Assembly: GCA_037043015.1 (NCBI GenBank)
Contig: CM073321.1
Location: 1,803,001-1,867,000 of the forward strand
From: Bryum argenteum
Lineage: Eukaryota > Streptophyta > Bryopsida > Bryales > Bryaceae
Direction of reading: 5' to 3'
DNA: 64,000 nucleotides
Shown here: positions 1-64,000 of the stretch, one piece after another
Layout: each line of letters begins with the position of its first letter
How positions within the stretch are numbered: the first letter of the stretch is position 1
Notes under the pieces: model-generated
What the model saw: only the letters and a program-made list of their open reading frames with translations
Told to the model about the DNA's origin: nothing
Database searches by the model: none
Made by a program: the position numbers and the translations under genes

Positions 1-66
1 TGTTCCATCAGGGTTTTGCCTGACCGGGGACTCAAATTGCCATGGTGGAGAGAGGACCGGGAGGTG

Positions 67-2601
67 TTACTGGGGTGAATTCACCGAGGTGTATGGCTGT
101 GGAGATTGGTGCGGCGTCTGGTTCTGCTCTACAAATCTTTTTCGTATGTCCACCCTCTCCTCTCCTATCTGTATGTCAAATTGATATAACCCCTCCCCGG
201 AGTCTTCCATGGCCCTGTCCTCGGTCTGGGCGTGGGTTTGTTGGTCGTGGGGGTGTTCCTCCGGATCGGCGTCGTAGTCTTCCTCGTAGGTGTGAGTTCG
301 TGGCTGTGTGAGTGCTGGCTCGTCCATGGTGTGTGGTTGTGTCCCCTCCTCGTCCTCCCCAAGGAAGGCCTCTCCTTGGCTGCCCCAATTGTTGTCCAAG
401 CCTTCCAAGTCTAAAGCCATCAGTGCATCACCTGTGCACTGTTCGAAGAACACCGTGGGAGGTTTTTCTGACGTGGGTGGCGAGGATCGCAGCATTTGAT
501 AAGCTGTGGTGGCTATTACCTTGGCCGCGTGATTTGTCCAAGCCACCTTGTTGGCTTCAAAGTTCTCCTGGGCGTTCCCCACCTCCTGGCGATGCCGTTG
601 CAGCATCTCTATGTCCACGGTGCCGGAGGACGGGGTCGTGGACTTGAGGGCCAACTCCTCGGTCAAGGCTTTGCACTTGGCCACGAGCTCGGCAATTTGT
701 CGGTCCAGCCGCTCAATCCTTTCCCTGTCCCGGGTGCTCTGGTCCTCGAAAGTGCGGGACCTCTCCGTGGCTGCCTGCAGTTCCAAGTCCCTTGCGTCGA
801 GCTGGTTCTGCAGGGAGTTTATCTGCCCTTGGAGTTGGTCTGCGTGGAGCAGGGCCTCCAGCTTGTAATCCTCCCGAGATTTGCGAGCCGCGGCCTGTGT
901 TGTCTGCACCAGCTGTGCAGTGTGGCGTTTGTGCCGCGTCTCCCATTCCTTGTATTTGGCCGTGGCTGTCTGCTGCTGCTGCTTCGCGGTGTGGAGGAAA
1001 TGGAGCATTTCCTCCATGCACGTTTCCATGGTGCGCTTCTGTGCCTCGAATTCCTTAGCGCGGGGCCCGAGCTGCGTGGCCGTGGACGTACTGGCTACCT
1101 CCATGGGGGCCTCTCCTGCTACATTGTCTTCCTCGGTGCGTGGCCGTTTGCCCCGGTGAGTTGGCGTGGCGTGGAGTTGTGTAGACTCTGCCACCTCGCA
1201 TTGTACGTCGAGAAATGTGCCCATGGCCCAGGGATGGTGGTTCACTCGGTGGTAATCCAAGAAATGGCCGATGAACTGTGTTAGGAACGGGGCAATTGGG
1301 CTCTCGTACTCGTCGCTCTGGATATGGCCTTGAATTTGGTTGACCACATTCCTCTCCACGAGCTTGCCCCAATTAATTTTCTCGCCGCAGCCCGCCATGA
1401 CGCAAAGTGCGATATGGTCCGGATGTACTGCATTGCAATCATTCCGAAAAAACACCTGGCTGAGGATGCCGCGAAGTCTTCCAAACCACGGGTCGGGCAT
1501 GATCGGATTGTTGCGGGTGATGTCATACGCATCAAACTTGTTGCCTGCTTTGATAGGATACCCCTGGGTGTAGATCGTGGTGTCGGGCTGCGGGAAGCTG
1601 CTGGTCTGTGGCGACCAGCTGGTAATCCCTGTGCCATCCCAGCCGAAAAATTGATAGAGATACCTCGGGGAGTATCGCACGAGGACTCCTTCTACGACCC
1701 CGGCCACCTCCACGTTGCGGGGATCCTCCTGCTGCCTCTCCCGCATTGATGCGATGAACGCCCTGCAGCGCCCAAGGTTGATGTTTTCGTGAAGGTGGTT
1801 CGCGTATCGGAACAGCCCTGCGTTGGTGAGCCACTCCACGTTCAGGTATTTTTTCCACTCTGCGATCTGCCGCAGAATGTACAACGGCTTGCGTTCCCGG
1901 GGAGCACTGCGCGCCATAGCCGCTGAGACATGCCACGTGGGTTGAACACAAGGGCGAGTGGAGCTACAAGTGAGCGAAGTGTGTGAGAGCGCCGAAAAGC
2001 AAGAAGCCCTGAGCTGCAGCTGAGATGGTGAGAGAATGAGGTCGCGCCCCGGAGACTCCCACGGTGTATGCGCTCTCACTGACTGCTGGAAGAGAGGAGT
2101 GGGAATGACTATGGGGCTAGCCATGGCGGTTCCTTTTAAAAGACAGGGTGATGGTGCCTCGGGGGTCGGATTCGGTGATGATGCCTCGGGCGGATCCAAG
2201 GGGGTAATAATGGCATTAATTGGCCACTCCCCGAGACTATGACTCCCTGGGGTTTTGCCATGTGTGACATGGATGTGGTTGATGTATGCACATGGGATGT
2301 GCATGGGCATGGCCGAGGCGGGGAAGCGCCTTGCTGCGGCTAAGTCCCAGGGGCTGACAGTGAAGCCTTCTGACGAGGCCCCCCCGTGTCCCCGAGTCTG
2401 TCCCCTGGTGGTCTGTTTGTGTTCCTCGGGGTTTGTGCTCTCCCACTTGTGCTTTTCTCCACGGGGTGTTGCCTGGTGTTGCCTGATACCTAGGCTGCTG
2501 AGTGCCTCGGAAGGTGCGTCCATGATCTCCGCGGGTTGTGTGTCTTTGTCGTTGATGTCCACGCTGTTACCTTCCACGTCTCGGGCCTCGGCCGCCAACA
2601 T
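67..2601 (-). CDS. Extra ORF of gypsy element, 844 aa, function unknown
   Basis: An uninterrupted ORF lies in sense orientation between integrase and the expected 3' LTR. Residues 1-225 are low in recognisable structure and Pro/Thr rich. A second good ATG at 1,917 (residue 229, MARSAPRERKP) begins a compact, Trp- and Tyr-rich globular stretch to about residue 490 that could be the real domain. Residues about 517-655 are Gln/Glu/Arg rich with heptad spacing and read as a long coiled coil. The last 190 residues are acidic. Plant gypsy elements of several clades carry additional ORFs here, sometimes called env-like, but I see no signal peptide or membrane segment, so an envelope role is not supported. 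Alternatives are a structural or regulatory protein, or a captured host gene. It is striking that this ORF is open while gag-pol upstream is decayed. Confidence 0.7.
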   Translation of the reverse strand: MLAAEARDVEGNSVDINDKDTQPAEIMDAPSEALSSLGIRQHQATPRGEKHKWESTNPEEHKQTTRGQTRGHGGASSEGFTVSPWDLAAARRFPASAMPMHIPCAYINHIHVTHGKTPGSHSLGEWPINAIITPLDPPEASSPNPTPEAPSPCLLKGTAMASPIVIPTPLFQQSVRAHTPWESPGRDLILSPSQLQLRASCFSALSHTSLTCSSTRPCVQPTWHVSAAMARSAPRERKPLYILRQIAEWKKYLNVEWLTNAGLFRYANHLHENINLGRCRAFIASMRERQQEDPRNVEVAGVVEGVLVRYSPRYLYQFFGWDGTGITSWSPQTSSFPQPDTTIYTQGYPIKAGNKFDAYDITRNNPIMPDPWFGRLRGILSQVFFRNDCNAVHPDHIALCVMAGCGEKINWGKLVERNVVNQIQGHIQSDEYESPIAPFLTQFIGHFLDYHRVNHHPWAMGTFLDVQCEVAESTQLHATPTHRGKRPRTEEDNVAGEAPMEVASTSTATQLGPRAKEFEAQKRTMETCMEEMLHFLHTAKQQQQTATAKYKEWETRHKRHTAQLVQTTQAAARKSREDYKLEALLHADQLQGQINSLQNQLDARDLELQAATERSRTFEDQSTRDRERIERLDRQIAELVAKCKALTEELALKSTTPSSGTVDIEMLQRHRQEVGNAQENFEANKVAWTNHAAKVIATTAYQMLRSSPPTSEKPPTVFFEQCTGDALMALDLEGLDNNWGSQGEAFLGEDEEGTQPHTMDEPALTQPRTHTYEEDYDADPEEHPHDQQTHAQTEDRAMEDSGEGLYQFDIQIGEERVDIRKRFVEQNQTPHQSPQPYTSVNSPQ

Positions 2602-2744
2602 TGTGTGGATGTCTTGCAGAGCAATTGTCGTCGAGAGTCGGGGTGCTGCGGCGTAGAATTGCTTTAATTTTGCCTAGTTCACAATCGTGGCGTGGGGATC
2701 GTAGTCGGTGCTGTTGACGAGGAGTACTGTGTTGTTAGGTAACG

Positions 2745-3806
2745 CTAGTTGCACTGTATAGGGACCATGCCATATTGATTCGAATTTGGACCGGTTGAGT
2801 TTTGGGTCTCGGGGGCACCAGAGCACTTGGTCTCCCTATTGAAACACTCGTGGGGGCTGCGTACCTTGGAAGTGTTGCGCAGCCAAGGTTTGTTTGTGAA
2901 GTATGTGCTGCGTTGCGGAGGCCCTAATTTCTTCGAGGTGATGTAGATCTCCGAGGCGGGCTGCCAGTACCCTGTGAGGAGGGTGATCCCTTGGCTGAAA
3001 GGTTTGAAATGTTGGTACGATGAACTCCGTGGGTAGCAGTGGTTGGGTGCCGTAGACCATTTCAAATGGGCTCGCATTCGTGGCGGTTTTGATGGCTACG
3101 CGGTATGCCCACAGCGCGGCTGGTAAGTAATCGTTCTAGTCTGCTTGGTTAGCGTGCACAAATCGTTTCAACATGTTGATTAATGTCTTGTTTGTAGACT
3201 CAGCTTGCCCATTTCCTTGTGGATAATATACTGTGCTGGTTCGGTGTTTGATAACGTGGTTGTCGAGGAGGTCTTGTATGACCGCGTTCACAAAATGTGT
3301 GGGTCTGAGACTGTCTCCAATGGACACCTGAACCTTGTAATTATGTTCTCGTAAATAAACGAGGCTGTGACAACCGCGGTGTTGGTTCGCAGTGGTTTAG
3401 CTTCAACCCATTTCGTGGTGTAGTCCGTGGCCACGTGTATGTACTTGTACCCCTGGCGTGTCACAGTCTTGATTGGGCCGACGAAGTCTAACCCCCATCG
3501 TTGAAAGGGTCCCAGGGGTGGTATTATTTTCAACGGCACCTTGCCTTGGTGCTGGAAGTTCGTCGTGGAGATTTGGCAAGCGTGGCAATTTTTGATGTAC
3601 TGAATTACATTCTTGTGAATTGTTGGCCACCAATATCTAGCAGAGAGGATCTTTTTTATCGTGGTATCGGGGCCCTGGTGTCCTCCCGCGGGCCCATCGT
3701 GGAGGTGTTCGATAATTTGTTGCTGCTGTTTGGCTTGTACGCACAGCCGGATCTCTTGATCCGGCCCCCGTTTGTACAACTCTCCTCGTACCACGGTATA
3801 CGGCAA
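2745..3806 (-). pseudogene. gypsy integrase region, broken
   Basis: The stretch from 3,806 carries the zinc-binding HHCC region ([12 protein letters not shown] followed by CHAC), then the core with its first Asp in GLDFVGP and the second in TVSD. The frame breaks near 3,290 and resumes in a second ORF (3,327-3,136) with the catalytic Glu in YYPQGNGQAEST. A third piece (3,077-2,745) covers the C-terminal region. The protein would insert the cDNA into the genome. At least two frame changes make it inactive as it stands. It lies directly upstream, in transcription order, of the 844-residue ORF. Confidence 0.85.
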
Positions 3807-3929
3807 TGTCGTTTGTGCGAAACTGATTCGGCGCGTCCCTGTGAGATCCGCGGGAGTAATGCCCGTGGTAAGGTAATGTATGATGTCGGCCCTCCAGTCT
3901 TCCTCGTGCTCCCTGGGGTCCGTGGCTAT

Positions 3930-4786
3930 CTATGCGGTTTGGACATAGGCGTCGTTGAACGAGTCTTCTATCCCTTCCGCGGTGGTGTTAGTGTCCCTGG
4001 ACAGGTAATCCACCACAATGTGTCGTTTCCCGGGAACGTACACGACCTCAAAGTCGTGTTCCAACAAGATCATGATCCATCGAGCAACTCTCCCTGTGAC
4101 CAGGGTCTGATTCACGAGGTACGACAAGCTGTGATGGTCGACCATGAACCGAAATTTTTTCCGGAGGAGGTAATGCCTGAATTTTTGACAGCATAGATCA
4201 TTGCTTAGGCCTCTCATTCCGTGGTGGAGTAATTTCGCTCAGCTTGGTTGAGTAACGAGCTTGCGTATGCCACGGGTTGATCGTGTTTGCCGTTTATATT
4301 TTGCGCCAGCATCACTCTCACGGCAATGTTGGATGCGTCTGTATGGACGTGGAAAGGCTTGGACCAATCCGGGGCGATGAGGATGGGCGCGTTTGAGTAC
4401 GCGTGCTTTATTTTCTCTAACGCTGCTTGTGCTTCCGGTGTCCAATCCCGGGGATAGGCATACTTGGCATGGTTCAAGGCTGTGACTGGGGCGGTGATGT
4501 GAGCTAGTTTTTCGATGTAGATTCGGTTGAATTGGGCCAGACCCAGAAGTCTTTGTAGACCTTTCTGATTGATTGGTGGTGTCATGTCTAGGATGTCCTT
4601 AATCTTCTCAGGGTCGGGGAGCTTGCCGTATTTGCATACGATGTAGCCGAGGATGACTCCTGCGAAGTACAGGAACATGCACTTATCCGCGTTGAGGCTT
4701 ACCCCGTTGGCTCGACATGCGTGGAAAATTTGCCTGAGGTGCAAAACGTGGTCCTTCATTTTCTCGTAAACAGTTCCATCGTCCAA
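3930..4786 (-). pseudogene. gypsy reverse transcriptase C-terminus and RNase H, broken
   Basis: The ORF begins in the YLDD catalytic loop (LDDGT) and is in frame with the reverse transcriptase upstream, separated from it by a single TGA. It continues through the thumb and connection into RNase H (FHVHTDASN, then QPVAYASSLLNQAERNYS). Around 4,214 there are two further stops in the same frame, TGA and TAA, after which a short ORF to 3,930 gives the end of RNase H (VDHHSLSYL, VDYLSRD). At least the TGA stops can be read as CGA-to-TGA transitions, which fits decay of methylated CpG sites. Not functional as it stands. Confidence 0.85.
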
Positions 4787-4792
4787 ATAGAT

Positions 4793-6961
4793 TCAGAAAA
4801 ACCGTTTAAGGTTTGGCCTAAAGATGAGCTCCATGACACGTTGGAATTTCATGGGTGCATTTTTGGCTCCGAAAGGCATCCGCTCGAACTGGCAAGGTCC
4901 CCATTCCGTGGAGAAGGTTGTTTTGCCTTTGTCCTGCTCTGCCATGGCTACTTGGTAGTACCCTGAAAAGCAATCCAGGAATGAGTACATCTCATGCCTG
5001 GCTACTTCATCGATAATTTCCTCCATGTAGGGTAGAGGATAGTGATCCTTCTTCGTTGCAGCGTTAAGTTTCCTGAAATCCACACAGATGCGCAACGTGC
5101 CATTTTTCTTGGGAATAATTACCATGGGTGAGAACCAAGGCGCGGCATCCACGGGTGAGATGAACTTTGCGTGGAGCAGTTTGTCTAGTTCGGATTTGAC
5201 CCGAGTTGCTCCAGGGACGATTTCTATGGTGTGCTCGGCCAGGGCATTGGGGATACCCTTTCGATCCTCGTGGTTCCATGCGAATATATCTCGGTATTCG
5301 TGGAACAGGGCAATGGCAGCTTTTTTGATGGCCGGGGGTGCGTCGGTATTGATCTTGATATATTTGGGCTCGTCTCTTGTACCGAGGTTGACTAACTGTA
5401 CCCATTCCTTGGCCCCGTGCGTCCACCCTGTGACAGTCTCGTAGTGCAATGCCGTCTTTGCAGGGACAGCATTTACTACTACCTCCTCGGCTATCTCCCG
5501 TGTGAAATGATCGAGGATGTCCAATTTTTCTTCCTCTTGTACCAAACTGGCTAAATGGATTTCCGCCACGGGTACCAAGTTTGGGTGGACGTGGAGTACG
5601 AGGGCTTCTTGCTCGTTAGTGAGTTCCTCTGGCCAGTCCGTTCCGGCCGAGGTTCTGATTTGGTTCACTTTGGTACGAGTAAGGCAGCTATCCACGGGAA
5701 TAACCACGGTCTTCCCTTGGCGTTGGATGTGGATCAGGTTTTTGGTCCAGTCGTGGATTGCCTGCATGTCTCGTAACCAGGGCCTTCCCAAGATGACCGG
5801 AAAACCACTGTTGTGGGGCATGTCTATCACTACGAATGTTGCCGGTGTTGATACCCCGTGTATTGTAATCCCGTCCATGGTCAGAATTCCCAGGGGCGTA
5901 ATGGGGGCGTCGTTGGCCATGCGTAAAATAAAACGGGCACTCCGAGGTTGGAGCAACCCTAGTGCTTGTCGTACGTGGTTGCTCATCACGTTTACGCGGG
6001 ATCCTCCATCAACGAGGATATTGGTTAATGTTTGTCCTCCAAGCTGGACATGTATCACCGCAGCATCTGGATCCAACGTGGTGGCGTTAACCTCTACGAA
6101 TGTGAGATCCGGTTTTGCCTCGGGCACCACGGTTTGTTGTAAATAGTGTTGCAATTCTTGGCTGATTTGTACTAGTTTTGCCAAGGTAATTGTTACGTTG
6201 GTCGTATCTAGTATCTGCTGAAGGGTGTGGTCCGTGGCACGCCCGTGGTCCGTGGGTACTGTTTCCAGATCCCTTTGAATGTCTGTCCCCATGTTATGTA
6301 GTCGTTCCCAGTGATTTTCAGGGAATGGCTTTCTGTGTTCTACCACGTGGTTTGGGGAGTTTGCCTTCGACCTCGTGGTTACCGCAGAGGCTGATATCGT
6401 GGAACCATTTGTTTCCGGTCCGTGTACTTCGGTGAGTGTTACCCCTCCTCTCCTGTAGCCCGCGCGGTTTGAGTTCGGGGGCCCCGGGGAATTACTGGCT
6501 CGGTTCTGTGCCCATTTTTGTTTTAATATTGGCCATTGGCTCCGTCGATGGTCCAGGCCTTCGCATTCCCAACATGCGTCCATGCGGCCGGGTTGGAAGG
6601 CATCTACGTTGACCTCCTCGGGGTATACCGCGGCCATGGTGTTCCTGGGTCGTTTGTGGTCCTGGGACAGGGGTGTATTGGTGGAGTACCAGCACCTTCC
6701 ATGGTGGGTTTTTCCACATGTGTCACACAATGGGGGCGCTACCCTGGCATCTTGCCGTGCCATGGGTAGTGGCAGTAGGGGGGTTTGCGTTTGCTTCAAA
6801 GCCGTGAGCTCGCGACTAATGTCGTTTGCTGCGGAAAGGATTTCTGGCAACGTCTTCACGCCACGGATAACAATGCCTTGCTGTATCCATGGAAGTAACC
6901 CCTTTTTAAACCACTCGCACATGTATTCTTCCGCGGGTCGTTGGCTCAGTTTATCCGCCAA
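4793..6961 (-). pseudogene. gypsy gag C-terminus, protease and reverse transcriptase N-terminus
   Basis: This 722-residue ORF holds three pieces. The first 150 residues are the gag end with an incomplete zinc knuckle (CWECEGLDHRR, last Cys not evident). Around residue 315 is the aspartic protease with ILVDGGSRVNVM, the DGG form common in plant gypsy elements, followed by the ILGRPWLRD flap region. From about residue 585 it is reverse transcriptase with DFRKLNAATKKDHYPLP, FLDCFSGYYQ and FERMPFGAKNAP. It ends at a TGA immediately before IYLDD. The gag N-terminus is in another frame at 7,683-7,216, so a frameshift separates the two. Confidence 0.9.
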
Positions 6962-7215
6962 CTACTTAAATCTATCATAAAATCTATCCACACGTTCGTT
7001 CGTGGATTGAGTGATTGATCCCAACGCTCGGAGGACTTCCGAGCTCGTTTTCAGTTTTCTAAACTTGTGTAAAAAACTACGCTCCATATCTTCTCAACTG
7101 GCATTGCTATGTTCGGATTCGAAGTCAATGTACCAGTTGATGTGATTTCCTTGGAGTGTGGTACCAAAAATATTTCGTAGGTCTGTGGCATGAAAAATGC
7201 CATTCGTGCGTGCTA

Positions 7216-7683
7216 TCACCTTCTGATGTGCCAATCTGGATCTCCAGACTCGTCAAACACGGGGTAAGGTATCTTGGGTAGTTTAGCCTGGGCGTCAAGA
7301 TTCCCGTGGGTGTGTGACACAGTGGGAATCCCTGTGGATACCGCTACTGGTGCCGGTGATAGCATTCCCGAGGTACTAGAGCTAGCCGCGGCATTGTTTT
7401 CGCAGGGTATGGTTGCAGACCGTACCGCTTCCGCTGGTTCTTCTGCACTTCTTGGTATGGACGCAATAACCTCGGGGTTGGTGTTGCCTTGGGCGTCGTG
7501 GTATTTCATGCTGAGCAATTTGAGCTTAGCATTTGTGGCCTCGTTCCGAGCCGCCAGATCCGTCATCTGTTGCTTCATCCATTGTGAAAACTCTCTGGTC
7601 TCGTCTTCATGTTGCACTATTTCCTCCATATCTGCAACTATGTTTTCCACGGCTTTTTCCGCGGCGTTCCTTTTCGGGGGCAT
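7216..7683 (-). pseudogene. gypsy gag N-terminus
   Basis: An ORF starting at MPPKRNAAEKAVENIV is the first coding sequence after the primer site, as expected of gag. It shows an N-terminal amphipathic stretch and a Ser/Thr/Pro-rich linker, and ends in FDESGDPDWHIRR, which resembles the start of the retrotransposon capsid domain. The capsid core would continue between 7,216 and 6,961, where the frame is lost. The ATG was chosen because it is the first after the LTR and gives the longest reading frame. Confidence 0.8.
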
Positions 7684-7764
7684 TTTTCCTCCCCGCAGGC
7701 TCGTAGCCTAGAGATCTCTTTCTTTTCTCTCTCTTTCTCTCTTTTTTACCTCAGCATTCAATCT

Positions 7765-7782
7765 CCAGCATGGTCGCCAAAA
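7765..7782 (-). other. Primer-binding site of the gypsy element
   Basis: On the minus strand TTTTGGCGACCATGCTGG follows the last base of the LTR directly. The TGGCGAC core is the usual start of a tRNA-complementary primer site in plant gypsy elements. The gypsy at 57.6 kb carries nearly the same site. Confidence 0.75.
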
Positions 7783-8534
7783 TGTTAGCCTGGGTTACAG
7801 GTATGGAGATGTCCGAGGTGCGAGGAGGAGGTCGGGGCAGGGGGTATGAGATACCCGGACCCGCGGCCTGTAGCCACGGAGATCCTCGGCGGGTCAGGGT
7901 AGGCCCGACCGGTCGTTGACCAGTCACAAGGAATGATTGGCTGGGGTGGATCAACCTTGCGAGAGCAAGGTTAGGCTCGAACAACCTAAGTCACGGAGTG
8001 TAGTTCCGGTGCGTGGCCCCTCTGTCGGGGTTTCCACGGTCCACGCAGTTGCTCCGCGGGGGCTGTCCTCCGGTGCTGCGAGGTATCGGTCCTGCAATCA
8101 CGTTGTGCGCCTGAGACACAAGTACTTCAACCCATGGACTCCTTGGTGCCACGGCTTGCGACAGAAGCTTAGAACAACAAGTAGCGGAGAAGGGTTTAAA
8201 GGGTAGGCAGACAATAGTGTAGAATCAAGCGAGTCCTGTTGTATTAAATCAGTGAGTGCCGAAAGGCTACAGAAGTGTATCGCGAAAATGCTCGTGGCTA
8301 TCACTATTCGTGGGATTCAGAAACTGGCTAATGTGTAATTTTATTCCCTTCTTATAATAAAACCTAACTTCTTCGCGCTGGCTTTTGCCTTAATTGTTCT
8401 GGATCCGTGGTCTCAATCCATGGTTCTGTCACTGCACCCTTGGCCTCGAGCCCCGTGGTCGCTGTTATGCCTTGGTCTCCCTGTGGCTCCCCTGGTCTTT
8501 GGTAATGATACCCGCGGTGCAGTGGCGGGTAACA
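7783..8534 (-). repeat. 5' LTR of the gypsy element (752 bp)
   Basis: The LTR is bounded by the inverted ends TGTTAGCC and GGTAACA (TG...CA on both strands). Its inner end abuts the primer site and its outer end changes abruptly into CACTA-1 sequence. It should hold the promoter; an AT-rich TATA-like stretch is near 8,350-8,365. The sister LTR is outside the window, so age cannot be estimated. Confidence 0.8.
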
Positions 8535-9303
8535 AACTTTCTTTGTTTTTTAATCAAATTTGAAGGTACTATCCCATTTTTTCTCTTTAAGAAAGCAGGC
8601 TTGTGCTGAGTAGACCTTATATTATGTTGGAATCTGTGTCATCCACAACCATCAAAAAACAATTACTTAATGGCAGCCACCTTGTCATTGTGCATGCTCC
8701 ATGATACTCTTTGAAGCTGCCAAGTAGTCAGGCAGGTCACGAAGCTTCGTCATGTGAAGCGTGATATAACGTCAGTTAAAACGCCAGTTAACGTAATGTG
8801 GCCCAAAGACGAAAACGCAAGTTCACGTAATGTAGCGTCATGTGAAACACTATGTAACATTGTTACGTCATTAGAAACGCATATGAACCTCAGTAAGCCC
8901 ATGGAAGAAAATTCCTAACTTCAGTCTTCTTTGCGTGCACGAATGGCCCCAAGACGCAAATGGAGGTTGACGGAGGAAATCATCCATCGACATGAACTTG
9001 AATTTGCAGCAACTAGGGATGTTCCTATAACAAGGTGGTCATGCCCATGCAGGTACTGTCATGGAGGCCGACGTTTGCATGTGCGCACTATAACACGACA
9101 TCTAAAAACTTATGGACGTGACCAATTCTTAAATCGCTCTATGATTGAAGGGGATCCTCCAGGGGGGTACGTGGAAAACGGAGCATGGTACTACAGTGAC
9201 GAGGAATGGACAGGAGACATCGACGGCATTTTGGACAAAGATTTTGTGGAATTTCCATCTGAAGACACAGGCTATGAAGCACAAGGCCATCACGACGTCC
9301 AAA
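8535..9303 (+). mobile_element. CACTA-1 transposon, left portion
   Basis: This is the piece of an autonomous-type CACTA element between the gypsy insertion and CACTA-2. It carries the transposase 5' end. Bases 8,755-8,900 hold a dense array of ACGTTA/AACG/GACGT motifs like those at 36.6-37.5 kb and 38.5-40.2 kb, which supports both regions being one element. Its outer left terminus is not visible and is probably beyond the gypsy, outside the window. Confidence 0.7.
8943..9303 (+). pseudogene. TNP2-like CACTA transposase, N-terminal fragment
   Basis: From the ATG at 8,943 the protein reads MAPRRKWR and then has a Cys-rich segment (SCPCRYCHGGRR) followed by a conserved His (ITRHLKTYGRD). This is the layout of the transposase-associated zinc region at the start of plant TNP2 proteins (CPC..C...R..I..HL). 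It then runs into an acidic segment. The reading frame stops because CACTA-2 begins at 9,304. The continuation is on the other strand from 41,686 downwards, where the same 3 bp (AAA on the gene strand) flanks the other CACTA-2 end. The gene is therefore split by a nested insertion plus an inversion. Confidence 0.75.
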
Positions 9304-9389
9304 CACTATAAGAAAACCATCGAATTTTAGACGTCTTAAGATTTGGATATATCACTTTTAAGATGTCTTGTTGTCTTGCAAAATGGGAT

Positions 9390-9500
9390 GTTTTATAAGC
9401 TGTCTATTAAGACATTGCGTTAGACATGAAACTACCACGTGGATGTTTTATAAGCTGTGTATTAAGACATTGCGTTAGACATGAAACCGCCACGTTGGCA
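9390..9500 (+). repeat. 55 bp tandem duplication in the CACTA-2 arm
   Basis: Two copies start at 9,390 and 9,445, each with GTTTTATAAGCTG, then ATTAAGACATTGCG and TAGACATGAAAC. They differ at a few positions. This is a typical subterminal repeat. Confidence 0.7.
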
Positions 9501-10211
9501 AGAAATTCCGATTTCACCAAGTAAAAAATTTTGAACGTTACTGGTATGGGGGTAGAAAGTAGCCCGATTGAAAAAAAAAAAAAAAACATTATAATGGGCA
9601 GCAGTTTGTAGGAGGACAAAAAAAGGAACTGCATCCATTTAGATACTCTCTTGTTATATGTGCATTATAATTTTATTTTGTACAACTTAAAATATCAAAA
9701 TATGAATTTCATAATATTAATGTTGTAATTTCAGATTTTTTCATTGGTTCAATTTTTATAATAATATTTAAATATTATAATTTAATTCTAAATATATATC
9801 ATATGAATATTTGAGAATATTTTAATGATAAATATGAACAAAATATTTCAATAAAATCAAAAAATTATAAAATATTTATTATTAAACATTAAAATATTGA
9901 AATATTGAAATATTATTATTCAATTATTATTTAATCAATAAAATAATTAGTTAGCAAATATAGTCATTTAAATATATGCGGCAATTTTCGCATATTTATG
10001 AACGAAATTATACGTGGATATTTCATTAATTTCATAATTCACAGCCGTTTATCTACGTGGTAAACAAAAGTCCACGTCGGACGAGAGTACATGTCATACA
10101 ATGTCAATGCAGTGTCTTTGTAGACATGTAAATAGAATTCTTATAAAACATCTTAGAAGACATTGTGTTATTGGGATGATTTTCATCCACTTCAGTGGAT
10201 GCACAGAGGCG

Positions 10212-10490
10212 GCTAGGGTTTGCTGCTACCGCCATAGTTAGGTCATAAGACTTTTAAGTAGAAGTAAAGGCCACACGAAGCTCATTATTGTCTTCGTTTT
10301 TTGAAGGAGTTAGTGTTTAGATTGTAGAGGCTAGGGTTTGCTTCTTCATGTGGTTAGGGTTTGTTGCCGCCGCCACAGTTAGGTCATGAGACCTTTATGT
10401 GGAAATAGAGGTTGGACAAAGCTCATTTTTGCCTTGGTTTTTCCAAGAAATTAGTATTTGAAGTGTAGAGGATTTCAAAATTGTTTTCAT
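10212..10490 (+). repeat. About 141 bp tandem duplication in the CACTA-2 arm
   Basis: Two diverged copies (anchors GCCATAGTTAGGTCAT at 10,231 and GCCACAGTTAGGTCAT at 10,372) each begin with CTAGGGTTTG and end with GTAGAGG. No ORF uses them. The origin is unknown; capture of a host 5' untranslated region is one possibility. Confidence 0.65.
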
Positions 10491-11978
10491 TTAGTTTAAA
10501 ATTATTGTTAAGTACAATAAGAGAATAGTAGTTGTAGAAAGAGCCATGAAACTTGAGAGCTACTAGATTTTAAAAGCATCATATACAAAAAACCTTACGA
10601 CTTGTAGTATTTGATTTGTTGTGGATGAAACCCTAAAACTTGTTATGGAAGAAACTCTATGGCTTACAATATCTCCTTTGTTGTGGAAAGAACTCTAAAG
10701 CTTGATTAGTTGTAGTTGATAACTTGAAAATGTCATCAGATGTCTATGATGATGTCTGCAGAGATGTCTTAGAGCATGTTTATGAAGATGTCTAAAAGGA
10801 TGTCTAATTGTATTGATTGCATTCCGTTTTGTGGGGTGGAACATGAGGGGTCGGGGTCCCCGTACGGTGGTAAGGAAAGCTTAAAGGATACATGAACATA
10901 GAAGAAGTATGCCAAAGCAAGTAAGTTGCTGTTTTTTGACAACTGCAGAGAGGCGGCAAAACACGATCTGAGGCCGCGAACAGATATGTGCATGGATGTT
11001 TATGACATGGTCTTCAATGATGTCTTAAATGATGTCTTCAAGGATGTCTGTAAGGATGTATGCTTGAATGTCCGCAAGAATGTCTAACTGTGTGCATATC
11101 TTGAGGTCATGATGAAAACTATATCAACCTAGGTAGTGCAATTAAATGGATCTAAATCACAATTTTTTGTTTTTACAAACCCCTTGTTTAAATGCAATCG
11201 ATATTGACTTATTGAACAAGTGCAGCGGCAGGACATGCATATTACCGTAGAGGTATCGACCGCAAGCAATGGTAGAGGGACATCGTGGAGAGACATCGTC
11301 TTTGAAGACATACTATAAAACATTTTGTCAAATATCTGAAAAAACACCTCCAAAACATCCTCACAGACATCTTCAAAACATCATATAAAACATCTTATAA
11401 AACATTTTGTAAGACCACAGAAAACATCCTATACACATCCCGCAAAGCATGATCTAAGACATCGTGCAACATGAAAAGTAATCACTACAATGTCTAAGTA
11501 GACGACTCCGCCGACGTGCTTCGACTACTAAATACATCACCGTAGACATTGTTTAATGTTTCATAAGACATTGTAAAAGGTATCATTAGACATCCTTATA
11601 TGTCTCGCAAGACATTCTTAGCTGTCTTTCAATTTCTTTTATGACCATTATTTCAAGATAAAAGCAGTCAAAACTATGTTGACGTGGCATGCTACGTCGG
11701 ATTTTTCCCGGTGCCATGTCAGATTTTCCCGGGTGCCACGTTAGATTTTATCAAATCCACGATGGATTTTGGCGCCGCCACGTCACGATTTGATTGACCA
11801 CGGAAAACTCCACATCAGGATGAAATTCATTGTCATGTCGCACTGCCCATCCACATGGCGTTGATGTGTCCTCCACGTGACCGACTTCTTACCCTCCCAA
11901 GTTTACCTTGACACATCATATTTTCAAAGACATCTTCCTATATTTCAAAGGTCTTCTTTATGTCTTCTTAGACACTAA

Positions 11979-12147
11979 TGAAGATTAGAGATCTTGCATG
12001 TTTATGTCTTTTACTTGAACTTGTCTTGCATTGCATGTTTGTATTTGAAAGTGGTGTCTATTGCTTGGAGGGCTAATTAGCGTTGTACTCCATCCCCACG
12101 GCCCAACTTGTGGCTTAAAAACCGGGTCAACGGAATTTAGGCTCACA
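11979..12147 (+). repeat. Last 169 bp of a long LTR (5' LTR remnant)
   Basis: This stretch matches 29,403-29,571 with few changes and ends in CTCACA just before a primer site. The first 2 kb of the same LTR is missing here and is replaced by CACTA-2 DNA. The break point is the same one at which the LTR copy on the minus strand at 41,783 stops. Confidence 0.85.
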
Positions 12148-12150
12148 TAA

Positions 12151-12170
12151 TTGGTGCGTGTGCCGGGAGG
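12151..12170 (+). other. Degenerate primer-binding site
   Basis: TTGGTGCGTGTGCCGGGAGG follows the LTR end by 3 bases. It resembles the complement of the 3' end of plant tRNA-Asp (TGG.GC...TGCCGGG) with several mismatches. Confidence 0.5.
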
Positions 12171-12210
12171 GTCGTGTATTTTACTCTTTGTGTGGTTGTT
12201 TTTTTTTAAT

Positions 12211-12243
<33 letters not shown>

Positions 12244-14306
12244 AGGAGTCAAGGACCAGCTTACTAATTATAGTAAGCTGGAGTCTCTAAGTTAGAGAAG
12301 AATTGAGCTTTCGAGCTTATTTATGTAGCTTGCTCTTTGGTTGTGTCGTTCTGTTTGCATTGACTTAGAGAGCTTAGTAGAAATTGGATGAGTTTATGTG
12401 GTTTATGTGCTTGCATTGATCTAACTTGTGGTTGAGTTGGTGTAGGATTAGGTGTGCTTGGGAGCAAGAAGACCATATTAATATTCTTAAGTAATCTGTG
12501 AAGGCATTGGCTACGTTATTGGTTTTATTAAAATCGTGTACTTTGCTTTCTTTGCTTTGCTTTCTTTTGTTTTGCCTTGTTTGTCTTGCCTTTAATCTTT
12601 GGTTGTGTGTGCAGCCAAGACCGGAGGAGCTTTTGTAAACACTGTTGTTCTTTTTGTTGTTTTTTTCGTGGGAAGTTGTAACTTAGCGAGCCGACTGATC
12701 CGGACACGAGGTGGGAGTGTTGGCCATTTGGCCAAAGCCCATCGGTGTTGTTGAGAACTGTTCATTGTTATTTTGTGGAGGGTTGTTTGAGTTGGCCTTG
12801 TGTTACCGTCCAAGTAATTGGACGTCAAGGGAAGTCTTTCCCTTATCTTTTGTAGTCAAGTGAGAAGGTTAAGGCCATATTACTATTAATAGTAATTTGT
12901 CCCTTTTTATTGTGACGCCCGGAGTGTGTTATAAACACATCGTGCCCTACCCTAGCAGAATGGAACTTCGGTTTTAGTCCACTCATAGGCGAAAGTGGAT
13001 TGTATCCGCCATTTGGGTGGGATTCACTTGTGTTTAGTTTGTGCGATCTCCTCGCAAAGGAAAGTGTTAGTTCACCATTGTTCGGTGAACTACACTTGTG
13101 TATAGTTGCTTTTATTTATATAGGTTTTTGTATACGGTGAGGTTGGGCTAATCGCCGGCGGGACCGTTTATGTTGTTTGAAATCGAGATCGTTGGCAGTG
13201 ATGCCCCAACGGTTTTGAGAGGTTGTGTTTGCAGGTTGAACTTATAAGTTGCCCTGAACCCGTCCATTGCGACTTTTGTGGTCCAACCGTGAATTGTACT
13301 TAAAAACCTTTGAAATTCTTTGTAAACCTCTCGTAGGTCCGGTAGCCAAATGGTAAATCGGGAAGTGTGCCGGATAAAGCCGCTTATTCAAGGACTGGCA
13401 CGGGGTCCTTCGGTAGTTACCACTCCCAAGACGTGCGCCATCTCAGTAAGGGGCGGAGGACACTTTGTTTACTTGTGGGTAAAAAGTTGTTTTAATTCTT
13501 AAAATTCACCAAGTTTAATTGAATGATTTTGTATGCTGCCCGGAACTTTCCTTGGTCGCTTTAGGGTCCTTAGAGGTCCTGAACGGTGATTTTAACATTG
13601 AAATCTAGCTTAGTAATTTTCCGTGAGTTTGATTTGCTAATTATCCCGGTTAGACTTTAAAGCAAATGAATCTAGGGGCCTGGGAAAGTGTTACTCCTAG
13701 TAAGCGAAACCTAACTTTGACAGGTGGTTAAAGTTGCATTTTTTATGACCACCATCTCTCGCCCATGGGGGAAATGGGAGTGAGGATTTGAGGTGTGAGG
13801 GTTATCTCGGACGTGGTACCGGGGTGCACTACCCGGTATCAAGGACCACCTCCTCTCCTTGTGCTTACCGGGCTTGAAGGCACCGCGGGCGAAAGGTTGC
13901 GGCCATCCCACGCTTCGGCAGTTAGTGCGCGGTGACCAAGGGGGATTATCGGTGTTGGCCGGTAGGGGGCAAGGCTACCGATTCCCCACCTTCATGCACG
14001 GGCACTCGGGTTCTTAATTGTGGCGCTTTTCTCTACGTGGTGGATAAACGAGTCTTCTTTTATGTTGGTGGACCCACTTACTCGAGGAGGCTAGAGGTCT
14101 CAATCTAGGTGATACGATGGCCCTTGTGTTGGCCAATTGCTTGAGGATTTTGTCCTACTTGTTCCTACCCATTTGCAATCATTTTGTCGTGCAAGTTACG
14201 CACTTGAGTTTGGTTGACGGTTTTTTAGGATTGTTGGTGCAAAGAGAGTAGACGATTGAACCTCCACTAGGGATGATCCCAATGATGACAAAGGAGGTGA
14301 CCCCCG
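12171..14306 (+). other. Retrotransposon leader, no gene seen
   Basis: A 2.1 kb untranslated leader lies between the primer site and gag. It holds a run of about 40 T at 12,203-12,242 and no convincing ORF. Confidence 0.6.
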
Positions 14307-15038
14307 ATGGTTACACTTAGATCGAAATCTTCTTATGAATTTCCGTCTATTTCTAAGAACACCTACAATCGGTTTAGACATTTAGAAAGGGAACTCTTAC
14401 CCCAAGAATTAGAGGGTGGCCCTGAAGGATTAGCGGTCGCGGTAGTACCGGGAGTCCCGACAGCCCCGCTAACCATGGACAGAGGGCTGCAAAACCCTGC
14501 GGATGCAATGATGGCCCCTAGGGGACTTCCGATAGTGATGCCCCCGGGTCTAGGACCGCGGAATATGATTGTACACCTCCCGAGGTTTTCCAGTATGGCC
14601 TACGAGGACCCCTCCAACCATGTTGAGAGATATATTGAGGCCCTCGTAATTAATGTCATACCTGAGGAAACCTATCGGTTAGTGGAGTTTTCCACCACGT
14701 TGGAGGGGGCGGCCTATGAGTGTTACCGCTCGCATGCTCCCGAGACGTTTGCGGATTGGCCCACTTTACAAATCGCCTTTTTAAGGCAATTCGGATTTAA
14801 CAAACAATCCACTATTCGGAGTGTTTTAACCGCCATACCTCAAACCGTGGACGAGGCCCAAACGGCGGCTCGTCGCGTGAAGAGGATTGAGAAGGAGAAC
14901 AACCAGATGTGGGCCCGAACGGTCGCCGCGGTCCCTTCTTTTATTCCTACACACTACACACCCCGTCAAGGAGACGGCTCGATTTTGGGGGAGTCATCTA
15001 TAGCTCATTTACTCCAAGGTCCTGGATATGTGCGCTAG
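14307..15038 (+). pseudogene. gypsy gag, capsid part
   Basis: A 243-residue ORF from MVTLRSKSSY contains the retrotransposon capsid domain at about residues 90-200: VHLPRFSSMAYEDPSNHVERYIEAL, split here as an aromatic-rich start, then VEFSTTLEGAAYECYR and FADWPTLQIAFLRQF, the usual spacing of plant gypsy capsids. It ends with a stop at 15,036; the nucleocapsid continues after a frame change. The ATG is the first good one after the leader. Confidence 0.8.
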
Positions 15039-15166
15039 ACACCCCTTGATTCGAGGCCACTAGTTTCTCAAATCCAATGGAACCCCCAACCGGAACCCGT
15101 TAGCGTGGGGCGGTTGACAGAATTGGAGGACGATTCAAAAGGGCTAATGACGATCTAAAAGAGGAT

Positions 15167-15628
15167 ATGATGAAAACAATTAAGTTTCTGGGGGATCAAT
15201 TGACCATGGCCATCAATGCGAAAAATGTGAATGTCACGCCACCACCAAATGAGATCGGGAATTATCCCTCGAACATATGGTGCATAAATTGCAAGCAATA
15301 TGGCCATAGTCCCACCCATTGCTTGGGAACACCTAACCAGATGGCCTATGTTCCACCGCATAACCGGCAAAACCCGCCTAACCCCAAGGGAGGTAACCAA
15401 TCCCAATCTAGGAGGACGGTCTGTCCCACATGTGGCCGGCACCACCCTCTTGGCCCGGGAAGGTGTTGGGTAGAAACAGGTGTGGTATGTGGGGGTTGCG
15501 GGGAAAATTACCCCACCAAGATGTGCCGGCGTAACCAACTAGGTACCGGAACGGGTGCGGGGGGTTCAAGTAACCTCAAGCTGCCCCAAACCTCGCAACA
15601 AAAGTACCACGTGCAAACATATCCTTGA
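15167..15628 (+). pseudogene. gypsy nucleocapsid with zinc-knuckle-like Cys clusters
   Basis: The fragment includes WCINCKQYGHSPTHC, a complete C-x2-C-x4-H-x4-C knuckle, then two further Cys clusters (CPTCGRHHPLGPGRC and CGGCGENYPTKMC) that look like variant knuckles. It would bind the element RNA. It stays in one frame with the protease ORF that follows, apart from stops. Confidence 0.75.
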
Positions 15629-15832
15629 CCGTGGTACCCCCAACCTAATACTAGTGTTGTATCGCAATCACCGACACAAGGCCCGGGACCAAGTACCCCT
15701 CAACCTCAATACTACATAAGGGTACCGCCGGTCCCGCCTAGTGCACCTCCTCAACGGAGTTACCCAATCCCGGTTTCATCTCAAGATGTCCGGAATGAGG
15801 GGATAGCATCCGGTAACTCTTAAACCCCGAGG

Positions 15833-16759
15833 GTGGGCCCATCAACCTCCCAACCTCCAGATCACCAAATTTTAAACTTGGTAATACATGAGGAAGAGGC
15901 ACCCGAGATGGTTAGCTGTAATAGAGGACCGGTAGAGCACGAGGTGGCGGTCATGACACGCCAACATCGGGCAACCAATCCTCCCTCGGAGTCAATCTCC
16001 ACGGATGAAAGTGTTTCGGAAGAGGCAGCGGATATCTCGGCCGTGAAAGAGTTCTTGGGGGACCAACTAAATGGAACTCCTCTAATAGAACCGCCGATTG
16101 ACCAACCCTCAATGGAGGGAGATCACCTAGACCCTATTGATGATGAGGAGGATAACCTCTACCGATTTGTGGACCCCACCGGTTTAGAAATCCGGGAACA
16201 CCTAGAGCCTATAGCTCGGGGAACCCGCGTGTTCAACCCGGCCGAAGATTATGATCTTTGGACGGATCTTTGTAGTCTCCGGGCGAACAATTCTGTGGCT
16301 CAACTTATTCGGGTAGCACCCTCTTTGAGGAAGGAGTTCAAGGAAGGGGCCACGGTGCCCCGGAGACCTCGAAGGGCGGTAATGACCGCTAGGATCTATG
16401 GAAGCCCCTTAGTTGATGACAACGGCCTCGAAATCGATGTCTCGATCTTGGATTGGATTCTTCCGGGGGCCCTTACTGACAATAGAAGAGGCATTAATAT
16501 CATGCTCCTCACCACGATGGTAAAACTTGGTCTTTCCATCAACGGTCCGTCTCCCTATATTGTCAAGGTAGCGAATCAGCGGCCCATCACCCCTTTAGGC
16601 GAGATTACCCAATGCCAAATGGAGGCGAGTGGTGAGGTTTACACGCTTACTTTTCACGTTTTGCGGCTTGAAGCTAACAAGGCCGCCTACCGCCTTCTTC
16701 TAGGGAGAGATTGGTTGACGCGGGCCAACGCCTCGGAGCGTTGGTCCATCAATCAATGA
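15833..16759 (+). pseudogene. gypsy aspartic protease region
   Basis: Residues 190-308 form a retropepsin-like domain: ALTDNRRGINIM stands where LVDGGSGVNIL is usual, followed by RPITPLGE and LLLGRDWLTRANA. The catalytic triplet is TDN rather than DGG or DSG, so the enzyme would be dead. Residues 1-190 are an acidic linker. The stop at 16,757 is followed in the same frame by a further 77 codons (16,796-17,029) of linker, after which coding similarity ends. Confidence 0.7.
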
Positions 16760-17050
16760 AGTGTCAAGTTTGGTCTGCCGGATAACCGGTCGTTTGTGAC
16801 AATGGGGTCCTGGGTCCCCGTGCCTACAGAGACACTTGCAAAGGGGCCAAAGGTACCGGCGGTCACCGATGGCGAGGGGGTTAGTCTAGTGCAACCTACG
16901 CTTGTGTCGGGAAAACCCCCCATTGATCTAGGCGTGATCAAAAATCTCGGCCCAGGACTTTATGATTGGGAGGATGTTGGTGAGTTCACGGCATGGGGGG
17001 AACCCACCGGTGTGAGCGTTGAGCGGTGAGCGGTGACCGGTGAGCGGTAA

Positions 17051-18147
17051 AGTTTGAGCAGTAAGAAAAAAAAAGTTAAAAGTTAATGGCCCTATTAGCA
17101 TGGAATGGGTGGTTCCGAAATTTGAAATGGTTATATTTCGGCATTAAAGTAGCTAAAACTGTGGATATAGGTTCTTTATCCATTTCTTTTCATCGTATTG
17201 GGGTCCTACAATATTTCATGAATAATCCACATTTATAAGTTTGAATACAAGTTAATTAATTATGGCTAACATCATCATGTGTAATCCATACAATTCAAAT
17301 CATCTACTGGCCTCGTTCACTCACAAATACAAAACTCAAAACAAAATTTAGAATGGCCCAATAGAGCATCAATAAATTCACTTTATCGATTTTAAAATTT
17401 CGAGTATAATTAGGGCTGACGTTATCAATTACCTATTACACTTGTCAGAATTATATGTAAAGGCTTCGGTTTATATGATCTGAAGTTTATAACTTCAAGT
17501 CGTCTTTCCATGTCTCCTTGTAAGGTGTACAGAAAGACATTCACGTGGCATTGTAGTGGTCCGGGTTCGATTCTCCTCGACCTCGTTTGAGCGTTGCATT
17601 GCGTCTTAAAGCAGCTATCTTGAGCTATGCAAATACTAGACCACAACCCCTACCAACATTGGCAAGATTCAATCACTCCCATGGAAAATAAAGAAACCTT
17701 CTGAAACTTTTAGTTTGCATTGAGTTTAAAACTTAAACATGTAGATGAATTAAATTAAGAAATCGTTAAACGTTCATGATTAAAAGGTAAACGTCATATA
17801 TAGATATAAAAACGTATAATAAAACCACATGTATGACCAATGCCGTAGGGCAACTACAGATATATGATCCTACGTACTCCAAACCAAACCAGGAAAATAA
17901 AAACACCTAGGATGCTGATGGTGAACCACCATTAAAGTGTTGGTCACACTGATCAGCCTCATCGTCTATAAACGTAAGCACTCTTGAGCTAAAGCATCGA
18001 CGTCTACTACTATCCGATAAGACGGGAGAAGAGGCAGCGACAAAATCTTGAGCTATCCGCTCCCTATAAGATGGTAGGGTGAAGGTTTGCGGAGGACTAC
18101 TGTAGAGACTTCAGTCGCCAATTAAACGTCAATCGGAACCTGCGATT
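17051..18147. other. AT-rich stretch, no gene seen
   Basis: I find no supported ORF, terminal repeat or RNA gene here. It separates the truncated gypsy from the ParB-like gene, and may be 3' flank of the latter. Confidence 0.5.
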
Positions 18148-18777
18148 CTAAAAGTACAAAAAAGTCAATACCAACAAATTATTAGCAAGTGAAGTTGACA
18201 ATAGTAGGAAGGGAAGTAAGAGAGAATTTTGCACAAAATGTAGGACGTTGCTTCTTCTGAAGCGGTTTAAAACTCTCACTGTCGTAGTCATAATCTGGAA
18301 CCGAATCACCGCTTTCTTCCTCAATAGCGGTACATCCACGTATGCCGATAAAAGTCCGTCAAATATCGATTCATCAGCTTCAACAGCAATGAGATGACGG
18401 TTCGATCGCGCGCAGGCAATTACGAAAGCACCTACATAACACCAACCTACATCAAAACCACAATCTTGAATAAGTTGAACGGGAATTGGTACTAGCAACA
18501 ACAAACATGTACTAGGGCTACAGTCAAAGACAATTCCCCGCTTGTCTGTAAGAGAATCAATAAAACACTGGATGAAGGAGGGATCTTTCTCTCGCAAGCG
18601 ACGCCATAGGGTACCATCCTCCTTCTTACGAATGGAGTCTTTGCTCGCGAAATTGAAAACATGGTCCTCCTTGTTAGAAAGAATGGGCACAACTGCGTAC
18701 TCTTTTGCAACCTGCCTGATGGTGAATCTGGTGGCGAAGGACTTCCAACCAAAGACCTTAATGTGGAAGTTGAGACT
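18148..18777 (-). other. Methyltransferase motif I/X exons of copy i
   Basis: One exon (18,777-18,513) ends in REKDPSFIQCFIDSLTDKRG then IVFDCSP. After an 81 bp GT-AG intron (18,512-18,432) the frame continues with AFVIACARSNRHLIAVEADE. Put together this follows the end of beta-class N6/N4 methyltransferases: a helix that packs before motif I, a strand ending in Asp (VFD), a small-residue loop, then a strand ending in an acidic residue (IAVEADE). The glycines of the usual GxG loop are missing. The fit across the intron in both sequence and frame is the strongest evidence that the gene was spliced. Confidence 0.6.
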
Positions 18778-18862
18778 CTGCAAAATTCAGTTCACGAGAG
18801 AAATCTCAAAAACATTGTAAATAATCATGAATGGTGATTTGAATGCAGAATGACGGCCATAC

Positions 18863-19166
18863 CGTTTTCAAGTGAGGCCATTGGCATGGAATTATATCCC
18901 CACCAATCTTGCACCATTCGGAAATCAAAAGCCTTTGACTCGGCATCTAGAGCTTTCTCGACTCGACGGTCCTTGGGATGCATTACATGTATCGCATCCT
19001 CGTTTGTCAAGTTGTAGAAAGTAATAAAGAACACACTCTCGAAGTAGCTTTTCTCTCGCTTGTTCCATGAAGGGATTTCGATGAGCAACACGTCCGGCAC
19101 GAGTAAGTGCTCGGGAACGTCTGCGTAGATGAGATCAATACCAGAATGCGGGTGTTTTGTGCCCAT
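18863..19166 (-). other. Methyltransferase motif IV exon of copy i
   Basis: The exon reads GIDLIYADVPEHLL, the position and setting of the catalytic DPPY/DPPW motif IV of amino-methyltransferases (DLIYADPPW in many), here DVPE. It continues with FFITFYNLTNEDAIHV, KDRRVEKALDAESK and RMVQDWWGYNSMPM. Motif IV precedes motif I, the order of the beta class. The changed catalytic residues argue against activity of this copy. A block further upstream (19.45-19.3 kb) ends in a donor site and would precede it. Confidence 0.55.
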
Positions 19167-21355
19167 TTCCTTTCATAGGTACTTCCTATCCTTGCCAATC
19201 TTTGGAAATCACAATAAGTTAGATGTGTTGCAAGCAATGTGTTCCAATTAAAATTTCAGAAAGAAAATAATGTAATAAAACATTAAAGATATAATACCTT
19301 TTTGATGTGGTTGATGATGTCCATGACTTCTGTGTCCCTGTCTTTAGTTTCATGAGCTGCCTTTTGAACAGAATCTCCAATATCCCCTTTTTCCAAGTAC
19401 ATTGGAAGAGGAATAGTAATCTCAGAAGACAAGCAGTCTTCAACATGCTTTGGTTCAAGAAAAGGGAGTGAAGCGATCTTCTTTCCGGAGTTGAGGTCGA
19501 AGGCGGTGGTGATGAATTATTTGTAACACCACCCGTCGAGACCTGAGTCGATATTGCAGCGAGGCTTCGACGATTCCCAACAGCCCCATGAGAATGTTGA
19601 GTCAAATTTGGCTCACAACCACCTACATCAGAAATAGCGATAAGATGACAACACTGAGATTTGTCTTGTAGATTTGCAGAGCCGTTGGCAGCAGTATTCT
19701 TGCATTTCTTGCCCTTCGCTTGAGGTTGCGAAGGGCTACGATTGGTGGTTTAGCAGGTACTGCAAATACTGGCGGAGGGGGGGATCCATCAGGCAAGATC
19801 GAGAAGTTGTTGTTGTCGTCCTCAATCATTGCTTCGGTAGCAACGGCCGTGGAAGGTCCTTGAAGCAGATGCTTCTCGTCCCGATGGACAAAGTTGTCGT
19901 CACACTCGAGAAACCAACCTCCTGTCATCAATTGAGCTTAGTAAAACGGTGCTGCTGGTGAGCCGAGAAACATTTTGTCTGGATCTTCCTCGACTACCAC
20001 GTCTTTGAAATCGGAGGAAATCTGCGGAGCGGCAAGGCCTCTCTTGGGCACGAGCTTATGCTTGATGTACCTGCACGTGGAAATAAACTTTTGAACGCTT
20101 GAAACCAAATGAAACTTAAGAATGCATGAGAAGAAGGTTATGAAATGGGAACACACCTGAAAACCAATCGAATTCATGTCTCTACGCCACCCGCAATTTT
20201 CTCCAGTTTAGAGCCTTTAAGGAACTTCGGACTCGCATTGGGCCTGAGGTAGTTCTCGAAGGCCTTATCCCAGAGTATAAGCCTCCATTTCTCTACGTAG
20301 TCTAAAGGCTTGAGAATGTTGTCATTCCAAGTAATGAAGAAATTTTTTTGTAATTTTATAGTGTTATGGTTTTCTTCAAGTTTTTCTTCCAAGTATTTGG
20401 CCACCTGCAATTGGATAACAAACGTTAGAACACAATTTTGAAATACAAATGTGGATTGAATAACTTAAGGACGTTGATGTGGTTACCTGTGCCTATAGAG
20501 AGGCGCGGTTAAGTTAGACACTTAGAGGTTTATTCTGGACGGGCACAGGGAAGTAGTTAGCCTCGCGAACCTCTAACAAAGAAGTCCACCATCATAACCA
20601 TTGCGTCTTAAAATCCTTGTGGTAATTTGTCGTTGCTATCAAGTACAAGCGGTCTAGCGTGAATTCTGAAATCAAGTTTTTGCTGTAGTGCGAGTATATC
20701 TGCAAAGGCGATGAACCATGAAGCATGTGAGTAAAAAAAGATAATTAGATTTTTGGATTTCAAATAAACTACAATGGCATACCTCTTTGACTCATTTGCC
20801 CCCGACGTCTTTGTTCGCAACTGCCAACATCTTATCGAATTCTTTCGAGCGAATTTTTCTTATATCTAATTTTCCGGCAGTGTCCACGGCAGTCCAGACT
20901 CCCGATGCAGTGCGCTTGTCAATGGGGGTCTCGGCGTTGTATTCTGCTTCTGCCTCGTTTGATGTCTTAGCAATTTTTCTCTACAACAAATATATACAAT
21001 AAATTTGAGCAAAATATTAATCAATTGAAATACGATAAGAGAAAGGTACGGAAGAATCACAAATTTGCCGCGTATAGGAACTTCACGAACACGTCTATCG
21101 CGAGTGGGTACCATTTATCTTCTTCTTCTCCTGCACTCTTTCGCAAGTCTTGTAATCCTCTTTGCTGATTAGGTCTTTAAAATCTGTGAGTTTCAATTTT
21201 CCGAATTTCCGCATGCATTGGAGCTGGGAGCAAAAGTTATCTTCGACATGCACATTTTCTGTAGACCTGTTCACAACATTGTTCACAACATTTAGTGAGA
21301 CAAACATTGTATGTAGTGAAAGTGATTAAATAAAATATATAAAACTTTGAGAAGC

Positions 21356-21706
21356 TCACCAGTTAATATTGGCCATTGCAAATAGGAGAAGATTCATTTC
21401 TTGTCGACCGTCAAGAATAATGCAATCTACAGAAATGTACCATGGCCTTTTATCAGGATGGTACCGCTCAATGTGCCTCCGCCATGCCGTCACTCGATGA
21501 TTTCCTTCATATACGTAGAAGTATTTATCGCTGAACTGATGGAGGTCCGTCAAGATCTCCTCAAACTCGTCATTAACCGCTTTCCAATGAGGGTTTTCCA
21601 AAAAATCGTCAGTAGGTTTTACATGACACAGCCCCCCCTTGGTCGAGTAGAGGGAAACGTACAGCACACGATCACCCTCCCGGTACGCCATGTTAAACTC
21701 TTTCAT
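21356..21706 (-). other. ParB/sulfiredoxin-like exon of copy i
   Basis: The block reads FSDKYFYVYEGNHRVTAW, then PWYISVDCIILD and LLLFAMANIN. ParB-family N-terminal domains have a strand followed by a DG(H/N)HR..A box; VYEGNHRVTAW fits it. A parallel copy at 34,366-34,592 keeps the same spacing (FSNKMFDVWDGN, AWHLEVDCILLE). In phages such domains precede methyltransferases and may bind or nick DNA; the role here is inferred only. Confidence 0.55.
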
Positions 21707-22514
21707 GAGTTTTTGGACGTCAAGGTGAATGATCGGTCAGACCTTCGGATGAGTTTTTAATCGACACAAAAGAATGTTGAAGCGCGATTTGTTTACCAGT
21801 TTGTTCCGAAGCCGATTGATGACATAGATATGCTCGCCTTTGTGCAATTGTCTCATCTCTTCTCCAATCAATCCGGCGTCCTTGCCCTTAAGATGGTCCG
21901 GCATTTTGAAGCCTTCCACGTCATCTGAATCTAGCTGAGGAGCCCATCACCACATTTGACAATAGTATCTTTGTTTTGTGAGCGCTCTTGAGTACGCACC
22001 AGAGACAAAAGACGCTAAATGAGCAATGGCTCAAATACCCCAGAGTTATTGTCATCAGTGGGAGTTTCTTGAGTGTCATCAACTGGAAGTGTCATCTCAT
22101 TGTCGGGGGAGAGGAGAATTGGTGCAGCCGGCGATGGCGCTTCACGAGTGGCCTTTTCATTGAATTCAAAATCGTCTGAAACTCGCATTTGTTAACATCC
22201 GCTTTGCATAAGAGACAAACCGGAAAAGCAGGAGTACTCAATGACATCAAAATGAATGCCCTTACAGCACGCCGATTGTCTACTACATTAGGTATAGGAG
22301 CGCAGAAAGCTAAGATGTAACTTTCACAATCGAAATCATCTTCAACGTTTCGCTTCTGCTCCATGTATATAATCTGCAAATACCTATAGCAAGTCAATCT
22401 ACACATTTCGAAAGAAGGTGAGCAGCACGTTGATTCCAAATCTCAGACTAATCATCAAAGAAAAATAGATGAAAATTTTAAAACAAGCAAGAAAGCACGA
22501 AAACAACAAATCAG

Positions 22515-22835
22515 AAGCCCCATCTGGCTTGCAGATCCCTTCCCGGCAGCGGCCATCACCGAGGGCTCATAGAAAATCTAGACAATTGTCGGGCAGACTT
22601 TCTGATTTGCCGCCGCAAGATTGAGGGGAGAAAATTCAAAACTTCGCAACAAGCTGTAAAAACAAGAATACCTGCAATTCAAATGCCCTCTCTCGCTTGC
22701 AGATTCCTTCACAGCAGAGGCCATCACCGAGGATTCATCAAAAATCTAGACAATTGTCGGGTAGGCTTGATGATTCGCCGCCGCTGGCCTGAAGGGAGGA
22801 AATTCAAATCATCGCAACAAACTGTAAAAACCTCT
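22515..22835 (+). repeat. 168 bp tandem duplication
   Basis: Two copies with anchors GCAGATCCCTTCCCGGCAG (22,531) and GCAGATTCCTTCACAGCAG (22,699) share the following CCATCACCGAGG, ATCTAGACAATTGTCGGG and AACTGTAAAAAC. It lies in what should be an intron of copy i. Confidence 0.75.
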
Positions 22836-23211
22836 ATTATCATCCCCGTACAGGCAAACATTCTCACTAGACATCCTGAACTGCCTTCTACGTCCTTCTT
22901 CCTCCTCTTCTTCAGCTTCGTTTGTCCCGACACTCCGGGACACTGTCGAGGTTGAGTGTTCGCATCTTAATAGTCCGCTTAAATGGCGGTAGCACATCAT
23001 CGTCTATCAAAATATTGTAACCGTCAGGCTCCCGATCTTTGCCGCTAGAGCTTGTCCCATCCCGCTTCCGCAAAGCACTACGCTTCAGTGCTTTAGCATT
23101 ATTGAACTTCATACCACCCTTTCGCTTCTTTTTTTTCTGACCGATTTCCTTTCTTCTCTCAGTACTACTAGCGGTTTCGTCCATGCTGCTTGCATGGGGA
23201 TAACTTATCAC

Positions 23212-23731
23212 ACGATCTACCTTACAAGTCTAAGAGTTCTCACTGCAAATGAAGAGGTCGAACTACTGGATTTAACTCCATTATATTAGTTTCCATATGC
23301 GGCTAACAAACCCTAATCAGCCAGTGCTAAATCCCTAACATTCCGATCTGACCGTGTCTGACATTCCAAAGTAATCTAATTTTTGTACGCATCTATTATC
23401 CAACTATATCTCTGACAATAACTGCCGCTGTCACTTTACCTTCTACACCTACTTATTTTATCAAGGGATCTGATATTTTAAACCCAACTACTTGATGCGA
23501 TTATGTTAGTCCACCGAATTTAAGTATTATAAGTAATGTGTTTACAGATTATCATGCTCACGATTAAAAATATCGAGTATCTGTACATTTTATTATAAGA
23601 AATTATGTCTCATAAGATCTCAATACGTATGCAAACAACCTACACCATTGTTCCCTATTTAAACACTAGGATTTACACCTGAGTCTTTCTCCGCGCACTT
23701 GTTAGTGTTGTCTTCCTCGCTTGCGTCTATC
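23212..23731 (+). promoter_or_regulatory. Divergent intergenic region with TATA-like box
   Basis: About 520 bp separates two divergent genes. CTATTTAAACAC at 23,652-23,663 lies about 75 bp before the ATG at 23,732, a reasonable place for a plant TATA box of the Mutator-like gene. No other feature is seen. Confidence 0.4.
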
Positions 23732-26700
23732 ATGGCATCCTCCGCTCCCTTGCCTCCCGCTACAGACGTCATCGCCATTAGGTCTGAAGACTTAAGTCCT
23801 CCCATCTGCGTTCCTCCAGGGGTGGATGGAGTAGCAGAAGTGACTCTGTCTTGGCTAGCAGTTCGTTTCGGGTTTAATGAGTCCTCTCTCTGGTTAGAGA
23901 ATCATGTCTTAGATCCAAACACTAATCTTGTCGAGTACTCTATCTTTGTCAAACCAGTCGCCCTACAGAGTAACTGTAAAATGTATCAACTACGCCCCGG
24001 ACAGTATCGACTGTTCGGTTTGACAGAGTCCGTCATGAACGCCTCCACCGTCGTCCTTACTCCTCGTAGTTCTTCTACCATCTCCATAGTTGTTCTAGTT
24101 CTTGCTTGTGCCAAGGTCAAACCCAAACTCGAAGTCCGTATCGATATTTCTGATTCATCCGACCATGAAAGAAAGTCGTCAATCTAGTCATGTCGACTAC
24201 CATCGAATCTACCTCCCCCCTCGTCTGATTCTGAACACAGTCTCAGAACCACCCCCTCTTCTCTCTTGCGTCCAAAGTCGTCAAACCTAAAAACATTCTT
24301 TCCTCGCTCCGTAGACTAGGTAGCATGTCTCGCAACAAAACTATACTAAAAAAAATGATTTCTATTCTATTCGTACTCACAACGTCTCTTTCTTGCCTCC
24401 CACTTTCAATGGTGATTTCCTATATATTCTCCCTCCTGTTCTACCAACTACTGCTGTTTAAGTGGCCAAGTCTATGGAGGGGATGGACAAAAGATACGAC
24501 GGTCATGTGTGGACCAGGACAATGACAACTAACATCAGTAACAACCTCGGTTAGTCATTCCGCTACTCTAATTGTGTAGGTCATCTTAAATGCCATAATA
24601 ACAACTGCGGCTTCTTGCTACGACCTGACCGCAAAGCACAAGTGAATGAGCTGGAGTTCGAGGACTCTACCAAGGACCACTTCTCGGTCGGCCACGTGCC
24701 TCCTCCTTCTTCAGCACTGGTCTGTATGATCTGCAAAGAACCTCCCGTATGTGTTGCTCTATGCTTTTCTAAAATAGTTTACGTATTTGGAGAGGAGATT
24801 CAAGAGCGGGCGTGTGTGCATATCGGTACCCACAAACATCCTGTCAAGGTCAGAGACTACAGATGTGCACGTAAAATAATTGATGAGTTAATAGAGGAGC
24901 ACATAGAACGTAACCCTCAAGCTACCACGTCCAAAATAGTCACATGGAGGCAAGCAAGGACTTACTCGGAAACTTCTCCATGAAGAAGGTGACCCTGTAA
25001 CCTCCAAGCTCACTCTCCAGGAGCTAGAACCTATCTTTAGTCAGTGTAAGGAGCTGAACTCTCCAAGCGTCAGGAATCGTATTACCACTTTTAAGCACTT
25101 GCGCACATACGGTGTTCTTGATGGGATCACTAAGCTTCGAGGCCTCAGCAACTGGGCTTACATCCAACGTAACCAGTTCCCGTGCCAAAGAGATGAAAGT
25201 GACAAAGTGTTCATTTTCAAGATGTCTGAGGTCGGCCACGAAAGTGGTATTGACCCAGTTCCCCGTATGCAGCCCCAAGGCGACCTGTCCCATGCGTGGA
25301 TGATGATCGACCACGTCAAGCGTGTCAAGAACTGAACCACCATGGCGTGCTACGTTTATGACTCAAAAATCTGCCGCATTTTAACTATTGCATGCTGTGA
25401 TTTCCAGTCTGAAGACGAAAGAGCTCAAATTGTCTTCTAGAAGAACCTCAACCACGTCATGGACAGAAACGGAGTGGAAGCGCCGCAGTTTCAAGGGTTC
25501 ATGGCCGACAGTGTGCAAGCCAAATGGAACGTTGTGCGGATCATTTACCGCTCCGGAAATCCCAAAGTGCCCATGGAAGGCCGTGAGCAAGCTTGCTACT
25601 TCCATTGGACACAATCCCTAGAGAAACACACCAAACAATATATCGTGCACGAGCTGCATAATCAACATCGACATCTTTGTAAGCAATACAAAGATGCACG
25701 CACCATGGCTGAGGCGGAGACAAGATACTGGGCGATTCGAGCGTGGTGGGCGTCGGCGCAGGCCACCTCTGAAGTTGGATTAGGTCACCTCGAACACTGG
25801 CTTGCATTGTAGCACTTCTGATAGAGGCAGTGGGGTGGCTTCATGGAACTGGTGAGTCCGCAGTCACTGTAACAATTATGTACACGTTCTTTTATATATT
25901 ACAAATCCGTAAAAAATATTTACTCTTTTAATATAAAATATTCTAATTTTTACATCGTTTACGATAACAACTATTTAATTTATTTACAAAAAAAAACTAT
26001 TTTTAGAACAAAGTTGCAGCGCCGCAAGTTTAAACCGCTCTAGATATCGTGATCAACTTCTTTTGTTACTAAGTCAAATGTCTTTGCCCCTTGCAGGAAA
26101 ATAAATATTCTGCAGATGAGCTGGCGAGATGTCTTCATGTAACCTTGCGGAATCTATCCATAACAAATGGCTGCAAACGTCCGGCAACAAGGGTGTGGAC
26201 TTGTACGTTGCACTTGTTGATGACTATGTTCATGCTTTCCTCCAAGTAGTGGGTTACGACGACTTCAGCGGAGGTAGCAAGGGTCATAGTGGACCAACAT
26301 CCGAAGAACTATTACTTTGTGTTGCCCATAAAGCTCAACGAACCGCCAATCCATCTGGCCTCCGAGAGGCAGTTTCTGACTATCCAGGAGCAGAAAAAAT
26401 ATGTACTCGCCACGCCCACTTTGAGGGGAGCGAGGTGTTCGGATCCAAGAAACGTAAGGCTGATGTTCCAATTAAAGCTAATGATGAAACGCACAGACCT
26501 GAGACCGTGAGCTACTCACGTCCTCAAAATAGGAGAAGGGTTACCAGAGCTTGTGCTGAAAATCTGAGTACTATACATGAAGAGGATGAAGTTGAGGAGC
26601 CACCGACATTACCATCCACTTTTGCTAAACCTAGTATTCAACATGTGACCGCTGTTCATGAGACTAAGGTAGTCGAGAGGCTGTGACAAATTGCCCGTTT

Positions 26701-27414
26701 GATCGAGAATTTTGCCAAGGCTTGTTGGGGTATCAGGCAAAGGACTAAAAATAGATTTGACTCACGAAATATTCAGAAGGGGCAGGCGACCGCAGCTCCT
26801 ACTTATTCCGGAGTATGGCAGCACCCTCAAGAAGGTCCAAAAAAAACTGATCAGTTCTTTTTTTGTGCGGATGATATGCAGAAGTGTGTTATGGGTCATC
26901 GTCGCAAGTGGATTGAGCCATTCTCTCTAAGCCAGGAAAGACCACCTACTCCTTCAATTTGGCCTGTTAAGATAAAGACTAACGTTACACGTGAAGAAAT
27001 GGAGGCATTAGAGAATGCGGGATCTCGACTACCATAAAAACAACAGCTTCTTATGAACCGCACTTTCAATAATGCCGGCCCACCAAGAGACTTGTCGCAT
27101 ATTCCAGTCCCGGAGAAGCCGGACGTGTTCCCTAGGCTAAGAAGATCGAAGAAAATGAAACGCATTCCAGCTATGACTTCAAAGCACATGAAGAATATTG
27201 AGTCTGCCACCTCAATGCAGGCCACAATTCTGAAGGTGACCATGATCCCGCAGCCTGGTTTTGGGTGAATCGCAGACTTAGAGTCGGATTCGGATGCAAT
27301 TTATAGACTTTCAATTAGTAAATTCCCAGATTGCTTATACCCAGCATTCAAGAAAACAATTTAGGACGGAGGGATTCATATCGACCATGCAAGCACCTAT
27401 ACTGTAGCTCAAGT
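23732..27414 (+). pseudogene. Mutator-like transposase with SWIM zinc finger, broken
   Basis: Starting at MASSAPLPPATDVIAIRSED, a long protein can be followed through frame changes: a DNA-binding Cys-rich region (YSNCVGHLKCHNNNCGF, split near 24,560-24,620; then VCMICKEPPVCVALC), a catalytic core with FMADSVQAKWNVVRIIY and CYFHWTQSLEKH (the D...A and C.FH positions of Mutator-like DDE enzymes), NLAESIHNKWLQ, and finally a SWIM-like CKHLY at 27,388. A GT-AG intron fits 25,852-26,096, rejoining GGFMEL with ENKYSADELA. Related long SWIM proteins occur in non-seed land plants as far as I recall. Multiple stops and frameshifts make it a pseudogene; its end is cut by the LTR at 27,415. Confidence 0.7.
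25852..26096 (+). other. Intron in the Mutator-like transposase gene
   Basis: The donor GGTGAGTCC and acceptor CCCTTGCAGG bound a 245 bp AT-rich gap. The protein reads smoothly across it. Confidence 0.7.
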
Positions 27415-29571
27415 CCGAAACGGTTTACGCTGCGAGAATTGCTTCCTATAAGCTTTAGTTTAGATTATTCATATTCAAATTCCCTAATTGGGACATTTAA
27501 GCAAATTCTTCCGGTTCCCCGGAAATTTATGATCTTGGGTGGGGTTTGGCCTAATTGTCCCGACGTTGGTTTAGTTTATTCTAATTTGGTTAGATTGATT
27601 AATGTCAATATAATTTGGCATGTTTTTGGGTATTTTTTTAGGCTTTCACCATTATTCATATTTTAGCACATTTGTGGTGTGTGTATAACCTCGTTTTTTA
27701 TATAGACTTATCTTTCAAACATTTTGACTTTCTAAATTGCTTATCTTCTTTGCTATTTCTCTCCATTCAATTTATCATTTATTTATCTTTCTTGCAATTC
27801 TTTTTCGCGATGTATTTATTTTTCTTTGCATTACTAGGAACCAACATCGGACAGAGGGGTCCCACGAGGCCGATACCCGCAATGACGGGGGAAGGAGAAG
27901 CCCCGAAGGAAAGGGTCGTAGGAGGAGAGCCAAGGCCAGAATTCAGGGAGAGAGGTTTTTCTCCGTGTGACTGTTTTTTGACTAGGCAGGGAGAGCGCCG
28001 GAGCAGATCAGGAACGACGATCGGTATGACGCGAGCTAGAGGTGACATACGGCAGCATTTGGCAGCAAGCGCTCCGGCGGTTTGGCATCAACGAGGACAG
28101 CGATCGGAGGGCGACGAAAAAACACCAACAGTGAAGGCGGCCGGCAGAACCAGCAGCCTAGGCAGAGGTCGGAGGTCGCGACGAGATCCAGTACCGCAAG
28201 ACAACGACAACGGCGATATCCAGCTCCGCCAGCAACGGCAGTGACAGCGAAACCAGCAGGAGCAGGGTCGGGAAGGCGATCGGGAAAGCAACGCCAGCTC
28301 GACTAGCCACCTCGGCAGTTGGGCGGATCCAGCAGCTCCTATAGCAGTACCAATACGAGCAAGACGGCGATCGTGAAGGATCGGAGGAGCCGGCAGCGAC
28401 GAGACGGGAAGGGGAACCGGTGGAGTTTTTGAAGGCTAGCACCGGCGTTCACAGCACCGGCAGTCAAGGCCGACATTGGCTCCACGGCAGCTCAACACCG
28501 AAGGCAGTGACAAGGTCGGCCCGACGCAACAGCCACACGACAGTAACTAAGCGCGAGGACGACCAGCATCGCCGGCCGGTGGGGGTCGGAATTGGAGTGA
28601 CAACAGCAGCAAGGGTCCGGAGCGGAAGGCCGCAGCGACCGGCACTGCTTCCAGCGTCAACGGCACCCTGTCCCCTCCCGTGACAATACGGAGGGTGCAC
28701 AGGGTGACATAAGAGAGGGAGCTCCTCTCTTCTTCCTTTTGCTCTACTTATTTGCTGTTGTTTTTTGCTGATTAGCTTAGATTGAATGCTGTAGTAACTG
28801 TGTACCCTCATGTTAAAAATGGCAACATCCATTGCCTTAAAAAATGTTTGCTTTGATCAATTTTAGCATTGCTTTGCACTTGTGATTGGTGGTTGTTTCC
28901 TTATTTGAATGTTTGTATGGTTCTTGCTTGAATTGCTGTTTGAAGTGGTCGTGTGTTAGTGTTCACCGTGTGCAAGGGCAGTGCCGCCCATTTTTAGGGC
29001 TGAATTGGTGAAACTTAGGTTAAAAGTTGGGAAATTGGGATCAAGCGTGGAAGCGCTGTCCAAATCACTCTAAAAGTTCCTTATTTAAGTTGGAATGGTT
29101 GAATGCCTTAATAGATTGTGCACTAGAGTATGTGGGTTCATTGGTTTGCATTTGTGGAAGAAAGAGAGTTTTATAGTTGACTTGTCATCATTTGCACCCC
29201 ACGTGTGTGTGCTGACCCCCTTAGACTTGAAGATTTTGAGAATTTTGAAGATTTTGTGGTGGTTTTTTGCTCATTTGGCCTCCCTAATTAAGCCCTACGC
29301 CTTTAGTGGTCACTTGGAAGCTTTTTGAGCCTCCTAGGGTGGATTTTGGAACTGGGGTTAATGCTGAAATTTCTTGCTTGCATGAAGGTCGGAGTGCTTG
29401 CCTGAAGATTAGAGATCTTGCATGTTTACGACTTTTACTCAAACTTGTCTTGCATTGCATGTTTGTTTTTTAAAGTGGTGTCTATTGCTTGGAAGGCTAA
29501 TTAGCGTTGTACTCCATCCCCACGACACAACTTGTGGCTTAAAAACCGGGTCACCGGAATTTAGGCTGACA
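27415..29571 (+). repeat. Long LTR, plus-strand copy (2.16 kb)
   Basis: Bases 27,415-29,400 match the reverse complement of 41,783-43,779; 29,403-29,571 match 11,979-12,147. It ends in GGCTGACA followed by CTGCG, the target duplication also found at 43,780-43,784. Its first bases (TGTGAACCG) are lost or diverged here. A GC-rich core at about 27,900-28,700 sits in AT-rich flanks. Open frames in it are on both strands and not conserved, so I do not call genes. By the inversion model this is a hybrid of two LTR copies. Confidence 0.85.
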
Positions 29572-31943
29572 CTGCGTGCCTTGTCTTTTCACATAAAACA
29601 AAGGGGTAGAAGCATACTAGGGTGGATCACTTTTGGACAAGTACTTGTACTCAAGAAGTACCAGAAGTCAACGCCCAATTTTGATGGGTACTTTAGGTAC
29701 TAGAAATCTTAATTTGCGAATAAGCAAGGTTTAAAAGAAGCATTGCGTGTTAAAAATCATATTGAATTAAAGAGAATTAAGGGGACTACTAGACTTGGTT
29801 GTGGACCAATGATAATAATCACAATAATGACAACTTTCCCCATCGAAAGTTTTTATTATTGTACAAAGAGTACATGCTAAGTACTATATCTTGATTCCTA
29901 GAAGTAGCCTTTGGTGCCAAAAACAATTAGTTGGTACAAATGTCCCACGTGGATATTGTATGAATATTACGGAATGCACAAAAATCCACCTAAAAATTAT
30001 AATTTTTGACTAAATTACATCATGTCAAAATTTTTGCCCTTTGACCGTGAAAAGTTGTAAGGAAAGGATGATTTTTTGGAAAGTAATGATACAACATATG
30101 TTACCTTAGAAAGTGCTCTCTCTAACCCTATAATTATTTTTGTACTTTGCAACTCAAATCTTACCAAATTTGAGTACTTTGTAACATTTTTGACTGTTGT
30201 TACGTACTTTTCTGGAAAGCAAGAGTGCAAATTACAATATGTTCCTAATATTTTTGAAAATAATTGTCAAGTCATTTGCACACTCCATCACTCTTTTGAC
30301 CTAAATCCAAAAAAAAAATTAGTACTTCAAGATGTAGAGGGGTCCAAGAAAGGCCATCGAACAAGCATATTTATACGCTTTAGAGGGCGTAACGTACTTT
30401 TTGATTCACCCTAGTGTGCTTCCACCCAAATGCAAATGATGCAGTGATGAAGCTTCCAATTGCTGTCACTGGCATGATTGCGCACAGGCATAGCGATGTC
30501 TGCTATGCTCATTATGGGCTTGATATTTATTCAAGTGATTGCAGTCACATTGTTGGATCAATATTAAAGCTTTTACGAGTATTGAAGGAGTTTTGATTTC
30601 GTATTCAAAATCATTATTCGCAAATTCAGGGTCCTAGCCTTTATTTGAAGCTGTATTATCTAGAAAAGTAGGGTGTTTAAACACTCTTCTTCCAGAAAGT
30701 GAAGTTTCTCGGGTGGCAGAGCCTCTACCTCCGGTCCGCATGTGCAACTGGACAACGCAGCTTCTGACAACAAGAATAGATTTATGTTTTGCTTTTGGTC
30801 TCTTTTGGTACACATGGGTGTGTTCTGTAAGGTATATGTCAATTTCTTGTTAGTGGGACATACTCACGAAGATATTGGCCCTCTCCTTGGACGTTCCAAC
30901 ATGAATCTAAAAGTGAATGACTTTCTCACAATTCCTCATTTGATGAAGTCATTTATGGACGCAGAGTCTTTGTCGGTCATTCCTCATTTGATAGAAGAAA
31001 TTCCTGACATCAAAGGTTATATCAAAGACTAAATTGGTTCTAGAGATGAAATTCTAGTTGGTCATTTGGATGGTCAGCAATTCAAGTTTTACAAGCATGA
31101 CAATGGATGCCCTGTGATGCAGTATTAGGTGTTATGCTCGGGCAATGAGTCGTTATCTTCTACTAATAGAGGTATAAAATTGTGGAAGGAGGACCAAAAA
31201 ACAAAAAACCATTGTTACCTACAGATGGAACGAAACCTTTGGCGACCATTCCCATAAAGAACCGTGATGACATTGTAAAAGGCATTCGAGGGTTTATTAA
31301 GATGTAGGAGACTTCAAGTGCGGAGGACATATGTGGAGAATTTTGTCGGCAACATGAATGTGTTATTCGCTATTGGCAAGCTGTGAACCTTGCGTTGGTT
31401 GAGCCTATAGAAGTGTCTTCATTTTTGAAGAATGAGTGTTAGCCTTTAACTTGAGTACCTGCGACACGAGAATTCTTAAATACTAGCGAATTGCGAGAAG
31501 AATATGGGTGTGATCCGCATTTTATCGGGCGCTTGTGTAATAGACCAAGGGAGTCGTTTTGTGTTGGTCGAGACGTTTTTTCTAGATATTTTGTAGCTTT
31601 ACGTCTTGCAGATGGAGATGCTCGTCCTTTCTGGATTGCTAGGGCTTTGAGTGATTTTGATGTTGATCACAACAATCCAGGCTGTATGCAAATGCAATAC
31701 TTTCAACCGACGTCAAAAAAATTGTGTTGTTCAAGAAACACATGCTCGTTGGGATACCAAGAAGACATTCAAATGGAAAGTTGAAGACACTCACATTCCG
31801 GGATGGCTTCATGCTGATGCTATTTTTACATCATGGAAATCAAGTGCAAAACTTGGCTCTCGGCGTCCGATTATTTCATTATCGGAGCATCAAATCGACA
31901 TCATCAAACAGAGTATTTCGCGGTTTGATGATGTAGAGGAGTA
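29572..31943 (+). pseudogene. DUF7869-type transposase-like gene, C-terminal half
   Basis: After the target duplication CTGCG the coding sequence resumes (CLVFSHKTK), is interrupted by a MITE (29,604-30,427), and continues with VMKLPIAVTGMIAHRHSD and GLDIYSSD. The most typical segment is QLDNAASDNKNRFMFCFWSL followed by FLLVGHTHEDIGPLLGRS (about 30,745-30,905); QLDN..DNKNR and VGHTHEDID are hallmarks of a widespread family that I recall as DUF7869, with transposase-like spacing of acidic residues. Later blocks (31,491-31,942) include FVALRLADGDARPFWIARALSD and a C-terminal tail. Stops and frame changes are present. The N-terminal half is at 45,084-43,785 on the other strand. Confidence 0.7.
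29604..30427 (+). mobile_element. MITE-like TIR element inserted in the DUF7869-type gene (824 bp)
   Basis: The ends are inverted repeats, GGGTAGAAGCATACTAGGG on the left and the complement of GGGTGGAAGCACACTAGGG on the right, continuing as TGRATCA for at least 25 bp. The inside is non-coding and rich in GTACTT. The host protein reads on at both sides, which shows the insertion. No clear target duplication (AAG against AAA). Confidence 0.75.
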
Positions 31944-33913
31944 GCCTGACATTCCTAGTTTATCTTAGCATGCCAACTTGGTTTTAGCCGAGCTAAACGA
32001 CTTGAGTGCAATTTGAGCATTCAATTTATCCTGACTTGATCTTTTGTAAATTACATCATCTTAGAAATTCATGTAGAAGTCCTATCTCTTCTCTTTGGTA
32101 GCGGTTGATATTTGTAGTTAAGTATTGGTACAATTGTTGTGTTTTAAAGGCCTAACAATTCAAATGTTTGCAGTTTTTTGGCGTTTATTGTCAATTCCAA
32201 GATTAATTGGGTTTATCATTATATTGTGCTCTTATTGCAAATTGCTGTTGGAATGCTTTTTGCAATTGGTACTTACAACATCTTTTGTGTGCACTTTAGC
32301 TCTACAACACGCGTGTTTTGCTAGATTCACATGTTGGAATTTAGGTCGATTGAGTTTTTGAGAATTCGAATTTTCCCATTATAACGAAGTACGTGTTAGT
32401 GGGAATTGTTTACCCGGATCGCTTGATCTATAAAGAGAGAATGCTTCAGATTTACCCTCTCCAGAAATCGTTGCTACTACAATAATACCACATTTAGACC
32501 ATCCTTCTAACATCACAGCAATTACTACTACAAGTAAGACCATTCACCTCAATGTTGTTGTATCCTTGTACACAGGTTTGCGATCGTAGATTTGTAGATG
32601 TTTTAAGGCAAGGAACCTGTGAGTGCGTGGAGTTTCATGGCTGGAGCCGGCATAGGCAGAAAGATCTCATGCAAACATGAAGCGAGTTCTACAAGTTCAT
32701 TTGTTACCGGCTCGGCCTAAAGGAGTTTTGTGGCGTGGCAAGAGCAAGCATGTACCGGCACCTACAACAACATTTGGCGCGGCCTGGGTTGTCTGGGAGC
32801 GGCAAGCAAATGCATGTCCCGACCAGTCATGGCGCGTAGCGCGCTAACATCTACATCAACCTGCTACATTTGGCACGTGATACGTAGAGGCAGTCGAGTC
32901 CGGCGTGATGATTGCACACCCCGGCGCACTCGGCATGAGAAAGATCTCACCATCACCTCCTTTTTGCAAAATTGTGACCCACACGATAAGAGTCGTGATC
33001 GGCGCATCGTTCAGTGCCGACGTAAAATGCCCGAAACAATTCAAACAATCACTGGTACTCTGGCGCCACGCAATGGGAGTCTTGATCGGAGCGGTGGAGG
33101 CAAATGCCGACTTTGGGGTCACGCGGTGGCACTGAAAGTGTGCCGGGGCCATGCGGTGGAAGAAGTGAACAGCGCGGTGGAGGCAAATGCTGGCGCACAA
33201 TTCTGTGCCGGGAGTTGCTTGTTGGAATTGTTTCTAGCACACTTGAGGAACACGTGGTGGGTGTTGTGAGGCCAAGCGGTAGGAGTTGTGACCGTTGCGA
33301 TGGTTGCAAATGCTGACTTACGATTCACTGTCAGGGGTGACAAAGCCCGACCCATTACCAGGAAACTTTGAGGCCACACAGTGGACGTAGTGACAAGCAC
33401 GGTGGAGGCAAATGCCGACGCGGTGGAGGAAAATGCCGACACAATGGAGGAAAATTCTGGCTCCCAATTCAATGCTAGCGGTTGCATGCGGCAATAAAGG
33501 CGTATGCTAAAAACTTCTCCAATAGCCTAACTAGCTGGGAGTTGTGCGTGATAAAGGCGTATCCCGACACACAATTTGTACCAGCGTGGCATGCCCTAAA
33601 CTGCACCAACCGCTGTTGCTGGCAATGTGTGCGATAGGGCCACACCGTGAGAGCCGTCACCTGTGCGGTGTCATGGTAGCTTGTGCGTCCAAAATCTGGA
33701 ATGGCAATCGCATCACGATTTGATCGTGCAAGCAATTCATACCCAGATAGCAACACTATAGGAGTCGCAATCAGCGTGGCATGCCAAAGTCATTCTTCAT
33801 TTGCCCTTGTTGGTGATCCAATACGTTTTCATCATAAATATTCGCATAACTCTCACGGGTGAGATTTTTTCATTGCAAAGCATGTACTAATTTACTACTC
33901 AATTGTTTTGTAG
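31944..33913 (+). other. Region without a supported gene
   Basis: 31.95-32.7 kb is AT-rich flank of the DUF7869-type gene. 32.7-33.8 kb is GC-richer and holds degenerate repeats (separate entry). Open frames on both strands here follow the repeat and are not convincing. Confidence 0.5.
33075..33475 (+). repeat. Degenerate tandem repeats with GGTGGAGGCAAATGC core
   Basis: GCGGTGGAGGCAAATGCCGAC or a variant recurs at least five times at uneven spacing (33,090; 33,178; 33,401; 33,419; 33,434 approximately). It gives apparent ORFs on both strands. Function unknown. Confidence 0.55.
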
Positions 33914-36582
33914 GTGGAGGGAATAATGAAGCAAAATCAGGCTCCATTGCCGCAAGATGCTACCGTTGCGACTGTCAATTTTTCTACTAACGAGTTTCCA
34001 ACTCTCGAAGAACTTGGAGAGGGTGAACTTGTACATGTCGTCTTGTCGGAAGCAGACATTGCTAAGGAGGTAAATAAGCTTGTTACTCAAGAAGTTGTAG
34101 TGAGTGTCTCTAAAATAGAGCAGTTGCGCTTTCAACCGGTTCACAAATCCCGGATGTATATCCCCCTATGTCGGCTAGTGGGGCTTCTTGTGGTGAAGCC
34201 AACCATGAAATCTGACAGAGCAAGCTCTAGGACTATTGTTGTGATGCAGACTACGTTGAAGGCCACGGCGTATTCTATGTCTCCATTAAGAACGACATTA
34301 AGAATGGAGTCAAGACAGTGGACGTGTCACCAGCTATGATTGCATCTTGAGCTTAAATTAGGTGAAGGTAACAATGACTTTGAGAAATTCTTACAAGCAG
34401 ATCCAAACCTCCAGAAATTCAGCAACAAGATGTTTGACGTGTGGGATGGAAACCTTTGGTTGCAGGCGTGGTACCCATTCATCAACGCTATGAAAACCAA
34501 CGATCTTGCCTGGCACTTAGAAGTTGACTGCATCTTGTTGGAGCTGAAAGGTGACAACATGGCGACATTGACTGCACTTCACAAGATTAAGTGATAAGCT
34601 CTACTCGTCCAATATTTGAAGCTAGTCTTGCAATTCTTGTCCTCTGTTTGGCTTGCCGAGTGGCGCTCTAACCACAAGAACGGAGTGGTCGGAGCTTAGA
34701 CACTTACTCGGCGTAACGGTCGTCCAAGTCTCGGTGCCTTACTTGTTTCTAGGTGGAGTGGTTGACTGTAGAAGTCCTATTGCGAGGTGTGGCCCATACC
34801 GGTACCCATGCCCTCACGGCCTGCTGATAGTTGATAGATGTGAAGATATCTTTGGTGTGAAGGCAATCTTCTTACGGGCTATGCTTGAATGATTCAAACA
34901 AGAACTCTCACCTTCAACTAGACTTGGTGTACAAGCTCTACCGAGTAGAGAGGATTAGGCGGCAGGACGTTTCCTATTTTAAAGGCATTATCACACCGGA
35001 GGAAGAAGCTGCCTTCAATCTCAACAACCTGACAAAATCGGCGTAGTTTAAGCTCACTGTCAATGCATTGTGCAACGTTCTGTACCAGATAAGATTTTGA
35101 TATTTTTAATAAATCAAGATGATAACATGCATGCTTTACTTGATTGTAGCCGCGGCAAAGGCCGCCAAAGACTTCAGGAGAGATTGCGGTTTTAGGCAAG
35201 TTCATTGCAGCAATAAATTATGATGCGGTTAATAAGGCTATCCAAGAGAAGAAATCCACGACTTTAACGAAATAGTTACTGATTTTCCATCCCGACAACA
35301 CTGATAGGTTCCTTGAACTTGTGAAAGAGCATAACAAAACATTCCGTGAGGTTGAGATGTCACAACAAAAGTTGTGGTATATCGCAACCACAACCATGGA
35401 CATCAACTCGAAGCTACTTTGGTTGGAACATTGGAACAAGGCGTTCAAGTTTCGTAAGAATGAGCGATTTTCCAAAGCTGGGTTTACCAAGCAAGCGTAT
35501 TGGAGCCTTCTTAATAAGGCAACGTGGTCGTCGCAGGTACGTACGTTTCAAACAATTTCATTTTCAATTTCAGAACAAGTGCAGCCTCCCACCAGTGCCC
35601 TCGTAAGGCAGCATTGCCCAGTTGCTGTTGCCGTTCAATCTCTTTGCTTGTGTCAGCGTGCCCTGGCGGTTCCCAATCACTCTTCTACTGAAATTATGTC
35701 CATCTGTGGGAGTGTCGAGATCTTCAAGTAGTCTCACATTGCGCCGATACAAGCGGACTAACGTTTGAGTTGGGTAGTAAGTAGCTCTCAATTGCCGTTG
35801 CAAATGAGTTCAAAGTTGAGATGAACATTGCGAAGCAGGTGGTCATTTACAATCCACCAAGAGGCGAGGAGCCCGTTGACAATGTCATAGAATACATCGA
35901 GAGTATGCGGATTGCGCTATAGGATAATGCCTTTTCTAGGAAATTTTCCATAAAAGACAAGGATCCTCATAAGGAAGGAGGAGGGAAGGCCGTGCACAAA
36001 AGAACCCCCGCCTGAAGCAGCCAAACTTTAAGAAGGCAACGTCTCGAGTTCTACACTGGTACGTGAAGCACGTTTTAATTCTACCAAAGGCGATTACAAA
36101 GGCATTGACCTGCTTTGTGAACTACACCAATGCAAACGACTACAAGTGAATGTACACCGCATGTCAACTGAAGGACTTTAAGAAGCAGCACTATGCTGCT
36201 TGTGGTTGGTAGATGGACATGGAGAATGGCTAACGCCCAGAGTTTGAAGAAATATTGCTTGCGAAGATCAAGCCTGAGCTTGTGAAGCTAAAAAAGGTCA
36301 TAATCCTTGCGGAGTCGCAGCCTGAAACTTTCCGGAGTTGTCACAAGCGGAAGACTCCACCCACCGTTCCAACCCCACCTACTAATGCTCCACCTGCCGA
36401 TTCTCAGCCTCAGTCAAAGGATGCAATCGATCTGCATGCAAGAGATGAAGGCGGTGCATTGTCCACAGCTTCTTAATTTGACATGTTTCAAGACACCAAG
36501 GAAGAGATCACAAGGTCTATCTCCTCGCAAAGAGACCATGAGATATAAGTACAGTAAAATCTTTGCCACTTTGAACCAATAG
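33914..36582 (+). pseudogene. Second ParB-like gene remnant (copy ii)
   Basis: Plus-strand blocks follow copy i. The clearest is 34,340-34,592, with FSNKMFDVWDGN, AWHLEVDCILLE and LTALHKI, matching the ParB-like exon of copy i in spacing but with the His-Arg of the GNHR box replaced (DGNLWLQAW). Next (34,918-35,045) VYKLYRVERIRRQDVSYFK then IITPEEEAAFN corresponds to KLKLTDFKDLISKEDYKTCE of copy i. Further blocks (FLELVKEHNKTFREVEMSQQ, a Trp-rich helix, a Pro-rich tail to 36,474) have no named match. The methyltransferase-like part is not found; the CACTA-1 terminus at 36,613 cuts the gene. Several stops. Homology to copy i is seen; function is inferred. Confidence 0.5.
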
Positions 36583-36994
36583 CACGAATGCATCAGATTT
36601 AGTGCTCCATTCCACTTGTAGAAAACAACATTTTATCACGCGTTTTCACGCGTTATCAGTGACATATACCCACACTCTACCAAATTAGTGTAGTAATCAC
36701 ATCGAATTAAACGTGACGTAGCGTTAAACTGTTTAACGTAAATCCGTCAAAAATGACGCTGTGAAAACACTCCGCGTCAAATAAGATATTGATGAAATGC
36801 GGTTTAACATTCGTACGTCAAAAATAACGGTGTGGCATTAGATTAAACACCAGCGCCTTTGATGGGCGGTAACTTTTTGTACTCTTTTTTTACCAGAAGG
36901 TAGAAAAGTTCTGGCTAAAAGTAGAAAGGCTCCACGTCAGCGCGTTTTTTTAACGTGGTCGGCCTTTCTTTTAATGTGTTCCACATTTAATTGT

Positions 36995-37395
36995 GTTAAA
37001 AGAAATGTGAGAACATTGATGACGTAAAATATGTGCGCTGACGTGGATTTCATTGTGTCTTCCTTTGCTGACGTGGAGCCTTAGGATTTGACCAGTCAAA
37101 TCAAATTTGAGAGACTAGGGGGGGCTGTCAACATTGATGCACGCGTTTCTTGTGACGAGAAAAGCGTTTAAATGCATTAAAAAAAAACGTGAGAACATTG
37201 ATGACGTAATATATGTGCGATGACGTGGAATGCCGTGTGGCTTGATTTGCTAATGCGGAGCTTAGGATTTAACCAGTCAAACCAAATTTGAGAGACTAGG
37301 AGGGGCTGTTAACGTTGAGGCTCGCGTTTCTTGTAACGCAAAGTGCGTTCAAATGCGTTAATAGAAACGTGAGAATATTTATGACATTGAAGACT
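36995..37395 (+). repeat. About 181 bp subterminal tandem repeats of CACTA-1
   Basis: The anchor GTGAGAACATTGATGACGTAA occurs at 37,007 and 37,189 (20 of these bases shared) and in a diverged form at 37,369, each followed by TGTGCG.TGACGTGG, AACCAGTCAAA or GACCAGTCAAA, and TTTGAGAGACTAGG. Subterminal repeats bind the element's own proteins in studied CACTA elements. Confidence 0.75.
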
Positions 37396-37841
37396 GTCAA
37401 CTTTCACGCAAGCGGATGCGTCAAACACTAAACGCGTTTATAGTAACATCTGGGGCGTTAACATGCGTTACAAGAAACATGTTAACGTTCATGAACAAAC
37501 GTAGGGCTAGAATTCATGTTCATCCTGTAGAATGTCTAATCTCCTGTTGATGTGTCGCTACCAGAGGATTCGCCGAGTACCCAATCGTCATCATCATCAC
37601 CTTCCTCTGTTGCTACTGGCTCTCTTTCCTGCTCTTCCACGAATGATCCGTTCGCAGTGAAGCCTCAATGTGAGGGCTCTCTTGTGCGCGTCTCCGTGTT
37701 AGTGGTTGATGGTGAAGGCAGGAGCGTTGATTGTACTTCTGCATCGTCATGTTCTTCAGCAAAGGCACGGCCCCCACGGCTGCCTCGAACATCTGCCCTG
37801 CAAACCACTTTCTACGGCCCCTGGTCGTTCACAAAAAACAC

Positions 37842-38300
37842 TTACTGTGTGTGGATAGGGAACGCGAAAGAGTGAGGACCTAAAGGTAATATGCAATGAT
37901 CTGCGAAATTCATGGAGAGAAACCCATGCTGATCCCGCTTCATTGTTGGTGAAGTACCTTCCAAAATTCCTCTAACCCATGAACAGAGTAGAACAACACA
38001 CGTGCGCCTATAGTCTAATTCTAATATCTCTTCGATCCAGCCCACGTACTCCTCCGTCTCTCCCTTTGCATTAGGGGTGAAGGTTGCATGCACTCCACTA
38101 TCCATAGTTGGGCTTGAAGCTTCAACTGAGTGGCAACAGAAGTGCATACCATAAGCCTTTATTGATCGATAAGCAGTAGCAATCAGCGATGGAGGTCTGG
38201 ACAAATCATATGTGGTTTGATCGACACGCCGCAAGCGTGTCCTCTGATCGGCTTCAACGGCTGTTGTTAACCAACCTGAAAATGGTTGCAAAGCCCGCAA
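37842..38300 (-). pseudogene. CACTA-1 transposase C-terminal domain (DUF4216-like)
   Basis: The segment reads EEYVGWIEEILELDYRRTCVVLL, split as YVGWIEEILELDY then VVLLCSWV, and later GFLSMNFADH. This is the pattern of the DUF4216 region at the C-terminus of plant TNP2 proteins (YYG.IEEI.ELDY......LF.C.W). It follows the DUF4218-like exons at 38.7-39.3 kb on the same strand, at the expected place. Confidence 0.65.
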
Positions 38301-38675
38301 TCTCTCAGGAATGTCTGATGTATTTCATCACCTACGCCCACGTCGTGCATGATGACTTTGGCGGCGTTCTGTGCTCCTAGAATTCTGCTCCACGACCTGT
38401 AACCTAGTGTGTGCAATTATCAATGGTAGAGTGTGCAAGTAGTACTGTAGTAGTGCAAATCTCGTACATATCTATTAATCGTGTTTTACATGACGTTATA
38501 TCGCGATTCAATTGACATTCCACTGCATTTTTTATGACGTTACGTGACATTTTTCATGACGCTAAATAACATGATATTTCGTTTTTTATCACATTACACC
38601 ACGTTTTAGATGACGATACTTTTCTTTAGACACATTAATCCACGTTTAGGAAAGTTAACCTATAATCACAGAGAG

Positions 38676-41600
38676 TCACAAAATGCATTGATCATGGCCG
38701 TATGAATATGCGCACCTTCTGTAGTCCTCAAGTGTGGCAGCATTTCTGACCACAAAGTTGTGAATCCAATCACGGAGAGTCCGGGACATGGGGTGCCTTA
38801 TTCCCTTGCCCTCCACCATTTCATCGTGCATTGTCTGGTCTTTGTTTGCATCCCACACTCTTCGAGACGTAGCGCCATAGCGTTCCATATACTCTAAACA
38901 GAATCCAAGCGTTTCTTCCATAGAATATGTCTCTGCCATGCAACCTTCTGGCTTAGCATATGAACGCACATAGTCCTTTAGGGTCTTCATATATTACTCC
39001 ATTGGATACATCCAGCGGCTTTGAATTGGGCCGCATGAAAGAGCTCCTCCATGAGATGCACAAGTAGGTGCGTCATGATCACCATGGACTCTAGAGGGAA
39101 CTCTTGCTCAAGCATGCAAAGTGTGAAAGAAGTGTCTTCGACATACTCTTTCTCTTTAGACGCATTCACTGTGCCATTGCACAAGCGTCTAAATACTCTG
39201 CTGACCCTCATCACACACTCTCGGACATCTGCATTCATTTCAACATTTCGCAATGACAAGGGTAGCATCTGCATGTTGAGGACAATTAAAAATTAATCTC
39301 CAGCAAACCATATCCGAATTGTATTTTTTTCATGTAGAATACTGTGCCTATACAAGTCTTCACAGAAAGTGAGAGGCACACGCTAAGTCGGCACTGACAC
39401 ATTAGACGCTTGTGATAACAAATGAACCATAAGTTTAACGTGAAATGGAAATTATCTGCTGCATGAGGACATGGAAGTCATGGGATTTCAGAAATCTTAG
39501 TCTTCCTTCGCCAACCCGTTTGTAAATTGCGCCAACATAATGTTTTGGAACCTTTGTTGATCCTATTACAGCAAGCATTTTCGTCTTTGCATGAGGAAGT
39601 AGGACATAAGGCGCATGCGGCATGAAAAGTCGTCTGTCTGATGCTTGTGTTCGTCTCAGCCATAGATCATACCTCACTCCCATATCTTTGTAGTCCATTC
39701 GTCCTCGTGGAAAATTTGTCCCTCCAAACTCCTTTACTATATTTTCACAAATATTTTTCTTGCACTGCATGACGTCCAGTGTGTGTCTGATAAGCAAGTC
39801 TTGCACTACATAGAAGACCACGATCGGAACTCTTCATCTGGATATCTCCTACGTAGTGTGTAAAGTAACGTTCCTAAACAAGAATTAACGTTCCAAAATG
39901 TTAAATTAAACAAGCATATACGTGAATTAACGTACAACGGTCATTCGACACGTTCATTGAGACGACGCTGGGTAACACAATATGACGTTATAATAGTGTT
40001 ATCTATGATGCTACACCACGTTATATTACATTTGTCATGACGGTAGAGCACGTCATCTCAAGTTTTTCAGGACGGTACTTTACGTTTGACAGGATGCGGC
40101 ATCACGTTTTACATGACACTGCATCATGTTTGAGATGACGCTACATCGCGTTACTTAAGACGTTATAACACGTTTTACAGCGTTTTAGATAATGCTATAT
40201 TGCACTAGAGCACGATACGTCATGTTTCTCATACATATATCACTTTTACTACTTGCAAGTACAATTTTGTTTAGCTGGGATGAAGAATAGAAAATTAAGA
40301 CGTCAAGCAAAGGTGGATTACAATAATTAAGGGCACTCACCTTCCAATACGGAAGAGAGAAAAGTATTGAAAGCCTCTTTACTCCATGCGTCCTCACAGG
40401 ATCGAATGGACTGTCTGCCTTTCCTCCTGAGGCTAGGTATGACTCCCTTTCTTGTGCAAACCTCCGAACATCTTCGCCACTCATCCTCCAATTGGAAACC
40501 CCTAACTCTAGAAGCGTGTTGATCCGCACGTCTTGACAGAACGCACGGTTCTCTAGAAGACGTTGTCGTGCACCAATATATACTATCTTGTCCTTCTTGG
40601 GTCCTCTGGCGCTTCTAGAAACAATTGTTGGACCGCATATAGGACAAGCTTTGTATCCCTTGGTTTGTTGTCTAGAAATCAAACCATAAGCGGGAAGATC
40701 TGAGATAGTCCACAAAAGGATTCCACGAAGAGTAAATCTTCTTTCCGCACCTTCAACTGAAGCATCTATTGCCTCCACACCAATCGATAGCCCCTGTAAT
40801 TCTTCCACTAGAGGAGCAATGAAAACATCTATGTTCTTGTCTGTTGGCGACTCCTTGCCAGAAATTAAAATGCCCATCACAGTGAAGAACCATTTTGTAA
40901 CCAACTACGGTAGGAGGTAGTAAATTACCAACAAGACAAGCCACGTCGAACGTGAGATACTCCAAACCGAGAAAGGGTTCAAACCATCTAATGACAGTGT
41001 CATTCGCACGTTCCGCTTCTTTGCCTCGAACATGGGGTCTATGACATTGACATGTTTCCAAGCTGGATTGTCCATAACGGTCTCCATGATGGTTTCCCCA
41101 TTGTCATTCTCGTGAACCTCTTGCTCCGAATGCCATTTGAGAGGCTTTGCAATTGAAGGAGAGCTATAGATGCGCTTCAACCTCGGAATTAAAAGAAATT
41201 GTCTTACAACCTTCATTGGTGTTGTTTTTGTACCGTCTCGGTACCTTCTTTTTTCGCAGTTTGGACACGATTGTAGATCTGCATGATCTCCTCCAAACAA
41301 GACACACCTTGATGGACAGGCATGTATTATATTATATGCAAGTCCAAGTGTCTGCAGCATCCTCTTTGCTTTGTAATGCGTTGTGGGCAACATGTTTCCT
41401 TTTGGTAGTAGCTCCACCTACAAATAGTGAAATAGCTCAGTTACAAATTCGTTGCTCACCCCATACGTAGTGCACAATGTCATCAAAACAACCACTGCTG
41501 AAATTAGGCTCACGGAACTATCTGGATAGACTGGGTGGGATGCCTCCGCATACAGTAACTCCGAGGCCGAGATTGTAGAATCTCGTAACTCTGACGGATG

Positions 41601-41686
41601 TACTTTGGCATTCGGCATATTCTCAGAATCAAGATTCATCTTGTGTAACTCTTCTGTGGTTGGAAGTGCGTCCTCAAATTGTTTTT
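38676..41686 (-). pseudogene. TNP2-like CACTA transposase, main part
   Basis: Minus-strand exons in order: 41,686-41,418 (continuation of the N-terminus, ending EFVTELFHYL); 41,417-40,905 with HYKAKRMLQTLGLAYNIIHAC and CVLFGGDHADLQSCPNC; 40,904-40,330 with NIDVFIAPLVEELQ, LRGILLWTISDLPAYG and KGYKACPICG; 39,821-39,435 with RHTLDVMQCKKNICENIV; 39,274-38,987 and 38,990-38,676 with LEQEFPLESMVIMTHLLVHL, MKTLKDYVRSYAKPEG and EETLGFCLEYM (DUF4218). This is the full order of plant TNP2 transposases, which cut and paste the element. Coding gaps may be introns (39.85-40.3 kb) or decay. The first exon is at 8,943-9,303 on the other strand. Exons are fairly well kept, so decay seems recent compared with the copia at 47 kb. 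Confidence 0.85.
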
Positions 41687-41782
41687 CACTACAAGAAAAC
41701 CATCGAAATTTAAATGTCTTAAATAAGACATCTAAAGCCGATTAGACGTCTTAAAAATGACTTCCAGACTAAAAGTTGGATT
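41687..41782 (-). mobile_element. CACTA-2 right end (96 bp)
   Basis: CACTACAAGAAAACCATCG starts at 41,687 and is followed by AGACATC and AGACGTC motifs, like the left arm at 9,304. TTT at 41,684-41,686 (AAA on the gene strand) is the target duplication. It changes abruptly into LTR sequence at 41,783. Confidence 0.8.
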
Positions 41783-43779
41783 CAAGCACTCCGACCTTCA
41801 TGCAAGCAAGAAATTTCAGCATTAACCCCAGTTCCAAAATCCACCCTAGGAGGCTCATAAAGCTTCCAAGTGACCACTAAAGGCGTAGGGCTTAATTAGG
41901 GAGGCCAAATGAGCAAAAAACCACCACAAAATCTTCAAAATCCTCAAAATCTTCAAGTCTAAGGGGGTCAGCACACACACGTGGGGTGCAAATGATGACA
42001 AGTCAACTATAAAACTCTCTTTCTTCCACAAATGCAAACCAATGAACCCACATACTCTAGTGCACAATCTATTAAGGCATTCAACCATTCCAACATAAAT
42101 AAGGAACTTTTAGAGTGATTTGGACAGCGCTTCCACGCTTGATCCCAATTTCCCAACTTTTAACCTAAGTTTCACCAATTCAGCCCTAAAATGGGCGGAC
42201 CGCCTTGCACACGGTGAACACTAACACACGACCACTTCAAACAGCAATTCAAGCAAGAACCATACAAACATTCAAATAAGGAAACAACCACCAATCACAA
42301 GTGCAAAGCAATGCTAAAATTGATCAAAGCAAACATTTTTTAAGGCAATGGATGTTGCCATTTTTAACATGAGGGTACACACGATTACTACGAAGATTCA
42401 ATCTAAGCTAATCAAAGAAAAAACAACAAAGAAATAAGTAGAGCAAAAGGAAGAAGAGAGGAGCTCCCTCTCTTATGTCACCCTCTGCACCCTCCGTATT
42501 GTCACGGGAGGGGACAGGGTGCCGTTGACGCCGGGAAGCGATCTTGGTCCGCCGCGGCCTTCCGCTCCGACCCTTCTTCGCCGTTGTCACCCACCCGACC
42601 CCCACCGGCCGGCGATGCTGGTCGTCCTCGCGCTTAGTTACTGTCGTGTGGCTGTTGCGTCGGGCCGACCTTGTCACTGCCTTCGGTGTTGGGCTGCCGT
42701 GGAGCCAATGTCGGCCTTGACTGCCGGTGCTGTGAACGCCGGTGCTAGCCTTCAAAAACTCCACCGGTTCCCCTTCCCGTCTCGTCGCTGCCGGCTCCTC
42801 CGATCCTTCACGATCGCCGTCTTGCTCGTATTGGTACTGCTATAGGAGCTGTTGGATCCGCCCAACTGCCGAGGTGGCTAGTCGAGCTGGCGTTGCTTTC
42901 CCGATCGCCTTCCCGACCACTCGCCTCGCTGTTTTCATTGCCACGCCGTTCTTTGCCGAGCCGATCTCGCCGTTGTCGTCGTCTTGCGGTACTGGATCTC
43001 GTCGCGACCTCCGACCTCTGCCTAGGCTGCTGGTTCTGCCGGCCGCCTTCACTGTTGGTGTTTTTTCGTCGCCCTCCGATCGCTGTCCTCGTTGATGCCA
43101 AACCGCCGGAGCGCTTGCTGCCAAATGCTGCCGTATGTCACCTCTAGCTCGCGTCATACCGATCGTCGTTCCTGATCTGCTCCGGCGCTCTCCCTGCCTA
43201 GTCAAAAAACAGTCACACGGAGAAAAACCTCTCTCCCTGAATTCTGGCCTTGGCTCTCTTCCTACGACCCTTTCCTTCGGGGCTTCTCCTTCCCCCGAGT
43301 CATTGCGGGTATCGGCCTCGTGGGACCCCTCTGTCCGATGTTGGTTCCTAGTAATGCAAAGAAAAATAAATACATCGCGAAAAAGAATTGCAAGAAAGAT
43401 AAATAAATGATAAATTGAATGGAGAGAAATAGCAAAGAAGATAAGCAATTTAGAAAGTCAAAATGTTTGAAAGATAAGTCTATATAAAAAACGAGGTTAT
43501 ACACACACCACAAATGTGCTAAAATATGAATAATGGTGAAAGCCTAAAAAAATACCCAAAAACATGCCAAATTATATTGACATTAATCAATCTAACCAAA
43601 TTAGAATAAACTAAACCAACGTCGGGACAATTAGGCCAAACCCCACCCAAGATCATAAATTTCCGGGGAACCGGAAGAATTTGCTTAAATGTCCCAATTA
43701 GGGAATTTGAATATGAATAATCTAAACTAAAGCTTATAGGAAGCAATTCTCGCAGCGTGAACCGTTTCGGCGGTTCACA
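41783..43779 (-). repeat. Long LTR, inverted copy, lacking its last 171 bp
   Basis: The reverse complement of 27,415-29,400 with small indels. On the minus strand it starts TGTGAACCGCCGAAACGG at 43,779, directly after CTGCG, and stops at GAGTGCTTG (41,783), exactly where the remnant at 11,979 begins. It makes a 2 kb inverted repeat with 27,415-29,400 across a 12.4 kb spacer. Confidence 0.9.
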
Positions 43780-45084
43780 CGCAGTTCTTGCATGATCCAT
43801 TTTGTCATGTATTATACAAAGTTCATCTCTAAGCCTCTGAATTCAAAGGGAACAATTAGTATAAATAATCTCCCGATCCGTTTCTTTATGATGCAAATGC
43901 TCCTCTAGCTTCTTGGTCCTTATATTCTCTTCACATGAATCATGTACCATTGACCTTATCATTGTCTCCATCTTGTCACACGTAGAGCAACGAGCTCGTT
44001 GTATGGCATCATTCCATTTGAAAGACGACGGCAAGGACCACGACAAAATTTTCTCACCAGTTGTCAACATCTTTGTCTTGTGAGGCATGTGATCAGCAGC
44101 ATTGTCAATGAATGTCTTCAGAGTAGCTACAACTTGCTTAACATGTAATCGTGGTTTCTTCTGACCAACATTGCCATGGTGGCGAGCACGTAGTCCAGCT
44201 GCACCTTCAGCCTTCCTCCTGTAGAAAGTTGAAATCGGAACCCCACTAATATGTTGCCATGCACGCGCGCAACTATCGATGCCTTCAGTGGTTACCATTA
44301 TACTCCCATCTGGTGTCTGATGAAAATGATTATGGACATCTATCTTGAAATGTGACTTGAATCTAAAATCCGACGCCTCGTACATCTGCTTTCGGAGAGC
44401 GATAATTTTATCTCGAGGGAAAGGTTGGCAATAGTTCTTCCTACAGCATATCTTGCTTGCAACCAAGTTGATTGTATCTAACGTCAGGAGCTCCTCTTCT
44501 CTCTTGGTCCTCAAGAATCGAGAGTTCCGTTGTCCCAACTCATATAGTCGCACCCCCTTTGTCTTTGGATGATTGCAGGCATAAATAGCGATGTTGAATT
44601 GATCAACTCGTAAATGATCAAGTAGTGACCAACCCTCATGGATAGCATGGCTAAGCTTCCAACTCCTAGTAAGATGCAAATATGGTATCAGCAAGTACGA
44701 AGTCGAAATTCAAGCACTACACAATCTGCACAACTACTTGGTCTTCACATACGGGCTCAACATTACTCTATAAAATTCTTTTAGCGTCCAGGGTCTGACA
44801 AATGCCTTTACCTACAACACCCTCTCTATCATTGAGAAGTGTCACAAATTTCGTAACCCATTTGTTTCTTGGCAATCCGGGACAATCTTTTAAATCGTCT
44901 AGAAGAAGAAGCTCAGAAAGGACTTCCAAGTCCTGAGAGACTATAAACAAAGATTATTAGTGCCTAAGATAATTACTAATGGATAAACTCAAGACAACAA
45001 TATATTGAGCGAAATTAGTATATCTACTACCTCGGGAAAAAGACAATGAAAATCTCCGTTGCCATCGGAATCACTCAACTCCAT
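43780..45084 (-). pseudogene. DUF7869-type transposase-like gene, N-terminal half
   Basis: Exon 1 could start at the ATG at 45,084 (MELSDSDGNGDFHCLFPE) and end at a GT donor at 45,030. Exon 2 starts after an AG at 44,941 with DLEVLSELLLLDDL and GLPRNKWVTKFVTLL. The long block 44,694-43,843 includes CCRKNYCQPFPRDKI, FKIDVHNHFHQ, CARAWQHISGVPISTFYRRK, DNAADHMPHKTK and LPSSFKWNDAI, the N-terminal pattern of the family. A stop near 43,843 and a shift precede KMDHARTA, where the LTR begins after CTGCG. The C-terminal half resumes at 29,572 on the plus strand. Element boundaries are not identified. Confidence 0.7.
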
Positions 45085-46361
45085 GATGACTAGTAACACC
45101 AAGAGGAGATACAAGGGAGATTCTTTAAACGATGGCTTGAATGCCAACAATAAACAAACAATCATGAGTAGTCACTAGTAATTATTATACCTGCAAACCG
45201 AAAGCTAAGTACAGTGATCACAAACAAGAACGAGTATTGGCTCGAATCGAGCTAAAAGATCCGGTACAAGAAAGGAAACCCAAAGATCAAACACAGTGAA
45301 AAGAGTCAAGATTATAGCTTTATCGTAAGGTCGGCAAACAAACACATTGTAGTTAATAAGGAATTGTCTATGACCATTTAGCTCGACTCGAGCTAAATGA
45401 TCTTCCAGAAAACAATTTATCAAGGTAAACTCAAAGCATTTATATGTGGATGACCATTTAGCTCAACTAGAGCTAAATGATCTACCTACAATCAACTCAG
45501 CAAGACGAACTTCAATCAATGATTAGTGGATGACCATTTAGCTCGAGCTGCCCTAAATGATCTTCCTACAATTAGTTCAATGAGACGAACTCGAATCATT
45601 TGAACGCGTATGACCATTTAGCTCGACTCGAGCTAAACAAACTTAGTGCAAAAAACTCATGAAGAATTCGAAGCATTTTTATGTGGATGACCATTTAGCT
45701 CAACTCGAGCTACATCAGCTTGTCCATATCAGCGTCTCATATGATTTGCAAATGATGTAATTCGAGGATTTACCTCTACTCGAGCTAAAATGACATGCGT
45801 ACGAGATCAGAAATTGCCTTGAATTTTGTGCACAATGAATTGTGAGAATCATTCTTGCGAACCGTGCATATGTAAAACAGTTTATTTGCCTCGATTTCCG
45901 TCCACACCAACTCCGACGAAATCCACTTTGCCATCAGGAATGCATCACGATGAAGGTAACATAGGACCAATCAACAACAAATTCTTGTTACACATTGAAA
46001 TTGAGGTTATTTATCGAACTCACCCTCACGCTGAGGCCGACAGCTGCAATAATTTAACGAACGACGAGAGCATCTTCAAAAGCAGCATGCGCAAAAACTC
46101 GAGAGCTAAAAAGAGTCCCAAACCCTATTCAGAATCTACTAAACGCAAATGAGAAAACTTTTGACTGTGTGTTGCGTCAAAGCCGAAACGGAGTATAGTT
46201 AAGGCCAAGGGCAAAGGTGCGGAGGTGCAAAGGAGCGAAGGAGCGGGGCAGTCTGCAGAGAGAAAGAAGATAGAGCAACACCAAGCATCGGCATACAAAG
46301 GGCGCCAAAGAAAGCCACCAACGGTCAGAAAATCTTGAGTAAAAGCGATGTAGTTGGTCTC
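45085..46361. other. Upstream region of the DUF7869-type gene, no gene seen
   Basis: Apart from the palindromic tandem repeat at 45,371-45,735 I find no supported feature. Short ORFs at 45.8-46.15 kb on both strands are not recognisable. Confidence 0.5.
45371..45735 (+). repeat. 80 bp tandem repeat with a palindromic core, five copies
   Basis: TGACCATTTAGCTCGA or a variant starts at 45,371, 45,451, 45,531, 45,611 and 45,688. Each core is a near-perfect palindrome (TTTAGCTC...GAGCTAAA). Single partial cores lie at about 45,240 and 45,777, and a related one at about 59,151. The layout suggests repeated protein-binding sites; nothing shows which protein. Confidence 0.8.
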
Positions 46362-47585
46362 TGTTGAATATTAGATTGCTCAAAGTTACTGAGGGTAATA
46401 AGAGTTGATTAAAGTATGTGGAGAGGGTTGGACCAATAGAGTCTTATCGTATATAGAGAGGGCTCGTCCACAAGAGCCTTATCGTGTGTAGAGAGGGCTC
46501 GTCCACAAGAGCCTTATCGTGTGTAGAGAGGATGGACCACTAGAGCCTTATCGTATGTAGAGAGAGAAGGTCCTCTAGTGGTCTATCCTTTGTAGAGTGA
46601 TCTTGATCACTCAAACCTTATCTTTGTTGTAGCACCTAGTGCCTTCACTTGGATTTATAAGTAAGTGCTTAGAATGAGTAAGTATCTCATTCAAGCATTC
46701 TTTGCTCTACAACTTGTAAGCATTGAGTGTGTTGTATTCTCTCTCCCTCTATTGAATCTCAATAGGTTATGGGCCCACTACTCTTGTAGTGAGGTTGAGT
46801 TTGAGTACTTTTGGAGGCTTGGAGAGGTCAAGGAGGTGTTGCATGCACATTTAGGGCTCATTTGCACTACTTGGAGTCTCTTGGAGTTTTGGAGGTGCAC
46901 TTGGAGTCATTTGGAGGTGTTAACAACCATTTGGGAGGAGATTTGGAGCATTGGAGGCAATAGAAGCAATTTGGAGGTGTTGGAGGTGACTCAAACGCTT
47001 GAAAGCTTGTATGCTTGTTGTTTGATTCCTCTCTGCATATTGTAGGTGCTACTTTGCATTAAGGGCTCTCAAATCCATTGTTTGAAGTGTTTTGAGTTTA
47101 GGAGTGTTTGTTGTAATGTTTACTTGAGTGCACTTGGAGTTGAGAGGGCGGAATCTAGCATTTGGGGTGCATATGTGCACACAAAGGGTTGATTTTAGCA
47201 TTTGAGGTGCAAAAGTAGGTGTTTTTTAGACTCCTAAGCTTAGATTTGAGTGATTTGTGGATCTACAAGCTTTGATGACATAGTTTGAGAGTTGATCTAG
47301 TGTAGGGAGTGCACAAGTGCTCATTTGCGTGCTTTGAGAAATGATTTGAGTGCTTTGAAATGCAACCACACCTTGTGTGTGTGGAAGAGATCTAGATGTT
47401 CTATTTGGAGGTCGATTAGCTTGAAGGAGATCCGATTTGAGTAGGAGCAAGTGTATCTTGCTTGTTTGAGTATTTAAGGGGCTTATTGTGCATTTCTTAT
47501 TGCATAAGTGTGTTTGCACTCTCCTAGAGGGATGATTTGAGAGTTTAGGAGCTAGTTTTGAGTGTTTTGTATTGTAAGGGAAACA
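46362..47585 (+). repeat. 5' LTR of the copia element (about 1.22 kb)
   Basis: It starts TGTTGAATATTAG, a common plant copia LTR start, and ends GGGAAACA just before the primer-site remnant and gag. Its left part carries tandem repeats (46,435-46,575). The 3' LTR is missing, so the limits rest on the ends and context. Confidence 0.7.
46435..46575 (+). repeat. About 47 bp tandem repeats in the copia LTR
   Basis: GAGAGGGCTCGTCCACAAGAG and the following CCTTATCGTGTGTAGAGAG recur two times almost exactly, with two or three diverged flanking copies (20 bases or fewer identical per anchor). They lie in the presumed promoter part of the LTR, where such repeats often tune transcription. Confidence 0.7.
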
Positions 47586-47597
47586 TTAGAGCTTTGC
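47586..47597 (+). other. Partly deleted copia primer-binding site
   Basis: TTAGAGCTTTGCC precedes the gag ATG. Plant copia elements usually have TGGTATCAGAGC here, for initiator tRNA-Met; the tail AGAGCTTTG is kept but the first bases appear deleted. Confidence 0.5.
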
Positions 47598-47598
47598 C

Positions 47599-48687
47599 AT
47601 GGCTTCTTTGGAAGGTGAGAGTGTTAGGGTGCTTGAAAGATTCAATGGCACCAACTTCAACTTGTGGAAGTTCAAGATGAACTTGGCACTTCTACCATGG
47701 ACTTGTGGGAGATTGTTGTCGGCACTATGGAGGCTCCACCATCCGAAGCAAATGAGAAGGACAAAAAGGACTACCAAAGAAGGGTGCGCAAGGCGATGTC
47801 CATGATTGGGCTCAACTTGGTGGATGCGCAACTTGCGCATATTAAGAGTTGCAAGGGTCCGGCGGAAGCATGGAGCGTGCTTTGTAACATCTACAAATCA
47901 AGAAGCTTGTCCAACATACTCTATTTGAGGTGCAAGTTTATTCACAATCAAGATGGAGGAAGGGGCGGACTTGTTGGAGCACATCAACAACATCAAGGCA
48001 CTTGCGGATCAACTTGCATGCTTGGATGTGCTCATGAGGGAGGATGACATTGTCATGACATTGCTTGATAGCTTGCCACTTTCATTTGAGAGTTTGATCA
48101 CGACATTAGAGACCTTAAAACTTGCTGACGTTAGGATGAAGTTTGTTGTGTCAAGGTTGATGCATGAAGTGTCCAAGAGGAAAGAGAAGGGTGCTCCAAG
48201 TGCTGATGCAGCGTTGGTGGCGGCCCAAAACAAATGGAGGATGCAAAATGGCCCAAGAATGTACTACAATTGTAACAAACCGGGCGACATTGCAAGGTAT
48301 TGCTTTCGAAACAACAAAAAGGAGAAGGAGAGTGCCAATGTTGCATGCAACAACGACAACAAGGCAGATTATGCATTTCTAAGCACCGTTAATGCAAGCA
48401 AAGAGGAGATGGAGGCAGAGCATGCCTTTGCAATGAATGATGGAGATGACAAGACCTTAGCCAAGTGGATCATGGATTCGGGAGCAACCAAGCACATGTC
48501 ACCGCATAGGGCATTGTTCCAAACATATGAGGTAATATCACCACCACGAAATGTGCACTTGGGAGATGATAGCATTGTGCATGCGGTTGGAGTTGGCACC
48601 ATTGTTGAGGAGGTGATGGTGATGGGAGTCAAGCACAATATCAACATGAAGGAGGTGCTCCACATCCCAAGTGCAAGAGGAACTTGA
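47599..48687 (+). pseudogene. copia gag and protease, frameshifted
   Basis: The start MASLEGESVRVLERFNGTNF then LWKFKM is the usual copia gag N-terminus. The frame slips near 47,690 and again near 47,950. Later parts show LEHINNIKALADQLACLD, a zinc knuckle YYNCNKPGDIARYC and the protease with WIMDSGATKHM, where DSG is the catalytic triplet. The frame is lost again at about 48,687. Confidence 0.85.
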
Positions 48688-48689
48688 TT

Positions 48690-49897
48690 TCCGTGGTAAA
48701 ACTTGCTCTCAACGGTTTAAAAGTGGAGTTTGATGATGGTGCATGCATTGTGAGAGATGTCAATAGAAAGGTGATTGCTTGATTGCCAAGAGTAGGGAGC
48801 TTGTATGAAATGCCCTTCTCCATGCATGAAATGGCCAATGTGGCACACCAAATGCCACAATTAGCGTCCTTCAAACTATGACATAGACGCCTTGGGCATT
48901 TGAAGGTGAAGAGTGTCAAGGCGCTTCAAAGCATAGTGAATGGCATGCAAATCAAGGATGGAGCATCAAATTCGGCGGTTTGTGAGGGGTGTGTTGAAGG
49001 CAAGCTCCCTAGAACTCCATTTTCGATTGAGGGAGGTCAACGTGCAAGCAAGCCTTTGGAGTTAGTCCACTCGGATGTGTGTGGTCCATTTAAGACCATT
49101 TCAATACGCGGTTGCTTGTACTTTGTCACTTTTATTGATGACTTCTCTAGGAAGATGTCGGTGTATGTGTTGAAGTCCAAGGGAGAGGTGTTTGCCAAGT
49201 TTGTGGAGTTCAAGGCCCTTGTGGAGAAGCAATCGGAGCATAAGATCAAGGCGTTTTGGTCCGACAATGGAGGGGAGTTCACTTCCAAGGTTTTTGAACG
49301 CTTCTTGCAAGCAGATGGCATTGAGAGACAGCTATCAACACCATATACACCACAACAAAATGGAGTGGCTGAAAGAGCAAATCGCACATTGTGGAGATAG
49401 CAAGGAGCATGCTACATCACCAAAACCTCAACAAGAACTTTTGGGCGGAAGCGGTGGTAACAACGCTGTACACACGTAGTAGGTGCCCAACTAGTGCACT
49501 TACTAGTAAGACACCGGAAAAGGCATGGAATGGTAAGAAGCCTTTTGTGACACACATGCGTGTGTTTGGGTGTGTTGCTTATGCAAAGGTGCCGGATGAG
49601 AAGAAGACTAATCTTGATGCAAAGGGCACAAAGTGTGTGTTTCTTGGTTATTGTGAAGGAACCAAGGCTTATAGGTTGATGTGCTTGGACACCAAGAAGA
49701 TCCTCAAGTGTCGTGATGTGATATTTGCGGAGGATGTTACTTGTGGATATGCAAATGTGGAGATGCATCCAAGTGGGAGTTTGGAGCCACCTATAGTGAT
49801 TTTGGTGGATGCACCTCCAATTTCAGCGCCCGTTGTACAAGAGGCACAAGTTGGAGAGGAGTCTAAAGGTGTGCAAAATCCACAAGAGAAAGAATAA
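48690..49897 (+). pseudogene. copia integrase
   Basis: A pre-integrase zinc region (C..C near VCEGCVEGK) is followed by the core with catalytic residues in LVHSDVCGP, FWSDNGGEF and NGVAERANRT. After a frame change near 49,390 the C-terminal part continues with KTPEKAWNGKKP and RVFGCVAYAKVP, then KCVFLGYCEGTKAYRL. Stop at 49,895. Confidence 0.88.
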
Positions 49898-49903
49898 GAG
49901 GAG

Positions 49904-51590
49904 GTGGTGGTAAAAAAGCTAGCTCCAGACGAGGAGATTGATGAGGGGCAACGTGCACAAGGCTCAAGGTATCCAAGAAGGGAGAGGAGGCCGCCGGGTG
50001 AGTGGTGGTTGAATCACGTTCTTCCACCCACTCATGAGGTAGAACGTGCAAATGTGGCTTCTTTTTATGATCCTTTTAGTTTGGGTGATGCTTTGCAAAG
50101 TGTGGATGCAAACAAGTGGGAGTTGACCATGCAAGAGAAGTATGCATGTCTAATGGCCAATGGCACATGAGAGTTGGCCCCATTGCCAAAAGGCCGCAAG
50201 AGTGTTGGTTGCAAGTGGGTGTTTAAAACCACGAGGGATGCACAAGGCAATGTGGTGCGGTACAAGGCACGGTTGGTGGCAATGGGCTTCTCTCAAGTAG
50301 AAGGTGTGGATTTCCATGAGACCTTTCCACCCGTGGCAAAGTTTACGACCATTCGTTGCATGTTGGCGATTGGGACAGCCATGGACTTGGACATTCACCA
50401 AATGGATGTCAAGACGGCGTTTTTGAATGGTGAGTTGGAGGAGGACATCTACATGGACTTGCCTCTTGGTTTTGTGGAAAAGGGCACTCAACACCTTGTT
50501 TGCAAGCTCAAGAAGTCATTGTATGGGCTCAAGCAATCACCAAGGGCATGGTAGCAAAGACATGACATGTTTTTCACCAAAGAAGGCTTCTTTAGAAGCC
50601 ATGCGGATCACTCCTTGTATGTGAAGCAAATAAGAGAGTTGTTGTTGATTGTAATTATCTATGTGGATGATTTGATTATCTTGGCTAGTAATGATGCGGT
50701 TTTGGGATGGTTGAAGGCTAAGCTTAAGAAGGAGTTTGAGATGGGTGATTTTGGGCCTTTGGAGTTTTGCCTTAGTGTTGCGTTTGAGAGGAATTAAAGC
50801 ACACTTACCACTACCATGAGCCAAGGCAAGTACATTGAGGACGTGCTCAAGCGCTTCAACATGGAGGAGTGCAAGCCGATTGGCACTCCGCTTTATGTGA
50901 AGGGGTCGTTGTTGAAGCTTTCGGATGAGGAGTTTAAGAAGGTTGAAGAGGAGATGAAGGCTATTTCATACAAGGCTGCGGTGGGGTTGTTGATGTATGC
51001 AATGGTGGCCACAAGGGCTGGCCTTGCATTTTGGGTGAGCATGGTGAGCCAATTCATAGCAAAGACTGGTCTTCAACATTGGATGGTGGTAAAACGCATC
51101 TTGAGGTACTTGAAAGGCACCATTGACTACAAATTGTGCCTTGGTGGTAATAACCTTGATTTCAAGGGATATTGTCATGCCGGTTGGGCGGGTGATGTGA
51201 ATGAGCGCCAGTCCACGATGGGGTATGTATTGTTTGTAGGAGATGGTGCAATTTCGTGGAACTGCAAGAGGCAACCCACGATAGCGGTGTCTACTACGGA
51301 GGCGGAGTACATGGCAACCTGCCATTGCTTGAAGGAGGCGTTGTGGCTACGGCAACTATTGGAGGATGTTGGGTTTGTGCAAATGGAGGCTACAAGGATC
51401 ATGTGAGACAACCAAGGGTGCATTGCACTTGCAAAGGACCCCAAACACCACTCACATACGAAGCACATAGATGTACAACATCACTTCATTTGGGAGAAGT
51501 TGGAGGATGGAGAGGTGAGCTTGTGGTATTGCCCAACAGAAGACATGGTGGCGGATGTGTTAACTAAGGCACTAGTCAAAAAGGAAGAAC
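49904..51590 (+). pseudogene. copia reverse transcriptase and RNase H, with in-frame stops
   Basis: One frame runs through the whole region but is broken by stops at about 50,168, 50,552, 50,795 and 51,404. It includes GCKWVFKTTRDAQG, KARLVAMGFSQVEGVDF, QMDVKTAFLNGELEEDIYM, YVDDLIILAS (active site, 50,661) and the RNase H end with TTEAEYMA, DNQGCIALAKDP, HTKHIDVQHHF and MVADVLTKAL. Because stops lie in an otherwise constant frame, decay here is mostly by point substitution. Confidence 0.88.
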
Positions 51591-51835
51591 TTCGGGGGGA
51601 ACGAGGATATCATGGTAGAGTAAGAATCATTTGAAGTCAAGTTTCCCAAAAATCTTGAATGTTTCTATAAAGTGAAATTACATATTTGTACTCAAAAAAC
51701 CCGGAATCGCGTTTAAATAGGATTACCCAAACTCAAACTAACAAACTATTCACATATTGAGGACTAGAATGCTAAAATATCCATGCGGATATGGCGAGTT
51801 AATGTATAATGAATGTAGGAATCAGTCAAACCTCA

Positions 51836-51850
51836 AACCCTAAACCCATA
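51836..51850 (+). repeat. Short telomere-like motif
   Basis: AAACCCTAAACCC with a further AAACCCT about 25 bp later resembles the plant telomere repeat, but only two units are contiguous, so chance or 5' UTR-like origin is possible. Confidence 0.35.
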
Positions 51851-51952
51851 ATGGTAAACACTAAACCCTATACCATAACTAACTTAACAAACTTTTAGTT
51901 TTATTGATTATGCGGCGCGTAAAGCATATCAATGGTTGTTGTTTTAATCTTG

Positions 51953-53600
51953 GACCAAAAGAATTATTTTAAAAATTGATAATTTTATTGATAAAAATTC
52001 TACTATTTTTGCAAAAATTTTATTACGATTAATACGAGTATATAAAGAGAAAAAGAAGCTTTTAGTTATTATAGAGATGGTGTGATTTGATTGTTGAACC
52101 TTTACACGATCATCTTAAATAGGGAATAGGGAAAAAAACATGAAAATATTTAATTACATTTAACTTATACTTAATGAATGTTAATTTGGAAAAAAAACTA
52201 TTTCTGTCGTGTACCTTGCATTGATGTAATCTTGAATGCTTTAATTTTATAGAGATTAAAGTAGTAAGTAAAATTTTGTTCAAAGCTATATTTTTCATTT
52301 TATTCTATACCTTAAATAATTAGAAGAGCCTTCCGTGTAGTAATTGACAACAAAAATACTTCGTAAAATGAAAAAATTTATATTCAATAGTAAAAATTAA
52401 TTAGTACTTCTTTAATGGATAGAATATCCAGTATCCATCTTGTTTGTAAATTCGGTACTTATATAACTATCGGAGATTGTCGATTAAAGCTAATCTTTTA
52501 AGAAATAAAGTATTGAGAACGAAGAGAAACTCAAATTCAATATGAAATCAAATTAAAAATCCTTTTTAAAAATGGCTAGCTACTGCATCACTTCTGTGAC
52601 TACTTACAGTATTCAACTAGATTAGAAGCGTTGAGAAAATACTAGACTCCATTACGGTATCGCAATGCATTTTGAAATGCCTCCCGTTCTCTTAGAAAAG
52701 GAGCTTGTAGGGATACGCTTTGACGTCAATGGCTAGCTAGTTTTCTAGAAAAACTAGTACTTGGTATTTTATTGAATTGCGTAATTTTTTCATAAATTTA
52801 AAGATTAATCCCTTTTAATGAATAAACATGAAAAGCCTTATGAAAAAAAAATTCATGTACGGTTTTGAAACGAGGTTTTAATATATAAAAGATTGTAACA
52901 AATGTCAGTCTGAAGGAGAATATGTGGAAGCTTTACAAAATTATTATGAAGCTATGTGTTTAGAAATTGTTCCTTATGATTGAAGTTATATTAATACTAT
53001 ATATTAACATAGCTCTTATTCATACAAGTAATGGAAAACATGCAAAAGCTTTAGAATTTTAATTTCAAACTTCAGAACGGAATCTAACTTTACTACAAGC
53101 CTTTAATAATATGTCTGTAATTAGTTATTAAGTGCGACTATTGATAAAATATATAATTTAAATAAAAACGACCATAATTTTAAATAAATAAGTATAGACT
53201 TATAACATAAAAATCAGTAAACAAGATTTTCATCAGCTCTAACATTAAAGAAGCATTATAAATCTTTTGAAAAAAAACAATTAAACAAATGAAAGTCTAA
53301 AACCTCTATAGATAATTTAATTTAATTTAATAAAAAAGTACCATAACATTTATAATAGTATTATGATCTTATGAAAGTTTATTTTAATGAAAGTAACTTA
53401 TGTAATAAAGTTGATTTAAATAAAAATTAAATAAACAATAGTGTAGTCCAAGATCCTAAAAAAATAAAGTACTTTGTATAAATAAATAAAAAATACTCAA
53501 AAAATATAATTACAAATAAGATAGTTCCTTAAAAAAAAATCAAAAGAGAAAAGATAAATATAAAAGAAAAAAACTATAGTTTTTTTCTTTTATTTAAAAC
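51953..53600 (+). pseudogene. ycf3: Nuclear insertion of chloroplast ycf3 (exons 1-2 with group II introns)
   Basis: Exon 1 (about 51,971-52,080) reads DNFIDKNSTIFAKILLR and ends GAGATG before a group II intron start GTGTGATTT. A domain V-like hairpin with ATTCATGTACGGTTTTG lies at 52,829-52,868. Exon 2 (about 52,901-53,131) reads [23 protein letters not shown], then HTSNGKHAKALEF and QAFNNMSVI, and stops at GTGCGACT, the start of intron 2. Ycf3 is a TPR protein that assembles photosystem I in the plastid. Stops and indels show a decayed nuclear copy. The right limit is unclear because intron 2 fades into AT-rich DNA; exon 3 was not found. Confidence 0.85.
52829..52868 (+). ncRNA. Group II intron domain V remnant
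   Basis: AAGCCTTATG, an A-rich loop and TTCATGTACGGTTTTG form the small hairpin expected about 30 bp before the 3' end of a plastid group II intron. It is a remnant in nuclear DNA and not expected to splice. Confidence 0.7.
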
Positions 53601-53814
53601 TAATAGTAGAAACTTGAGCTTGCCATGCACCTAATCTTGGAAAAAATAGAGTTTACTAGGAAAATAAATGCGATCGTACTGTTGCAAAAGTTATATTCCT
53701 TCATAATCATGACAAAATGGGTGCACTGAAATTTCCCCACTACAACATTTATCTTCTGCTTCAACTTCAGTGGTGTACGAGTAGCGAAAAATACCTCATT
53801 CTCCCGATGCTGCA

Positions 53815-53935
53815 CAATTTTCACATCCTCCACATTCTACACTTACATTCTTCACATCTTCCACATTCTTGCCACCCATTTTTCACGTTCTTCACATTCT
53901 TTACACACTTCACATCTTTCACATTGTTCAGAGGA
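53815..53935 (+). repeat. Degenerate TTCACATTC short tandem repeat
   Basis: Variants of TTCACATTC or TTCACATCT recur about ten times. The antisense reading gives an artificial KNVKN ORF. Confidence 0.7.
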
Positions 53936-54121
53936 GCTATTGGAGAAAGAGCTTGTGGATGGTACCGAATGTTCGCTCTAAATTCGAGGTTCCATGACAG
54001 ATCTAAATACATAGAGGTACGGTATCACTTTCTACGTGAGAAAGTAAGTCAAAATGAAGTTAACTTAATATACAATTCTACAGAAAAACAAATTAGGCTG
54101 ATGTTTCAAGAAAAGCATTAA

Positions 54122-54979
54122 CCAAAGCAAAGGACAATATATGGATAACAACTATGGGACTAAGTAGTTTTTTGACATGACCTACCGAAGCCTTGTTTTG
54201 GAAAATAGTTTCTAACACTAAAACATCTATCAACAAAGAATTGACAAACAGTGAAGACCGTTGAGACCATTTAGCTGAAAGGGGAGTGTAGTTAGATAGA
54301 TAATGTCTAGTCAGTTTTTTGTCTAAATTCGAGTAAGAATTGTAGCTCTTTAGAAGCGACACAACTCATAGAATTAGAACAGGACCTTTCATCCTCCTTA
54401 AAATGATTAATTGCAAGAAATGTTCATAACTTCGAAAATATATTCTAATTCAACATGATACTTTGTTCATGATCATATAATTCCTACATGGACGTGAATA
54501 CCAAGATATAATAGTGAAGCAAATCAATCAAAAACTCTGAGCACGGAATTTAATCTCACTGCAATATGCCAGATGTGAAGCCTCAAATCAAGGAGCACTG
54601 ATAACGTTATGAGCATACCTTAAAAGGACTGATAACGTTATGAGCATACGTTAGCAGGACTAATAATGTTATGACTGTGTACCAGTGTATTGAGAGCGGG
54701 TGACAATTGAAGGATATCCTTCAGGGTCACTTGCAATTTGCAGCCTTGGATCTTGTCCTAGGTCTTCTGGTGCAAGCTCTCCATTGCCGACGCTGTTGTG
54801 ACGGCTGTGTCTGTATGCTGGGGGGTCGACTGCCAACTTGGTGTAGTCAGTTGCTGTGGTAACGACTCTTAATCCCAGTCGGTTAAATCCGCGAACAGCA
54901 GTGGGTGCGTGGCCGGGGACGTAGGTCCCAGCTCGGCCTAGAGCTGGCGGACCTGATCCATCATGAGGTCGCGTAGAAT
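54122..54979. other. Region without a gene; short tandem repeat at 54,600-54,680
   Basis: ACTGATAACGTTATGAGCAT occurs at 54,597 and 54,629, with a diverged third copy (ACTAATAATGTTATGACTG) at 54,659, spacing about 31 bp. Otherwise nothing is supported. A gypsy 3' end would be expected near here but is not seen. Confidence 0.55.
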
Positions 54980-55334
54980 CTACTGGGCACTCCAGTCGGT
55001 AGACTCCAACACTTGTTGGTTGGGTATTGACTGGTCGGGTGTCAACTTACTCCTTGTGATGGTTACTACCGTCACTTGCCGACGGAAAGTGACGGATCCT
55101 CTGCGATGACGACAGTTGATGTGCGGGGTGTAGTGGCCCTCGTTTGCTGGCTCAAAAACTTGACCACTTGCAGATCTCTGAGCATAGGGCGCAAATGTTT
55201 CGAGTAGTCTATGGTCTTCCGGAGTCAGCATGGGGATTGTCGAAGGCGGCGCAAACCCGATGTTGGCTGGACTCGTACGGCTGCTGCTGCGGCAACTGTC
55301 GGTGTCGCTGCAGCGCGTTTCATGTCGGTTTGAG

Positions 55335-56298
55335 TCAACTGTCGCCTTTGCCATCTCCTAATCTTTTGCAAAAAGGGCATACGACCCGTTTTGACCTCTC
55401 GACCCTATCTGGTCGGGTTGCAGCAGAAGCCGTGTCGGGCTCCTTAGGTTGTCCGCTCTCCGCAAGCTTTGCTGACTGCTTTGCTTCAGCCAGGGTCGTC
55501 CTAGATAATCCGACTGTAGCTACCTGCAAATACTTTAACAAGCCAGCTCAAAAATTGCTTTGTAAAAAATTGTCGGCAAGTGAAATTTTAAACTGGCCGG
55601 CCAGTTTCATCATTCTTTCATAATAATCATCAACCGACTCTTTTGTGCCATGTCGGAAACTACGAAAGACGAGGTATGTCGGGTCGTCATTATCAGTGTC
55701 TAAGTACCGATCCTTAAAAGCGTCCAGTAGACCCGACGATTCCTCGTAGGGTAGGGTCAATCGCTGATTTGTGAACCAGTTATAATTGTTCGCATCGACT
55801 AGTGAGTTACTAAACAATGCAATACAAATAGTCAGGTCAGTTTTCTCATTTAACGTAAGGGTGTTAAGAAACCTATTAGCATGAGTGATGGCACACTTGA
55901 CCTCTTTATAGGTCGACATGACTACTGGCTTTCTCGCCGTTGTACGTGGCTGTAGACTAGAGAGCAGGTTACGAGGATTACCTGGTCGTGGAACGGCCGT
56001 CCTTGCATAGCCGGTCGGCCGACTAGGAACGTAATAGGGGCAAAACTCAGTCGAATGACCGTATGTACCACAAGCGGCACATACAGTCGGTACTGGATAG
56101 TACGGAGCTGACGATGCTACATATGTGTGGGTAGTAGGAAGCCCAATAGTCGATTACGGCTGTGCCGGAATTGAATGTGTGTGACTTACCATAGTTTGTG
56201 GTGCCGACTGCGACTGGGTCTGGGTGTACCTGGCAAGGTACAGAGTCGACTGAGCGGGACCCGCGTATACCTGCAAGATTTTGTTCTAACCTAGTCAA
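55335..56298 (-). pseudogene. gypsy-like gag with zinc knuckle ahead of the capsid core
   Basis: In one frame: a knuckle CAACGTYGHSTEFC (56,081-56,040, C-x2-C-x4-H-x4-C), 40 residues of Pro/Arg-rich linker, then a capsid-like core from 55,919 (YNWFTNQRLTLPYEESSGLL, LDAFKDRYLD, VDDYYERMMKLAGQF). A TGA follows at 55,545, and the same frame goes on through LLKYLQVATVGLSRTTLAEAK to VVCPFCKRLG at 55,370. Gag proteins nearly always have the knuckle after the capsid core. Whether the true start lies at 56,298 or upstream is not clear. Confidence 0.6.
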
Positions 56299-57594
56299 CC
56301 ATAATTGGTTGGTTCAACAGTCTGCATCCTAATCCGGAGTAGGTTAAGGTGGGTACTTACTGGATCGACCGCTTGGGAGGTATTAAACACCTCACGGATT
56401 TGACTTACCGGGCGAGGAGTGAAATCCTCCCGTTTAGTCACTAGTTGTCGAGCACTGCTTGGGGTGCCTTGTCGAGTAGGTGTTCGATTGCTGGGACCTA
56501 GGTTCGGCTTGAATGCCGGCGAAGAGATCAGTTGACCAAGATCGGTATCCGTGTAATTGGAATTGGGTACCTGACTCTAGCTGACTAGTAACTAATTAAG
56601 TTGGTGATCTAATTGGTCGCGACTCCGACGTAATCTAGCTATTTCTATTTGCCAATCTCTAGGTTCATTGGGAGGGTCAACATCTTGTCCGACTAAGTGC
56701 AGTGACTCAGTGTATGGTCGGGTCGCTTGCTGCCTGTCGGTAAGCCAAACCCGTCGCGTTGGTGGATTTGAATCCGCTTGAATGTTGGTTGTGTTAACTA
56801 GCCGGTTTGATTCAAAAAGTGGTTAAGTAAACGTACCTTGACTCATTGGTACCGTCGTTTCGTAAAAAATGGATCCCTCCGGGGTATCCATATGTGTTTG
56901 CGTGCTGACGACGTAGTGATACAGGGTCGGCTCACTAGAAGTCACCAGAACTGCCTGACTTCGGTGATCGCTAGTTGGAGTAGAGTTGACCTCTGTCGAC
57001 ACATCCCGGTCAAAATGCGTCGGGTTGACTATAGCCTGCGAATTACGCCATTCTTTGTTTACACGCGGATTGTTAAGTTGGTCAGCATTTGGTTGAAGTG
57101 GCCGTGGAGAGCCAGTAGCACGTGTATGGGGTCCCGATATTTTGCTGTCGTGACAACTTTTCAGATCTGAATTACGATCTGAATCTGCAGAGCTAGATCT
57201 GAGAGGAGGTTGGGGCTAAGGTCAGTCTAGGTTGGTCTTAGTGGTAGTTGCTAGAAAGCTCTTTTGGCTCCGCAAACTTCTTCCACACGCCGCTCTTCTG
57301 CAGATCTCTTAAAACCCTAGCCAACCCTGTTTGACCTGTCGTTTTGTCAGGCAAGTATGATCGTTTCTAGCATGTTGTACACTAGGTACTGAGCTGTCCC
57401 GTATGCTTTCAAACGCTTCCTATCTAAGAGCAATGTCAGTCAACTGACCTGTAAGTGCCTGTAAACAAACTTAGCTAGATCTGGTCACTGAATCAGATGA
57501 ACGCCTCGACTGCGCGCAAGACTGCCTTACACTCGGGCGGTTCGGCCATCACTGTTTTTAGATTGCAATAGGCATAAACTTTGCACTCGACTTT

Positions 57595-57609
57595 TGCATG
57601 GTCGCCAAA
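57595..57609 (-). other. Primer-binding site of the gypsy-like remnant
   Basis: TTTGGCGACCATGC follows the LTR end on the minus strand, matching the site at 7,765-7,782. Confidence 0.7.
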
Positions 57610-58201
57610 TGTTAAGGGGGTTTTGGTAGAAACACTCCCGAACATGAATAGGTTAGTTTTGCTGCTAGTCACAATCACGTCGGTTATGTAGAACTGCGAC
57701 TCGCAAGGAAACGGGGAACTTTGCTCAACCAACTAGTGAGTGACTAGAGATCGTCCGACGATTTTACGTCGGCTTCGCCAAACATTGGAGAGAGAGAGAA
57801 AGCAAGAGTTCCTAACAAACAGATCAAAGACCCTGCAGAAAGAGGTCGACTAGTCTATTCAAACGTACAACACTAGATAACAGAAAGACCAGACAAGACT
57901 CTGAGGTTACTGGCAGAAACAGTGGATTAGCAAGCAACAACTCTCACGTAGTGGAGAGTGATACATATGGTCGGCTGGCTCTGACTGGCTGTCAAATCCA
58001 ACTCATCATGATAGCTCAATTGACGTGGCTGACTAGTCAGTAAGGCGTCGGATGTTCTAAACTGAGTCTGGAACTCTAAAACTGCCAACTAGACATCCAA
58101 CGTGTTGACCTCTACCGGGTATCAACTACCGGTCTATAACTGCCGGGTATAGACTAGACTAAGAATAGCCTAACGAATATACTACGGATATTCCGTTAAC
58201 A
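57610..58201 (-). repeat. 5' LTR of the gypsy-like remnant (592 bp)
   Basis: The ends TGTTAAGG and CCGTTAACA are exact inverted repeats over 6 bp (TGTTAA/TTAACA), and the inner end abuts the primer site. The partner LTR is missing. It contains many GTCGACT/ACTAGTC-like short motifs, also frequent in the gag region. Confidence 0.7.
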
Positions 58202-61200
58202 TTACCATAGCTATTAAAGAAATTAGAAGACAAGGTCTTAAAGAATATATCTTTCTGAGAACTTGGTTCTTTCATGAAGAAAGTTTGGCTCCCAACGTTC
58301 CCCACAAGAACTCTATCACACTCTTCTTGATCAAGAATTTGTAAGGGCTCAATAGGTTTTATGGGACCAAAGAGGTAATCACAAATAGCTTCAGTTATTG
58401 TTGTCATCATAGAATTTTAAACCTTGATGGTGGCGAGCACTACCAACTCACAGAGGATGTCTTTGCAACCGAGTTGAACCATACAAGTTTCTTCCCACCT
58501 CCACTGCCGCCGAGTGTACACAAAGGTCACGATTTCTCGAGCCCTTAGCTGCCCATGTAAAGGAAGATTAACATAGGATCCCATTCAGGTCAATGACAAC
58601 ATTTACCCAAGCTTTGTCTGACTCTCTTGGTATAAAACCTATTACTTCACTAGAATAATCGATGACCAATGCGTTATTAACCGAGAGAGCAAGCACGTCG
58701 CAGCATGGCAACATTATTGTGGTATCACTACGATAGATTAAATAAATATAAAGGACAACACCTTCCAATATAAATCAATGGATATCATAGATGTGTTTGG
58801 TTTGAATCCAAGTACCGGGATATCTTCATTGCTCTTTTTGGCATCATCGCGAAGACCTATCGATCCTAGAGACTATTTGGTGTAATCTATATCATCATCA
58901 ATTGCAGGATTATTGTTGAGAAGCGAGGCTTCAGGGTTATTGGGTGTATCCTCAAAAGAATATGGATCATGGCAAATATGATCAACTAAGACATCTTTCA
59001 TAACCGAAATATGGATTTCTTCATTATCATGCTTTAAATCCGCCTAACGCAATGCAAGCTCATTAGAATCAGGCAAGACAATCTAGATGGTGCGGAAGAA
59101 GAAGTGTAAGACAAACATAGAGCAGTCAGCTAAATGATCAGCAGTTTAGCTTGAGTCGAGGTAAAATGAATGAGGTAATGCCGGTTGTAATTATTAGAAA
59201 GAATGTTTCAGAGTTTGTATCAAAATTCCACATTGTGTGAGTGTTTTACCGGTATTTACAATCCAAGTACTACAAACTGTACCTTATCTAAGTAGAAGAG
59301 AGACCTAAGAATTTCTCTTGCACATTTGCGTCCAACTTTGTATCTTGCGAAACCATTGTAGGCAGAAGGAGTGTAGACTCAAGCAACTTGTCGTTTGATG
59401 CTGCTCGAAGTGCAGTTTTGTCACTTGGGTGGCAATCTCCACAAGAGGTACGTCCATCTACACTTTGATTACAGAGCACTGCAAATGCCGAATGCAAAGA
59501 AGTAGTAGAAAGATTAGAAGGAAAGAGGCCCTTGATGGCCATGGAAATCAAAGCAAGCATTTCCTTGTCGTGCTTTTGGCCTCCTCATCCCGCTTTTAGG
59601 CTTCCTCATCAGGATGTGCATTTTACTTACAAAATTCCTTAGCCATCTTCCCAATGCTGTCGGCTCTTTCTTGAATTTCTTGTGCAGACCGGTTATCTTT
59701 GTTGCTTCAGCGTAGAACCTACTCTTCGAGAATTCCTTTGTGATTGTTTGGCCATTTTGCTTTCAAGTACTTAAGCCTCTACCTTGCCTGAAAGCGCAAC
59801 GAGATTCATAGAAAGTCAAAGGTATGTCGGTGTTTTGCGGGAGATCAGACAATTTAGGTTGCCGCATTCGGATAGGAGACTAAGACGTCGTTGTCTGCTG
59901 ATTCGTTGTTGCACGCACTACCTTTAGCTTCATCTTCCTCCGCGGTCGACGCAACTTCTTCTTCAGCTTCTTCCCCTACCGCCACACCCTCTTCTACCTC
60001 TGTACTATCGTCATTGTCGATATCTAGCTTGTCTTTCCCTTTGAGAAGTGCTTTGTTGTCAATTGGGTAATTTGCAGCATCAACAGGATATCCGTCGATA
60101 GAAAATTCTTTCCAGTCATGGGTCTTTCCCGTTTGTCATGCTTTGAAAATGTCTTGAGCATCATCAACGTCCAGAACAACGAACATTATCGTCGATTACA
60201 TCTATTAACAAACGTGAGAAGTCAGATGAAGTAGAATACAAGACAAGTGCAAGAAATCAAGGTCATTGGCAAAAGGGAAGTAACACAGCTTAGCTTGGGT
60301 CAAGGAGTTGCGTCGACCGCGGAGGAAGATTCTAAACGTTGGTAGTAATGGCTTTCGAGCCCCTGTAGAGAAGAAAGACAGATTCCATAGGGCCACAAAA
60401 GAGACTAATGACTTTTTAATAAAACTCCATCCTCAACTTGTTTGGAAACATGTTGTACGTTACCTAATTTTATTTGCAAGGCTTCTCATACAGCATGTGC
60501 ACTAGCGCAAAGTAGAGTACTTTAGCTGCGCTACATATCACCACGGTTGACCTGATTAGGACGAAAAGACGCACGGGCTCCAATGCTTGCTTGCTCTTTG
60601 CCAATATGCCCCAAGACGCTCTTTATTGGATGGAATGTACAAGGATTGCACAAATTCATACTTTGATTTTGCGAAGAGTTTGTGTATCTTTGCAAAGTTT
60701 TTAACAACGGCGTAGTCTTTTTGTCCCTGCAAATGAACAACCACCAAGAAAGACTTGTAAGAGAAGGTTTGTCTCGAATCCAAAAAATTCATGAATTGCT
60801 CAAAGAACAATTTCTCAATGGAGGATCTAGCCTTCTTGTCGGCGCCTCAAATTAATTTGAAGTCATTTATTTTGAGGGTAGTCTCTTCATGTTCGATCCC
60901 TCAAGTTTCATTGGTGGCTTCCGATAGAAATTTTGAATATGAAGAATAGCATTGGACGGAACAAATTTGAATCAAACTTCAAGAAATACGTGGACGAACT
61001 CCTACGCGTAGGGCTTGATATTTTGATAGTGCATGGTTGTGTGTTGGTTAGTGTAGTTAACAATTGGAACACTCCACTCAAAAAGCGCACGCATGGACGC
61101 CTTTGCTACGTAGTAGTCATTCTTAAATTTCTTCCACGCAGCAACATCAAGTATGTCGTCTCCAAAGATTCCAAGCTCCAGATTGGTCTTGTGTAGCTAG

Positions 61201-61865
61201 AGTTAGGCGATAGCCTTTTGCTTTTTTTGCTCAATGTAGTCCTTGACTTAATAGCAGTATTTTAGAACTGTTTTAGATTGCTTCAAGACCACCTTTGGGC
61301 AGCAAAGGTTCTTATATGGTCCTGACCTGTTGAGATTATGTTTCCACAATATCTCTTGCTCTGTCTCAAAAAGTATGCCAAGGAACTTGAAGAACTCCCG
61401 ATCAAGCGCAAAATCTTTGTCCGGCCCAAAGCCCTCCCTGTCCTGGTAATCTTTGTCTTTTTGAATTTGGGGTCAACGAAGTCTTCTAGAGCAGCGCATC
61501 TGATCACCTCTTACCACATGCTCCAGAGGTTATTCAAAAAGGTAATGATCTTGACCTCGTTAGTAAGGGTCAGGAGTTTTTTTCCGCCCTTCTTTGTGAT
61601 TTCTTATTGAGACTTGGCAACGTTCGCTTGAACTTAGCAAAGTGGTTCACTCTATTGAAGAAAGCCAATGTCTTGCGTAGCTTGTCGATGTCTATAAGTA
61701 TATTCTTAAATAAAAGACAAAACCCAAGGTTATACAAGTATAATGGTTAATCATTTGGAAAGGTTAATCACTTTGTCGTTTTGTGACTAAAGTTACTTGC
61801 TATGAAGATAGGTCTGACAATTACTTTTATAATCAACAAGGGAACCTTAATTGGATCATCCTATC
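58202..61865 (-). pseudogene. Unidentified gene remnants with apparent introns
   Basis: Short minus-strand coding blocks are separated by AT-rich gaps: 61,700-61,300 (LRKTLAFFNRVNHFAKFK, EFFKFLGILFETEQEILW), 61,196-61,040 (LELGIFGDDILDVAAWKKF), 60,810-60,556 (DYAVVKNFAKIHKLFAKSK), 60,120-59,890 (DWKEFSIDGYPVDAANYP, then a Glu-rich linker), 59,750-59,290 and 58,410-58,160 (DYLFGPIKPIEPLQILDQEE). The general style, an acidic linker and a palindrome like that at 45.4 kb recall the ParB-like copies, but I cannot align it convincingly to them. CACTA-3 cuts its right side. Function unknown. Confidence 0.3.
59932..60330 (+). repeat. 25 nt perfect inverted repeat, 350 bp apart
   Basis: Bases 59,932-59,956 and 60,306-60,330 are exact reverse complements over 25 nt with a core CCGCGGTCGACGC. 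They are GC-rich in AT-rich surroundings. One arm lies in the acidic linker coding block. Confidence 0.85.
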
Positions 61866-62049
61866 TACCACTACTAGAAAAATCAGCGTCCAAATCAACA
61901 CAGAATCGATGATTTTCTCTATTGTTTTGGACGCGTTGATCTGGGCATTAATCAACAAAAATATGGTGAAATTTTCTGTTGATTTGGACAAATTTTTTTT
62001 TGAAAAAAAAAAAAAAAAAATTGAAAAAAACAAAAATTTCCCTGATATA

Positions 62050-62190
62050 TCGGATTGGGAATGAATACGTGTCCACGGGCCGGGAATTCCGGACAGCCCA
62101 TACGCTCCCTTGCACTCGCCCTAGAGGCTCGGACCCCCGACCTCCCACCTAACGACCGAGCCGCTTACCATCAAGCCACCATCTCATGCA
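62050..62190 (-). mobile_element. tRNA-derived SINE
   Basis: On the minus strand GGTGGCTTGATGGTAAGCGG has the pattern of a pol III A box and GGTCGGGGGTCCGAGCCTC that of a B box, spaced as in a tRNA. A T-rich tail (about 61,990-62,040, written TTTTTCAATTTTT on this strand) follows 130 bp later. SINEs of this build are common in plants. Ends are approximate. Confidence 0.6.
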
Positions 62191-62243
62191 CATGTCAAAA
62201 ATGGGAATTGTGTTTAACTTATAAGCTTACAAATCGGTGATAT

Positions 62244-62607
62244 AAACTTCAGCAGACTTTAGGGGCCGTTTAGGCATAGTAAATTAACTTTTTTGAAAAA
62301 ACTTCGAACTAAGAAAAGTTTCTAAATGAAGTTAAGTTTTATCCCCAAAAAACGGATTGACATTTCGATTCTCCAATCAAAAGTTATGAACAAAAATCAG
62401 AGAGGGTGTTCGAATTAATTTTTTTAAATGTCCACTTGAACCCCTCTCTGATTTTTGTCCGTAACTTTTTATTCGAGGATTGAAATGTCAAACGATTTTT
62501 TGGGGATGAAACTTAACTTCATTGAGAAACTTTTCTTAGTTCAAAATGTTTTCAAGAAAATTAGTTTACTATGCCTAAACGGCCCCTAAAGTCTGCAGAA
62601 GTTTAAC
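62244..62607 (+). mobile_element. Foldback MITE (364 bp)
   Basis: The two halves are inverted repeats over about 160 bp each, with a short unpaired centre. Arms start TAAACTTC, then GCAGACTTTAGGGGCCGTTT, and carry GGCATAGTAAA further in. GGGGCCGTTTAG-type ends occur on plant MITEs. The transcript would form a long hairpin, a possible small-RNA source. No target duplication was fixed. Confidence 0.8.
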
Positions 62608-63439
62608 CCCTAAAGGCCCCAAAACTGCCAAAACTGCCCTCTTTCGATGCAAGGCAAACAATTTCAAACTTTGACGTTTTTTCAAGTATGTAACCGTAAG
62701 ATCTAGTACTTAACTTGAATATCTATATGTGTACCAAATCTTACATTCAAATTCCTTACCAATTGTGAGATCATAATGTTCAAAGTTGAAAAAAACGTTT
62801 TTTTCCCTTGTTGCAAAATGGGTTTGAAGTTTTTTGTGAGTTTTTTGTGAGCCCAAAAAACCAATTTTTAGAGTAAATTTGAATTGAGGCTCTTCACATT
62901 CTTGTTCCTAGGTGAGTTAGGAACATGTCTATGCAATGTTTATCCTCATGCGACCTATAAAACCTAAAGAAATGCTTGAATTTTCACATAGAGGTATGCT
63001 GAAATTCAAATACAAAGGCCCCTCTTTGATAATAAAAATGGCATGTGACGAATGATTGGATTGAAGATCCGAACGGTAAGATCATGCCTTCAAACCATCT
63101 TTACATGTACGAAAAACAAAACTTGAAAAAAAATAAAATCTCGGTTTTTGGTGAATTTTCAAAGTTAATGCGTTTTAATTTATTTTGGGCAGAATTTGAG
63201 AATAAATGAGCATATACCGCAGTCTGGGAATTTTTTGGCAGATTTCAAATAGTGTTTTCAAACTTTGATCGTGATTATCTCCTAAAGTATAAGGAGTTTC
63301 GTGGCATGAAATGACTTTTCTGAAAGGTATTGAAAAACTCTACAACCTGCGAAAGGTTCTAACTTCATGCGAGCTAAATATAGTAAATCAGAGGCTGACC
63401 AAACCCCAAACGACCCGATTCCACATTAGGGGTTGAAAT

Positions 63440-63645
63440 CACCAAATTCTGAAGTTTTGAAGTGCTTTTCCGACATTCACAAGTTTCTATTTCCTAATTT
63501 TGAAGTGTTTTTTGGATTTTCCAAGTGCTGATTTCATGTTTTGAAGTGTTTTTTCGGCTTTTCCAAGTGTTGATTTCATATTTCGAAGTATTTTTTTGGG
63601 GTTTTCAAGTGCTATTTTCAAATTTTAGAGTGCTTTTTTGATGTT
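63440..63645 (+). repeat. About 43 bp tandem repeat, four diverged copies
   Basis: TTTTGAAGTGTTTTTT, then TTTTCCAAGTGCTGATTTCAT recurs about four times (each shared block 20 bases or fewer), drifting to the right. Confidence 0.7.
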
Positions 63646-63679
63646 TAAAAGATTTCTTTATTAGTTTTCAACTATTTAT

Positions 63680-63800
63680 TCAGCGATCCTAAAGATTCCA
63701 AAAACATTCCTAAAGATTCCTCAAAGATCCCAAAGATTCCCAAAAGATTCCCAAAAGATTCCCAACAGATTCCAAAAAGATTCCAAAAGATTCCAAATTC
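63680..63800 (+). repeat. 11-13 bp tandem repeat (AAAGATTCCCAA)
   Basis: About nine units of AAAGATTCC(C)AA in a row, with single-base variation; simple-sequence expansion inside CACTA-3. Confidence 0.75.
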
Positions 63801-64000
63801 CAACATAATTTTGTTGATTTGGTCATTGCACTATCTAAGTCAACAGAAATTTCTGTTGGTTTCTACAACAATTCAAAAATCTGTTGAATCGGTCAATCCA
63901 GTGTCCCGAGCAACGTAAATGTGTTGATTTTTTGTTGAATTGGTCATGATTTTCTAGTAGTATACTCTTATTTCCAAATTCATACTCTGTGCATTAATAA

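Follow-up and report, generated by a model that had tools for sequence, protein, structure and literature searches.

A region of the Bryum argenteum genome that reads in pieces like a ParB protein and a DNA methyltransferase is very probably the decayed remnant of an accessory gene, carried by a two-gene transposon, whose protein combines a ParB-like domain with a beta-order methyltransferase-like domain. It lies in a stretch of 64,000 nucleotides (hereafter the window; C1:1803001-1867000, from a 259-Mb genome in 25 contigs). A first-pass annotation had described positions 18148–21706 as a plant gene split by introns. That this is one gene with introns held up. It is the second gene of a large DNA transposon and not a host gene, and it reaches further than was assumed, from about 17913 at one end to 21904 or beyond at the other.

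The peptide segments singled out earlier are all present on the reverse strand, with VYEGNHRVTAW at 21356–21736, DLIYADVPEHL at 18825–19172, and VFDCSP and AFVIACARSNRHLIAVEADE at 18148–18786. To this region we compared 19 further regions (20 were fetched, two of which overlapped). One family B locus, L018, yielded ten exons separated by GT-AG introns of consistent phase and encoding 1187 stop-free residues; one of its acceptors is mutated (GG instead of AG) and was placed from other copies. Using tblastn with the L018 model, the same ten exons, whole or in part, were found in the same order in 19 other loci, several of which (e.g. L024, L016, L019, L015) have exons that are missing, frameshifted or contain stops. 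Because this exon order is common to 19 loci and the L018 frame is open, the ParB and methyltransferase segments are exons of a single gene.

In the window, all ten exons, located by tblastn with the L018 model, lie on the reverse strand. Exon a (21359–21904) encodes the ParB/sulfiredoxin-fold domain with a GNHR box and is followed by exons b (21122–21265), c (20801–20980), d (20487–20699) and e (20156–20392). Exon f (19295–20072) is mainly an acidic low-complexity linker, exon g (18873–19199) contains the methyltransferase motif IV region with DVPE for DPPY, and exon h (18507–18768) spans the target-recognition/motif X region and the start of motif I. The remainder of the motif I region is in exon i (18328–18431), and exon j (17913–18128) encodes the C-terminal tail. 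The intron proposed within motif I is indeed of GT-AG type (GTTTGT...ATGTAG), but the family model sets its length at 75 bp (18506-18432) rather than 81 bp. At least eight in-frame stops (three in exon d and one each in exons a, e, g, j and the first part of f) identify the window copy as a pseudogene. A basic, K-rich ORF upstream (22912–23229, reverse strand, read by eye), with a counterpart at L019:247-681, probably represents a further exon near the start of this gene.

The ParB exon has at least 151 matches in the 259-Mb genome (150 scored out of 1038 first-look candidates), which excludes chance. The matches listed fall into two tiers: family A, with 32 copies of 78–100% identity including that of the window, and family B, the remainder, at 60–65%. 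Genome searches with divergent exons revealed further subfamilies. A copy of one of these (L033:1139-3635) lacks methyltransferase exons between its exon f match and the C-terminal exon, which lie within ~100 bp of each other. Two loci, L026 and L027, have a ParB exon near family B and methyltransferase exons near family A, which suggests that they are chimeric copies produced by recombination between families.

Comparison of the loci revealed similarity far beyond the gene borders, with a common end point. A complete copy, obtained by joining L030 and L019, neighbouring stretches of contig C5, measures ~13.7 kb. Its left end starts with GGACGTTGCTACCGTGTGAGCGTTGAGCGG, its right end is ...CCGCTCAACGCTCACACCGGTGGTTTCCCC, the terminal inverted repeats (TIRs) are imperfect, and arrays of the 7-mer TGAGCGG lie directly inside both ends. 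Allowing up to two mismatches, we counted 339 left ends and 253 right ends in the genome, against none for the reversed-pattern controls; the element is thus present in hundreds of copies. From these positions, ten left ends were paired by eye with right ends, and the flanks of each pair were read. Target-site duplications (TSDs) of ~10 bp flank nine of them (six exact, one of these of 11 bp, and three with one mismatch in 10), and the tenth pair has none. The element accordingly shows both the TIRs and the fixed-length TSD of a TIR DNA transposon. Mutator-like elements (MULEs) generate TSDs of 9–11 bp. As the duplications found here fit this length, we call the element Mutator-like, by TSD only. 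The earlier suggestion that the gene was spread by transposons is therefore borne out, as it is internal to an element with TIRs, TSDs and hundreds of copies.

The partner gene is transposase-like and transcribed divergently. Its decayed window copy (23663–27403, forward strand) closes with a SWIM-like CxC...CKH pattern, read by eye. A better preserved relative at L030:3963-7803 (reverse strand) includes a 721-aa open frame (L030:5638-7803) and two further ORFs; none of the three matched Pfam at E≤10, the MULE transposase family PF10551 included. The transposase-like ORF has 62 genomic matches. At least 26 of them have a ParB exon within 20 kb, on the opposite strand in 26 of 26 cases and at a median distance of 7.9 kb, whereas random placement gave a mean of 1.7 close pairs and a maximum of 7 in 1000 trials. 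This count is a lower bound, because only the 150 listed ParB exons were used and the other 36 matches are those without a listed neighbour. Adding 27 hand-picked ParB rows raised it to 34 of 62, with 33 on the opposite strand and one on the same strand. The opposite orientation, in all 26 close pairs of the shorter list and 33 of 34 of the longer, and the 7-bp arrays at both termini would suit a protein with a structural role in transposition, binding the arrays and pairing the ends, and not an anti-silencing factor. We consider this rather unlikely, as related methyltransferase exon subfamilies also occur beyond those for which the carrier is established.

The window contains a truncated copy of the element at 16997–27403, delimited by blastn of the joined L030+L019 element against the window and other copies. 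Its right end is preserved at 16997–17048, where the terminus GGGGAACCCACCGGTGTGAGCGTTGAGCGG is followed by 7-bp TGAGCGG-type tandem repeats. Judging by the ~10-bp TSDs of other copies, the 10 bp CACGGCATGG at 16987–16996 occupy the expected TSD position; the window holds no second copy of them. The left ~600 bp of the element were not found in the window by blastn. Homology ends at 27403, adjoining a 16-kb stretch (27415–43770) bounded by ~2-kb inverted arms (27415–29400 and 41783–43770) that are ~97% identical overall and 12.4 kb apart. This stretch is probably a later, recent insertion that interrupted the element. On the other side, gag/protease-type retroelement ORFs were read by eye at 14301–16996 (forward strand), and the element seems to have inserted into this retroelement.

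A second, decayed gene of the ParB-methyltransferase type, from a different subfamily, is located between the inverted arms (33947–36353, forward strand). It comprises ParB and middle exons only, and no methyltransferase exon was found within it. The 16-kb stretch also encodes a DUF7869 protein (30703–31032, forward strand, E=4e-24) and a CACTA/EnSpm transposase (38676–41417, reverse strand) with Transposase_21 (PF02992, E=8.7e-25) and DUF4218 domains. Relatives of the DUF7869 protein are very abundant (1247 first-look candidates; most of the 150 listed matches are on C1). The CACTA transposase, a neighbour of this second gene, shows no genome-wide linkage to ParB-type genes.

The ParB-like region proposed in the first-pass annotation is supported at the level of the fold, which is that of the ParB/sulfiredoxin superfamily. 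Proteins of this superfamily have a GxxR box between a strand and a helix. Here it appears as GNHR in 18 of the 19 A1 rows that reach this position, and as GNHG in L015. The ParB model also matches a Mycobacterium phage protein, the DNA methylase of phage Vincenzo. Canonical ParB partition proteins have a central HTH domain, bind parS and are CTPases; no HTH domain was identified in the protein described here.

A Pfam scan of ten single exons or ORFs of the window copy returned two matches at E=0.13 and no others. In the spliced L018 protein, the METHYLTRANSFERASE domain matched the end of the Pfam N6_N4_Mtase profile, with an E-value of 0.098 that falls short of the curated cut-off. Alignment A2 comprises 32 rows, namely one read-through protein and exon pieces that we grouped into six subfamilies; 7 of these rows matched the same Pfam family, with a best E-value of 4.2e-4. 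In a tblastn search with an E limit of 10, 123 of 50,697 phage records were matched; the best match was to Lactobacillus phage JNU_P5, in its site-specific DNA methyltransferase (L032; 95% of the query, E=9e-3), and the best 15 of the 123 comprise 10 methyltransferases or methylases and five hypothetical proteins. Against the PDB, the A2 profile hit best the N6 methyltransferase DpnA (E=0.064 and 0.068). The JNU_P5 protein scored 26.5 bits against the plant profile, and in a joint alignment its motif IV (DLPF) falls over plant [D/E]-x-P-[E/D], and its motif I (DNTMGSGST) over DWSASTGAS, DWKAGTGAT and similar sequences, generally D[WCF]xx[SAG]TG. Because the phage and plant motifs align, motif IV before motif I represents the beta order, in which motif IV precedes the target-recognition region and motif I; the position of the Pfam match at the end of the profile agrees with this. 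These comparisons support a beta-order N6/N4 methyltransferase-like domain, as first proposed. Unlike the phage enzymes, the plant gene has introns and a long acidic linker. That an ordinary repeat resembles ParB and methyltransferase sequences only fortuitously is extremely improbable: an initial AlphaFold2 model had a low pLDDT of 38 and the single-exon Pfam scans gave the two marginal matches noted above, but the ParB fold and the phage, PDB and Pfam profile matches speak against it.

The catalytic motif of this domain is altered throughout. Of 19 exon g loci in the first set, 18 are readable at motif IV (11 DVPE, 6 DAPE, 1 DLPE; L023 is frameshifted), and all ten copies of a second set are readable (3 DIPE, 2 DAPE, 2 EYPD, 2 DYPD, 1 DISE). 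The altered residues noticed in the window are thus a family trait, with [D/E]-x-P-[E/D] in 27 of the 28 readable copies and DISE in the other. A search for copies with intact DPPY, recommended at the outset, came up empty: none of the 28, a sample from ranked lists that covers a small part of the family, has (D/N/S)PP(Y/F/W). Position 4 is an acid in 28 of 28 and an aromatic residue in none; in the F and G subfamilies (four EYPD/DYPD copies) Tyr stands at position 2. At motif I, canonically DxFxGxG, some subfamilies read DWSASTG, DWSPSTG, DCTAATG or DWFASTG; DWKAGTG and DFRAGTG in others are nearer the canonical form.

We estimated selection between ten pairs of copies with our own Nei-Gojobori script. 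For exons g–i, synonymous change was saturated in four pairs; omega in the other six was 0.10, 0.09, 0.48 (with a dS of only 0.037), 0.17, 0.07 and 0.06. The ParB exons gave 0.07–0.18 in the five of ten pairs that could be resolved, and exon j is under weaker constraint (0.12–0.78). All these values are overstated, because they include decay after insertion. The methyltransferase-like domain is under purifying selection, and its altered motif IV is therefore not a sign of decay.

This constraint, the N6/N4 profile match and the motif order would also be expected of an active N6-adenine/N4-cytosine DNA methyltransferase that tolerates D-x-P-E as a variant of motif IV and modifies the transposon encoding it. 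In line with this, the first acid of motif IV is retained, as are its Pro (27 of 28) and, in most rows, the Asp and last Gly of motif I, and self-modification has been suggested for algal relatives as described in PMC12477816. We nevertheless judge it unlikely, given the lack of the position-4 aromatic in all 28 readable copies and the altered GxG of motif I in the main families (DWSASTG). With an acid at position 4 in 28 of 28, we favour an altered role, or one without catalysis, over ordinary N6/N4 methylation; judged from sequence, the acid argues against ordinary methylation while still permitting it. We tentatively propose, with somewhat less than even confidence, that a large and diverse transposon-borne family has exchanged (D/N/S)PP(Y/F/W) for [D/E]-x-P-[E/D] under purifying selection, and that the domain would serve either a hitherto unknown SAM-dependent DNA chemistry or a SAM-responsive, non-catalytic DNA clamp directed against host silencing.

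How the ~1190-aa product, encoded on the strand opposite the transposase-like gene, might act can be sketched. It may bind the DNA of its own element, with the terminal 7-bp arrays as a candidate site; the ParB part would act as a clamp gated by nucleotide, while DNA and SAM would be bound by the methyltransferase module. The protein might thereby help the element to evade silencing or to assemble its ends, by analogy with VANC, which is described as a transposon-encoded, sequence-specific anti-silencing protein of VANDAL Mutator elements in Arabidopsis (PMC5735166, PMC10398659). The Mutator-like TSD length is common to VANDAL elements and the element described here. No ParB or methyltransferase fold is known to us in VANC, and the proposed likeness is one of function, as an anti-silencing accessory protein. 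Taken as a whole, we rate this mechanism as somewhat less likely than not.

The closest described counterpart is Sola1-1_Ec32 of the brown alga Ectocarpus, a 21.5-kb Sola-1 transposon with an accessory gene opposite its transposase that encodes a 1104-aa protein with ParB-like and N4C/N6A DNA methyltransferase domains (PMC12477816). By that description, the two systems share both domains in one protein of ~1100 aa, encoded opposite the transposase on a giant DNA transposon; the element found here differs in its length of ~13.7 kb, its ~10-bp TSDs and its plant host. According to the same source, which cites Iyer et al. 2011 and Petroll et al. 2025, transposons of green and red algae also encode proteins of this class, and the algal relatives were suggested to bind the sequence of their own transposon and to modify it epigenetically. 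The recurrence of this architecture in an unrelated algal transposon, as described there, bears on the idea that a horizontally acquired host gene was captured by chance and has no role for the element, as in Pack-MULEs (named in PMC12477816); gene capture by MULE-type elements is known. We regard this as very unlikely, considering also the open exon frames in many copies, the several divergent subfamilies, the selection between copies and the conserved pairing with the transposase-like gene.

Since the Ectocarpus Sola-1 gene has been published (PMC12477816, by its description), this kind of gene is already known. Among open-licence PMC articles, represented mostly by titles and the beginnings of abstracts, PMC12477816 was the only one found on ParB-methyltransferase genes in eukaryotic transposons, and no report was found of a land-plant or Mutator-like carrier or of the altered motif IV. 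What is new is that such a gene has a further carrier, found in a plant, and that its altered active site is conserved. ParB-methyltransferase accessory genes were previously described, according to PMC12477816, from transposons of brown, green and red algae; if our reading is true, their high-copy occurrence in a plant, on a carrier that is Mutator-like by its TSD, would make this a module common to different transposon types. The replacement of the catalytic aromatic residue by an acid yields a sharp, testable prediction on whether such proteins methylate DNA at all. If transposons bring along proteins that bind and modify DNA, this could account for the continued activity of giant elements in methylated genomes.
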